Below are positions 1 to 64,000 of a stretch of DNA of 64,000 nucleotides, piece by piece. This DNA comes from Antedon mediterranea (lineage: Eukaryota; Echinodermata; Crinoidea; Comatulida; Antedonidae). The stretch covers positions 191,001 to 255,000 of the forward strand of contig NC_092675.1 of the NCBI RefSeq assembly GCF_964355755.1. The letters are read 5' to 3'. The position numbers were made by a program, and so were the translations under genes. Under the pieces are notes generated by a model. It ran no database searches. It was given only the letters and a program-made list of their open reading frames with translations, and was not told the origin of the DNA. The first letter of the stretch is position 1. Each line of letters begins with the position of its first letter.

Positions 1-1149
1 ACCATTTTTTTAAATTTCATTAGTGATCGTGTCAATTCCAGGTGATTTATTGTTCTTTGACCTTAAAATTGCGGTTTCAACAATATCTAAATTCAATTCA
101 ACATCTGAGAGAAATTCATCATTGTCGTTGTGGGCATTTTTTGTGGTTCTAATGTTATTAATAAAGGTATTAATTTGTTTAGTTCGTTCATCAATTTCGG
201 CCAAATTAGTTTTTCCTAATGTTTGCCAGTAATCAAGGGCTATTTGGTTCATTTCCTTTTCGTCGGAGACTATTTCACTAGAATCTGGTCTTTGGATACA
301 ACTAACAGGCTGGTTACGATTACTGCCTTTTAACAGTTTCCAAAAATCGCTACAGTTACGTCCACCTTTGTTTGCCAATTCAATAGACTTATTCACACGC
401 ATTTCAGTTATTTTAGTTTTAATCAGTTCTTTAGCATAAGACCGTTTCTCTTGGTAAGATTTCCATAAATCATCACCATTCTTATTGGGGTCGAGACCCT
501 TAGCCCATCTACGATGAAGACGCGATGCTTCCCTTCTATCTTTAATAGCCGCATCGACATTTTCATCAAACCAAGAGTTGCATTTAATGTTAACATTATT
601 TTTCTTAATTCCTATACCCTTTGTCGCGGCCAATATAAGGTTATTTTTCCATGAATCCCAAAGACAATTAACATCATTAAAAGAATCTGCATCCCATTCA
701 CGAAACAATATCCGAATGTGTTGCTTAAACAAAGAAAAATCTTGATTCCTTTGGATATTCCAACATATTATGCTATTTTGATAATTAATATTTTTATGAT
801 AGATATTATTAATATATAATTTAAGGAGAAGGACATTGTGGTCACTCCCAAGGCCCATCACCCTGTCGTCATCAATAATAAATTCATTTACACAATTGAG
901 TACACTATTAGAGCATAACATGTAATCAATTGTACTTTGCAAGTTATTCCTGAACCATGTAAATTTCCCCGTACAATGATCACTACAATTTAAAATAGCT
1001 AAGTTTGAATTGTCACAAAAATTCAATAGCCGTACACCATTAGAGTTTAAAACAGGATCACCATTGGATATTTCCCCACCGATTCTGGCATAATTATTAC
1101 GTCTCTCTGTGTGATGTGATGTGTGATGTGATGTGTGATCTAGCGCCAC
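1..1149 (-). mobile_element. 5'-truncated LINE: endonuclease C-terminus, linker and start of reverse transcriptase
   Basis: An open frame reads on the minus strand from 1149 and runs off the left edge. Its first third matches the C-terminal half of an APE-type endonuclease: a conserved FTWFR strand, then DYML, then the GSDHN motif that carries the catalytic Asp-His. A basic linker follows, and the end holds the first reverse transcriptase motif (KNNKSPGIDTI). The N-terminal part of the endonuclease is missing, so the copy is 5'-truncated; the truncation point is marked by a short TGATGTG repeat at about 1110-1140. The Met at 1149 is therefore probably not a native start. The clade is unresolved. 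The frame is uninterrupted, so the copy may be fairly young. The remainder of the RT should lie to the left of this window. Confidence 0.85.
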
Positions 1150-1179
1150 CTATTTTTACGGTAACTAAGGGAGACACAC

Positions 1180-1235
1180 ATTGATTGTTGGACGTACGGC
1201 GGCGCGGCGGACGCGACGACTTAATTATTTACAAA
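1180..1235 (+). promoter_or_regulatory. CpG-rich patch, possible TTLL7 promoter core
   Basis: A short burst of CG dinucleotides stands out from surrounding AT-rich sequence, about 3 kb upstream of the first coding exon. No TATA box or initiator is obvious. It could equally be flank of the LINE to the left. The assignment rests only on composition and position. Confidence 0.2.
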
Positions 1236-3251
1236 CAAGATGTAGAGAGATATGATGGGGACGGGGTAATTGCGATTTCGAGGTCAGCCTGTTGTTAAAC
1301 TATTATAATCGATACATATCGATCAATTTATTAAGTGGAATGTAACTTGTGTTTATACGTCTTATAGTGCCTCATTAACACCTCATAAAAGCAGGGATTA
1401 CATCCAGCCTGCAGGTTAAATACAACAGTGGCAAACACTAATCTGCATCATCAGTGCCAGTGAGTGGGTGAGTCCATCCATCGCGGTCAGAGTCCGACTG
1501 CTGCTGTTGTCACACTATATACGGCTACGCTACCTAGGCCAGGCCTAACATTTCAGCCTAGGCCTAGTCATCCCATATAGCTAGATAGATGTTGTCAAGT
1601 GTTCGAGGTGAGGTACGTTGTTGATGGGAATTATTTCATTGTATGTACTGTATGTTGTTGGTGATGGTGTGGGCATAGAAGTTGAAAAAATTAATTTAAT
1701 CCGCGTTGACGGTTGACTACTGCTAGTGCTAGGCCTATAGGCTACTAGGCTAGTACTACAAAAAAATGAATTACTTTTGTTTTGTCAATGTTGGGTAAGT
1801 AGAGCTAGGCCTACTATACGATAAATAATTATTATTAATAACTTTTCAGTGCAAGTTTTACAATCACAATAATTGCTTAATAATTATGTATACTTTTTGG
1901 GGCTATAACCGGTATGCGTATCCGATTAAGAATGTACACTTATGACGTTTGGCTGCATGCATTGTATTTAAACAAGTCTAAATAGTGTTCTCAGAGTTGT
2001 TATGAATCAGTTAGCGTATCTACACCGAGTAGTATACCGACTAGTCTGTTTTTATTTAATATTTCATCTGTGATTCTGTTTTATTTGCTGAGACTTTCAT
2101 GTGAATGAAGCATTTCTTTACAATACAAAAAGCCAAGAAAACTCATTTTTTGTCACGAGTCACATTCTCCCACAATACCAGTGGAAAATAATGTCTGATT
2201 TTCAGACTTAATAAAGCAGAATTTGGAATGTTTGTCTTTTAATATTAATTTATTTTTAGACTTTTTGGTAGCTACAGTATTTGAGAAGAGCAATATCTTA
2301 TTCTTATTCAAGCAAGTAGATGAATATTATGATAATCAAAAATTGTGGCAATAAAAATAAATAGGTGCCCATTGTATCCTGAAAATGCTATAAATGAGTT
2401 TTTTAAATGAATCAAAAGAGGATGAATGTTTGACAAAAGATGGGCGTTTGTTCTAAAGAGAAGATACAACAAAGGGAAATAATAACATTCTTGTTTTGTG
2501 GATTACAAAAAGAAGGCCAATCAATACAGTACCTCAAAGAGCATGAGATTTAACCTTCATCATTTAAAAATGTAGTTATTAAAAATTTACTGTATGCTCA
2601 AGCCTATAATTACTCAATACTTAAACCTGAGAAAATAGCCCTTTATTGTGCTTTGCAATGTCAAATACAATGGCTTTTGTTATGATACACAACCCCCTGG
2701 GGGTCTATTGTGTCACTGGATGACAGTCAGTAATTCAGCATCTTAGTGTTTATTTGTATCACCTATTAATTGTGATAAAGTTGGAGTGTATTTACTTCAC
2801 ATTAGGAACAATACAGTTAAACCATTCTGTTTTGTAAATTGTTTTATTTAAAACAATCACAGAGGCATACTTTTTTACCAGAATTTATTTTTTATTTTAA
2901 TGATAACAACACGTTAATTAGTATTAAAACATTTAATTAAAGTTTTAACATTTTATAAAGTATATTCTTGTTTTTAAGAATACTTTTTATCTATATTATC
3001 ACTTCATTTTTTAGTATTTTGATGTTTTAATGTATTTTCAGTTTAAATGTATAATTGCCAAAAAAAAGTAAAATGTTCAGTTTATGGATCAATAAATAAT
3101 CTTGAATCATAATAGCTGCTAGCTGGTATCAGGTTTTGGTATAAAACACAGCATAACTTTGTTACTCCAGTTCTGATCGACTTTTAAATTTAGTTTCATT
3201 TGGTTGCAAGTTGCATTTCATTAAACGGGGAACATTGTCAATAACAATCAG

Positions 3252-3430
3252 AATTTGGAGTTAGTAGGAAACATTAGTGTGTTACTGTTTTTTTTCTATA
3301 CTGTACCTCACTAGCGAAAATATAGATTCCCTGCATCAGACAATTTGGAGTTAGTAGGAAACATTAGTGTGTTACTGTTTTTTTCTATACTGTACCTCAC
3401 TAGCAAAAATATAGATTCCCTACATCAGAC
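3252..3430. repeat. Two-copy 90 bp tandem duplication
   Basis: A 90 bp segment beginning AATTTGGAGTTAGTAGG occurs at 3252-3341 and again at 3342-3430, differing only at a T-run length and a few bases. It looks recent. No coding content. Confidence 0.9.
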
Positions 3431-3727
3431 AATTTTTTTTATAGTTTTCAAAATTTCTTCATGGCTGCCATGCTAATACTGATATCTACAGTATCTAGTC
3501 AGTTCATGATGTCTCCATAGTGATTGTGTTAATTCAACATGTCCTACTTAATCATTTTAAGCATCACAAACACAATGTGCTTCTTGCAAGTATTATTGTT
3601 TCTCTTTCCAATAAAACGGTTTCCAAGTTTGTTTATCTGTTTCCAAGGCAACTATTTTGATTGCTCATCACTGTATTCATGAACACTTGTTATTTTTTCA
3701 ATGACACATGTTTCTTAAGCTCTTTAT

Positions 3728-3860
3728 TTATATCAAACTTTATGTGACAAAAAAAAGTGATGTGCCCATGTATAGACAGGATGATGTCCTATCACTACCA
3801 TATTTGGGCATATCATTACCATATTTGGGTATATCACACTTTTTTTGTCAAATAGCTTAA
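3728..3860. repeat. Relic copy of the CTCTGTCTACACTATCAAAC inverted-repeat element
   Basis: The core matches the other copies in this window: ATCAAACTTTATGTGAC, then GTGATGTGCCCATGTAT, a GATGATGTC box, ACCATATTTGGGCATAT twice, and TTTTTTGTCAAA near the far end. The outermost terminal repeats are eroded. It is a non-autonomous element with no coding capacity. Confidence 0.65.
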
Positions 3861-4203
3861 TGAATACTGCAAGATTGCACTTTTGACGTCTTTGTATTGA
3901 ACCTTACAATTAACAAAATGCAAATTTTAATATACAATAGATCTAATATTTCATAAATTTTGATTGACAACGGATCTTATTGAGTATTGTGTAACTGTAC
4001 ACCATCAGTTACAGTACTACAATACATCACAACCAGAAAGTGGTCAAGCAAACAATTTTCCTTTTAAATGACAGATACTGTGGATACATTACACTTTTAC
4101 TTTGTGCAATGTTTTTTTAATTTGAAATAGTTCTCTAGTGAAAAATGTTTCATTTCATTAATATTTGTTAAATTTCTAAATAAAAAATATTTTTGATTTG
4201 CAG

Positions 4204-4291
4204 TGCATTATTGGTTATCAAATGGTTAACACAAGTGACCTTTGAAGATGAACATTAGTGCAACATTAAGTGTTGTATAACAAAGTTAAAG
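4204..4291 (+). promoter_or_regulatory. TTLL7 5' untranslated segment with two upstream ORFs
   Basis: A good 3' splice site (TTTGATTTGCAG) ends at 4203 and the TTLL7 start codon is at 4292. Between them are two short upstream ORFs, 4222-4245 (7 codons plus stop) and 4248-4280 (10 codons plus stop). An in-frame TAG at about 4255 precedes the main ATG, which supports 4292 as the real start. Upstream ORFs of this kind commonly damp translation of the main frame; that role is inferred. Confidence 0.55.
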
Positions 4292-7200
4292 ATGCCTTCA
4301 ACATCCGGAGGTATTGAAGGGGGAGGTGTGAATCACAGTGGAGATGATGTCAGCATTCAAAACACAAGTAAATACAACAGTATAATTACTTCATTAATTA
4401 GTACCCTGTATCATAATAGAAGATAAGTCTAGGTTCTAGATGGAGTTTTGACTTAATATTAGTAAAAAGATACATTTTTACATATTGCATTTCATACGTA
4501 CTGTATACTGCTTGTAAACTTGGGCAAAAATAAAAAAAGGCGACTGGTGGACTAACATAAAAAAAGTTTTGAAAGCTCTGTTGATTGTTGTAGGCTTCTT
4601 GCTAAGTAGAGTATATACAATTTGTCCTATATCATACTGTAAACAATCTTAGAAAACGTATTGTGTGTGTACAGTATAACAAGTTACTGTGTATCGTACA
4701 TTAAGTACTGTAGAGCAAAATGTCACATGTGATGTAATGCAGTATTAATCCTAACTTAACATGGTATAGGAATCACATGTGTTACTGTATCATACCATGG
4801 AGCTATAAAATTAGATAATTTTCCATGATCATACAATACAAATACATATTATAGATACAGTACCAACAAGTGGTTGTTGTTGATTGACCTGCAATATATT
4901 GGATTATTTAGAGCATAATTATTATAATATAATATTCACCATTAATTGTGTGTTAAGTATATATAATGTAATAAACATTTAACAAGTAATATTTACTGTG
5001 TTTTAATATTAACATGCATGAATATAGATTGAGATTAATGTTTTTACTTTAATCAGTCTTACATCATTTATTCCTTAGATGAATTGTCAGATAGGAAAAT
5101 AGAAGCGAGGAGAGATGACATGCTTGAAAATAGAAGTCAATTTGCGACCAAAAGTCGACACCATACAACAAGAAAGAAAACCAAGAGGCGGAAATTGTTA
5201 ATATCTTTAAATGTCTCGGCTACAAAATATGAAATTGGTAATAATTAATGTGTTTTGTGTTTTTTAGGTTTACTGAATGTTTTACTGTAAACATGTATTG
5301 AATGATATTCATGCTTTAACTTCAGAATTTATGATCAACTTCATACCATTACATAAATAAAATAATATAATTATGATTCTTAGTACAGTACCGGACAGAA
5401 TTATTGCATATTTTGACAAATCTGGTATTCATCTATTTTGTACCATACAATAAAAGTCATATCATGATTTGCAACAGTTGACTACTATACTGTATTGTTT
5501 TTACAATTCCCCATTAAACTTTTTTTATATTTTTTCCAGTCCGGAAAGTTGCACATGAGTTTGGTAATTTATCAGATTTAGATGAAGACCCTTCGTGGTA
5601 AGTACTGTTTTAAAAATAATCAATTATTCAAAGCTCATATAAAGCTCAAACCTACAGCTCTTTTGCTGCTTTTGTATTTATATATAAGTATAACTTTCAA
5701 TATTTGATATTGAACTTATGAGAAAATTGCATGTGGTGGTTATCGTTAATCAATTATGTTACATGATTATTAACCAAAAAGAGTTTCATATTTTCCTCTT
5801 CATTTTTAATTGTAAGTTATACCTAAGATATGGCAATAATTTGATAAATACAATTTCTCACTTTTGTCTTTAGTTTTTTGTTCTGGAATGACACAGCCGT
5901 TCCAAACGAGAGAATAGCGGAATTAAAACCATATCAGGTTAGTATTTTATTGCATAAATCTAAAGCTCTGTCTACACTATCAAACTAGTTTGACAAAAAA
6001 AAAGAAACAAATAGAAAGTAGCAAATTAGTTTCAGCACACTACTGCCAGTCGCTGCAATGGCAATAACAGATGGTGCTGTATAACATTTTTTTAGCACTA
6101 CAGCATTTAAAGAACATATAAATCCTGCCTCTTGTACTTAAAACAGCTTGTATCAATGAAGATTTACAGACATGCAAATGTATCATTTGAATCATTAATT
6201 GAAAACCATTTTATTTGTCATTGTAGAGAATTAATCATTTTCCTGCCATGGGTGAGATCTGCCGCAAAGACTGTCTCGCAAGAAATTTAGCAAAGTAAGT
6301 CATTTTTTTTTTTTTTTTTTTTTTTTATTCAGTATATTACACAGAGGCGCCTTACAAGATGGAACCATCTTAGCTTCAAGGCGCCTCAGATTAACAAATA
6401 CAACATTTTAAAATAACTAACAGAAACATCAATTAAATCTTCCAGAATTAACAAGAAATTGTTGTACATAATAAAATAATAAAGCATTTTCACAATTCGA
6501 AAGAAGATCGGAACCAAAAATAAAAATTTCACTTAAAAATGTAAAATTAAATGTTAAAGAAAAATCCTTGGCTAAGATATCCTCAATAATTGAGTTAGCG
6601 CTTACAAGTAGAATATCTCTTTGTGTATTATAATTAGGGCAGTAACATAAGAAATGAAGCGGATTCTCAACATTAAAGCCACAAGTACAATTTGGATTGT
6701 CCCGAAGTCCATGTAAGAATAAATGCGAATTGAGACAGCTGAAACCAAGTCGGATTCTAGTGTGAATTTGGTTAATCTTCTTATCACCTGTATCATAATA
6801 AGAACGTTTTTTTGTTTCAAACAAATTGGATTTCAGTAGCAATTTTTTAAACTCAACAAGAAATGAGGAATTTTTTATTTCATTATTTAACTCATTCCAA
6901 TGTGTTATAATAGATGGGACAAAAGATAAACGATATGATGTGGTCTTACAAAATGGAATTATTATATTTCGGATGTTACGCAAGTTATAAACTTCAATAT
7001 TGTCAGAAAAATTAAATAAGGAGTAAAGTAAGTCATTTAGTGGCCTTATTTAATCTAGTTTTACATAAACATTATTAAAGATGTACAGTTACTGTAAGTG
7101 GTGGATAAGAAATTGGTTTATTCCAGATGAACACAAAGAAGACCATACAGTAGAACCACTATTAAGGGGACACCTTTGGGACACAAATCAGCGCGTCCTC

Positions 7201-10200
7201 TAAATACTAATAGAAATGTCCCCTGGATAAGGGTTGGCTGCAGTGTATATATTGCTGCCTGCCACTAGTTTGTTTCACAAGAAAGTGTCCCCTGGATAAG
7301 GGTTGGCTGCAGTGTATATATTGCTGCCTGCCACTAGTTTGTTTCACAAGAAAGTGTCCCCTGGATAAGGGTTGGCTGCAGTGTATATATTGCTGCCTGC
7401 CACTAGTTTGTTTCACAAGAAAGTGTCCCCTGGATAAGGGTTGGCTGCAGTGTATATATTGCTGCCTGCCACTAGTTTGTTTCACAAGAAAGTGTCCCCT
7501 GGATATTAGGGTTGGCTGCTGTGTATATATTGCTGCCTGCCACTAGTTTGTTTCACAAGAAAGTGTCCCCTGGATAAGGGTTGGCTGCAGTGTATTTATT
7601 GCTGCCTGCCACTAGTTTGTTTCACAAGAAAGTGTCCCCTGGGTAAGGGTTGGCTGCAGTGTATATATTGCTGCCTGCCACTAGTTTGTTTCACAAGAAA
7701 GTGTCCCCTGGATAAGGGTTGGCTGCAGTGTATATATTACTGCCACTAGTTTGTTTCACAAGAAAGTGTCCCCTTATTAATAGTGGTGTCCCTAAGTAGG
7801 GGATCTACTGTATTCTTAAAAGTTTCTAAATAATTTACTCAAATACAATTTGTCTTTATTTGTAATATCATTATTATTATTATTTTTACATAGAATGATG
7901 AAGGTACATCCACATGAATACAATTTTTCTCCCAAAACCTGGATCTTTCCCGCGGAATACAGTGCATTTCAATGTTACGTACGAGAACTGAAACGCAAAA
8001 ATAAGAAGCAGACTTTCATAGTGAAACCTTCGAATGGCTCAATGGGCCAAGGGTATGTATTCATCTTTGTTAAGCTCTGTCTACACTATCAAACTATAGT
8101 TTGTCAAAAAAGTGTGATGTGTCCAAATATGGTAGCGATATGCCCAAATATGGTATTGATATGGCATCATGTTCATGTATGGGCACCTCACTTTTTTTTT
8201 CACATAAAGTTTGTTAAAGTTAGTGTTAGACAGAGCTTTACAGATCTTTTTATTTGTACCGTAATAAACTATTTTCTGTTTTGTAGACTAGAGGCAAATG
8301 ATTTTCAAATTTACAGTAGTATTAAACCTTCCTAGTACAATTCTGGCAATTTTGATACACCATGTATATGAATGCGTACTGTAGCAAAAATATAACAAAA
8401 ATCACACAAACTCTCTCTCTCTTGTACATTATAATAGATTCATTTATTCTTAAACAAGTATATATATATATATAGTATAAAAGACACTTGTATACTATAC
8501 TTTGAGCGTTGAATAAACAGTCATTCCACTCAATGAAACAATAAACTCCTAAATAAAATCAATACATTTTACAATGTTTAAACCACTTGTTTTATTTGCA
8601 TGTGTTATTTAAAAGTTGAAAGTCCAATTCAATCCATTTATATATCATATTCTTAGTTCAAAATGGTACATAACATAACACATAATAAACATGTACACAA
8701 TGAGAATGTATTTGTTTAAATGTAGAATGATAAACAATATTATCACAAAAGTAGAAGACATTTACATATAAATATCTGATTTATTTATGATTTATTAAAT
8801 TTTTTTCCCATTAATTTTCTTTTCTAGCATTTCTTTATTTCGAAATGGTGAGAGAATTCAACAACAAGACCATACAATTGTTCAGGAGTATCTAGATCGG
8901 CCTTTCTTATTGGAAGGTTACAAATTTGACCTCCGTATTTATGTTTTGGTGACATCATGTGACCCTTTAAGAGTTTTCCTTTTTAATGATGGCCTTGTTA
9001 GATTGAGTACACAAAAGTATGCCTCCCCATCAGATGGAAATGTGGTGAGTCAGAATATTGTTGAATATTTATTAATTGTTTGAATTTCAATAATTAATAA
9101 CTTTGGTTTTGACCAATGTACACCATTATATGCATGCATTGAGGATGTATAGTAATAGTACTAGTACAGTATGTTAGGGTTAGGTTATGCATGCATTGAG
9201 GATGCATGGTAATAGTACTAGTACAGTATGTTAGGGTTAGGTTATGCATGCATTGAGGTTGTATAGTAATAGTACTAGTACAGTATGTTAGGGTTAGGTT
9301 ATGCATGCATTGAGGATGCATAGTAATAGTACTAGTACAGTATGTTAGGGTTAGGTTATGCATGCATTGAGGATGTATAGTAATAGTACTAGTACAGTAT
9401 GTTAGGGTTAGGTTATGCATGCATTGAGGATGCATAGTAATAGTACTAGTACAGTATGTTAGGGTTAGGTTATGCATGCATTGAGGATGCATGGTAATAG
9501 TACTAGTACAGTATGTTAGGGTTAGGTTATGCATGCATTGAGGATGCATGGTAATAGTACTAGTACAGTATGTTAGGGTTAGGTTATGCATGCATTGAGG
9601 ATGTATAGTAATAGTACTAGTACAGTATGTTAGGGTTAGGTTATGCATGCATTGAGGATGCATGGTAATAGTACTAGTACAGTATGTTAGGGTTAGGTTA
9701 TGCATGCATTGAGGATGCATGGTAATAGTACTAGTACAGTATGTTAGGGTTAGGTTATGCATGCATTGAGGTTGTATAGTAATAGTACTAGTACAGTATG
9801 TTAGGGTTAGGTTATGCATGCATTGAGGATGCATGGTAATAGTACCAGTACAGTATGTTAGGGTTAGGTTATGCATGCATTGAGGATGTATAGTAATAGT
9901 ACTAGTACAGTATGTTAGGGTTAGGTTATGCATGCATTGAGGATGCATGGTAATAGTACTAGTACAGTATGTTAGGGTTAGGTTATGCATGCATTGAGGA
10001 TGCATGGTAATAGTACTAGTACAGTATGTTAGGGTTAGGTTATGCATGCATTGAGGTTGTATAGTAATAGTACTAGTACAGTATGTTAGGGTTAGGTTAT
10101 GCATGCATTGAGGATGCATGGTAATAGTACTAGTACAGTATGTTAGGGTTAGGTTATGCATGCATTGAGGATGCATAGTAATAGTACTAGTACAGTATGT

Positions 10201-13200
10201 TAGGGTTAGGTTGTGCATGCATTGAGGATGCATGGTAATAGTACTAGTACAGTATGTTAGGGTTAGGTTATGCATGCATTGAGGATGCATGGTAATAGTA
10301 CTAGTACAGTATGTTAGGGTTAGGTTATGCATGCATTGAGGATGCATGGTAATAGTACTAGTACAGTATGTTAGGGTTAGGTTATGCATGCATTGAGGAT
10401 GCATGGTAATAGTACTAGTACAGTATGTTAGGGTTAGGTTGTGCATGCATTGAGGATGTATAGTAATAGTACCAGTACAGTATGTTAGGGTTAGGTTGTG
10501 CATGCATTGAGGATGCATAGTAATAGTACTAGTACAGTATGTTAGGGTTAGGTTATGCATGCATTGAGGATGCATGGTAATAGTACTAGTACAGTATGTT
10601 AGGGTTAGGTTATGCATGCATTGAGGATGCATAGTAATAGTACTAGTACAGTATGTTAGGGTTAGGTTGTGCATGCATTGAGGATGCATAGTAATAGTAC
10701 TAGTACAGTATGTTAGGGTTAGGTTGTGCATGCATTGAGGATGCATAGTAATAGTACTAGTACAGTATGTTAGGGTTAGGTTATGCATGCATTGAGGATG
10801 CATGGTAATAGTACTAGTACAGTATGTTAGGGTTAGGTTATGCATGCATTGAGGATGTATAGTAATAGTACTAGTACAGTATGTTAGGGTTAGGTTATGC
10901 ATGCATTGAGGATGCATGGTAATAGTACTAGTACAGTATGTTAGGGTTCGGTTGTGCATGCATTGAGGTTGTATAGTAATAGTACTAGTACAGTATGTTA
11001 GGGTTAGGTTGTGCATGCATTGAGGATGCATGGTAATAGTACTAGTACAGTATGTTAGGGTTAGGTTGTGCATGCATTGAGGATGCATGGTAATAGTACT
11101 AGTACAGTATGTTAGGGTTAGGTTATGCATGCATTGAGGATGCATGGTAATAGTACTAGTACAGTATGTTAGGGTTAGGTTATGCATGCATTGAGGATGC
11201 ATGGTAATAGTACTAGTACAGTATGTTAGGGTTAGGTTGTGCATGCATTGAGGATGCATGGTAATAGTACTAGTACAGTATGTTCAATATGTGTACATTT
11301 TTTAGTCATTTTTTTGGTGATACTTTGAAGAGTTCTGTATAAATAACATAAATTATGTGCTTTGTATTTTAGTGTTATAATGATGAGCAATTATATTGAA
11401 AAGTCATTGAGATTTCAGTTTTTAATTAACACCAATCATATTTTAGCTTTTGATATGAGGTTTGTTTTTTGGCTAGCGATGTTAAGTATTTATTAACTAT
11501 TATACAATACAATTTATCTTTGCAGGAACAATTGTATATGCATCTCACAAACTACTCGATTAACAAGAGAAGTGAGAACTTTCAACGCAATGAAGATGTT
11601 ACCAAGGGCAGCAAAAGATCCATTCAGTTCTTTAATGATTACCTCCGCAAGAATGATTACGATGTTGCCGCCATATGGAAAAGCATTGCGGTGAGTTCTC
11701 TTCATTCTTAAGCTCAGTCATTTTTTGTCACATAAACTTTGATAGTGCAGACCGGGCTTTTCTCTTAAAAGTCACACAAGGTTTTTGGCATACCCAAATG
11801 GAATCTGTCCCTTTTGTTAAATAAATGCCCTTGAGATTATAAGGTAATGATCACCATAAGTAATATTGAGTATGATTCTATTACCACAAAACCAACATTG
11901 GTAAATGTAAATATCTCATTTTGTGTCATTGTCTTAGACTTTAGGAAGTGTAAAACCATGACTAAACTAAATTTTGTAACATAATAAGAACAAAACTTTT
12001 AGGCTGGTATCACCAGTCAAAGTTACTTATACTTACTGAAATAAGTACTGAAATAATCAAATAATCGCAAACAATAATAAAAAAATAAAATGATAATACT
12101 AAACTAACTTATTTTGTTTGTTATGCGTTGATACTGTATCTACATATGACTCACTTTAACAGTACAATAAATTGTGTGTTTGTTTAGCCAAACACAATTA
12201 ATCAGGATATAAACAACTTTTACCTTCTTTCAGGACGTGATAAACAAAACGTTGATTGTTTCTGAGCCGCATGTGTTGCATGCCTATAGGATGTGCCGGC
12301 CAGGAACTGCTGGCAATGACAGTGTTTGTTTTGAAATACTTGGGTTTGACATATTCCTTGATAAGTCACTCAAACCTTGGTTGTTAGAGGTAAGACATCG
12401 CGCCATCTTTTTTATACAAATCCTAATTGCAGATATCAATAAAATCTCTTCTTGTAAATATATTCTGGACTCGCCTTGGAACTTGACTTTTTGGTCCAGC
12501 CAAAAATTGTACATACAGTATAACATTATAAAAGTGTGTTATACAAAACATGTCTATTAGCTTCATAATGTCAATAATGAAATGATAACCTAAAAATAAA
12601 GTTTGAAATTGAAAAGAATGTCCTTCTTTGTGGCATACCTATTAAATGAGAGGTTCTGCTGTATTCTTAAAAGTTTCTCAATAATTTACTCAAATAACAC
12701 ATTTATGTCCGTAATAAGGGAAATTTTGTTGGGTCTTAAGGTGTCCTCTTAATAGCGTTCGACTAAAAAGTAAAGGTAAATAATTGTGCATTTTAAAAAT
12801 AAAATTTTAAAAGTTCTTCAAAATGAGGTTTGGCTCTATACTAACCAATGCTCTAGGAATTGTAGGAATGTAACTAACTGAAAAAATCATTTTACTAGAT
12901 TTTTTTTTTCTATTCGTTTAGATTAATCGAGCTCCAAGTTTTGGAACAGATGAGAAGATTGATCTGGATATTAAAGGTGCTTTACTGCATGATGCATTTA
13001 GATTAATCAACATGAAGCCATCAGATAGACGGAAGGGAATGGCAGCCCAGAAGGCAGAGTCAAGACGGAGACTGTTCAGGCCTAGCAAACGATTAGACTT
13101 GGATTTGACAGTAAGTGAACACTACCACAGTAAACAATTGGCATCATTGTCATTAGCCAAAAGAGGACCTGAATAAAAAAGAAAATTTTTCATGAATATA

Positions 13201-16200
13201 ACATCATAAAATGTTTAAATTTTGTTCAAATTAAAATAGAAAACTCTATTAAAACTGCATTTAATATGTGAATCACAATGACAGTCGCCCTAATCAATAT
13301 CGAACTATAAAACGTTTATATGACAATTACACCATTTGTTTTTAGGTTTAATGGTTTTTTTTTGCATTGTCCTTGTTTTTAAACCTACAATCTTTTATAT
13401 AATTCTATTCATTCTATTGCTGTAGGATATTGATCGCAGAAAAATTGTTGTTGACAGAAGGAAAGAAGAACTAAAACAAAAACTGATCAGCATTCGCCGA
13501 GATAATGCTCGGGAAGATTTTGAGAATTGTAACATGGGGCGGTACCAGCGAATATTTCCTCCTCCAGATAAAAGTTCACAAGATCGGTATCGGAAGCTCA
13601 TCAGTGATGCTTTTAACATTTTTCTAGCAGGGCGTGCTGCTTCACTTCAAAAAGAAATTGCTAAACTACTCAATGGATCACTTAGGGTAATGAAAGATTG
13701 TAACCCCCTTAGTAAAATGGACTAGTCTATGAACTTTTTGTCAATTAAATCTCCTTAATTTGTAGAATGGCTGTAAAGTTGGAGGACTGTCTTTTTGAAT
13801 GACATAGATTCTTGGCCTATCATTCGTCAATGATTTAGAATGGATAAATTGAATAAAATGATTAATGTTTTGTATTCATTGAATGGAGAGAATATTTCAT
13901 TTGATGAAAGATTGACAGGTCTATTTTCAACTCATGAAATATTCACACAATCAAAGTCATAAACATTCATTATTTGTATATTAAAGTAGTTTTTACTTAC
14001 AATATTATTTTCTTTTTTACATTAATAGGAGGATGAGATAATTGATATGTTACAAGCTTGTGATATTGAAGATGATGGAAAACAAAAGTTATTTAAAGGT
14101 CCTAAGGTATGCAAATGGAAAATATAATATACATCTCAAAATTATGAGATGGTATGCCCTATAAAAAAAGTCTTCTTGGATGCTATGCTTATAAAAATGC
14201 TTGTGTGCGCTTTAAAGAACCTAATACATCTTTCGAGATGAGTTGGGGTTACCCCGGTGTACTAGCTCATACATCCATTGTCGTGGACAAACGAATGAGC
14301 GCTAGAATTGGCAGCACTGACATGACCCTTAGGGAAGAAGCATGTAGTTGAAAATTGTAGCAGTTAAGTTTACACAGTGCCATGAGCAAGGATCGTTGGA
14401 ATGGTGGCTATATAAATAGATTAGGAAATAATATTATTAAGATAAAGAAGTATTATTTTTGTTTAATTTCTTAGCCATTATCATCTATGCCATCTGTTGT
14501 TGATGAGATTCCAGAGTATGATTCAAGAGCGTCTTCACCTATTTCAACCTCAACACACAACTCAGTAACAGATTTCAAGACCAGGCTAACAGCTAGTCAA
14601 TCTCAAAGTCAGCTAAACAAAGCAAAGAATCCCATTCCTAAACGACCGCAATCTGCTCAGAAATTAACCACTAGTTCAAGACCTCATTCCGCTCATCTAA
14701 CTAGTGCATTCCAAAGAACAGTGAACCGTAAAAATCAACCTTATCAACTAAGTGCATCGGATGGAAACTTGGTAGGTCAAAGGTTATATTGTTTCAATGG
14801 AAAGTTTCCACTCACTGAAATTAAATGCATATTGTTTATTATATGCATTTAAATGAATTAGTTTCTTGTACGCCACTGTTGTTCATCACAAAGACATATG
14901 TCATGCAACTACGTCAGTGCAGTAGATTTTGTTGTATATAAACTATTGGTCAATAATTTGAGGTATTTACATAGAAAAATCTTTTTTCTAAGTTGGAAAT
15001 TTCATGCACTGTTTTGAAACAAAATAACTTATTGATAACAAGAATTTTTTTCAAGGTTCCAGGTATTATTTTGAAAGTTTTTATCTTCTATGGAAGGAAA
15101 TATTAGTTTAGTCTACCTCGTCTGTTTTAATAACCTTGTATTGCTAAGTCATAGCAAACAATGGCAATTGCTGAAAATATTTTAGATATAAATGTCGACT
15201 GATATTATCCCATAAAAAATAATGTGACAAATTGTTGTTGGATAGGCCATTTTAATGTCCCATAATTGTTACTTTGAACAAAAATTGGAGCGAGGAATAT
15301 GGCGGTTTGGTTAAATATAATTTTTATTTTCAATTTTTTGGATGGCCACAAAATTGAATAACTTTATTAAAACTACAAAATGGTCTATTCAAAGTTTGAT
15401 TTTATTTATGTTTCTTGTTTTGTTGGAAAATATATACTATTTATGATTTGTAAGATGCAAGCTAAAATTTATTACTTTCATCGGTAAATGAATATGTTAA
15501 TTACCAGTATTGTAAAATAAAACTTCACTTTGTCATACATCTTTGTCCCAACAGAGTGAAATTTCAACATCTGCTTTAGACAGAGAGGAAGAAATGATGC
15601 GAAAGACGTTAATGGCGCTTAACGATATGCGAATCAAGTTTCCTGGGAAAACAGATGAAGAAGCAGATATTATTCTTAACCAAGTAATCTAAATACTAAA
15701 CTTCCTTTCATAATAGAATAATGATTATCGTTAATTTACACTAAGTTAGTAGTTTTCGCAAACAAACCCAACACAATACTTCTGTAATGTATTAACTGGG
15801 TGTCTTACAAATAGCCATAACAGCTAAAACAAAAACTAAAAAGAAAGATTTGTGGAAAGGTTTCATCGCATTTCAATTAAATTATTAATGCAAAATTTGT
15901 TATCATTATGTAAAGGTAAAAAGATTGCAGAATCCCCGGAAAAAGTTTTAGGCCTAAAAATTGTGTTTTTGTGTTCACCTTTGTAGATTTGCTTTGTGAT
16001 TGTTTTTGTCAGAAAGCTTAATTTTTAATGTGTTGTTTTTTTCACCTTTCTATTTAATATTTGTTTGAACAAAAGTGTTTTTTGTTATTGTTATAACGCC
16101 AATCATGTGATCAACGTTCTGGACTGTCCTAGATTAAAGTAAACAATTCACTCTTTACCTGCATAATATTACAGCACAGGATATCCTACCAAACTAGATA

Positions 16201-19200
16201 CTGTACATTAGGCAGTAGACTGTCTATAATAAGGCACTGACATTTGTTGTTGTGAAATCATATAACCGAATTTTTTTGTCATGCTATTGTTTTATATAAC
16301 TTTAATATTGTTGTTAATGGGACCCCACTGGAAATAAGATAAACAAATAAAGAAAATAAAAACTAAAAACCATGCAAACACAACAAGATGACAAAACAAT
16401 GTGGTTAATTCTATTAAAAGGTATTACAGTACCTATGATTCTCCCAAATAATAATTTTTATTGACAAACTTTTCATTTCCATTTCATTACAAGAATATAT
16501 TATGTTCTATAAATAAATTATAATAAATTATTTAATTTATACAGATTCAAGAAAATTGGAAATACCACAAGCCTCGAATAGCGTCTTATTGGTTGGTTAA
16601 ACTGGACTCTATTAAACGTCGTAAAGTGATTGACATTGTCAGGTCAAATGTGCGTTCAGTTCTTCAAAAGATGTGGCGTTGTCCCGATATTGAGTCCCTG
16701 AAACTGTGGCGTATATTTTATCGTCTTTTTAATCGTCTACTTTGGAGTCATGGGCAAGGCCTGTGGAACTGCTTTTCATCAAACACGAGGCATGCTGCTT
16801 TTTGTTTATAGTGATAAACAGTTTTAATAGTATTTATATAGAATAAATATGTTTGTATGTTTACATTTGTAACTACTGTATTATTTAAAATATGATTATT
16901 CGTTGTCAACATCGTGGTTATATTGTCTTCTCTCATTAATCTCTGGTAATTTGGAAATTAGGCATCCAACGTAGAGTAGAACCCATATTAAGAGGACACC
17001 TTCGGGACCCAATGTGAAAGTAATAGGTGTGTCACCTGAATAGGAGTTGGCAATAGTGCCACTTGTTTCATAGGAATTGTCCCAAGTGAGGGGTTTATAT
17101 TGTAATTTACATTTGTATTTTATCAAATCATAATAATATTGTTATCATTTTTGTTACAGCTGTTCTTGGGACACTATCTTTCATAAGAATAAAGATAGCA
17201 TATCAGGTGTTGAATTTATGTGTTGTGAGCGTGTCATAGAACTTTGTTGTCAATGTCTGCTCATTGTGTATCAGTTTGCAGCTGAAGCCAAGCTATCAAT
17301 GCCTTCTGGGGAAACCTATTCACCAACCAAGTAAGAATCATTTTGTTTGTCTTTCCAAACTTTTAAATTATTTTTATTCATGATACAGTAAACTCTCCAA
17401 AAACTAACAACAACCAAAAAAAAAATGTTTTAAAAAGTCTGTTTTTAGCTAAAATAGTACTACAGTAAAATCTTGATTGAGGAGACACCTTTAAGACCAA
17501 ACAAAGTGTCACTTTCATAGGTGTGTACCCAAATAGTGATTGGCCATAGTGTTGAACCTATTTATTTTATTCTACAAGAAAGTGTCATATTCATGTCATG
17601 TTCCTTTCCAAAGTGTCATATAGGGGTGTTCCTTTCCAAGTGTCATATAGGGGTGTTCCTTTCCAAGTATCATATAGGGGTGTTCCTTTCCAAGTGTCAT
17701 AGGGGTGTTCCTTTCCAAGTGTCATATAGGGGTGTTCCTTTCCAAGTGTCATATAGGGGTGTTCCTTTCCAAGTATCATATAGGGGTGTTCCTTTCCAAG
17801 TGTCATAGGGGTGTTCCTTTCCAAGTGTCATATAGGGGTGTTCCTTTCCAAGTGTCATATAGGGGTGTTCCTTTCCAAGTGTCATATAGGGGTGTTCCTT
17901 TCCAAGTGTCATATAGGGGTGTTCCTTTCCAAGTGTCATATAGGGGGTGTTCCTTTCCAAGTGTCATATAGGGGTGTTCCTTTCCAAAGTGTCATATAGG
18001 GGTGTTCCTTTCCAAGTGTCATATAGGGGTGTTCCTTTCCAAGTGTCATATAGGGGTGTTCCTTTCCAAGTGTCATATAGGGGTGTTCCTTTCCAAGTGT
18101 CATATAGGGGTGTTCCTTTCCAAGTGTCATATAGGGGTGTTCCTTTCCAAAGTGTCATATAGGGGTGTTCCTTTCCAAAGTGTCATATAGGGGTGTTCCT
18201 TTCCAAAGTGTCATATAGGGGTGTTCCTTTCCAAAGTGTCATATAGGGGTGTTCCTTTCCAAGTGTCATATAGGGGTGTTCCTTTCCAAGTGTCATAGGG
18301 GTGTTCCTTTCCAAAGTGTCATATAGGGGTGTTCCTTTCCAAGTGTCATATAGGGGTGTTTCTTTCCAAAGTGTCATATAGGGGTGTTCCTTTCCAAGTG
18401 TCATATAGGGGTGTTCCTTTCCAAGTGTCATAGGGGTGTTCCTTTCCAAAGTGTCATATAGGGGTGTTCCTTTCCAAAGTGTCATATAGGGGTGTTCCTT
18501 TCCAAAGTGTCATATAGGGGTGTTCCTTTCCAAAGTGTCATACAGGGGTGTTCCTTTCCAAAGTTTCATATAGGGGTGTTCCTTTCCAAAGTGTCATATA
18601 GGGGTGTTCCTTTCCAAATTTCATAGAGACATTCCAAAGGAGGAGTTCTATTCTATTGTAAAAAAAACATGGGTCTTTGTAACTTGAAGAGAGTATGAGG
18701 TTTGTCAGATATTCTGTCACTCAAAAATATGTAATTTTGGGTCCAGTTGGACCAATTCATTGGCACCTGCTGAGTATGTTGTGATGGCTCCACTTTTCAT
18801 AGGTTTCAGTTTGACAACATAACCACAGAGAAAGATGAAATTTAAATTGGACTATACATCGGAATATATACAAATTAAATGGTGGTTAAAGTTCAATACA
18901 TTGTTTTTAATCTTTCACATTTTATGGTTAAAAAAACATTAATTGTACATTGAAATGATGTTGCTACTTTGCTAATAAAAAAAGGAAAAATAGTAATTAT
19001 AAGTGTGAATAAGCTTGTTTTATCATTGACATAAGCTGATATTAATAGCCAGATGTGAATCATATCAGATATGTTATAGGAAATGATGATGCGTTTCGTT
19101 GTCACTTAATACTACTACGCAGACAAACATTTTTCAATTCCTAATATGACATTCACTTTTTCAAATTTCTTTGAATCGAACCGCAGTCCTATTTGTTTTT

Positions 19201-22200
19201 CCTTTTCTCAATTTAGTAGGTGTAAACAGGTAAAAGAATGTAATTCCTTGACGTCAGCAATCCAAAAGTATTTTCATTCAAAATCATATGTTCAGTACAA
19301 ACCGCAATCCTTTATTGTTTTTCCTCACTTTTTTCTTTTCCAATATGCTATGACATTTATTATTATTATTAAATTCCCTTAGTTATTGCAATGAAAAGGT
19401 AATTTTTAATTTAATTTCCATTGTTTTAGTTGGAATACATTTTTAAAATAATATATGCTGTTTAATATAGTATAAACATTTTTCAAAAAAAAAATGATTT
19501 ACACTGTTACAGTAATTATTAGCAACTGGTTTTGGTTTAGAAATTAGACATCAGTTTACAATTGCAATAAGATATGTTTGTCATTGTTTCAATACAGATT
19601 GCTTGTTTAAATGACATCCTTTATTCAGTGTATTCCTTCCTATAGAAATGGTCACAATCTTATAGGATTGTATGATCTCTCACCCATCATTATAAATGGG
19701 TACTGTGGATAATTGTTATGTCCTAGACATTTGTCACTGTGACTATAATTGCAAAAAGTAAATATTTCCTAGTTCAATTAAAGGTGCACGATTTCTGATC
19801 CTTCAGGGATAGATTCATATTTCCTGTATATTGTCAAATCGAAGCCTTGTGTAAGAGTTCATGGTTTAGCCAAAGGTTAACCACAACACAGATCAAATGT
19901 GATTTGAGGTATCACATAATTAAAATTTCTTTTTAAACTTTTGACTTTTAAACCGAATTGATTTTGATTACTAACTGCGATTACAACTAATTTAGTTTGA
20001 CTACTAATGAGCTTTTTAAAACTAAATTGAAACTTAAACATCAAAGAAAATTATACAATACAAATGATAGACAAAGAAAGTATGAACACCGAAAGAATAA
20101 AAGAAAGTATACAATACAAATGATAGACAAAGAAAGTATGAACACAGAAAGAATAAAAGAAAGTATACAATACAAATGATAGACAAAGAAAGTATGAACA
20201 CAGAAAGAATAAAAGAAAGTATACAATACAAATGATAGACAAAGAAAGTATGAACACAGAAAGAATAAAAGAAATTATACAATACAAATGATAGACAAAG
20301 AAAGTATGAACACAGAAAGAATAAAAGAAATTATACAATACAAATGATAGACAAAGAAAGTATGAACACAGAAAGAATTAAAGAAATTATACAATACAAA
20401 TGATAGACAAAGAAAGTATGAACACAGAAAGAATACAATACAAATGATAGACAAAGAAAGTATGAACACAGAAAGAATAAAAGAAAGTATACAATACAAA
20501 TGATAGACAAAGAAAGTATGAACACAGAAAGAATAAAAGAAAGTATACAATACAAATGATAGACAAAGAAAGTATGAACACAGAAAGAATAAAAGAAAGT
20601 ATACAATACAAATGATAGACAAAGAAAGTATGAACACAGAAAGAATAAAAGAAAGTATACAATACAAATGATAGACAAAGAAAGTATGAACACAGAAAGA
20701 ATTAAAGAAATTATACAATACAAATGATAGACAAAGAAAGTATGAACACAGAAAGAATAAAAGAAATTATACAATACAAATGATAGACAAAGAAAGTATG
20801 AACACAGAAAGAATTAAAGAAATTATACAATACAAATGATAGACAAAGAAAGTATGAACACAGAAAGAATAAAAGAAATTATACAATACAAATGATAGAC
20901 AAAGAAAGTATGAACACAGAAAGAATAAAAGAAATTATACAATACAAATGATAGACAAAGAAAGTATGAACACAGAAAGAATAAAAGAAAGTATACAATA
21001 CAAATGATAGACAAAGAAAGTATGAACACAGAAAGAATTAAAGAAATTATACAATACAAATGATAGACAAAGAAAGTATGAACACAGAAAGAATAAAAGA
21101 AAGTATACAATACAAATGATAGACAAAGAAAGTATGAACACAGAAAGAATTAAAGAAATTATACAATACAAATGATAGACAAAGAAAGTATGAACACAGA
21201 AAGAATAAAAGAAATTATACAATACAAATGATAGACAAAGAAAGTATGAACACAGAAAGAATAAAAGAAAGTATACAATACAAATGATAGACAAAGAAAG
21301 TATGAACACAGAAAGAATTAAAGAAATTATACAATACAAATGATAGACAAAGAAAGTATGAACACAGAAAGAATTAAAGAAATTATACAATACAAATGAT
21401 AGACAAAGAAAGTATGAACACAGAAAGAATAAAAGAAATTATACAATACAAATGATAGACAAAGAAAGTATGAACACAGAAAGAATAAAAGAAAGTATAC
21501 AATACAAATGATAGACAAAGAAAGTATGAACACAGAAAGAATAAAAGAAATTATACAATACAAATGATAGACAAAATACAAATGATAGACAAAGAAATTA
21601 TGAACACAGAAAGAATTAAAGAAATTATACAATACAAATGATAGACAAAGAAAGTATGAACACAGAAAGAATAAAAGAAATTATACAATACAAATGATAG
21701 ACAAAGAAAGTATGAACACAGAAAGAATTAAAGAAATTATACAATACAAATGATAGACAAAGAAAGTATGAACACAGAAAGAATAAAAGAAAGTATACAA
21801 TACAAATGATAGACAAAGAAAGTATGAACACAGAAAGAATAAAAGAAAGTATACAATACAAATGATAGACAAAGAAAGTATGAACACAGAAAGAATAAAA
21901 GAAAGTATACAATACAAATGATAGACAAAGAAAGTATGAACACAGAAAGAATAAAAGAAATTATACAATACAAATGATAGACAAAGAAAGTATGAACACA
22001 GAAAGAATAAAAGAAATTATACAATACAAATGATAGACAAAGAAAGTATGAACACAGAAAGAATTAAAGAAATTATACAATACAAATGATAGACAAAGAA
22101 AGTATGAACACAGAAAGAATTAAAGAAATTATACAATACAAATGATAGACAAAGAAAGTATGAACACAGAAAGAATAAAAGAAATTATACAATACAAATG

Positions 22201-25003
22201 ATAGACAAAGAAAGTATGAACACAGAAAGAATAAAAGAAATTATACAATACAAATGATAGACAAAGAAAGTATGAACACAGAAAGAATTAAAGAAATTAT
22301 ACAATACAAATGATAGACAAAGAAAGTATGAACACAGAAAGAATACAATACAAATGATAGACAAAGAAAGTATGAACACAGAAAGAATAAAAGAAAGCAT
22401 ACAATACAAATGATAGACAAAGAAAGTATGAACACAGAAAGAATAAAAGTTTGTTTTTATGTGAGGTAAAGTAAAATGTAACTACAATACCCCCCTCCCC
22501 CCTCCCCCCTCCCCCCACTACAAATAAACTTTAAAAAATAAAAACAAATTATTTTTAAAAAGACAAATTAAGAACAAAGCAGTATAAATGAAATATATGA
22601 AGCTAATTTAAAAGAAAGAAACAATTGTATTATTTAATATTATTAGTTTTTATTACATTAAATGTATTCGGCTTATTTTGATAATTAGATTGTAGTATAG
22701 GAAGGATACTCAATTTGTTAAAACTGTGAGAATCCAAGCAAATGTATTGCATGTAATTGTTTTGGTCATAACGGCTTTAAATTTTGAAGTCTTGTGTCAC
22801 CACTTAGCTCACCAATAAAAGTGTGTCACTTCAATTGCCCACCATTACCTTAACCACACAGTGTGTAACTCAATTGCCCACTACCACACAGTTATATTGC
22901 CCACCACACCACAATGGTAGTTCAATTCTGTAAGTAGTAAACGGCTTAGATAACTTCCTGTATTTGACAGTTGGAATGACTACACCTTAAAGTAGAATTG
23001 TACTGTATTTTGTAACAAGGAAGCTTAGAGACAAAAACATGACAGATTAAAACGCATGCGTAGGTCTTCAAATGTTGTCACATTCAGATATAGTTGACTT
23101 TTACCATGCAATTTATCTAAAAGCCTAAACTTTGGTATGAATGAATGGAAGATGTAGAGCAGAAATTACCTTGGCTATTGTTTTAATGAAAAAAAAGTCA
23201 ATTTTGAAATAAAAATAATTTGATCAATTCTGTTATTAAAGATATCCACAAAAAAAATTTTTTTTTGGATGTGCAATTTTGATGTTTCATAATAGTTATT
23301 CCTATTGACCAGAAACATATTGGATCAAAACAAATTGTTTACCTGGAAAAACTGCAAAATAATAGTCAAATTAGGTGCCAGCCAATTAACTGTTTGTTTT
23401 GTCTTTTTATAAGTGAAAGCATTTTTTTTCTGCCGAAGTGACTTTATTAAATAAAACTACAAAATGGCTTAATCAAAATCTGATTTTAAAAATCTTAATT
23501 TTTATGTTTTGTTTCATGTTTTTCATGACCTTTATTGTCATTTATCATGACCTCTATTGTCATTTGTCATGACCTCTATTGTCATTTGTCATGACCTTTA
23601 TTGTCATTTGTCATGACCTATTGTCATTTGTCATGACCTCTATATTGTCATTTATTGTGTGACAATTTACTTCACACCAAAGGAAACGATAAAGGATATT
23701 TTATAGATTTGTTTGCTACTTTCAATAATATGAATACAATGCATAATTATGAAATTGTTGAATATCAAAATATTGTTTGCATGAGTATTGAAAAGCTTTT
23801 TGATTGTGTTAGCAGAAACATAAAATGAACCATTATCTGCAATTGAGTTAGATTTCATCTTGATAAAAAGGATAGATATAAATTAAATACCTAAAACAAT
23901 TGGTGTAACTATGCAGTTCAACACACTGATAAATGGTGTAACTATGCAGTCCAACACACTGATAAATGGTGTAACTATGCAGTCCAACACACTGATAAAT
24001 GGTGTAACTATGCAGTCCAACACACTGATAAATGGTGTAACTATGCAGTCCAACACACTGATAAATGGTGTAACTATGCAGTCCAACACACTGATAAATG
24101 GTGTAACTATGCAGTCCAACACACTGATAAATGGTGTAACTATGCAGTCCAACACACTGATAAATGGTGTACTATGCAGTCCAACACAATTGGTGTAACT
24201 ATGCAGTCCAACACACTGATAAATGGTGTAACTATGCAGTCCAACACACTGATAAATTAAAAATCATTGCAAAATGCCACACACCTGCTATGTATAGGAA
24301 TAGGGATTGAGCTTTGCATGAAACGACCCTAAAACAGATTTAGGAACTCATTTGATGTATCATAATCAGGGGCTGCACCTTCAATTTCGGAAATTGTAAT
24401 GCAAAAGATAGGACAGCCCTCCCTATTTCAGATTCCTGGATCCACCATTGATAATGCTGTAAATATTTAAAACTCATATGACAAGATATTTTTGTCCTCT
24501 TTTTATTTGTTATACACTTGTTTATTTATTTATTTATATGTTGAGCATGCACCTTTGAATCAGGACAGTGGCACTCACAATATGCGGTGCGGTCCAAGAA
24601 ACAAAACAGAACATATTGGAAAATAAAAATACATGAATAACTAACTGTAACTAATCTAAAAACAAAAATATCTAGAAACTACAGTTACTTGGTTGTAATG
24701 TTATCTTATTTGATTAACATAAGTTTGTAAGTGCCGTGTCATATCATATTGTATTCAATTTATAAATTTTTTTAGGAGTTTATTCTCAGAATACACACAG
24801 ATCCTGTTCATAACTAAGTACTTCTGTTCAGAGAAAAAAAAATTCACACCATTTTTATTTTCAGACAACTTTCATCATCACAGTTGAGCAATTCACGGAC
24901 ATCACCGTGGTTACCTTCAAGCCCTCACAAGGCTATGACTCCAGTGAGCCAACGGATGTCGCGTTTGTACCTGAACAAGTCTCTAGATAATCTAGCCTCT
25001 TAA
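4292..25003 (+). CDS. TTLL7: Tubulin polyglutamylase TTLL7 orthologue, complete, 17 coding exons
   Basis: The product should ligate glutamates onto tubulin tails (TTLL7 prefers beta-tubulin in mammals) in the cytoplasm and axonemes. Coding exons: 4292-4367, 5079-5237, 5540-5597, 5874-5937, 6227-6294, 7894-8052, 8828-9044, 11526-11690, 12234-12389, 12922-13110, 13426-13686, 14029-14106, 14475-14771, 15555-15683, 16545-16789, 17160-17330, 24865-25003. Phases agree at every junction and give 876 residues, close to the vertebrate length. The TTL ATP-grasp core (about 70-400) shows INHFPAMGEICRKD, FIVKPSNGSMGQG, EGYKFDLRIYVLVTS, YMHLTNYSINK and LKPWLLEINRAPSFGTD. A basic helical segment (about 400-520) matches the TTLL7 microtubule-binding region, and IFPPPDK, FLAGRAASLQKE, LNDMRIKFPGKT and FNRLLWSHGQGLWNCF identify TTLL7 rather than TTLL4/6/13. 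Intron 15 seems to use a GC donor. Introns carry large tandem arrays. Confidence 0.93.
5961..6000. repeat. Terminal fragment of the CTCTGTCTACACTATCAAAC inverted-repeat element
   Basis: One terminal repeat (TAAAGCTCTGTCTACACTAT, then CAAACTAGTTTGACA) is present in TTLL7 intron 4 without a matching partner nearby. It is a solo end left by truncation. Confidence 0.6.
6306..7024 (-). mobile_element. 5'-truncated LINE inserted at the TTLL7 exon 5 splice donor
   Basis: On the minus strand, 6983-6429 encodes the C-terminal region typical of LINE reverse transcriptase proteins: SFVPSIITHWNELNNEI, then FKKLLLKSNLF, HTRIRLGFSCLNSHLF and a CTCG...HFLCYCP cysteine-histidine motif. The T-run at about 6303-6327 is the 3' poly(A) tail read from the other strand. 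A 14 bp direct repeat, AAAGTAAGTCATTT, flanks the element at 6292-6305 and 7025-7038 and is the target-site duplication. It contains the splice donor of TTLL7 exon 5 (exon ends 6294). Only about 0.7 kb of the element was copied; no RT catalytic core is present, so it cannot move alone. Confidence 0.9.
7146..7813. repeat. Dispersed inverted-repeat element expanded internally into a 69 bp minisatellite
   Basis: The outer ends are imperfect inverted repeats: ACAGTAGAACCACTATTAAG with GGGGACACC on the left, and GGTGTCCCTAAGTAGGGGATCTACTGTA on the right. Between them are about eight copies of a 69 bp unit (roughly 7217-7775) built on GTGTCCCCTGGATAAGGG and GCTGCCTGCCACTAGTTTG. The open minus-strand frame here exists only because 69 is a multiple of three. 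The array lies in TTLL7 intron 5. Confidence 0.85.
8071..8240. mobile_element. MITE-like element with CTCTGTCTACACTATCAAAC termini
   Basis: The left end TAAGCTCTGTCTACACTATC and the right end ending GACAGAGCTTTA are inverted repeats around a 170 bp body. The body has the family's AATATGGTA boxes and a GGCATCATG box. There is no coding capacity, as expected for a non-autonomous DNA element. It sits just inside TTLL7 intron 6, 18 bp past exon 6. Confidence 0.8.
9130..11283. repeat. 57 bp minisatellite, about 38 copies, with a TTAGGGTTAGG motif in each unit
   Basis: The array fills most of TTLL7 intron 7. Each unit contains TATGCATGCATTGAGGATG, an AGTACTAGTACAG palindromic stretch and GTTAGGGTTAGGTT. 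Variation is limited to a few positions (GCATGG, GTATAG or GCATAG, and ATGCATG or GTGCATG). The 721-codon open frame on the minus strand (11259-9094) results from a period of 19 codons lacking a stop and has no protein-like features. The exon 7 donor lies about 85 bp before the array. Confidence 0.95.
11711..11762. repeat. Short relic of the CTCTGTCTACACTATCAAAC element
   Basis: TAAGCTCAGTC, then TTTTTTGTCACATAAACTTT and GATAGTGCAGACCGGGCTTT, resemble the two ends of the element family brought together by an internal deletion. It lies about 20 bp after the exon 8 donor. Confidence 0.4.
12640..12765. repeat. Diverged copy of the GTAGAACC/GTGTCC dispersed element
   Basis: AGGTTCTGCTGTATTC is followed by a 35 bp stretch (TTAAAAGTTTCTCAATAATT and on) that also borders the copy ending at 7813. 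Further on come GGTGTCCTCTTAATAGCG and TTCGACT, the family's closing motif. It is in TTLL7 intron 9 and has no tandem expansion. Confidence 0.55.
16970..17095. repeat. Unexpanded copy of the GTAGAACC/GTGTCC dispersed element
   Basis: AGAGTAGAACCCATATTAAG and AGGACACCTTCGGGACCC open the copy; GTGTGTCACCTGAATAGGAG, TTGGCAATAGTGCCACTTGT and a GTCCCAAGTGAGGGG end close it. It carries a single copy of the motif that is tandemly amplified at 7217-7775. It lies in TTLL7 intron 15. Confidence 0.6.
17460..18650. repeat. 27-28 bp minisatellite (about 38 copies) inside a GTAGAACC/GTGTCC element
   Basis: The left flank (CTACAGTAAAATCTTGATTG, AGGAGACACCTTTAAGACC, ATAGTGATTGGCCATAGTG, TACAAGAAAGTGTCAT) is a further copy of the dispersed element. 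The unit GTGTCATATAGGGGTGTTCC plus TTTCCAA then repeats from about 17,600 to 18,625, with 24 bp units lacking ATA and 28 bp units with an extra A or G. The open frames on both strands are artefacts of the repeat. It lies in TTLL7 intron 16. Confidence 0.9.
18651..20041. other. TTLL7 intron 16 sequence between arrays, nothing recognised
   Basis: AT-rich intronic sequence. Short open frames here lack splice context, homology-like motifs or codon structure. Confidence 0.6.
20042..22449. repeat. 56 bp A-rich minisatellite, about 43 copies
   Basis: The unit is a tandem of TTATACAATACAAATGATAG, ACAAAGAAAGTATGAACAC and AGAAAGAATAAAA. Copies alternate between AGTATAC and ATTATAC and between AATAAAA and AATTAAA, giving a higher-order mosaic. 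Several deleted units occur (for example near 20433, 21570 and 22345). All the Phe/Leu/Cys-rich minus-strand frames here are translations of the repeat. It lies in TTLL7 intron 16. Confidence 0.95.
22487..22516. repeat. C-rich low-complexity tract (CCCCCCT)n
   Basis: Four runs of five to seven C separated by single T, about 40 bp after the 56 bp array. On the minus strand this is four G-runs, which could form a G-quadruplex; that is inference from pattern only. Confidence 0.8.
23215..23520. repeat. Dispersed AT-rich repeat, copy 1
   Basis: A series of boxes (TTAAAGATAT, ATAGTTATTC.TATTGACCA, GATCAAA, TTTACCTGGAAAAA, TTTTGTCTTTTTATAAGTGA, ACTACAAAATGGC) recurs in the same order at about 33170-33430 and partly at about 15290-15420 (AACTTTATTAAAACTACAAA). 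No coding capacity or clear termini. Confidence 0.5.
23523..23650. repeat. 22 bp minisatellite, about six copies
   Basis: The unit TCATGACCTCTATTGTCATT plus TG repeats with small indels. It lies in TTLL7 intron 16. Confidence 0.85.
23883..24258. repeat. 33 bp minisatellite, about 11 copies
   Basis: The unit AACACACTGATAAATGGTGT plus AACTATGCAGTCC repeats almost without variation, with one shortened unit near 24165-24190 (AACACAATTGGTG). Because 33 is divisible by three, both strands show false open frames. It is the last array before TTLL7 exon 17. Confidence 0.92.
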
Positions 25004-26055
25004 GATTAGATACCATTAGACAACAATGTGTGTAAAATTGTGACTTTGACCAGGTTTTGGCAGTCATTACTTTGCCATAAAATTGATAATATTGTATATC
25101 AAAAAGGAATGTCAGGGAGGGGTGTATATAAACATCTAAATTTATATTCAATATCATTATAATATTTTTCTAATTTTTGTTAGGCATACTGATCTTCTCT
25201 ATTAACAATTTGAATAAATTGATTTTTTTGTTTTTAAATTGATATTAATTACTTTTAATTTTTTAATCTTGAAACATTGAATTGAAAGCATACTTTTAAT
25301 TATTTTTAATCATTGTAATAAGTGATGTGTATTTTCTCACCTTCTGAAAACTAAATTATTTGTAAAAAAATATCATAACTAATATGATTGAACATCTTCA
25401 TAAATAATAATTTACTTTTAAGGGATGAAAAAAATAGAAATATTAAATGTTATTGTTATTAATTTTAGTAACACATACAACTAGGCCTACATGGCAATTT
25501 CTAAACATAAAGGCCCAAATTAAACTCTTGAACATAAGTCATTCTGACCTCTAGAAAGTTATCCAACTCTAATACAAAAATTAGGCATGTACTAGAAAGA
25601 TTTGTAATTATTTGATATATTTGCTATCATGTGTGTTAGTGCATTTTATAAATTGCACCAGCTTTAATAAATTTTATTTTTTACTACATTTTTAGGATAT
25701 GTATCTGTATAATTTGGATGTTATATTTAAGTATAGTATTAATTTAAAGACATATTTGAACCACCTTCATAGATCAATGTTTATTGTTCTACACAATTGT
25801 AGGGCTTTTAGAAAAATAAAGGTAACCTCGTATTAACTCTGAATGTTTTAATTTCTTGGCAGACAATGATTTCCTCTAGAATTGCATATAATAACATTGC
25901 CAACATTTTCATTATCAAAAAAATGATGTCATTTCTAGATTATGTTTTCAGTCACATTTAGTGTAATAGATAATGTGACTCATTTAGATGTTGTTACAGA
26001 CACTTCCTTTGTACGTGGTTATAATAGTAATTATTAATTTAATAATAAATATTAA
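25004..26055. other. TTLL7 3' untranslated region and downstream sequence
   Basis: This AT-rich stretch follows the TTLL7 stop (25001-25003). Candidate poly(A) signals (AATAAA) are at 25213-25218, 25666-25671 and 25815-25820. No open frame here has gene-like features. Confidence 0.5.
25213..25218 (+). terminator. Candidate TTLL7 polyadenylation signal
   Basis: AATAAA, 210 nt after the stop codon, is the first canonical hexamer downstream of TTLL7. Later hexamers at 25666 and 25815 are equally possible, giving longer 3' UTRs. Confidence 0.4.
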
Positions 26056-26640
26056 CTAGAGGGTACTCCGAGAGTACAAACCTCCGCCTACTGTAAAATT
26101 CCCCTACATAAAATTCCCCCTGAATATATTTTTTTTACATTTTTTTTTATTAGTTCTAAGTGTAAATATGTTAACTGCACACTACAAAGTTGTGGATGAC
26201 AGTGTGGTGTAATGGTTATGTGTCCAGCCTCTCACAGTTGAGATCGCTGGTTCAAGTCCCACTGAGGTTTTTTTTTTTTTTATTTTTTTTTTTTTTTGTG
26301 GACCTTGATCTTTGACCCTGACCCTTCAAAATTTAACCACAATTATATGATGTGTCATTGATCATTGTGGCTAAGTTTGGTGAGAATCGGATCAAAACTG
26401 TGGTCTCTAGGCAGTAAAATAGTTTTTTGTTAGTTGTGACCTTGACCTATGACCTTTCCCCCTCAAATTCGAACTCGTCCGAGCTTTTTGGCCATAGATC
26501 ATTGTGTCCAAATTTGGTTAGAATCGGATAAAAACTGTGGCCTCCAGGCTGTTCACAGACACACACACAAACACACAAACACACAAACACACACACAAAC
26601 ATACAGGGGTGAAAACATAACCTCCTTGGCAGAGGTAATA
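26056..26640. repeat. Composite dispersed repeat with CCTCCGCC/CCTCCTTGGCAGAGG ends
   Basis: The left end reads AGAGGGTACTCCGAGAGTAC then AAACCTCCGCC; the right end reads CATAACCTCCTTGGCAGAGG then TAATA. Inside are two related stretches, TGGCTAAGTTTGGTGAGAAT/CGGATCAAAACTGTGG and GTCCAAATTTGGTTAGAATC/GGATAAAAACTGTGG, so part of the body is duplicated. GACCTTGACCTATGACCTTT is also present. A tRNA-like head lies at 26198-26267 and a CA-rich run at 26557-26602. Sequences with these signatures are, to my knowledge, common in marine invertebrate genomes, but I cannot name the family. Confidence 0.65.
26198..26267 (+). mobile_element. tRNA-derived SINE head (pol III A and B boxes)
   Basis: TGGTGTAATGGTTA fits an A box (about 26205-26218) and GGTTCAAGTCC a B box (26249-26259), spaced as in a tRNA. 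CAGTG before and CACTG after could pair as part of an acceptor stem. A poly(T)-rich stretch follows at once. The cloverleaf is imperfect and the context is repetitive, so a SINE head is more likely than a functional tRNA gene. Confidence 0.65.
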
Positions 26641-26664
26641 AAGGTAATATAAACAACAAAAATG

Positions 26665-26768
26665 TAAAGCTCTGTCTACACTATTAAACTTTATATGACA
26701 AAAAAATATGATGGAAATGATGATGTAATGTCACTACCATATTTGGGCACAGTGTAGACAGAGCTTTA
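26665..26768. mobile_element. Short MITE copy, CTCTGTCTACACTATCAAAC family
   Basis: The 104 bp copy starts TAAAGCTCTGTCTACACTAT and ends with GTGTAGACAGAGCTTTA, a near-perfect inverted terminal repeat. The core keeps GATGATGTAATGTCACTACC and ATATTTGGGCA. It is an internally deleted version of the copy at 8071-8240. Confidence 0.85.
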
Positions 26769-29341
26769 CAACGGTTCAAGTTGAAGAAATAATAAATAAT
26801 AACTATTAGGCTATAATTATAAATCATCTTCACTGAATGTTTATGCAAATTCATTTGTGCGAATCGAACGACACAAAAAGTAAAAAAAACAATGAAAATT
26901 TGCTCGAATATGTAGTTAGTTTATTTCACGTCTGTCATCAAACAAATATAAATAAGAGCATATCAATCAAACAAATAAATAATGGAATACAAAGTTGAGT
27001 TGCGTTGTTGTGCAATCGCTAACATTTTGGGCTTTACACAATCTACTACATGTATTGATTATAGGCTTATGCAGCACTTGTTTTCTAACTTTACCTGTCA
27101 ATGTTTGAATAAGGAAGCAGATGGTGTCGTAATAATCGTATGTTTTATTCAGACCAGATTCACTCTTTCTTATGTCTAAATATTTCAAAATAGTCTAGTT
27201 TCGCAATAAACAAATTATGCAACACTATTGTTTATCAGATATAACGGAATGATAAAAAGACACCGCAAACCGAAATAAATTTGAATAAAAGAAAATCAAT
27301 AACCAATATCTGTTTGCCAATCTGAAATTGCAGTTCTCTTTGGCTTATTTGAGATTCCACACATAAATAAAGACTTAACCAGGTTTTTTTGTCTTGATAT
27401 TATTTGTTCCTTATTTTATGTGGAACAATAAAAATGAATGAAAAGAATATAGTTTGACTCTTATGGGCGTGGTCATTTCATTTTCACTGATATCACTTCA
27501 ATGTGTGTCGTTTTTATATTATCCATCTTAAATTCCTCATCAAATTGCGTTTTTGTTTTGGTTCTTATCTGTGTCTGTTCTCATGTATGGTATAAATAAA
27601 TCAAATAATGTTTGTATTGATACACTCTACTCGCGTAAAGTATTGCTTTTCATATAGTATTATAATATTCGTGTTATTGTTAACATTCTATCCGTCGTCC
27701 CCACTTTGCTGCTATGATCTACGCCAGACTATGTGATGTCATGCGATTATTACGTCACAGAGTAATTCCTCCATGAGTACATCAAGTTGCATCATAACTT
27801 CTAGTTCCTACTTCCATTAGGTGTATGTTGGACGTATCGCATATCACACCCTGTATAATGCCATTTACACCCTCGCTTCCTGGTCCCATGATGAAGAATC
27901 TAAATCGTTTGTAGGCCCTATTCCGAAGAAAACGCCTAATATAGTTAAAATTAGATACTCTGGTAACAGCTTAATCATAGTTTAAGGAACTAAAAATGAT
28001 TGTTTAAGAATGTTCCCAGCGGCAGTTGCATTCATCATGTGTTCCAACAAAGTTATTAATAATAATAGTAAGCCTACATTAAATCCATGTATGGAGGAGG
28101 AAATCCTTGGTCAACCCCTTGATTCGCAACGCCCGTCCCGATACGATACAGTATTAAGTTGGAATAACGTGGGTGTTGTCTAGTAAAGTGATATCAATAT
28201 AATTGTTTTATTATTGATTTTTTTTCTTCATAAAAGTATTAATGGGTTTTTAAGTCATAATTATTAGAAAGCGTATAGATCCACTAACCCCACCCCATTC
28301 CCTTTTATATAGCCTGCTGTAGTCGTTCTGTATGGTAGTTGATATCGATATAGTCTGTTGTAGTCGTTCTGCATGGTAGTTGACAAACCATTAACAATTC
28401 AAAAGAAAACATGAAATTTGTTTATATATATATATCTTTTATTCATTTTCACTGAATGGTATCTGCAATTATAACATGTAACATAATAGTTTTTCATGAC
28501 AAATTTCAGATTGTGTCATTTTCTTTCTGTTGCCTATTTATGGATATTTAATATTTATTTCCTCGTTGAAGGTGTATCTAAATCCTCCATTTTGGTTGAA
28601 TGAATTACATTTTGTATATTTTTCTATAACAATTAAGAGAAGCTCTGAAATGTATTGATTTCCTTAAAAGTGTTGCTACTACAGTGTTAACATTTTGAAA
28701 ATGAACAAATTATTTTAATTTTTTTTTTTTTCAAATTTAATTTTCTTTACGAAGAGAACAATACATTACATTTAGTTTATTACTGCCTTAAAATATCAAA
28801 ATTACAATATATACAAATTTATTCCTTATATTACAATTAAAATACTGCACAAATGATATGTATAGTACACCTATTTTACAAAACTTATTTTACAAATTGT
28901 ATAAAAAACATTATACTATCTTTATAAACATGTATTGTACACGTCCGCCTTCAATTAAGAACCGTATTGGACTTTCGTGTGGATTTTTAGCAACTCATTT
29001 TTCCAAAAATTAGTTGGACATGCTTTGTTTCATGACGTCATATATATATCGAAATTAATATTTGTCTCTAGGCGCGATAAAAGAGACTGGTGAGGTCCTT
29101 ATTTGGAGGCAGACCTGTACTAATGCCCAAAATCTTACTTTAGATCAGTACTTTATAACTTAATAGACCATTTTTATTTTGGTCATACCTGAATTACATT
29201 ACACTTAAATCTTATACAAAGACGACCCTAATACCTACTCAAAGTGTATAGGGTCTAGATATACTTGTATACACCATTTAAACCAAAGATAATTAAGTAC
29301 ACATTGTAATTGTTCTCATTAACTATTTGGTCTTATCTTAT
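26769..29341. other. Intergenic region between convergent genes, nothing recognised
   Basis: Intergenic space between TTLL7 and the first cysteine-rich gene. Short open frames lack splice or codon support. A two-copy repeat of about 42 bp (CTGTTGTAGTCGTTCTG core) lies at about 28303-28384. A TGACGTCA string at 29033-29040 matches a CRE site but lies 3' of both genes. Confidence 0.55.
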
Positions 29342-29347
29342 TTTATT
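29342..29347 (-). terminator. Candidate polyadenylation signal for the 29484-31929 gene
   Basis: TTTATT on the plus strand reads AATAAA on the minus strand, 137 nt past the stop codon. Confidence 0.4.
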
Positions 29348-29483
29348 CTACGATAATAGTTATCTATGGATTTGTGTCTCTACCCTAAGTAAGCACTTTT
29401 GTAATCAGTAGTGTAAGTATCTGATAATGTGCATATAAAAGATGTATCACCGGGGCACTAGACCCTGCTGATGGTAGATATTT

Positions 29484-31929
29484 TCAAGCGATGCGATCTA
29501 GAGATTGGGTTGAGCGAGAGAATCCCTTCTTGTTTAACGACGTCGAAGAGCCGTAACTTGGTCGTGGCGAATGACTCTCCGGTCGTAGGTAATATACTTT
29601 CTTATTATTCAGTGACGCTAATGAATTACTTTTGTAAGCTAAATTACTCTGGGAAGGAGAACCTCTCCTGTTAGATATTGTAGACTTTGGAGAATCTCGT
29701 GAAAGATTATCAATTGAGATGCTCTTTGTATGTTTATGACTTTTAAATCCACAAGTGCGTTTTACCTTTCTGTAGCAACATACACAGATACAGCAGCATA
29801 GCAAATTTAGAAAACCAATTCCTCCACACAGTATAGCAATGTAAATTACACTTAGGCTTGTTATGCAGCATGTACTTTCATTGCAGCAAGGGTCTGTGCA
29901 TTTTTCGGACGTAACTGCGCACTGTGCACTGTTTATCGTTGGACAGCAGTCAATTGGACAGTTGTCCACTGTTTCTCCGGTGTCCTTAACACAGAATCCA
30001 TCACCGCAGAAGTTGGTTTCTTGAGGTACACTATGAGAAAAATATATACGATTTGCAAATACTATTTTACATTAACACATTGTAGGCATATGTTGCAAGT
30101 ATTGTACAGTTATGTTAGTCACGCATTTTCCATGTGTTTGAAACAATTATTGTCGATTGTAGTTGCTTACAATTAACACGAGAATTTAACTTTGCTTTTT
30201 CAATTTATCATCTGACCTAAACTTATAATACTAGACAATTAACTTACTTATTGATTGCAAACAGAGTTGATAAGCAAATCAAAGCATATTACACTTACTA
30301 ACAATAGAAAATTACATATGATGGTAGGTCATTTATCTTATGTTATTTATGTATTGAGTTTAGAGCTTTCCTTTCCTTTCCTTAAACTGCAACAAAATTA
30401 TTATTTACCTTTTTGATTCATCTAGATAAGCTACTTCTTGTGCTGCGCATGCTCCCTTGAAGCATTCGGACCATATCCAACATCTCTCATTGTCGTCATT
30501 TATTCCTGTTAGTTTCCAACGAGCAGTACACCTATAGAATCCAAATATATTAATTTAAAAATACATTTCCATAAAAATGTGATTACATTTTAAATTCGCA
30601 TTTACGTATAAATGGTCTCTCACAACAGGAAGGATGTCCCCTGACCACAACACACTTGTACTTGTAACCCAGTGAAAGTACACGGATAGAACAATATCCT
30701 GATAGAACAAGTATTTTAAACTAGCTGCGTCATGTTAGGTTCCATCCATGAAGTCCACAAACGGTGCAGCAAAACAAAGCTACGAATCGCAATTGTGCCA
30801 AAAACCTGCCTTGATACGGTACCGTGTAGGCCTGCAGGAATCATGTGAATTTTGTGTTTTGTCGAGGGTTTTTGTGCTTTGTATTTTCGTCTCACAGAAA
30901 CGTATATTGTATGCATTATGGAAATGATGATTTCACTTAATTGAATTATGAGAAAGCTTGTATCAGGAAAATAATGTATGGAGTAAATGTATTTCTAGCA
31001 GTAGCCCGTGCTAATTCTATTCCATCTCAACCTCAAACATCAAGGGTTAGGGTTGGTTGGGCATTATGTTGGTGGGGCTTGGTATAAAATATAAAAGTAA
31101 AATAATCGTCTACTTACTTGGCAGTAGCCCATTTCTTGCCGTTACATTTTCCACAATTGAATTCAGAATTTATATTCTTTGTGTAAATTGTTTCTCCATA
31201 CGGGGAACAATCATAATTTGAAGAACCAACATTCTATACAAACAGAGATAAAAGTTAGCTTAAATTTAAATAAAGAAGGTAGATGAAAAAACGAAATGTT
31301 CCAAATTCAATTTCACTCCTAAATTAACTTAAGTGTAAAGGTAACGTTTAAACTTTGAATAAATAATAAATATCTAGACTGTAGATTATAATATGTTGAT
31401 TATATATAAATTTTAAAATGCACACAATTAAAACATTTAAATGAAGAAAAAAAATATCAATGCCTAAAGTTGTACAGTAATAAATTATCTATCTTGAAAA
31501 TTTGGGGATCGCACTGTAAACACTGGAGGAAAAAATCATCAGAAGAGAGAACTTGTTTACACTTTTCCTTGACTTATCAGTCCTGAGTCCCTGAAGTACC
31601 AATTTTGTACAGATTATTTGTGGGGAAACTAAATTGTTATATGCATAATTGCACCGGGGATGTAGATGGGAAGGAGAGGTGTCTGTTACAGTTATAAACG
31701 CCAAAAATTAAGATTATAAAAAAATTGTAAAGCTTACATTGGTGCAGTTTGTGTCCCCCTTGCAGCAGGTGTAATATCTCTTACTCGTTGCATTTAAGTC
31801 AAAATTGTAACATTCTTCGTTAGGAATATCTACTTGTCTTTTCACTTTTGATATATCATTAGTCCCAACATACTTCGCGTCTGTATACATTAGCATAACG
31901 CATAACAAAGCAAGATACATTTTAAACAT
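29484..31929 (-). CDS. Cysteine-rich single-pass membrane protein A (unknown family), four exons
   Basis: I do not recognise this gene. Exons in transcription order: 31929-31738, 31233-31118, 30531-30409, 30030-29484; junction phases agree and give 325 residues. The start (MFKMYLALLC) opens a hydrophobic signal peptide, followed by a basic KVKRQV motif that could be a furin-type site. The ectodomain holds about 25 cysteines, including CYNFD, YYTCC, FNCGKCNGKKWATAKC, CWIWSECFKGAC, FCGDGFC, NCPIDCC and a CC...CC end. A transmembrane helix (about 203-228) is cysteine-rich on its cytoplasmic face (LLCCCICVCCYRKVKR), suggesting palmitoylation. The tail of about 97 residues is Ser/Arg-rich and ends STQSLDRIA. 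It shares exon structure and most cysteines with 33935-36874, so the two are ancient tandem duplicates. A surface or adhesion role is inference. Confidence 0.85.
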
Positions 31930-33890
31930 TTTGTAATGGATACGAAATAAAATATATCAAATATTTTTCACAATAAAACAATGTGTTTCTGGAAGTGACT
32001 GATATTGATCTAGTTTGTCCCTTTAAATACCTTGGAAGGCGTCATAAAACTCACGCTAGCCATCTTCCGGATCGGAAACAATTACTTTGCGTATATATAC
32101 GGTCTTACCGGAAATCTTCTGTCAAACCATTTTAATAGGTCAATCGTATGTTTAAGGTGTTGTTTAGTATTTTTTTTTAATCAAATTATTTATTGTGTCA
32201 GTACTGTCAAGTGAAATTTTTCTGTGTTTTTTTGTCGGAATTATTTTTTATTTAAAATTCTTAGTGGCCTACGGTATGCTAACTAAAACAATCTAGTAAT
32301 CTATGGACCTTAAATATATTTCAGATGTTAAAAAAGCACGTGAAATTGTTATTATTTGGCTGTTTTAATTTGTGTTGAAATGTAGTCCAACCGGAGCAGT
32401 GTCATTTGTAGACCGTATATTGACCCTTCCTCCTTCTATCTACAAGATCTCCTGCGCGCTTAAATAGTTTGAGGATTTGTGTGAATGTACACATCTCGCA
32501 GCACTCTTTGACATTTGCAATTTCTAGTTAATATGTTTAGGTCCATTAATTCAGTCATGACTATCTATGCTGTCATTGTAGTCATTGTTATTATTATTAA
32601 ACCACATATTTAACTGGGAATTGCATCAGAAATCCCTTATGTACATCCTATTAGAATAGTTCGTTTATATTCCCGCGGTTGATACGTGTCCTGTCAATAC
32701 AAGTTCCGGATTAAACAATGTCACATTCAACAATGTCACAGTTATCTGGTGTCATTACAGATTACAACTTATTTTATAGTACAATATTACTAAATAAATG
32801 TTTTCTTTACTTAAGTTATACATACATTGCAATTAAAAATGGATAAGTTACTATTATATTTACTGCGCCAACTCCAAATTTAACAGACGAATAGTCCCCA
32901 CATAATATATTTCTCATATTGTTTGGCTTTCCTCCAATATCCCTTGAATTTACCATATGAGGTGATGTTTTTGTTTATAATACAGATGTATCTGTATTTC
33001 CTTTTCAATTGTTTTACATATTGTTGTATAATGCAACATATACATTATAAAGCTCTCATTTTAATTTAATTTATTCTTTAAAATATAATTTTTTTATTTT
33101 CATTTTTATCCCCACCACCATAATAACATTTTTTACAATTTTTTTAAACATTTTGTTTATTTTTCATTTTCTTTAAAGATATTGCCCCTAAAAAAAGTTA
33201 TAGTTATTCACGTTGACCAAGGATCAAATAAAAAGTTATTTACCTGAAAAAATGTAATTTAAAGCAAAAAATGCTTCAAAAAAATTGACCGTTTCTTTTG
33301 TCTTTTTATAGGCCTAAGTGAAATAATTATTTTTGGGGGTTTTTTTTACAGAAGTGAATAACTTTGTTTAAACTGCAGAATGTCCTATTTAAATCTGATT
33401 TTATTAATCTTCATTGTTCATGTTTTTGGGGGACAATACATCTTTAAAATATTGTGTCTAATCTTTGTTAGAAGTTTCAGTAAATCCACAATGCACATAA
33501 ATCAAAGGAAACTTATTTTTTGTCAACTTGTTGACCGGTACGGTATGAGTGAAATTACAATGTAGTTTCACTCATCCCTGATACAACAACTTTATATAGG
33601 TATTGGATTATGAATGCGGATTAATCGTAATAACGATAAACTTTTAAAACATTCTCCTATAACAAGCACGTTTAAGTACAACATATATTATTAATTAATT
33701 ATTGAAATTATATTATTGAAAACAGCAAAAGGCCAACTAATCCTGTTATTTCTTCAGAATTTTGGAGATAATAAAGTTTTCCTTATACCAGAGAAAATGA
33801 ACTGCGGGAATTTCTTATCTCCTGACCATAAACTGTCCCCCTCTAACGTATTGCCAAATTATTGTTGTCACAATTATGATTCGATATCAT
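31930..33890. other. Intergenic: promoter side of gene A and downstream side of gene B
   Basis: On the minus strand, TATTTAAA at about 32021-32028 lies some 95 nt upstream of gene A's start and could be a TATA-like element. A second copy of the dispersed AT-rich repeat lies at about 33170-33430. No other gene-like feature is visible. Confidence 0.4.
33170..33430. repeat. Dispersed AT-rich repeat, copy 2
   Basis: It carries the same ordered boxes as 23215-23520: TTAAAGATAT, AGTTATAGTTATTC, GTTGACCAAGGATCAAA, TTTACCTGAAAAAA, TTTTGTCTTTTTATAGGCC, GAATAACTTTGTTTAAACTG, TCTGATTTTATTAATC. The copies are well diverged. Confidence 0.5.
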
Positions 33891-33896
33891 TTTATT
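33891..33896 (-). terminator. Candidate polyadenylation signal for the 33935-36874 gene
   Basis: TTTATT reads AATAAA on the minus strand, 39 nt past the stop. This would make a short 3' UTR; a more distal site is possible. Confidence 0.3.
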
Positions 33897-33934
33897 TACG
33901 TTGGTATGGTAACCGTGTGTTAGTTCAAAATTAT

Positions 33935-36874
33935 CTAATTTCTTGGGTTAGAAGGAGGAGGCTGTACATATTCAATTTGAACAGATTCTGTTTTGGCGGC
34001 GTAAGCTTTTGCCTTTCTTGATCGCTTTCTTCTTTTGATGTTGTTTTTACAATTTCCGTAAATACACCAGCAACATATACAGCACAATAGGTTTACAAAA
34101 AGTATAGCTCCAGCTATAATAATCAAAAACCACTTCCAGAAGCCTTCCCCAAAATCCCCAAGGCTGCTTGGAACCAGATCACAACAATGTTTTTCTGAGC
34201 AACAAATATCAGGACATGTATTATTAGTAGCAGCACATTTTTTAGGGTTTTCAGCGGCACAACAATCGAGCGGACACGTTATTTTCGTTTCATTCTTAAT
34301 CGGTTCGCAAAGCCCATCACCACAAAAACTTAGGTCTACCTGAACCCTATAGAACAAAACGTTTGTTAGAATTAGAAAAGTAATCACTAATTCATTAAGA
34401 TAGCCTTTATAAGTATATTAAATAATATTAATAATAGAATAATATATTATATAAACTCTTTTGGTAATATATAGTGCTACTTTGTTTTTAATTATAAAAT
34501 TGAAATAGGAATGTAGCATTTTTATTATATACATAAATACAAAATTAAATCAGTAAATAAATAACAACTTTTTCATTTTGTGTCTGAAAATTAACTTTAT
34601 AATAAATATAAGGATGTGTAGTTTTAGCTACACGATCTTTTCCCGAGTCACCGTTCAGAATATTATACATAATATTTATAACAAAGATTATTCTTTGCGT
34701 TAGGATAAATACAAGTTTTGGTAATTCTGGACCAAAATGATCGTATAAAATATATAATATTAACATTTTTATAGCGCGCATTTCTATGACATTTATTACA
34801 ATCAATTACAGTATTATCAATACTTGTTTGAAATAATGTGTTTAACTGCTTTAAACTGAATATGGTCATTCAATACCACTTAATGCTATTGTATTAAACG
34901 TATACAAAATATTGTGGTATAAAGATCTACTGTTGTAAAATTAACATATTAAGATGTGGATACAATTGATTTAATACATGATGAATGCTATCTTACTCAT
35001 TTCCAATCTGTAATTGATCTTCCTGAGCCTGACACGCTCTTTTAAAGCAGTCAGACATCGCCCAGCAGTTGAAAGAACCATGTTTGCCAAGCCAAAACCA
35101 ACGAGATCCACACCTGATTAAATTATGCAAGAATTTCATTATATACTAAGTGTTATAGTCCTATGTAAAACAAGTATTGACTTAATTAATGATAATATAT
35201 AGTTGGAAAAGAGACATTTTTAAGTAAATGCGAGTACAAGAAAAACAAATTGATACACGTGAGCCCGATAAACAAACACAGAAAATAAGAAATACATCGA
35301 TATTGGTTATAAAATAGATAATAGATACAATTTAATATGAATGGCAAGATGATTGCGAGGGCGCCCCGCAATCATTTTATATTTGTTGTGTCCCACCTTG
35401 AGTTCAAAATCGTAACTATAATATCAACAGGACATTTGATTGCATTGTAAAGCTTTGTATGTGATGTGCCCATATATGGACATGATGATGTCATATCAAT
35501 ACCATTATTTGGACATATCACTATATTTGGGCACATTAACTTTTTTTTGTCAAACTAGTTTGATAGTGTAGACAGAGCTTTATAGCGTTTATAAAAGAAA
35601 AATAAATAGCAATATAGGTGGTGTTTCCACGAAAGATATAAAGGGAAATATTAACAGAACACACACACTGCATACGGTTCCTTTTCTGACTTTATAATAA
35701 CGATATTACCAGTAATAATGATTTCTATCCTGACATAAATTTAATTTATAACTTAAACTGAAATATACCTTGACGTTTTGGTTCTGGCAGAAATGTGTAG
35801 ATTTTAAGATATTATTTCTTCAGATCGCTTTCGCAACTCAACATTTATTTGATGTTTTATTTATTTATTATTTTGGAGATGGCAGCTAGTATTAAATGAA
35901 ACTAATTCTGGATGATCAAATACTAAATACTATTTTACTAATTTTTTTCAACCACATAATTTCAGTTAAGTTTAGCTGATATACTTACTTGTCTTTAGCC
36001 CAAGTTTGACCAGCGCAGCCAGCACAATCAAAATATTCGGTTTTATGTATTTTCATGTATGTAGATTTTTGTGGTTTACAATCAAAAACATGGTTTTTCT
36101 CATTAAAACTCTGTAAAATATAATAAAGTAATTATGAATTTAGTAACTTGTACAGCAAAACTAAATGACCAACTAATTGGAAAACCAAATATATCACAGC
36201 ATATTCAGACAACACTTCCGAGAGATCGGACTTTCAATCGCCCACACAACTCGAGCGGATTGTAAAATACTTATAAGAAGTATATTCATTTTATTTTGTA
36301 AGCGCCCTCAGTTTCTTGTGTTCTTTGAAGAATTCTGAAACAGGAAAACTTAACGCCTTGGCTATATTCCTCAGCTAATTACGTACAATTTTGACCATCT
36401 TTAGGACAAGATTTAAAATTATGTAAACAGTAAAGTTGTTTTTTTTAGATTTTAGAAAACTTAAATATTAACCAAAACCAAATCTCTATATCATAAATAT
36501 GTTCACATGAACGTAAAACAGAGTGGAAAATGCTTTTAAATTTGAATTAATAGTAGGTCGAAACTGCTTATGATAATAATAGAACAATAATGTGTACAAA
36601 CCGTAGAACAGGCAGCTGGTTTGTTTACCGTTGCTGGTGTAGAATCAGTTTTACAACACGAATGATAATTCCTAAATGATATTCCCATTCGAATTTCAAA
36701 ATTGTAACATTCCAAGTTCGGTTCAATCGTTGTTTCAGCAATGGCTGTCGTTTCTATAACTTGTCGAACTTGTCTTGAACTAATTTCTTTACTAAGAGAA
36801 ACGTCCAGTAATAAACACAAAGTAATACTAACAGCATTTGCTAAACATTTTCTTAAAGCAGTCATGTTGACCAA
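33935..36874 (-). CDS. Cysteine-rich single-pass membrane protein B (paralogue of A), four exons
   Basis: I do not recognise this family. Exons in transcription order: 36874-36602, 36110-35989, 35113-34997, 34346-33935; phases agree and give 307 residues. A signal peptide (ITLCLLLDVSLS) is followed by RQVRQV, like KVKRQV in the neighbour. The ectodomain repeats the paralogue's landmarks in order: ECYNF, YHSCC, FDC..C.G..WA..KC, RW, CW..S.CFK.AC.AQE, FCGDGLC, CPLDCC, CA...C.D.CC, CC. The transmembrane helix (about 241-265) ends in LLCCICCWCIYGNC. The cytoplasmic tail is short (about 42 residues), starts with KRRKRSRK and ends Pro-rich, unlike the long Ser-rich tail of A. The start could instead be the ATG nine bases on (36865). 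Low similarity outside the motifs points to an old duplication. Confidence 0.85.
35448..35583. mobile_element. MITE copy, CTCTGTCTACACTATCAAAC family
   Basis: The right terminal repeat is intact (CAAACTAGTTTGATAGTGTA then GACAGAGCTTTA); the left is shortened to TAAAGCTTTGTATGTGATGT. The core has GTGCCCATATATGGACATGA and ATATTTGGGCACAT. It lies in an intron of gene B (between 35113 and 35989). Confidence 0.8.
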
Positions 36875-37130
36875 TATCTTCCAGATTGTTTATAAAGCTA
36901 ACCTATTCTTGATTTAAACTTTTCGGAAAGAAAGTTATCAAAGAAAGTAAAACTGATAGAAATTCCAATTAAATGGCCGCGTAGTTATAAGAAAAGTTCC
37001 TCCCTTATTTCAGTAATCTAATCATGGTATGGGCCAATGCCATCAGTACTACAGAATACGCACTTCCCCCTTCTCTTTACGATGAGTCAACAGACTGAAT
37101 CTAGTTTATTTCGATTCATCACCACATCTC

Positions 37131-37213
37131 AAGCTCTGTCTACACTATTAAAAAAATGTGATGTGCCCATATATGGACACGATGACATCATATCACTACC
37201 ATATCTGAGCATG
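37131..37213. mobile_element. Truncated MITE copy, CTCTGTCTACACTATCAAAC family
   Basis: It opens AAGCTCTGTCTACACTATTA and keeps GTGATGTGCCCATATATGG, GATGACATCATATCACTACC and ATATCTGAGCATG, then breaks off without the right-hand terminus. The satellite array starts about 50 bp further on. Confidence 0.7.
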
Positions 37214-37261
37214 TTTTGCCTCATCACAAATCAATTTTGTTATTATTTTGGTACTATATGA

Positions 37262-38605
37262 TATATAGAGCAATTTTATCGCATAACAATTGAATTTTAA
37301 AAACCTGATATTTTGACCATTTTCGAAAAAATCACTGTACTATAGTACAGGGATTTTTTCAAAAATGGCCAATTTTCGACCCTTTTATTTTTCGACATAA
37401 CTGGTGTCTATGGTACTATAAGATGATGATAAAGCAATATATGATCATATGGAGCAATTTTATCGCATAATAATTGAATTGTAAAAACCTGATGTTTTGG
37501 CCATTTTTCGAAAAAATCCCTGTACTAAGGGTACTGTAGTACATGGATTTTTTCGAAAATGGCCAATTTTCGACCCTTTTATTTTTCGACATAACTGATG
37601 TCTATAGTACTATAAAATGATGATAAAGCAATATATGATCATATAGAGCAATTTTATCGCAAAATAATTGAATTTATAAACCCGATATTTTGGCCATTTT
37701 TCTAAAAAATCACTGTACTATAGTACAGGGATTTTTTCAAAAATGGCCAATTATCGACCCTTTTATTTTTCGACAAAACTGATGTCTATAGTACTATAAA
37801 ATGATGATAAAGCAAAATATGATCATATAGAGCAATTTTATCGCATAACAATTGAATTTTAAAAACCTGATATTTTGACCATTTTCGAAAAAATCACTGT
37901 ACTATAGTACAGGGATTTTTTCAAAAATGGCCAATTTTCGACCCTTTTATTTTTCGACAAAACTGATATCTATGGTACTATAAGATGATGATAAAGCAAT
38001 ATATGATCATATGGAGCAATTTTATCGCATAATTGAATTGTAAAAACCTGATGTTTTGGCCATTTTTCGAAAAAATCCCTGTACTAAGGGTACTATAGTA
38101 CATGGATTTTTTTCCAAAATGGCAAATTTTCGACAAAACTGATGTCTATAGTACTATAAAATGATGATAAAGCAATATATGATCATATAGAGCAATTTTA
38201 TCGCAAAATAATTGAAATTTAAAAACCCGATATTTTGGCCATTTTTCAAAAAATCACTACTATAGTACAGGGATTTTTTCAAAAATGGCCAATTATCGAC
38301 CCTTTTATTTTTCGACAAAACTGATGTCTATAGTACTATAAAATGATGATAAAGCAAAATATGATCATATAAAGCAATTTTATCGCATAACAATTGAATT
38401 TTAAAAACCTGATATTTTGACCATTTTCGAAAAAATCACTGTACTATAGTACAGGGATTTTTTCAAAAATGGCCAATTATCGACCCTTTTATTTTTCGAC
38501 ATAACTGGTGTCTATGGTACTATAAGATGATGATAAAGCAATATATGGTCATATAGAGCAATTTTATCGCATAATAATTGAATTTTAAAAACCCGATATT
38601 TTGGC
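37262..38605. repeat. Satellite of about 183 bp units with a palindromic core, 7-8 copies
   Basis: AGCAATTTTATCGCA recurs at about 37269, 37452, 37646, 37828, 38012, 38189, 38369 and 38557 (spacing 177-194 bp). Each unit has a strong dyad: TGGCCATTTTTCGAAAAAAT, CCCTGTACTA, then TAGTACAGGGATTTTTTC and GAAAATGGCC. It also has CGACCCTTTTATTTTTCGAC and an ACTATAAGATGATGATAAAG segment. Alternate units resemble each other more than adjacent ones (AAGGGTACT spacer in some), suggesting a two-unit higher order. No coding frame. Confidence 0.88.
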
Positions 38606-38639
38606 CAGGAAATGACAAGATTTCGACCAAACTGATTCA

Positions 38640-41600
38640 CTATAAGATGATGGTAACGCTAGTGTTTTTAGTCTCTACAGCTCACTATGTCGGTCGGTCG
38701 GTAAACACTAACTTGAGCACGCGACTGCAGCCATGTATATGGCTTTGTTAAATGTCATACTGTGTTTAAAGCTTTATTCAGGTCCCATGTCATTCTTTTC
38801 CAGAAAAAAAAGAAATAACGATGCTTATTATTGCTTTTTTAATGAATAAAAAAATTATATATTTCACAAAACGTACATAAAAAGAGCCAATTATAAACAA
38901 TACCATACATGTATATGTATTGTTACAAAATGTGTATTATAAAACTAATATTCTCCTAAACTGGGAGTGAAAATGAGATTTAAGTAAGATGAATCGGCAG
39001 CGGTGTTGTGACCTGAAGTCAATGAACCTTAAATCTAATCACAAACACTGAAAGAAATTACATTGAAGTTTCATTATATTGCCAAAAAATAGAAATATAA
39101 AAAAGTGGAAGACCAACATTATTTCAGAATCTATTTCTGTAGGCCTCTACATTAGTTAAAAACCTTGCCCGATAGATTTTTAGCTATTATTAAAAATTAT
39201 GTTTTTGCCGAAGATAAAGTATGAATTTTACAACTTGGCTAACAAATTCAGCATATAAACTGCAGTGCAACAACAATACCAACATAAACACCATTGATAA
39301 ATAAGTCACAATATAAATATTCACCATACAATAAGTACAACATCAACACAATTTTTACATAAATACCACAAACCACAGTCGCTTTTTGATAAAATTGCAT
39401 TAAATGAAATTTTGTTCAATGAAATTATCATTATTATTATGATGTGCGACACATTCTGTACTCAATACAACAACAAACATGGTGTGATTTGGATTCCACA
39501 TCAAAACACCAACAGTTTCTTTGATATCAAAAGAATAAGTTGGCTTTTGACATTATAATAAGTTTCACATCGTCTAGCCACACTCCAGAGTTTATACACA
39601 CAACACCAACCAGTGTATTAATGTGTGCACAAACTCAAGACAGTAAGATTGTAATCTTTCTCTTTATAAAGAGCTAATATAAATAGTAGTACAAACTCAA
39701 GACAGTAAGGTTGTAATCTTTCTCTTTATAAAGAGCTAATATAAATAGTAGTACAAACTCAAGACAGTAAGATTGTAATCTTTCTCTTTATAAAGAGCTA
39801 ATATAAATAGTAGTACAAATTTACCATCACAAAGGAAGACAAACTTTAAGTACGGTATTCTTTTCAAAATGACAAAATTTAAAAATCCTAAATCTATATA
39901 AAACTTTTAAATTTTATAAATCTTCGTTTTCAATCAGTGTGTGAATTGACAGCTAACATCATTTCATGCATATACAATGCATATAATTACTATATATAGA
40001 CATATAATTACTATATTTGGTCATATAATGAGCAAATCTTGGTTATGGTATTATGGGAAAACATGAATATAAATTATGGAATATATTGACTAAATATTGG
40101 CACGAGACACATATTTGACGAAACAATTTGCTTAAATTCTTAAAAAGCTACATTTCAAAACAAATTTGTGAAAATGATTGTATTAAACCATTTTCCCGTC
40201 AATGTCAACTATATGTTTGCTTAATTTTAAGTATTATAAATAAGCATTTGACCAAGGCTACAAATCAGCCTTGATGTGACCAAGCACAAATTGACAAATT
40301 TACTGTATTTACAGTATATAGCATAAATGAAGTATCCAATACCTTAAATGATATTTAACTACAGATCCAAAATAACGACTTTTGTAGTATAAAATATAGA
40401 CAATACAGGAATATATAAAAGAAATTTGTAAAAAATATATTGTACTTTATAAAGTATACAAAATAAAACTATAATACAAAAGGCATTTATACAAAGTAGT
40501 TTCTTTGATCTTATAAAAGCACCAAATTAACTATAAATACCTATTACAAATTATATAAAACTATAAATGATAACAAGAAACGGTAGGAACATGATATGGC
40601 AAACATTTAAACAATATATAGAAACAACCAATATAAAATAATAATACTATTTATTATATAAAAGTATATATATTTGTTATTATAACCAGGAATCCCAAGG
40701 AAGCATATTATTTTATCAGAATGTATATTGTACTGTTTTATACATATTTAAGCTACTGTTCATCACAACATAGGAATTGTTGTTGTAGTAATATACACCG
40801 GTTCTCCCATCCAAGCCCCAAATATGATTATTAATGTTTTGTTAGTAGTAGCATATGATACAGTTTATTTATTAATAAATTTAATATGAGTTCCTTCAAT
40901 TTCTATTAATTTTAAGTAAAAAATTACAAGAATTTTCTTTACAACAAATTTATGACTTTTCAATAAAATATATTCAAGAATTCTATGGAAATTATTTTTT
41001 TTTGTAAAAATATTTGTTGTGTGTAAATCTTTAAAGTCATGAAAACAAAATATACTGATTTATATTGTAGAAATTATGTAAGAAATGTTTATTTCAAAAG
41101 TTTTTATTTTGTAAACGGTGGTAAAAATAATATTAAGTTGATTAAAGCGTAAAGATAATTTATAAATTATTAATTTTTTATACCACACTCAAAAGGGTGG
41201 TTTTCGTGTATAAAAGTTGGTAAATGGATATTCAACCACCTCAGCTGTGGACTGATTAAAACAAACCAGTTTACACACAAGTTTAAAGCCCCTTTACACA
41301 CTGAGGTATGCTGAGGAAGCATCATCATGTTTATTATTAGATGGTTACCATAGTTTCTGAATAATGCTGACTGGGCATGACGAAAATAATCAATAGTTAT
41401 ACTTTGCCATATTATTATATAATTATTAAATTCTAATGGAAAGACACAGGCCCTAAACTATTCAGCATAATGCTGAAATAAATATATAATTAATAGATAG
41501 GGAGAATATAACCTCACCAACCGTAACACAAATTATATGTTATGTAAAATGCAGATACCCAACCAATAGACAACTGATTTAAAAGCACTATTGAATTAAT

Positions 41601-41890
41601 ATTGTATGACTGATGAACTTTCTTCTTTTGGAAAATAAAAAGTTATGAAGTTGCACCTCACAAAATATTGAGGGCAATCTTCATTAACACATTTCACTAG
41701 ATCCTGAAGATTCTACTAAGTTATAAAAGTACAAAAAAAGTTTGAAAAAGAAACCACAAATGTTTTAAAAGTTTACTGTACAAAGTCATTCTAAATGTCT
41801 TAAAACTACCTGCATGTAAAGTGCTTCTTACACATAATCTTGTCTTGTATTTCATAAAAACCTTCACATTTTGTGTCAGCACATCTTAAA
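38640..41890 (-). other. Likely 3' untranslated and downstream region of the receptor phosphatase gene
   Basis: No open frame of note lies left of the phosphatase stop (41891). The sequence is AT-rich with many TTTATT/AATAAA hexamers, so no single polyadenylation site can be picked. A three-copy 62 bp tandem repeat lies at 39629-39818. Confidence 0.4.
39629..39818. repeat. 62 bp tandem repeat, three copies
   Basis: The unit ACAAACTCAAGACAGTAAG, TTGTAATCTTTCTCTTTATA, AAGAGCTAATATAAATAGTA repeats three times almost perfectly. TTTATAAAG gives a small local palindrome in each unit. Confidence 0.9.
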
Positions 41891-44800
41891 TTAAACGTTT
41901 GCGTACAGCGCTTCTTCTTGTGGAACATTGTCGTACACTTCAAAGGCAAGTAAGTGCTCAAGTATTGTTTTGTAAATAAACTCATATTGTGACTATACAA
42001 TAAAGAAACAGATAAATAATTTAGCACAAATAACAATTGTCTAAAAAACAAATGTATGGAACTGAGGATTAGGCCCTCTACATGCCCACTAGCCTCAGAG
42101 TAGGATCACGACTGGGTGTGCTTACTTGTTTTTTGTATAAGGAAAACCAAATTAAAAAACAGGTGAAAGAGTTTTCTTGCTATCGAAGAAATGACAATTT
42201 GATTAAAATTCTTAAACAGGTAAAAACTTGATTTCATGCAATATCATGATTATTTTTTAATGCATCAATCATGTCAATAGCAAATAAGAAAATAGAAGAA
42301 CTTACCAATGTCTGTACCATCCCTAATCTGTTGTTTCTCAACAACTTAACGCTCTGCAATATATCAACTGTCTGCTCCTCAAGTAATCTACGAAGACTGG
42401 ACATAGTTGCGCAGAACACTCCAGTACGCCCCAAACCATCTCTGATTAAGTGAAATTGAATAAAAATAAGAATAAAGAACATAACAATTTTAATAAGAGT
42501 GGACTTTAATTCTTAAAATCGTATGTGTGAGCACAAAAAACAAAATCAAGATCCAAGTATTCTGTCATTAAACATCTTGGTGTGTGACTGCACATCAACA
42601 AAGATTACAGTGGTAGTAACTGCATACTCTTCGTGTCTCTAGAATTGGAAGTACCAATTAATGGTCGTTTCATTCATTTACTCTTTAATTATAGAGGAAG
42701 TCTTTAATTAGAGGTACAGACAACGCTAAAAAACTAACACTCTTGAGCTGGCACACAAAAATATAAATGAAAAAGAAAATTTTCTTTCATAGTTTCTTTT
42801 TTCTTTTTATATTATATACTGTCATCTCATTATTGGAGGTTGTTTAAAGAATAGTATGGTTTTAATTGGATTCCTTCATGTTCCCACACTCTTTACTTTA
42901 CTTACAAGCACATAACCATAGTAGGGTCTTCTATTTCACACTCTTTACTTACAAGCACATTACAACCACAGTAGGGTCTTCTATTTCACACTCTTTACTT
43001 ACAAGCACATAACAACCACAGTAGGGTCTTCTATTTCACACTCTTTACTTACAAGCACATAACAACCACAGTAGGGTCTTCTATTTCACACTCTTTACTT
43101 ACAAGCACATAACAACCATAGTAGGGTCTTCTATTTCACACTCTTTACTTACAAGCACATAGCAACCATAGTAGGGTCTTCTATTTCACACTCTTTACTT
43201 ACAAGCACATAATAACCACAGTAGGGTCTTCTATTTCACACTCTTTACTTACAAGCACATTACAACCACAGTAGGGTCTTCTATTTCACACTCTTTACTT
43301 ACAAGCACATTACAACCACAGTAGGGTCTTCTATTTCACACTCTTTACTTACAAGCACATAACAACCATAGTAGGGTCTTCTATTTCACACTCTTTACTT
43401 ACAAGCACATAACAACCATAGTAGGGTCTTCTATTCCACACTCTTTACTTACAATCACATAACAACCATAGTAGGGTCTTCTATTTCACACTCTTTACTT
43501 ACAATCACATAACAACCATAGTAGGGTCTTCTATTTCACACTCTTTACTTACAAGCACATAACAACCATAGTAGGGTCTTCTATTTCACACTCTTTACTT
43601 ACAAGCACATAACAACCACAGTAGGGTCTTCTATTTCACACTCTTTACTTACAAGCACATAACAACCATAGTAGGGTCTTCTATTTCACACTCTTTACTT
43701 ACAAGCACATAACAACCATAGTAGGGTCTTCTATTTCACACTCTTTACTTACAAGCACATTACAACCACAGTAGGGTCTTCTATTTCACACTCTTTACTT
43801 ACAAGCACATAACAACCATAGTAGGGTCTTCTATTTCACACTCTTTACTTACAAGCACATAACAACCATAGTAGGGTCTTCTATTTCACACTCTTTACTT
43901 ACAAGCACATTACAACCACAGTAGGGTCTTCTATTTCACACTCTTTACTTACAAGCACATAACAACCATAGTAGGGTCTTCTATTTCACACTCTTTACTT
44001 ACAATCACATAACAACCATAGTAGGGTCTTCTATTTCACACTCTTTACTTACAAGCACATAACAACCATAGTAGGGTCTTCTATTTCACACTCTTTACTT
44101 ACAAGCACATTACAACCATAGTAGGGTCTTCTATTTCACACTCTTTACTTACAAGCACATAACAACCATAGTAGGGTCTTCTATTTCACACTCTTTACTT
44201 ACAAGCACATAACAACCATAGTAGGGTCTTCTATTTCACACTCTTTACTTACAAGCACATTACAACCATAGTAGGGTCTTCTATTTCACACTCTTTACTT
44301 ACAAGCACATTACAACCATAGTAGGGTCTTCTATTTCACACTCTTTACTTACAAGCACATAACAACCATAGTAGGGTCTTCTATTTCACACTCTTTACTT
44401 ACAAGCACATACCAACCATAGTAGGGTCTTCTATTTCACACTCTTTACTTACAAGCACATACCAACCACAGTAGGGTCTTCTATTTCACACTCTTTACTT
44501 ACAAGCACATAACAACCATAGTAGGGTCTTCTATTTCACACTCTTTACTTACAAGCACATACCAACCACAGTAGGGTCTTCTATTTCACACTCTTTACTT
44601 ACAAGCACATAACAACCATAGTAGGGTCTTCTATTTCACACTCTTTACTTACAAGCACATAACAACCATAGTAGGGTCTTCTATTTCACACTCTTTACTT
44701 ACAAGCACATTACAACCATAGTAGGGTCTTCTATTTCACACTCTTTACTTACAAGCACATAACAACCATAGTAGGGTCTTCTATTTCACACTCTTTACTT

Positions 44801-47800
44801 ACAAGCACATTACAACCATAGTAGGGTCTTCTATTTCACACTCTTTACTTACAAGCACATAACAACCATAGTAGGGTCTTCTATTTCACACTCTTTACTT
44901 ACAAGCACATTACAACCATAGTAGGGTCTTCTATTTCACACTCTTTACTTACAAGCACATACCAACCACAGTAGGGTCTTCTATTTCACACTCTTTACTT
45001 ACAAGCACATAACAACCATAGTAGGGTCTTCTATTTCACACTCTTTACTTACAAGCACATTACAACCATAGTAGGGTCTTCTATTTCACACTCTTTACTT
45101 ACAAGCACATACCAACCACAGTAGGGTCTTCTATTTCACACTCTTTACTTACAATCACATAACAACCATAGTAGGGTCTTCTATTTCACACTCTTTACTT
45201 ACAAGCACATAACAACCATAGTAGGGTCTTCTATTTCACACTCTTTACTTACAAGCACATTACAACCACAGTAGGGTCTTCTATTTCACACTCTTTACTT
45301 ACAAGCACATTACAACCACAGTAGGGTCTTCTATTCCACACTCTTTACTTACAAGCACATTACAACCATAGTAGGGTCTTCTATTCCACACTCTTTACTT
45401 ACAAGCACATTACAACCATAGTAGGGTCTTCTATTCCACACTCTTTACTTACAAGCACATTACAACCATAGTAGGGTCTTCTATTCCACACTCTTTACTT
45501 ACAAGCACATTACAACCATAGTAGGGTCTTCTATTTCTGATTGCCAATTGTTAACTACAGTAACAAGCTGTAGAAAATCTGCTGTTGATTTTGGTGTGAA
45601 GCTGTTGGCTGGCCAGCCAAGAAACTCGAAGATCTTCACTTCCAAGGACTTTTTCTTTTTTGCAAACACAAAATAAAATTAGTGAAGAAAAAAAAAGGAT
45701 TTTTAACATTTACTACAGGTTTAGTGATCTAATATGAATTAAATGAACAATATGAATACTAATAATAAACAATGTTTTGAATGAAGAAAGATGAAGAAGG
45801 TTTTCTACAATAGAACAAGCAATGTGAAAAATAAAACAAAAAGGAACGTTACATTTCTATCATACTAGAGAAATATTTTAGGTTGCCAAGAAAATAATTG
45901 GAGATAAAATAAAACAGCACATTTTTTTATAAAGAAAATTGTCTCATAAATTGTAAGCATTATTGCTTTTTTTCATTGTTCTTTTCCATACAGTGCAAAC
46001 AACAAGTTGTGCTCATCAATGTTTTTTTCTAAAATTCTCATTATAAAATACACACTGTAAGACTGTAGTTGATGGATTGGAAAAAGCATAGGCAGCTGTT
46101 TTACACAGACAATGATCAGTAAAAATAGTCTACTATGAGATCTAGCCTTAAAATAAAATTGTTAATAGATATTATTTAACAAATTAGCACTCATTTTGGC
46201 TTAGCTTAATTTTGAAAAACACTTTTCTTGGCAACTTTGTAAAACATTTTCTAAACATGCAGAATAAATGATAAATAAACCAACCACCAGAAATAAAGAA
46301 AGAAAACACTAAGGAGGGAAGGAATATGCAGCCATCAAGCTAGACGCTCAGCTTAAGCCACAAGGAAACACAAAAGCTGAAACAAAAACACAAACATATC
46401 AATATAAATAATTTCAATATTAGGCCTATACATCAATTTTATTTTGCAAATTTTGAATAAAATGTTGTTTGTTAATGTGAAAGATTTACACACTTTCTTG
46501 TCACTCACAGTAAAAATATTGATACAAATGTTGATAAAAATGTTGATATAAATGTTGATACAATATAGATAAAAATGTTGATAAAAATGTTGATAAAAAT
46601 GTTGATATAAATGTTGATATAAATGTTGATATAAATATGAATATAAATGTTGGTATAAATATGAATATAAATGTTGATATAAATATGTATATAAATGTTG
46701 ATATAAATATGGATATAAATGTTGATATAAATATGGATATAAATGTTGATATAAATATGGATATAAACGTTGATATAAATATGGATATAAACGTTGATAT
46801 AAATATTGATATAAATGTTGATATTAATGTTGATATTAATGTTGATATAAATGTTGCTATAAATGTTTCTATAAATGTTTCTATAAATGTTGCTATAAAT
46901 GTTGCTATAAATGTTGCTATAAATGTTGCTATAAATGTTGATATAAATGTTGATATAAATATGGATATAAATGTTTTAATTTTAATATTTCTATGATGCA
47001 AATTTATCTAGGCTATTTTCAAAGAACGCTTTTAAATTTATTTTGAAATATTTTTAATAAAGAATCATTTCTAAATTAAATAACCTGCTTTTTGAAAATG
47101 TCTGTGTTTCCGCAGCTAAAACAAAAATTTCCGAACAATCGCAATTACGCAACAATATGTCCTTCAGGCGGAATCAGTAAAACCTTGTTTCCACGGGCAG
47201 TTTATCGATTAATTATTGGTTAATTCTTGGCTGCGGAAATACGTAATAGTCGTATCTGTATGTATGTTGGTATACAGGTCTGATTGAATGAATGATGGAT
47301 AGTCATATCTGTATATATGTTGGTATACAGGTCTGATTGAATGAATGATGGATAGTCATATCTGTATATATGTTGGTAGATATTAATAACGTTATATGCT
47401 TCTATATTTTTCACAACCAAGATTTATACTTATACGGCAACAATAAAGCATCACAAATGATAAAATACTAAAAATAAACATCATATAAATAAAACATCAG
47501 AAATATAGTGCTTAACAAATGCTTAATTTGAGATGCAAGAATGTTAAATGCCACATATCCCACAATTTACAAATGCATACAGCAAAAATAAAATAAAAAT
47601 ACATTAAAACATAGGCATACATTTTACATTTAATTTTTTTTAATACTATTTTTTGTTTTTGCATGTAAACAACACGGTAATTGCTATAGCTTACCTTAAA
47701 ATAAATAACAAATGTATACAAATAAATTAGAAATACAAATTTGAAGATTTGAAGATTTTGCAGAATGAACAAGATAATGAAAGCATACCTCATCATTCTT

Positions 47801-50800
47801 GGTAATATCAAATGAGTGAATGTTAATATGTCTTGATAATTTTTCACTTGTTAATGAAGATACTGTCAGGTACTTGAAACTGAATTGCAGATTCAAATCT
47901 GGCCAGAACTCTGCTACAGTCTAAAGAAATACAATAACACAAATTAGTTAGTTACAATACTTATATACAATATTATAATAACAATAAGAATACTTAAATG
48001 AATGGAGGGGATAAAGAGAGAAATGATAAATAACCACAACATTGTGAAAGGCTAAACTACAACATAAGCCTTAGGCACAGGTTAGTATAGTGAATGATCT
48101 TAGATACTACATACCCTATCTCGGTTCACCATGTCAGTGAGAACGACAATAGCCCGCGAGTTGTAGTCAACCACCATTCTCCAAAAGTCTTCAATAGTGT
48201 TCTCCAGCGGAGTTTGAGTACCAATAAACATGTCCTTTTTATCAAAGCTCTAAAAATAAAAAAGACCGTAAGATCCACCATTCTTACCTTTCAACCTTGC
48301 ATTCTAACATTGTTAATGTTATATTATGATGTAGATATAGATGTAGATATAATTTTACTTTGTTACAGAGGGTTCTGGATATCTGGGCCCTGGATATATC
48401 AGCTACAGAACAGCTGGGATATTCAGCTTGTGGATTTATAAGCTACAAAGTAGCTTGGATATATTACCCCTGGATATTTTACTTACATCAAAGAAGGAAG
48501 CATTTATGTAATCTGATGGTCCATCTTCACCTGGAGTCATAATGAATGGTCGATTACGGTCAACTACACAAGACAAATTATCCATAATTAAAGTGATTAA
48601 ATGTCTGACATGGTAAGGCATAAATGTACATATATAATAACCATCCTATATATTTTCACTTTTACAGACAGCTATATTTTTCTTTCAAGGGATGTTCTTG
48701 TGAAAGCTTACACCAAGTACTGTATATGGTATATTTCTTTAAACATGAATGTGCATCAAAAATTCTTAAGGTTAATATTTAAACATTTGGACATAAGTAT
48801 CATTGACCCCATTTACACTTACAATTTGGGCTATCACAGGACAGGGCCTGGGTTGGCAATCGATAAGTGTAAATATTCCATAAAGATAGCTGGCCCTGGA
48901 CTCGAAAACCTAAACCACCTCTCGGGTCCAGTAGCGGCTTTTATGCTTGGGCCGGCTTATGCAGTGAACCGTGACCAATAAATGGATTGAGAAAATGAAG
49001 TAAATGAATCCCCAGGACCGTCATTTGGAATGCTGGATCAGGCTCCATAAATTAAATTTTGACCCAGTTCTGGAGCAGCCCAGTACCCAATTGTAAGTGT
49101 AAATGGGGTCTTATATTGTAAACAGTTGCCAATTAAATGAGGAAACCCCGGTAAAATACTATGAAATAATGTATCCTAGGAAACAATTGCTCAACTTCCT
49201 GACAAAAAAATTATGAAAATGAAAGTTAGACTTAACTTACAAGGCACCAAATCAGGATATCTGTTTTTGTCTCTGTTTTCAGGTCGGAATCCTCCAGTAA
49301 TTTTATGACCACCAAGAATTGATGATAAACCTTGAAGTGCCTGATAAACAAATAAAATAATTTGGTTTAATATCAAGTTGTATTGCAATTAGCATACAAG
49401 TAAAGGGTATACCTTCTATCTATTTAAAAGATGTACACGGGTTTTTTTTTATAGTGAAGAAGAGTAAATTTGATGGTGCATAAGAATTATATCAGAGTTC
49501 ACACAGAGGCATAAGGGGGGCAACTGATCACATGATCACATACATCAGTTGTAAACTCAGATATGATTCAGATTAGCTTAACCCTGTTCCATGTACTCTA
49601 GTGTGTGTGAATATTTACAGTATTATGTTCTTATCAATGTGCAATATGCTCATATTCAAGTTGATTCTTTTAAATTGTTTGTCGAGACAAGGAGTTATTC
49701 TAGATACCTTCATGGTTAAGGTTTTGGTTTTTTATATGTACCTTACATCCATAATCATTTTTAAAAATAAACTTACTTCAAACTCATCTGCGATATAAGA
49801 CTTTTTAGACTTGGGGTTGATAGCCCTGAGTTTTTGGTAATGTTCCTTGAAGTCTGATGCAGCACGTGATGTGTCTCCAAAGAGGACGAACTCTAGAATA
49901 GTTTTATATACAAACAAGTACTGCAACTACAAAAAAAACAAAACATTTTGAACATTTTTTTTTTTCAGGATACTAAAAGCTGGTTTTATCTTGTGTAAAG
50001 TAATTTTCTGATTTATCAATCATATAAATATATAGCTTAAAAGTAAATATCATCATCTTAAACGCTAATCGTCATTAGACATTGCACGTCTCACTTGTGT
50101 CCGCCACTCTGTATGTTTTTAAGCAGGCATGTGTATAGGTCCACATGTAAAATGTTCTGTTTCCTTTTTTTATGTTTGCCATACATTTTTTTTCGGTCTT
50201 CCTTTTGGTCTTTTAGTCCAAAAGTAAAACTAGTGATGAACAATATATCAAAATTAAGTTAACAATGTACATCTAGTTAATATAGTAGTTACCGGTGTTT
50301 GGACCATGTTTGGCCTACGTTCACGCATATCTTTCACAAATTCTAGAATGTTAATCTCTCCAGTTTCAGTTGCCATTTTCATCATCGCGTCAATTGCTAT
50401 TATCGCTCCTGTTCTACCAGCACCAGCACTACAAGAAATAATTTACATTACATTATATACATTGATGTGATGAAGTATAACCTCATGCTTGAATGGACCA
50501 TATATTACATTTATACTTTATTTACTTACATTTTATCAACCTTATCAACGTCATGCATAATTATTATATTATATTCTTCTCTTATATTAAAAACTTTAAA
50601 CCAATCTATTACTTATTGTTCCATTACCTGCAATGTACTAAGATTGGTCCAGCATTTGATGGTGTTTCGTTGTTTATAACATTTAACATATTGATGACTG
50701 GCGATGATGATCGAGGTATGTTCTTATCTGGCCATATGAAAAAGTGGTATTGCTTTACATATCTTACTTCTGTACCCTAAAAAATGAGGAAATGAATAAC

Positions 50801-53800
50801 CTAGTAAAAAAATTAGATAATACCACTACCACTTTTTAACCAGTTTTCACATGCACTTGTACAAATTGAATTTAATTCAGCTTGTATAATTCAAGTCAGG
50901 TGTGATCCTAAAACACAAATCAACCTGTGACTACTATTTACAGCAATGTTAGAATTTGATTTACACAAATTACAAACTTATATTTTTATGTATCGTCTAA
51001 AAAATCACTCCTTACCAAATCATATTATTTCTTTATTACCTAAACAACAGCCTGATACTCACAATAATAATAATAACAGGATTTTTATAGCGCACATACC
51101 ACTCAAGAGTGCTCAAGGCGCATTCAAAAAAGCAAAACAAATCATACAAATGCCCGACAAATAAAATGCAATTTCTTTGGAGGGTCCCCATCCGTTCTCG
51201 TTCTGTCGCGGTCCCGGACCCCTACCTAGGTGACCAAACAAAGGAACAGGATACACATTTGCCTTGCCACAGACGACCGGGTGCTCAGAGACAACAACCA
51301 AGACAGAGGCACCCCAAAGATAATGCTGGTCAGGAAAAAGTATACTATACAATTCAAGAACTTTAAGAAACCTCATGATTTCCATATGCCTTAATGAATA
51401 AATGTGTTTTTAATAATTTTTTAAAAGTATCAACAGTTTTGCAAAATCTGATAGAGCTCGGTAGAGCATTCCATAGACGAGGAGCAGTAACGGTGAAAGC
51501 TCTGTCTCCCCATGAGTGGTGAGACTTAGGTTGATGTAGAAGCAGCGTATCACTAGAACGCAGATTCCGTCTGGGAACATACAGCCTAAGCATGTCAGAA
51601 ATATATTCAGGAGCCATGCCATTAATAGACTTAAAAACAAAGAGTAATATTTTAAAAACAATGCGGTACCTAACAGGAAGCCAATGCAAAGTTTCCAAGG
51701 TATTTGATATGTGTGCATATCTTGGTAGTTTTTTAACAACTCGTGCCGCTGTATTTTGAATCAGCTGAAGCCTGTGGAGTTGTTTTTGTGGTAGCCCATA
51801 TAGCAATGAGTTTCCCATATCCAGTCGTGAAGTGACAAAAGCATGAACAAGTTGTTTAGCTGCTGCCTCATTAATAAACTTTCGAATCCTTCGGATGTTT
51901 CGTAAGTGAAAAGACAACGTAGAAATAGTTTTTGAGATATGAGAAATCATAGTCATACCCGCATCCATTTCAACCCCTAGATTTCTAACCTGCCTAGCCG
52001 GGTCTATTTGGGTTTCACCAATGTAAATAAAACTTGGTGGCAGTTTTTCCAACTGCAGCTTTGATCCAAAGAGAATATATTCTGTTTTTTCATCATTTAA
52101 GAAAGTTGTTTTTCATCCAGACATGCAATTCATGGATACAATGTTGGAGCAATTCCAAAGAAATGTCAATGTGTGTCATTGTAGGTTTAAAAGAAATATA
52201 AATCTGAGTATCATCAGCGTAAACATGATAGTACAGATCATATTTACTAATGATATCCCGTATTGGGTGTAAATAAATTGTGAACCATTGCGGCCCAATT
52301 ACAATACAAGATTTGCTTAAACAAATATTTTATCTGAAAAGCATACATTTCATTTAAGAAGAAAATCGATTTTTTATAATGGTCCAAAACTATGGAATTT
52401 ATTAAGTATTTCATTAAAATCTCTTCCTAATCTACCTTTGTTCAAATCTAACCTAAAAAAGTCTTTGGTCGCAGCATATGGCAGCTAAATCTCCCGTTCT
52501 TGTTCTTCTTGTTTCCTTTCTTCTTCGCTTAATTGAATTGAATACCTTATAATATTGTTGATCTTGTAATTGTACTATTGTCTTAGCAATTTAAGCTTCT
52601 GTATTTTTATTNNNNNNNNNNNNNNNNNNNNNNNNNNNNNNNNNNNNNNNNNNNNNNNNNNNNNNNNNNNNNNNNNNNNNNNNNNNNNNNNNNNNNNNNN
52701 NNNNNNNNNNNNNNNNNNNNNNNNNNNNNNNNNNNNNNNNNNNNNNNNNNNNNNNNNNNNNNNNNNNNNNNNNNNNNNNNNNNNNNNNNNNNNNNNNNNN
52801 NNNNNNNNNNNGTAAGCCGGACTGCTATTGTATACCTTCATTATTATTATTAGTTTTTTTTTTTAACCCTTTTTAACTGGTGGTCACGACTTAAAGTTGT
52901 CCGCAACTTATTTTGACCTCCATCCGCACATTTTTGATTTTTTTTGGTTTATTGTAATTTTCTTATTTGCAATTTGTAATTTTTATCTTTTATTTTAAAA
53001 TGTGTGGAGAAACTAATAAAACAAACAAAGAACTGGTACTATATAGAGTAATTTCCATACAGTTTTTTTTTTTTTAATTACCCTGGTTCATATTACTCTT
53101 ATTTATAAGTAACCTGAAACATCTTACCTTCACTACTTTAAGTTTCCTTGTAAGATAAGATGTTTTGGAAGTTTCCTTCAAGAAAGAAACATTTAACTCT
53201 CCATATTTGTTTACGTTTTCTGGCCAGTATTGTGTGCATTTATTCTACAAATAAAATTATAAAAACTGACAATTATAAACACAAAAATTGAAATGTATGT
53301 CATTTCTATATTTCAGTAAAAAAGCATTTACTGTATTTAAAATCACATTCTGAATGTGGTAACAAATATAATAGTTTTTTTTTACTTTTTAAGATAATAT
53401 ATAAGTAATATATCATAAAACCTTGAAAAGAAGCCTATCTCAAAAAGAAGTGCCCTTTTTAGTTTGCATAAGAAATCTCGAAAAGAAGGCCATCTCGAAA
53501 ATGTATTTGTGTTTTGAGGCCTATTTAAGAGTCCTATAACCCATGGGCTTCAATTCCCGTGTTACGGTAAACAATATAATTTGTTTGTAATAATCTGCTA
53601 TTTAAGCAATAGAATTCATGTTCAAGTCTTAGTTGCTGCAGACTTTATTTATTAATTTATTGGTTCTCTCCTTTAAAACAACTCCATTAACAGGAACTCT
53701 CTTGAAATGAGATGTTCACAAACAATATCAATATGCAGGAGAATGCTTAATAGCTTCAATCTAATGACAAGATTTCATTGCAATTGATGCAGTGTAATTT

Positions 53801-56800
53801 CACTCTTTACTGATCTAGACAGAAAAAAATAAGTATGCAATAAGGTTAGAATAGTACCTTCCCATCCTCAACTAGGTTTGCTGTCATGATAACAACAGAC
53901 ACATTCTCCTGCCAAATCATTCTCCAGAAGTCCACAACGGTTGATTTATTTGGTCCTTGTGCCGCAATATATTCATTTTCCTTCACAAAGCCCTATCATT
54001 AAATGATTATGCAAAACACACATTTTTCCAACTAAATATCTATTAATTAATTTAATCTTAATAATGGAGAATGTATAGGCAAAACTGCCCATTTTAGGTA
54101 CCACCCAAGTATTTTTCTTCTCAAAGCTATAGCTTATTTAAAAGCTTATAAAGATATAGATTTAATACACAGCAGGCACATGAGGCCGTGGAAGAACAAA
54201 CACCGGATGGAGGAATTAGATTGTTGCACTTATGCAGAAAAGGATGAGCTCAGTCTGAGGAGACCTTTCTCTTTCATGATGATGATGAATACACTCAAAC
54301 ACCCAAAAATGTTTCATTGAATTGACATACCTTAATAAAGCAAGCATTGATGTAATCAGAATATGGATTGTCATATATCACATCAAGGACAACACGATGC
54401 TCATCATCTAAATAAGAAATATTTTTATTTTACATTCATAAAAATAATCTATATATAAATTTACGTAAGGACAAAATTCGGTAAATCGCGCGTTATTTCT
54501 AGAATGTTTACTCGATGGTATATACAGTTGGTTAGAATCTCGGTACTGATTTAAACCACCCGATGTAACCCTGTTTACTAATTAAATTGAGTTAGATAAT
54601 TAGCTATTGACAATTAAAACGAATTTAGCTTGAATGATTTGCCCCTAATAGGGGTGTATTCCGACCGTAGTATACACTGTCTAATGGATGTCCTCTTAAA
54701 AAATACCTGCACACAATAATACGAGGATGCTTCGCATTTTCCTATCTCCTCCTACGATAATTGTTTTTAATAGCTGAAAACCGGTTGAACAGCTCGAGTA
54801 CAGTATCATAATGTTGAAGACAGGCCGATTTTCTTTAAAAAAAACTATTTTGATAGATTTAATATACGTTTATACAAATGTATTGATTTGCGATGAATGG
54901 AACATTCCAATCTATCAGACACCCAGTTTGTAGGTAAATTCATGAGCCCTCCATGGTTTAACACAAGTAGGTAAATTTATGGGCCCTTTGAGAATGAACT
55001 TAAAACTGAGATATAGCATTGCAACACTTTGACAATATTGTAAATACTGTACGTAATAATCATTTTTGGTCGCCATTTGAATCAAAATTTTCTTACTGTA
55101 AATGTGGTTACTGTTTATTGTATTAATTAGTAATTATAAAAAATATAAACGTCGTAGTGGTGTATCGTTAGATGTACTTTACTATTTTAATCGACTATAC
55201 AGGCACAGTTTTGTTTTTTGGACTCATTTTAAGACAAGTTTCTCCTTCGGAAGTAGGCCTAATTCTCAGTGTGCTAATTTTAGCTGACTACATAAATCAT
55301 CGTGTCTATTTATTCGTTTCTGTAAACGACAATGTATTTATAGTCCTGCAGTACGTACATTTGAAATCGCCAGTTATGTTACGCTGAAATGACTGTATAT
55401 TCGAGAACCATCTAGTTATTATAATTCATGATATTTGATTATCATTGTTAAGTTATATGTTGAATTTTTCACATTTTTAGTGTAAAGGCAGTGTTTTATT
55501 TCTCAAACAACTGACAATCATTGGAATATAACTGTCTAAATACATTTTCTATATGTTCTGCATAATTAATATATTCATCAAGAATCTCACAGGATAAAAA
55601 TACAGAGGGCTAGAATTTTCCCAGAGTTGCAAAAACTTACATGGAATAACATTGCGATAACGATTCTTGATTGCATTATTTGATTCCAGACCAACAGACT
55701 TACGAGCATCGGTTTTAATACCTTCAGGAAGAGACTAAAAACAAAACCAAATTTTAAAGTTCTGCTAAATTCTTACACAATATCCTATTTTATACCAAAC
55801 ATCCATGACTTTATATTAAACAGGTCAAACACAATACAAATCAAAATCTATATTGGCAAAAATCCAATAGAAACTGTGCCAGTTATGAATATTATTTTTA
55901 GCAAATGCATTTTGACTGTGACACTTACTTGACTGTGGCAGTCTATAACTTCAGTATGTAGAGTAGGGTAAATTATAATATTAAAAATTAATGTTGGTGT
56001 TTCTAAAATAAATTCAATGTAATCTGTGCACACATCATTAACATTGGCTCTCATGTGAGCATACATTCATGCTAGTACGTTTTTTTATACAAACTGTGTG
56101 ACATTTAAATTACTTCAGTGATTATTAACTAAAATTAGATTTCTTTCAATAGTTTACCTCCCATTCTTGCGTAAGTTGTTCATTTGCCTTCTTCTCCTCA
56201 ATATACTCTGCTAGTTTGTGTATTGGTATCGCAGGTTGTATGAACTCTTGGATTACATATGGATCAGGATCAGGTGTATAGTTGGAATAATCCTCTGTAA
56301 CAAAAACCATAAAACACATGATGCAATAATCTATTAGAAGTTTACAAGTTTACCTTATACCATGGTACCCATTGATTTACAACATGATACCTACACTGGG
56401 ACATCCACCTACACTTATCCATTTGCTTCACCACAACATTGTTACATATTTATATGTATACAGTTTACCTTGATTGTTAGTGGCCCCTAGAGCAAGTAGC
56501 TCATTATTGGTCTGCTCAGGTTCCTTGCCAGATCTTAGCCCATTTGGTGCTGACATGGGGATAACTCCTGGTCTCTTTAAGATCTGTCTTTTTGCTCGTC
56601 TATGTACAAAAAGTTTAGTGACAATTAATCTTCCACAATTGTTGGAAACATAGTTTATACAGAGTTACAGTAAGAATTTACTTAGAAATGATGCATTGGT
56701 GTACAGATGTAATTTCAATGTATGATAAAGTTTAAAAACAAGGAAGATTTGAATTTTTAAAACCAAAGATTTTAATTGAATATTCAACACTTCAATTCAA

Positions 56801-59800
56801 CACTATTTTATATTTTTTAACATGGGTATTGTGGACATGGACATTTCTACACATACAAACATACTTATGTGGTGTTAAGAAATGTATGAGTCAAGAAAAT
56901 AAATTTTTTAAAAAGCAGCGTTTCTGTATAATCTAATTAAAGAAATATGTTTTGATGGAATTTACTTACATTTTCCATGCCAGTACAACAGCAAAAACCA
57001 AGAGAAGAAGAACAGCAATCAGAACAATTACAATTACTGTTGTATCAATACCACCACCACCATCATCATCATCTGTATTTGGAGAATTATCTGTAGCCTC
57101 TACAAAATGAATTCTTATTTATTTCTACTTCTACTGTAATAAACTACTGTATAAGCTTACTCTGTCAAACAAATAGATATTAAAAATTGAAGGGGGATGG
57201 GAGGTACAGAGAATAATTATAATTAATAGCAATGTGATTTTTTTTAGAAAACGTGTATTTGCATTTAAGGTAATGAGATCCAAAGTTTGGGACCTATTGC
57301 TGAGAATAGTAACAGTTTTATGATGGGGTATGTAAATATCAAATCTATTTTGTGTGTTCTGATTGTGTATTGAGTGATTACATTTGTCAGGGTAGAAGAG
57401 AATTTAAGGAAGCATAAAGCAACAATCATTGTTGAACAGAGTTAATGTTTGAGGACATTAAGTTTGGCAAAAGGCAAGATGAATGAGAGAGTGCGAGATA
57501 TTATATATTATCCTGATAAGCTTTTTAAAAATAATCTTGTTTGTTTAGGATGGAAATGTAAAGTGATACCCAAAACAATGTTGCAGTTGCTCAGATAAGG
57601 AACAATAAAGTATAAATAGTATAATTATAAAGAAAATATGAAGACAATCTAAAAATGATACTAAAACTCTTGCAAACTTTACTTTAAATATCAAGAATGT
57701 GTTTTTTCCAGAATAAAGAATGATATAATTAGAAATAAAGTTGATTGTTCTGTTTTTTTTTATGGTTGGGATTGTTAATTTACATTATAAAATAAACACT
57801 AATTGTTACAAAACAAATCCTTTATATTTTAAGACCTAGTATTTTGGATCATGATGAAGGGCTAGTGTTTTCCAAACGCTCTACTAATTTTTCTGGCTGT
57901 TTTAATTTATCATTTTGATTTAGCTTTTTGCTTTTTTTGTATCTCCATTGAGATCCAGCCACTGATACCCACAGCATTGTCATTTTTTCAGTAATTTGCC
58001 TTTGGATTTATATATATATATAAATATTTTGTATATACTGTAATAATTAAACAAAATAAAATAAAAAATGTGTTTTAGCAGCTAGATGTAATGTAAAAGA
58101 TTACCTTTGACAGTAACTGTAAATACGCAGCTGCCCACATTATTAACGGTATCCATAGCAGTACAAGTAACATTAGTTGAACCAATATTAAATGATGAAC
58201 CAGAAGGTGGAGTACAAGTAGCTGACAGATCAGTATCAGCATTGTCACTGACTGTGGGGTCATCCCAGGTCACTAGTGTGCCTGTATCTTCTTCAACATA
58301 TTCAACAGGACAGCTTACAGTCGGACTATCATTATCTAAAATAAATATCAGGGCCGTAGCTACCAGTAAGGTAGTGTGTGAAGACACACTATTTATAAAT
58401 CTCTTTACTATTCCCAAATAAAAATATCACTCAAAATGCATTTTAAAAATGTTTTACCATAAATAACATCCCCTTTCAGTCAGGAGGTGCTTGCTTGTTT
58501 CCCTCTCCCAACTGGACTGTATGAAATGTCTTTGTTTTCTAAATTTTTGTTTCTAATAAACTTACCATTGACAGTAACTTTAAACACACAGATTCCTGTA
58601 TTACCAGCAGTATCCATTGCATTACAAGTAACATCAGTTGAACCAATATTAAATAATGAACCAGAAGGTGGATTACAAGTAGCTGACAGACCAGTATCAA
58701 CATTGTCAATGACTATAGGATCATCCCAGGTAACAGACGGTTCACCTGTTTCAATGTCTGGGCAGGTCAAAATGGGAACACCAACATCTACAAAAAAGTG
58801 AACTCCAGTGGTTTATAAACCACTTTCATACAATACCTTGTGAAATTATAATCAATCTTTGCCTTGATATAATGTCTCTAAATTTATTAAAACTGGAAGT
58901 CTCTTGTTTGCTACTTTTGATTTTTCTTCAGTTACCCCATTCCACATATAAAACAATTGTTTTTAAATGCCCACTGTTATTTAGAGCTTTTACTGTGCAA
59001 TAGTATACAAATATTGGCTGGGATGAGGGGCATGGTTCATAGTCCGCTTTACTGTAGCTGCACGTTTAAACTGGTTGTTTTATATGTAGGCCTTGCGCAC
59101 CTAGATCGATTAAATCCAGAAATGTGCAATCTAGAAAAGGTTATACCCAGACATGGGGATAGAATTTACCATTTTTTATCAACCAATCTAATGCTGTGAA
59201 TATAAAAATTAATAAAGCATATCATGTGATACTAAATTAAACCAATCAGATAGTAAGGATTTTGTTAAAACTTTGGATGCAGTGTTTAATTACTTACCAT
59301 TGACTGTAACTGAAAAATCACAACTTCCTGTATTACCAGCAGTATCAGTAGCATAGCAAGTACCAACCCTTGAACCAATATTAAATGATGAACCAGAAAG
59401 TGGATTACAAGTAGCTGATAGATCAGGATCAACATTGTCACTGACTGTGGGGTCATCCCAGGTCACTGTAGCTTGGTTTGATGTTGATATACTCCTAATA
59501 ATGTTTCCAGGACATTCAACATTTGGTCTTTCTTCATCTATAACAACTGTAATATTTCAATAATATGTATTAAAATATAAAGACAATAAAAATATAATAA
59601 ATAAATAAATTAAAGAAAAAGGACATAAAAATCAAGCATATTTAAGTAATATCATACAATACTCGAGTAAAATAATGAAATTACTCAAGTAAAATAATGA
59701 AATTTTACTGGATAATTGAAGGTTCACCCAATTGTGTCATTATGATCTGTATGTACAATTTGAACTATTAGTAGTACAGTAAAAAACAGAGAAATTAGTG

Positions 59801-61785
59801 TTTCATTAAACTTACTATTGACAGAGTCTGTAACTGTGAATGTGCACACTCCAATATTACCAGCAGTTAAAAAAGTCTAAAACATCATAGTTTACAAACA
59901 AAACTAACAAGTTGTACATAGTAAACATGCATACAAGGAGAAGAAGAGAAATACTGTATTTGTTTCATACTTACCATTGACAGTAACTGTAAATACACAG
60001 ATTCCTGTATTACTAGCAGTATCAGTAGCATAGCAAGTAACATCAGTTGAACCAATATTAAATGATGAACCAGAAGATGGAATACAAGCAGCGGATAGAT
60101 CAGTATCAACATTGTCACTCACTGTGGGGTCATTCCAGGTCACTGTAACTTGACTAAAGGTTGATATGCTTCTAGCAATGTTGTCAGGACATTCAACAAT
60201 GGGTTTTTCTGCATCTAGAAAAATATCAAAATGTATTTCAAATTATAAAATATGAGTATGCAAAATTAATTAATATTATAATACCTAGTGCTTAATATAA
60301 GTTGATTGAATGACATTGGGGCAAGATCCATGAAAGATATATTTTAAAGTATTTGTGCCATCTGAAGTTATTCTGTAAAACTACTGTAAAGCACTATTTA
60401 ATATTTTTGTTTCAAAATGTGATAATAAAGATTATACTGAATTAACCTCTTCATATCTTCATTAACATTCATTACTGTTTGGAATGACTGCCAACACAGT
60501 AAATTAAATAGACAACATGATGTTAGAATTTATAATTTGACATTGGCAAGTGCAGTATTTCTTATATATAATTGTAAAAGTACACCGTAACATGCAGTAA
60601 CAAACATAATTAGGATAAATTGTACTTGTACAATTAAAATTATTTCAAACTATTTAATGACATACCTAAAATAACATCAAAACTACAGGATCTAGTATTA
60701 CCATGGCTATCAGTTGCAGTACATGTTACCATAGTAGAGCCTGGAGGAAATGATGAATCAGATGGTGGAGTACAAATGGCAACAAGGCCAGTGTCAACAT
60801 CATCAGTTACTATTGGTGCATCCCAATCTAAAGTTAGCGGTGATGATGTTTTTAATATTTTATCAGCAGGACAGGTTACAACTGGTACTTTACTTATATG
60901 AACTAATAATGAAAAAAAGCCAAAATAATTATAATAAAAGGCATTGAAAACCATTTATATTATAGAATTTAAATGCTACTGTAAGCATACTCATCAATAA
61001 TTACTAACTTATAGTAATCTAATTCGATCTTTCGCAAATTATGAGCTGTGGCCCAAAATCGAGCCATGAATAATCTTTGGACACAGGACGGCTTGAGAAA
61101 TTGAAAAACAAACAACAAATTATTGTAGTAAGTGCCTTTATTTTACAGCAATACACAGCTTACAAGGGAGCAGTGTCAAGATGATGAATGGTCATATTTA
61201 TTTGTATATTCATCTTCAAATTGAGAAAATTCAGATTAGGTCTTCTACAGACACAATTTTGGTCAATGTGGCCAACACTAACATTTTTGGAAGCTTTAAC
61301 AGCATAATTTTTGTGTATATATACATTGCAAAACGTTAATTAAATTAATGAATCAACTGACACTCACATGATGATATGGAAAACAAAATTACATGCATTC
61401 CTCGTGTAAAATCCATTTTATAATGAATACTGTAAAATCCTAATAACACATCAGTGTTTTTTTAGGACTCTTTGATTGAGTTTTTTTTCCGATATTTTGG
61501 GAATCTAAAGAACTCGCTTAAAGTCAACATGAAGGTGGTACTGTATGTTAATCCTAACAATGAATCAATGTAAATGTTAATTACCTCCATAAACATCAAC
61601 TTCACAAACAGTGATCTCATTATTATTACTTTTGTATAAAGAAACATAACGTCCAATCAAAGATGGATTGCAGTCTACCAAGTGATGACCAGATGTTTGG
61701 GAAGGGATAGATCCACAGATGTTAGTGGAAGTCAAGAGTAAACTAGTATCAATATCAACACGGATCTCAATGCCAGTAAGTGTTC
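41891..61785 (-). CDS. Receptor tyrosine phosphatase with fucolectin-like and five HYR domains (5' partial)
   Basis: A predicted membrane receptor. Exons in transcription order: 61785-61585, 60902-60666, 60214-59975, 59537-59298, 58787-58566, 58335-58105, 57099-56970, 56599-56469, 56294-56158, 55734-55641, 54407-54331, 53992-53858, 53244-53128, 50776-50628, 50428-50293, 49926-49777, 49340-49241, 48563-48487, 48249-48115, 47920-47789, 45654-45503, 42441-42306, 41992-41891. Phases agree throughout: 1152 visible residues. The first exon is the end of a fucolectin-type domain ([20 protein letters not shown]). Five phase-1 exons each encode one HYR domain. A transmembrane helix (about 476-498) follows an Asp/Gly-rich stalk. 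D1 has [23 protein letters not shown] and intact [11 protein letters not shown] (Cys 779). D2 has [16 protein letters not shown] but VMCLDGLGRTG and GWPAN, so it is probably weak or inactive. The catalytic half resembles the PTPRK/M/T/U group. Signal peptide and first exons lie beyond 61785. Confidence 0.92.
42884..45535 (-). repeat. 50 bp minisatellite (about 53 copies) made of exon end plus splice donor
   Basis: On the minus strand each unit reads GAAATAGAAGACCCTACTAT, GGTTGTAATGTGCTT, then GTAAGTAAAGAGTGT. The first 35 nt are the last 35 nt of the phosphatase exon 45654-45503, and the remaining 15 nt are the start of its intron. The copy nearest the exon (45535-45486) is the functional junction; the rest fill the intron. 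Variants are few (TTACAACCA, AACAACCA or ACCAACCA; GCACAT or TCACAT). Units nearest the exon carry CTATTCCACA, the others CTATTTCACA. Read in the exon's frame, each donor gives an immediate TAA. Confidence 0.95.
46501..46990. repeat. Low-complexity array of a 12 bp unit (ATAAATGTTGAT)
   Basis: Short units alternate among ATAAATGTTGAT, ATAAATATGGAT, ATAAATGTTGCT and ATAAATGTTTCT. The period is a multiple of three, so both strands show false open frames (Asn/Asp/Val/Ile or Ile/Phe/Ser/Thr). It lies in a phosphatase intron. Confidence 0.9.
47247..47386. repeat. 53 bp tandem repeat, about 2.6 copies
   Basis: TAGTCATATCTGTATATATG, TTGGTATACAGGTCTGATTG and AATGAATGATGGA repeat nearly exactly. It lies in a phosphatase intron. 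Confidence 0.85.
48805..49110. mobile_element. Non-autonomous DNA transposon with GACCCCATTTACACTTACAA termini
   Basis: GACCCCATTTACACTTACAA with TTTGGGCT at the left mirrors AGCCCAGTACCCAA then TTGTAAGTGTAAATGGGGTC at the right. The 306 bp body is GC-richer than its surroundings and has no transposase. A target-site duplication is not clear, so the superfamily is open. It lies in the phosphatase intron between 48563 and 49241. Confidence 0.8.
51062..52299 (-). mobile_element. CR1/L2-like LINE fragment inserted into an older LINE
   Basis: The minus-strand frame 52052-51363 encodes the RT thumb and C-terminal region of CR1/L2-type LINEs: [78 protein letters not shown] and [10 protein letters not shown], then a stop. 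Its 3' end has AAGGCGC/GCGCTATAAAAATCC-type sequence and an (AAT)n tail at about 51064-51076 (plus strand), a CR1/L2 hallmark. CAAT at 51062-51065 and 52296-52299 may be a short target-site duplication. RT catalytic motifs are missing. Confidence 0.85.
52612..52811. other. Assembly gap of exactly 200 N
   Basis: The run is exactly 200 bases, a conventional scaffolding placeholder rather than a measured length. It falls inside repetitive LINE sequence within a phosphatase intron. The exons on both sides (53128-53244 and 50628-50776) are in order and in phase, which supports the join. Confidence 0.98.
59816..59868 (-). pseudogene. Relic of a HYR-domain exon (3' half only)
   Basis: On the minus strand the sequence encodes [12 protein letters not shown], then a two-residue insertion (DS), then VN and GTAAG, the standard end of a HYR exon in this gene. 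The 5' half, with the WDDPTVSDN and cysteine segments, is absent, and no acceptor lies at a suitable place. It sits between the two most similar HYR exons (59298-59537 and 59975-60214), so it looks like a decayed tandem duplicate. Confidence 0.75.
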
Positions 61786-61871
61786 CTGGAATTTAAAAAA
61801 AGAAAAAACATTATCTAAAAAATCCCTTGCAGGTAATTCAAAATGTTAGCTTAATACTTTGATATGGGTGT

Positions 61872-62820
61872 ATGAAAGGATGCTCTACATCCCACTATCT
61901 GATTGACATGCTCAACCTTCTTTATAAAGGAACTGACAAGCCGCGCAAAACAGGACGCTTGGTTATAACAGATTTCGCTAAAGCATTTGATGTTGTTGAC
62001 CATACAGTTGCAGCAAGTGATAGTGCCAAATCCTTGATTGTTGATTGGATATGTAACTTTTTCTCTGGAAGGCGCCAAAGAGTCAAGTACCAATCGACTT
62101 TGTCAGACTGGAAAACCTTATCCCGTGGTGTGCCACAAGGTACTAAGCTTGGAGAAATTGTGTTCCGTGCCGCCATCAACGATGCTGTGAAAGAAGCAAT
62201 CTGTAAAAAGTGGAAGTTCGTTGATGATCTTTCACTGGGCGAGGTAGTTAACTCTAATGCAACGTCTACACTACAACATGATGTTGATGATTTGGTCGAA
62301 TGGGCAACCATGAACAAATTTCAATTGAACCCATCAAAATGCAAACAACTTAAATTTTGTTTCATGAAGTCGCCACCCTATATGACACCTATCAACATAA
62401 ATGGCCGTGAATTAGAAACAGTTAACTATGCAAAAATACTCGGTGTTTACATCCAGGATGATTTAAAATGTTATGTCCAGGTTGACCATATCCTTAGTAA
62501 TGGAGGAAGACGTCTACACATGCTTAGCCTTTTAAAACAGTTTGGGATTCCTTTTGAAGACCTTGTCCAAGTTTACACCACATATGTTAGACCAATTTTC
62601 GAGTATGCAATACCAGTATGGCACTCTAGTCTTACTGTTGCGCAGACAAATGCCATAGAGTCCATGCAAAAACGTGCATGTAAGATAATGTTGGGTAAAG
62701 ATTACTAAGACTACAACACTTCCCTTAAAATTTTGAAAATCAAACGACTAGATGAACGCCGCGAAAATATATGTCGTAAATTTGCTTCAGATTGTATTAC
62801 GTCTAATAAATTTAAAATGG
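61872..62820 (+). mobile_element. Defective LINE reverse transcriptase fragment
   Basis: The open frame 61872-62708 covers much of an RT domain: LVITDFAKAFDVVDH, LSRGVPQGTKLG, the catalytic FVDD box, LNPSKCKQL, AKILGVYIQDDLK and the YVRPIFEYAIPVWHSSLT thumb region. A TAA at 62706-62708 interrupts the frame between LGKDY and DYNTSLKIL; the same frame then continues through RLDERRENICRKF. The endonuclease and the far C-terminus are missing. It lies on the plus strand just upstream (in transcription terms) of the first visible phosphatase exon, probably in an intron. Confidence 0.85.
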
Positions 62821-64000
62821 ACCTGAAATGGATTTTCGATTTTTTTCATTTTAGAATGATGTTTTGGGGGCTATTAGGTGTTGCTAGAATGTATATTGTT
62901 ACAAAATATAAATTGGCCCTTTTGGGGAAAGCCCCATTTGAAAATCAAAAAAATTCGCGGGTGACGTCACTTTGCGAATATATTCCTATCCCTCCAATGG
63001 ACAATTTGCAGTTTTTTGGCTATAACTCTTGAAATCTATGGAGTATTTTCTAAAAAATGCTTGTGCATTTGCAGAAACGTATTTAGAATTTTTTTAGATA
63101 AAATTATTACCGTATAAACGGTTATTCATCGAGTAAATGACGATTTAAAATCTTAAAATCAACGGGTTTTTTCTGGCAATACCGAAGTTGGCCTGGCAAC
63201 GTTGTCCGGGATACAGCTCCGTGCGCAATGATGCGTATCCATATTTTCCGTTCGTCGTGTATTTTGTATCGTTCGTAATTTATACTGCTAAAATGTGATA
63301 GTTTCTTTAGTTTTTAGTTTAGCGGAATTAAATTAGTAATATGAGATGATAATTTATTTGTCACGAATCAGGCAGTTCGAAAACGAATTTTATTCATATT
63401 TTACTTTGGCTTGACAATGAGCGCAGCAAGTTGTTGATATCGCTTTGGTCCTTGGATGCACATGAAACGGAGCCTCGCCGCATGATGTGGGTGGTGGATC
63501 GACTCCGCGCACTGGATTGGGGGCCTAGCTAGGCCTAGCTAGTAAAGGTTTGGGAGGTAGGCCTTCTAAATTCGGGTTTTAGAACAAACGAAGTACATTT
63601 TAGGGACCTATATTTCAACAACATTAGATATTGAATAAATTAGTATTAGTGTCAACGCTTCGCGTATCTTTCCAGGCCGTCGATCATTCACTGACTATCG
63701 GGCGGCATACACGCTCTCGATATCATCGTGTGTATATGTGACGTCGTGAATATAGAGGCTTCCGACGGCCGTTGAAATAGAATATTGCAATGGCATGAGT
63801 AATTTTCGCTAATTTACCATGGTATCTTAAAATTTCGTTTTTACTCAAAATACTATATATTTTGTTTTTATTTGTATGGGTTTGTGTTAATTTGATACAT
63901 TTAAATAACATGTGTGAATTTCTTGAAAATCGAAATTCCATTTCAGGTCCATTTTAAGGATTGGTTTATTAGAAACCTTGAGCTTTCTGTTAGACTTAGG
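62821..64000. other. Unassigned sequence, partly CpG-rich
   Basis: No convincing exon on either strand. The part 63170-63550 has more CG dinucleotides than its surroundings and a repeated CCTAGCTAGG stretch near 63528-63542. It could be intron of the phosphatase gene, part of a repeat, or a promoter; the sequence does not decide. The phosphatase signal peptide exon was looked for here and not found. Confidence 0.4.

Follow-up and report, generated by a model that had tools for sequence, protein, structure and literature searches.

A splice-donor minisatellite in a receptor tyrosine phosphatase intron of Antedon mediterranea and similar arrays in other genes of the genome

An intron of a receptor tyrosine phosphatase gene was found to contain 53 intact copies of its own splice donor, carried by a 50-bp minisatellite. 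The gene lies in a 64-kb window, the whole stretch of DNA analysed (C6:191001-255000 of a genome of 354 Mb in 18 contigs). This configuration was probably produced by ordinary minisatellite growth from a tandem duplication that spanned the donor, in which case the array would be tolerated, the exon-proximal donor would be the one in use, and the other 52 would be mostly passengers.

The array and its host intron

The host gene is encoded on the minus strand and was recognised by HYR domains together with two PTP domains (Pfam and translations). HYR domains were recovered in 2 of the 10 segments scanned, and a hydrophobic stretch at 56966-57118, judged by eye, is a putative membrane-spanning segment. 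The features surrounding the array are listed below, with a slash marking each splice junction.

42896-45537, minus strand, on the contig at C6:233896-236537: 50-bp minisatellite, 52.9 copies, 97% matches (Tandem Repeats Finder)
45503-45654, minus strand: D2 exon (PF00102 9.7e-6 and translation), 3' end GTA ATG TGC TT/
45501-45502, minus strand: exon-proximal donor GT, TT/GTAAGTAAAG; joining it to the acceptor at 42442 restores the frame
42442-45502, minus strand: host intron of 3061 nt in phase 2, of which about 454 nt lie outside the array
42306-42441, minus strand: next D2 exon (PF00102 2e-9), beginning A GAT GGT TTG GGG CGT, frame intact
41930-41992, minus strand: exon after that, start at 41992, first part marked only, frame intact
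50429-50627, minus strand: homologous D1 intron, phase 2, TGC AG/GTAATG ... TAG/T GCT, 199 nt, array-free

The 5' end of the D2 exon falls at 45654 or 45648, there being two candidate acceptors. In the joined protein, a PTP domain spans the exon pair on either side of the array (PF00102 5.8e-59), and the top PDB match of this joined D2 protein was PTPRA. An active PTP domain is characterised by the WPD-loop aspartate and the HC(X)5R signature. The D2 motifs read GWPAN and VMCLDGLGRTG, with the Cys and the Arg present but neither the WPD Asp nor the HC His, and the D2 domain is probably a pseudophosphatase.

Copy 1 of the array was found to be the end of the D2 exon itself, comprising 35 exon nt and 15 intron nt, a phase of the repeat unit that was chosen and is not forced. 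The repeat unit spans the exon/intron junction, as placed from frame and domain, and carries its donor. All 53 intact donors share TT/GTAAGTAAAG, and 53 of 53 are the same over TTGTAAGTAAAG, which occurs 53 times in the window, always on the minus strand, against an expectation of 0.03 (100 shuffles, largest 2). Identity runs from TT through GTAAAG in every one, placing 53 GTAAGT sites across the 2.6 kb directly 3' of the exon. The spacing between donors is exactly 50 in 51 of the 52 intervals and 47 in the remaining one. When a 30-nt junction pattern was searched genome-wide with up to three mismatches, all 52 matches fell inside this array. Minisatellites consist of head-to-tail units of about 10-100 bp in many copies of high identity, and the 50 bp, 52.9 copies and 97% recorded here lie within that description. 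By inspection, successive copies meet at a short microhomology of GAA type, exon TCAGAAATAG against intron GTGGGAACATG. The first-pass annotation, which had derived the unit from the exon/intron junction and described the duplicated piece as encoding the D2 signature as far as the cysteine, is borne out by copy 1 and by the exon, which translates to PTP D2. Its strand and phase are supported as well, and its boundaries (42884-45535, with about 53 copies) were off by about a dozen bases at most.

Variation among the copies was restricted to six columns (unit positions 2, 19, 25, 26, 27 and 33, the divergent last copy being excluded from the count), all within the 35 exon-derived nt, with none in the 15 intron nt. 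Copies 2-6 carry the exon's A at position 27. In the distal last copy, 3 bp are missing and additional bases stand 3' of the donor. This looks like the outcome of a tandem duplication that later grew by slippage or unequal exchange. Invariance of the donor is no evidence of selection: the chance that six variable columns all fall outside the 8 core donor columns is P = 0.33; sparing of all 15 intron columns has P = 0.10, which is not significant and leaves room for a weak constraint on the donor side. The array is known from one assembly, and tandem arrays are error-prone in assemblies as a general rule. However, the six variable columns form an ordered pattern, the last copy is distinctly divergent, and the flanks are single and coherent; because the variants are ordered, an assembly artefact is highly improbable.

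Related introns indicated what this position looks like elsewhere. The D1 intron of the same gene occupies the same codon and phase as the D2 intron. L021, a D2 paralog at a distance of about 70 kb with 47% identity over query 39-97, also has this phase-2 intron, TGC AT/GTAAGC ... CTAG/G GAT, of 210 nt and array-free. Since neither carries an array, an ordinary intron shared within the family has here been extended by one. Not every family member has the D2 intron, because the top non-self D2 match (C6:28769437, 39%) is uninterrupted by it. Paralog introns at the D2 position were measurable in 19 of 20 cases (255-1022 nt), and none of these 19 had an array at the donor; the 20 were chosen as close exon pairs, which under-samples long introns, and the L009 intron was counted as 339 nt (acceptor 498), the 118-nt alternative not being an exon start. 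Small tandem repeats were seen elsewhere in four of the paralog introns. These comparisons bear on the proposal that the array is a platform for U1, whose many sites would aid exon definition or shield the transcript against premature 3' end formation. Such a role would suit the dense GTAAGT sites immediately 3' of the exon, yet the D1 intron and L021 manage without an array, and we regard it as improbable.

Predicted splicing of the array

When the first donor was joined to the acceptor at 42442, the product read C-L-D-G-L-G-R-T-G and scored 200 bits against PF00102, covering positions 5-234 of 234, whereas the product of a later donor, ended at its stop, scored 127.9 bits over positions 5-176. 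The real splice probably links the exon-proximal donor with the acceptor at 42442. The D2 exons 3' of the array keep an intact frame, which implies use of the first donor, and with that donor in use the array would be tolerated and the coding sequence left intact. Past the end of the exon the frame continues TGC TTG TAA, the open frame stopping at 45499, so that every later donor adds an immediate stop, as the first-pass annotation had stated. Because further exons lie 3' of that stop, decay of later-donor transcripts is expected. What we infer for the array transcripts comprises donor use, tolerance and nonsense-mediated decay.

The following course of events would account for these features. 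The seed would have been a tandem duplication that crossed the exon/intron junction by chance, and slippage or unequal exchange would then have brought it to about 53 copies. Splicing between the first donor and the acceptor at 42442 would have been retained, with the 52 further donors sitting within the intron, mostly as passengers. Leaked use of a later donor would yield an immediate-stop transcript that is expected to be degraded, at most a small load. The first-pass annotation had offered neutral growth of a tandem duplication as its own alternative, and it is this alternative that the evidence favours. Between two equally strong donors, the one closer to the acceptor can be favoured. Under a preference of this kind, heavy misuse of the later donors would be expected, against the view of them as passengers; the literature search on donor choice found no relevant report.

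Recursive splicing had also been put forward. According to this explanation, the repeats would serve for stepwise removal of the intron or for variable exons through dual-specific sites, and tandem AGGT sites are used in that way in human UBC, according to the available portion of PMC10809524. The sequence AG/GTAAGT is present in the DHX8-, TDP2-, ABCC8- and OTUD5-like arrays described below and in a mitoguardin array. In the phosphatase array, however, AGGT was absent from the 2652 nt at 42886-45537, and the AGs inside the unit are preceded by purine-rich sequence, with no pyrimidine tract. Recursive or dual-specific splicing of this array was rejected on that count, and its probability is very small. 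Masking of the donors by RNA structure was likewise considered and rejected, since 200 nt folded no better than shuffles (z = +1.56); this fold counts neither for nor against the U1 platform.

Donor-spanning arrays in other genes

The genome was searched for three tandem AG/GTAAGT sites spaced 30-60 bp apart, which gave at least 19 distinct arrays, with 99 of the 125 matches to the A/G-preceded pattern listed. The upstream edge was examined in 15 of these arrays; three arrays composed of short GGTAAG-type units were left out, and in a sixteenth array (C5:1.54 Mb) no clear upstream edge was found. A coding exon ended at the first donor in 4 of the 15 edges read, and a fifth of the 15 is a probable case, judged from the exon downstream of its array, as follows.

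DHX8-like: 21 donors; exon ...MQIHLTEPPG/, next GDILMFLTGQEE...; PDB DHX8 6.7e-58, joined 102 aa
TDP2-like: 27 donors; exon ...GGDTNLRDSE/, next VKSIGGLPGG...; PDB TDP2 3.9e-35, joined 151 aa
ABCC8-like: about 8 copies with 6 intact donors; exon ...YIWSIPYQ/; PDB ABCC8 6.7e-16, joined PF00664 1.6e-22
OTUD5-like: at least 4 donors; exon ...NIEVFVYSLG/; PDB OTUD5 1.8e-25, from the exon 5' of the array
Mitoguardin (probable case): 6 donors; downstream exon PF10265 9e-6, just over the cut-off; no match for the 24-aa upstream exon on its own

The DHX8 segment matched no Pfam family and the TDP2 segment gave sub-cut-off Pfam matches only, and both were identified by PDB chains. For a sixth array, at C9:25.13 Mb and transporter-like by eye, no match was found. 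The other 9 of the 15 showed no recognisable exon at the edge, as judged by eye from translations; two of them were also scanned, one giving a single sub-cut-off match (L045) and the other none (L068). L045 and L046 resemble copies of one another. As these nine arrays illustrate, an exon is not to be concluded from a donor motif in an array alone. In the DHX8-, TDP2-, ABCC8- and OTUD5-like arrays and that of mitoguardin, the later-donor frame meets an in-frame stop, the ABCC8-like frame reading CAG GTA AGT CTT TAA.

DHX8 is an essential core splicing helicase, and its first donor presumably works for that reason; the gene would be unlikely to withstand regular splicing at later donors, which again implies first-donor use. 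This inference falls short of proof, as the arrays may be of recent origin. The junction-spanning arrays have unrelated units in unrelated genes, which points to a blind process. The same fact bears on the array as a regulatory dial, a device in which the 52 extra donors would compete and the loss of full-length receptor to their stop products would be proportional to the length of the array. The donors are all alike from TT to GTAAAG, each later one is followed at once by TAA with exons beyond the stop, so that decay is expected, and, as far as the available parts of the two papers go, the AGGT array of UBC is spliced stochastically (PMC10809524) and downstream repeat units of IFI6 are used as donors (PMC4526556). 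Yet arrays of unrelated units in DHX8-, TDP2-, ABCC8- and OTUD5-like genes indicate a mutational process and not a receptor-specific device, and donor-specific conservation is not above chance. A length-dependent dial on full-length receptor is possible and, in our estimation, unlikely. A decoy for U1, which the first-pass annotation had raised next to a length-variable switch, is likewise conceivable.

Minisatellites are abundant in the background against which these arrays occur. Arrays with a period of at least 15 and at least 10 copies numbered 4 in 153 kb (17 random 9-kb pieces), and the 64-kb window held 5, the phosphatase array included; by rough scaling, the genome holds thousands of minisatellites. 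Among thousands, some seeds would land across a donor, as the preferred explanation of minisatellite growth supposes. Genome-wide pattern matches and those of the reversed patterns were 1584+3111 vs 1520+1684 for three GTAAGTA, 91+184 vs 1513+120 for three AGGTAAGT, 66+59 vs 1469+79 for RAGGTAAGT, 7+75 vs 1+18 for CAGGTAAGT and 4+48 vs 14+1 for TAGGTAAGT. No genome-wide enrichment of donor arrays is claimed from them, because they count matches and not arrays, are dominated by long arrays and differ in direction. In the 153 kb of random pieces plus the window without its array, AGGTAAGT occurred 7 times, and 200 letter permutations gave a mean of 6.7 (sd 4.8). At least three GTAAGTA arrays were located on C1, two of which (L022 and L023) had no Pfam match in the three flanking frames tried, C1:813806 being left out. 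The acceptor-like TTTTGCAG gave 83 matches vs 20 for its reversed control, in 12 distinct arrays. A recognisable exon start was seen at none of the downstream edges in 8 of these 12 (by eye, no family search), TTTTGCAG being too poor an acceptor marker for this count to tell whether seeding ignores splice signals. Exon-like sequence was observed further on in two of the TTTTGCAG arrays (L060 and L063).

Donor-spanning minisatellites may, as we tentatively propose, form a recurrent class in this genome, kept either by a near-unconditional commitment to the exon-proximal donor or by an exploited leak. Exon/intron junctions might even be preferred seeds of amplification. The choice of the spliceosome among equal donors has been studied mostly with engineered duplications. 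Here a natural graded series of 6, 6, 21, 27 and 53 intact donors is available in one genome, one of the sixes being the probable mitoguardin case, and in each the first later-donor frame stops. This series offers a natural test of which donor wins and of leakage against array length, and it bears on how far the copying of splice signals can go before a gene breaks.

Comparison with known systems

The minisatellite of the human IFI6 gene (6-16, G1P3) has a unit of about 12 bp, and the sequence that it adds is coding and in frame. Two downstream units serve as donors, giving rise to three mRNAs, as described in the accessible part of PMC4526556. The source for this minisatellite is Turri, Cuin and Porter (1995, NAR 23:1854), as cited in the consulted portions of PMC4526556, PMC2572611, PMC3618361 and PMC2915984. 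As in IFI6, the units of the phosphatase minisatellite carry several splice donors; unlike in IFI6, the unit is 50 bp and mostly exon-derived, the donors number 53, and later donors give a stop.

The human polyubiquitin gene UBC contains a tandem array of dual-specific AGGT sites that is spliced stochastically, according to the part of PMC10809524 available. Both arrays have a splice site in each unit, but the UBC units are coding and their AGGT acts as donor or acceptor, whereas the phosphatase array is intronic, with TT/GT and no AGGT. A published intron-creating tandem duplication also crossed an intron/exon boundary and copied splice signals; there a single duplication gave a new intron, whereas here about 52 copies lengthen an existing one. 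In human segmental duplications, minisatellites change the structure of genes and can bring cryptic splice sites into use, the repeats having on average 30-bp units x 4 and causing exon and intron elongation (PMC2812944, in the portion available). The phosphatase minisatellite likewise changes gene structure, but it is an array of donors, whereas those repeats, as that portion presents them, elongate exons and introns.

In the literature searched, to which subscription papers contributed little, and judging by titles and the openings of abstracts, no report was found of many donor arrays in one genome or of an array of about 50 donors. The first-pass annotation knew of no described case this extreme, which does not hold for the kind, given IFI6 and the other arrays in the same genome, and does hold for donor number, 53 being the highest among the junction-spanning arrays counted here. 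The kind of array is therefore already known from IFI6, and its recurrence within one genome is the new part.

Donor-spanning minisatellites at other exon ends

The window's phosphatase array is not alone in this genome, since tandem repeats whose unit covers an exon end and its 5′ splice site were found on contig C1 in a DHX8-like and a TDP2-like gene, and these two arrays are of the same kind as the window's (L-numbers denote fetched genome segments).

C1:17776227-17777072, DHX8-like gene, 37 bp unit, 21 donors, at exon end (L041, L058, L055)
C1:41208047-41208945, TDP2-like gene, 31 bp unit, 27 donors, at exon end (L044, L057, L054)

Further donor-spanning arrays were located on contig C9.

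C9:about 48 kb, ABCC8-like (L050/L056)
C9:1704272, OTUD5-like (L069)

A mitoguardin gene (C4:35201091; L048/L059) probably carries another, and one is suspected in a transporter-like gene (C9:25130908; L070).

Phosphatase exon clusters and donor-motif arrays

At least 153 matches to the tyrosine phosphatase profile PF00102 were found across the genome, and in many clustered phosphatase exons the exon break fell exactly at profile position 177.

Tyrosine phosphatase exon clusters:
C5:7.65-8.08 Mb
C6:26.29-26.39 Mb
C6:30.46-30.51 Mb

Within a phosphatase gene cluster, a 53-bp ACAG|GTAAGTTTG array occurred in what look like two copies, about 23 kb apart, and no exon was recognised at the edge examined.

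C6:30480007-30481557, array copy (L045)
C6:30503553-30504409, array copy (L046)

Another array (C1:813806-816209), with 27-30 bp units and GTAAGTAATATG in almost every one, exceeds the window's array in copy number and is not known to border an exon.

Other repeats

GTAAGT was absent from the consensus units of all four other long minisatellites in the window, the last of which sits in the intron upstream of the exon bearing the 50-bp array.

9129-11284, 57 bp x 38
17599-18625, 27 bp x 38
20043-22449, 56 bp x 43
46514-46975, 12 bp x 39

Within and near the phosphatase gene, two window reading frames resembled, by eye, non-LTR reverse transcriptase.

51363-52112, (-)
61863-62708, (+)

Elsewhere, a 262-bp satellite ran throughout the entire 9 kb sampled at C9:10000001-10009000 (L038, a random genome piece).
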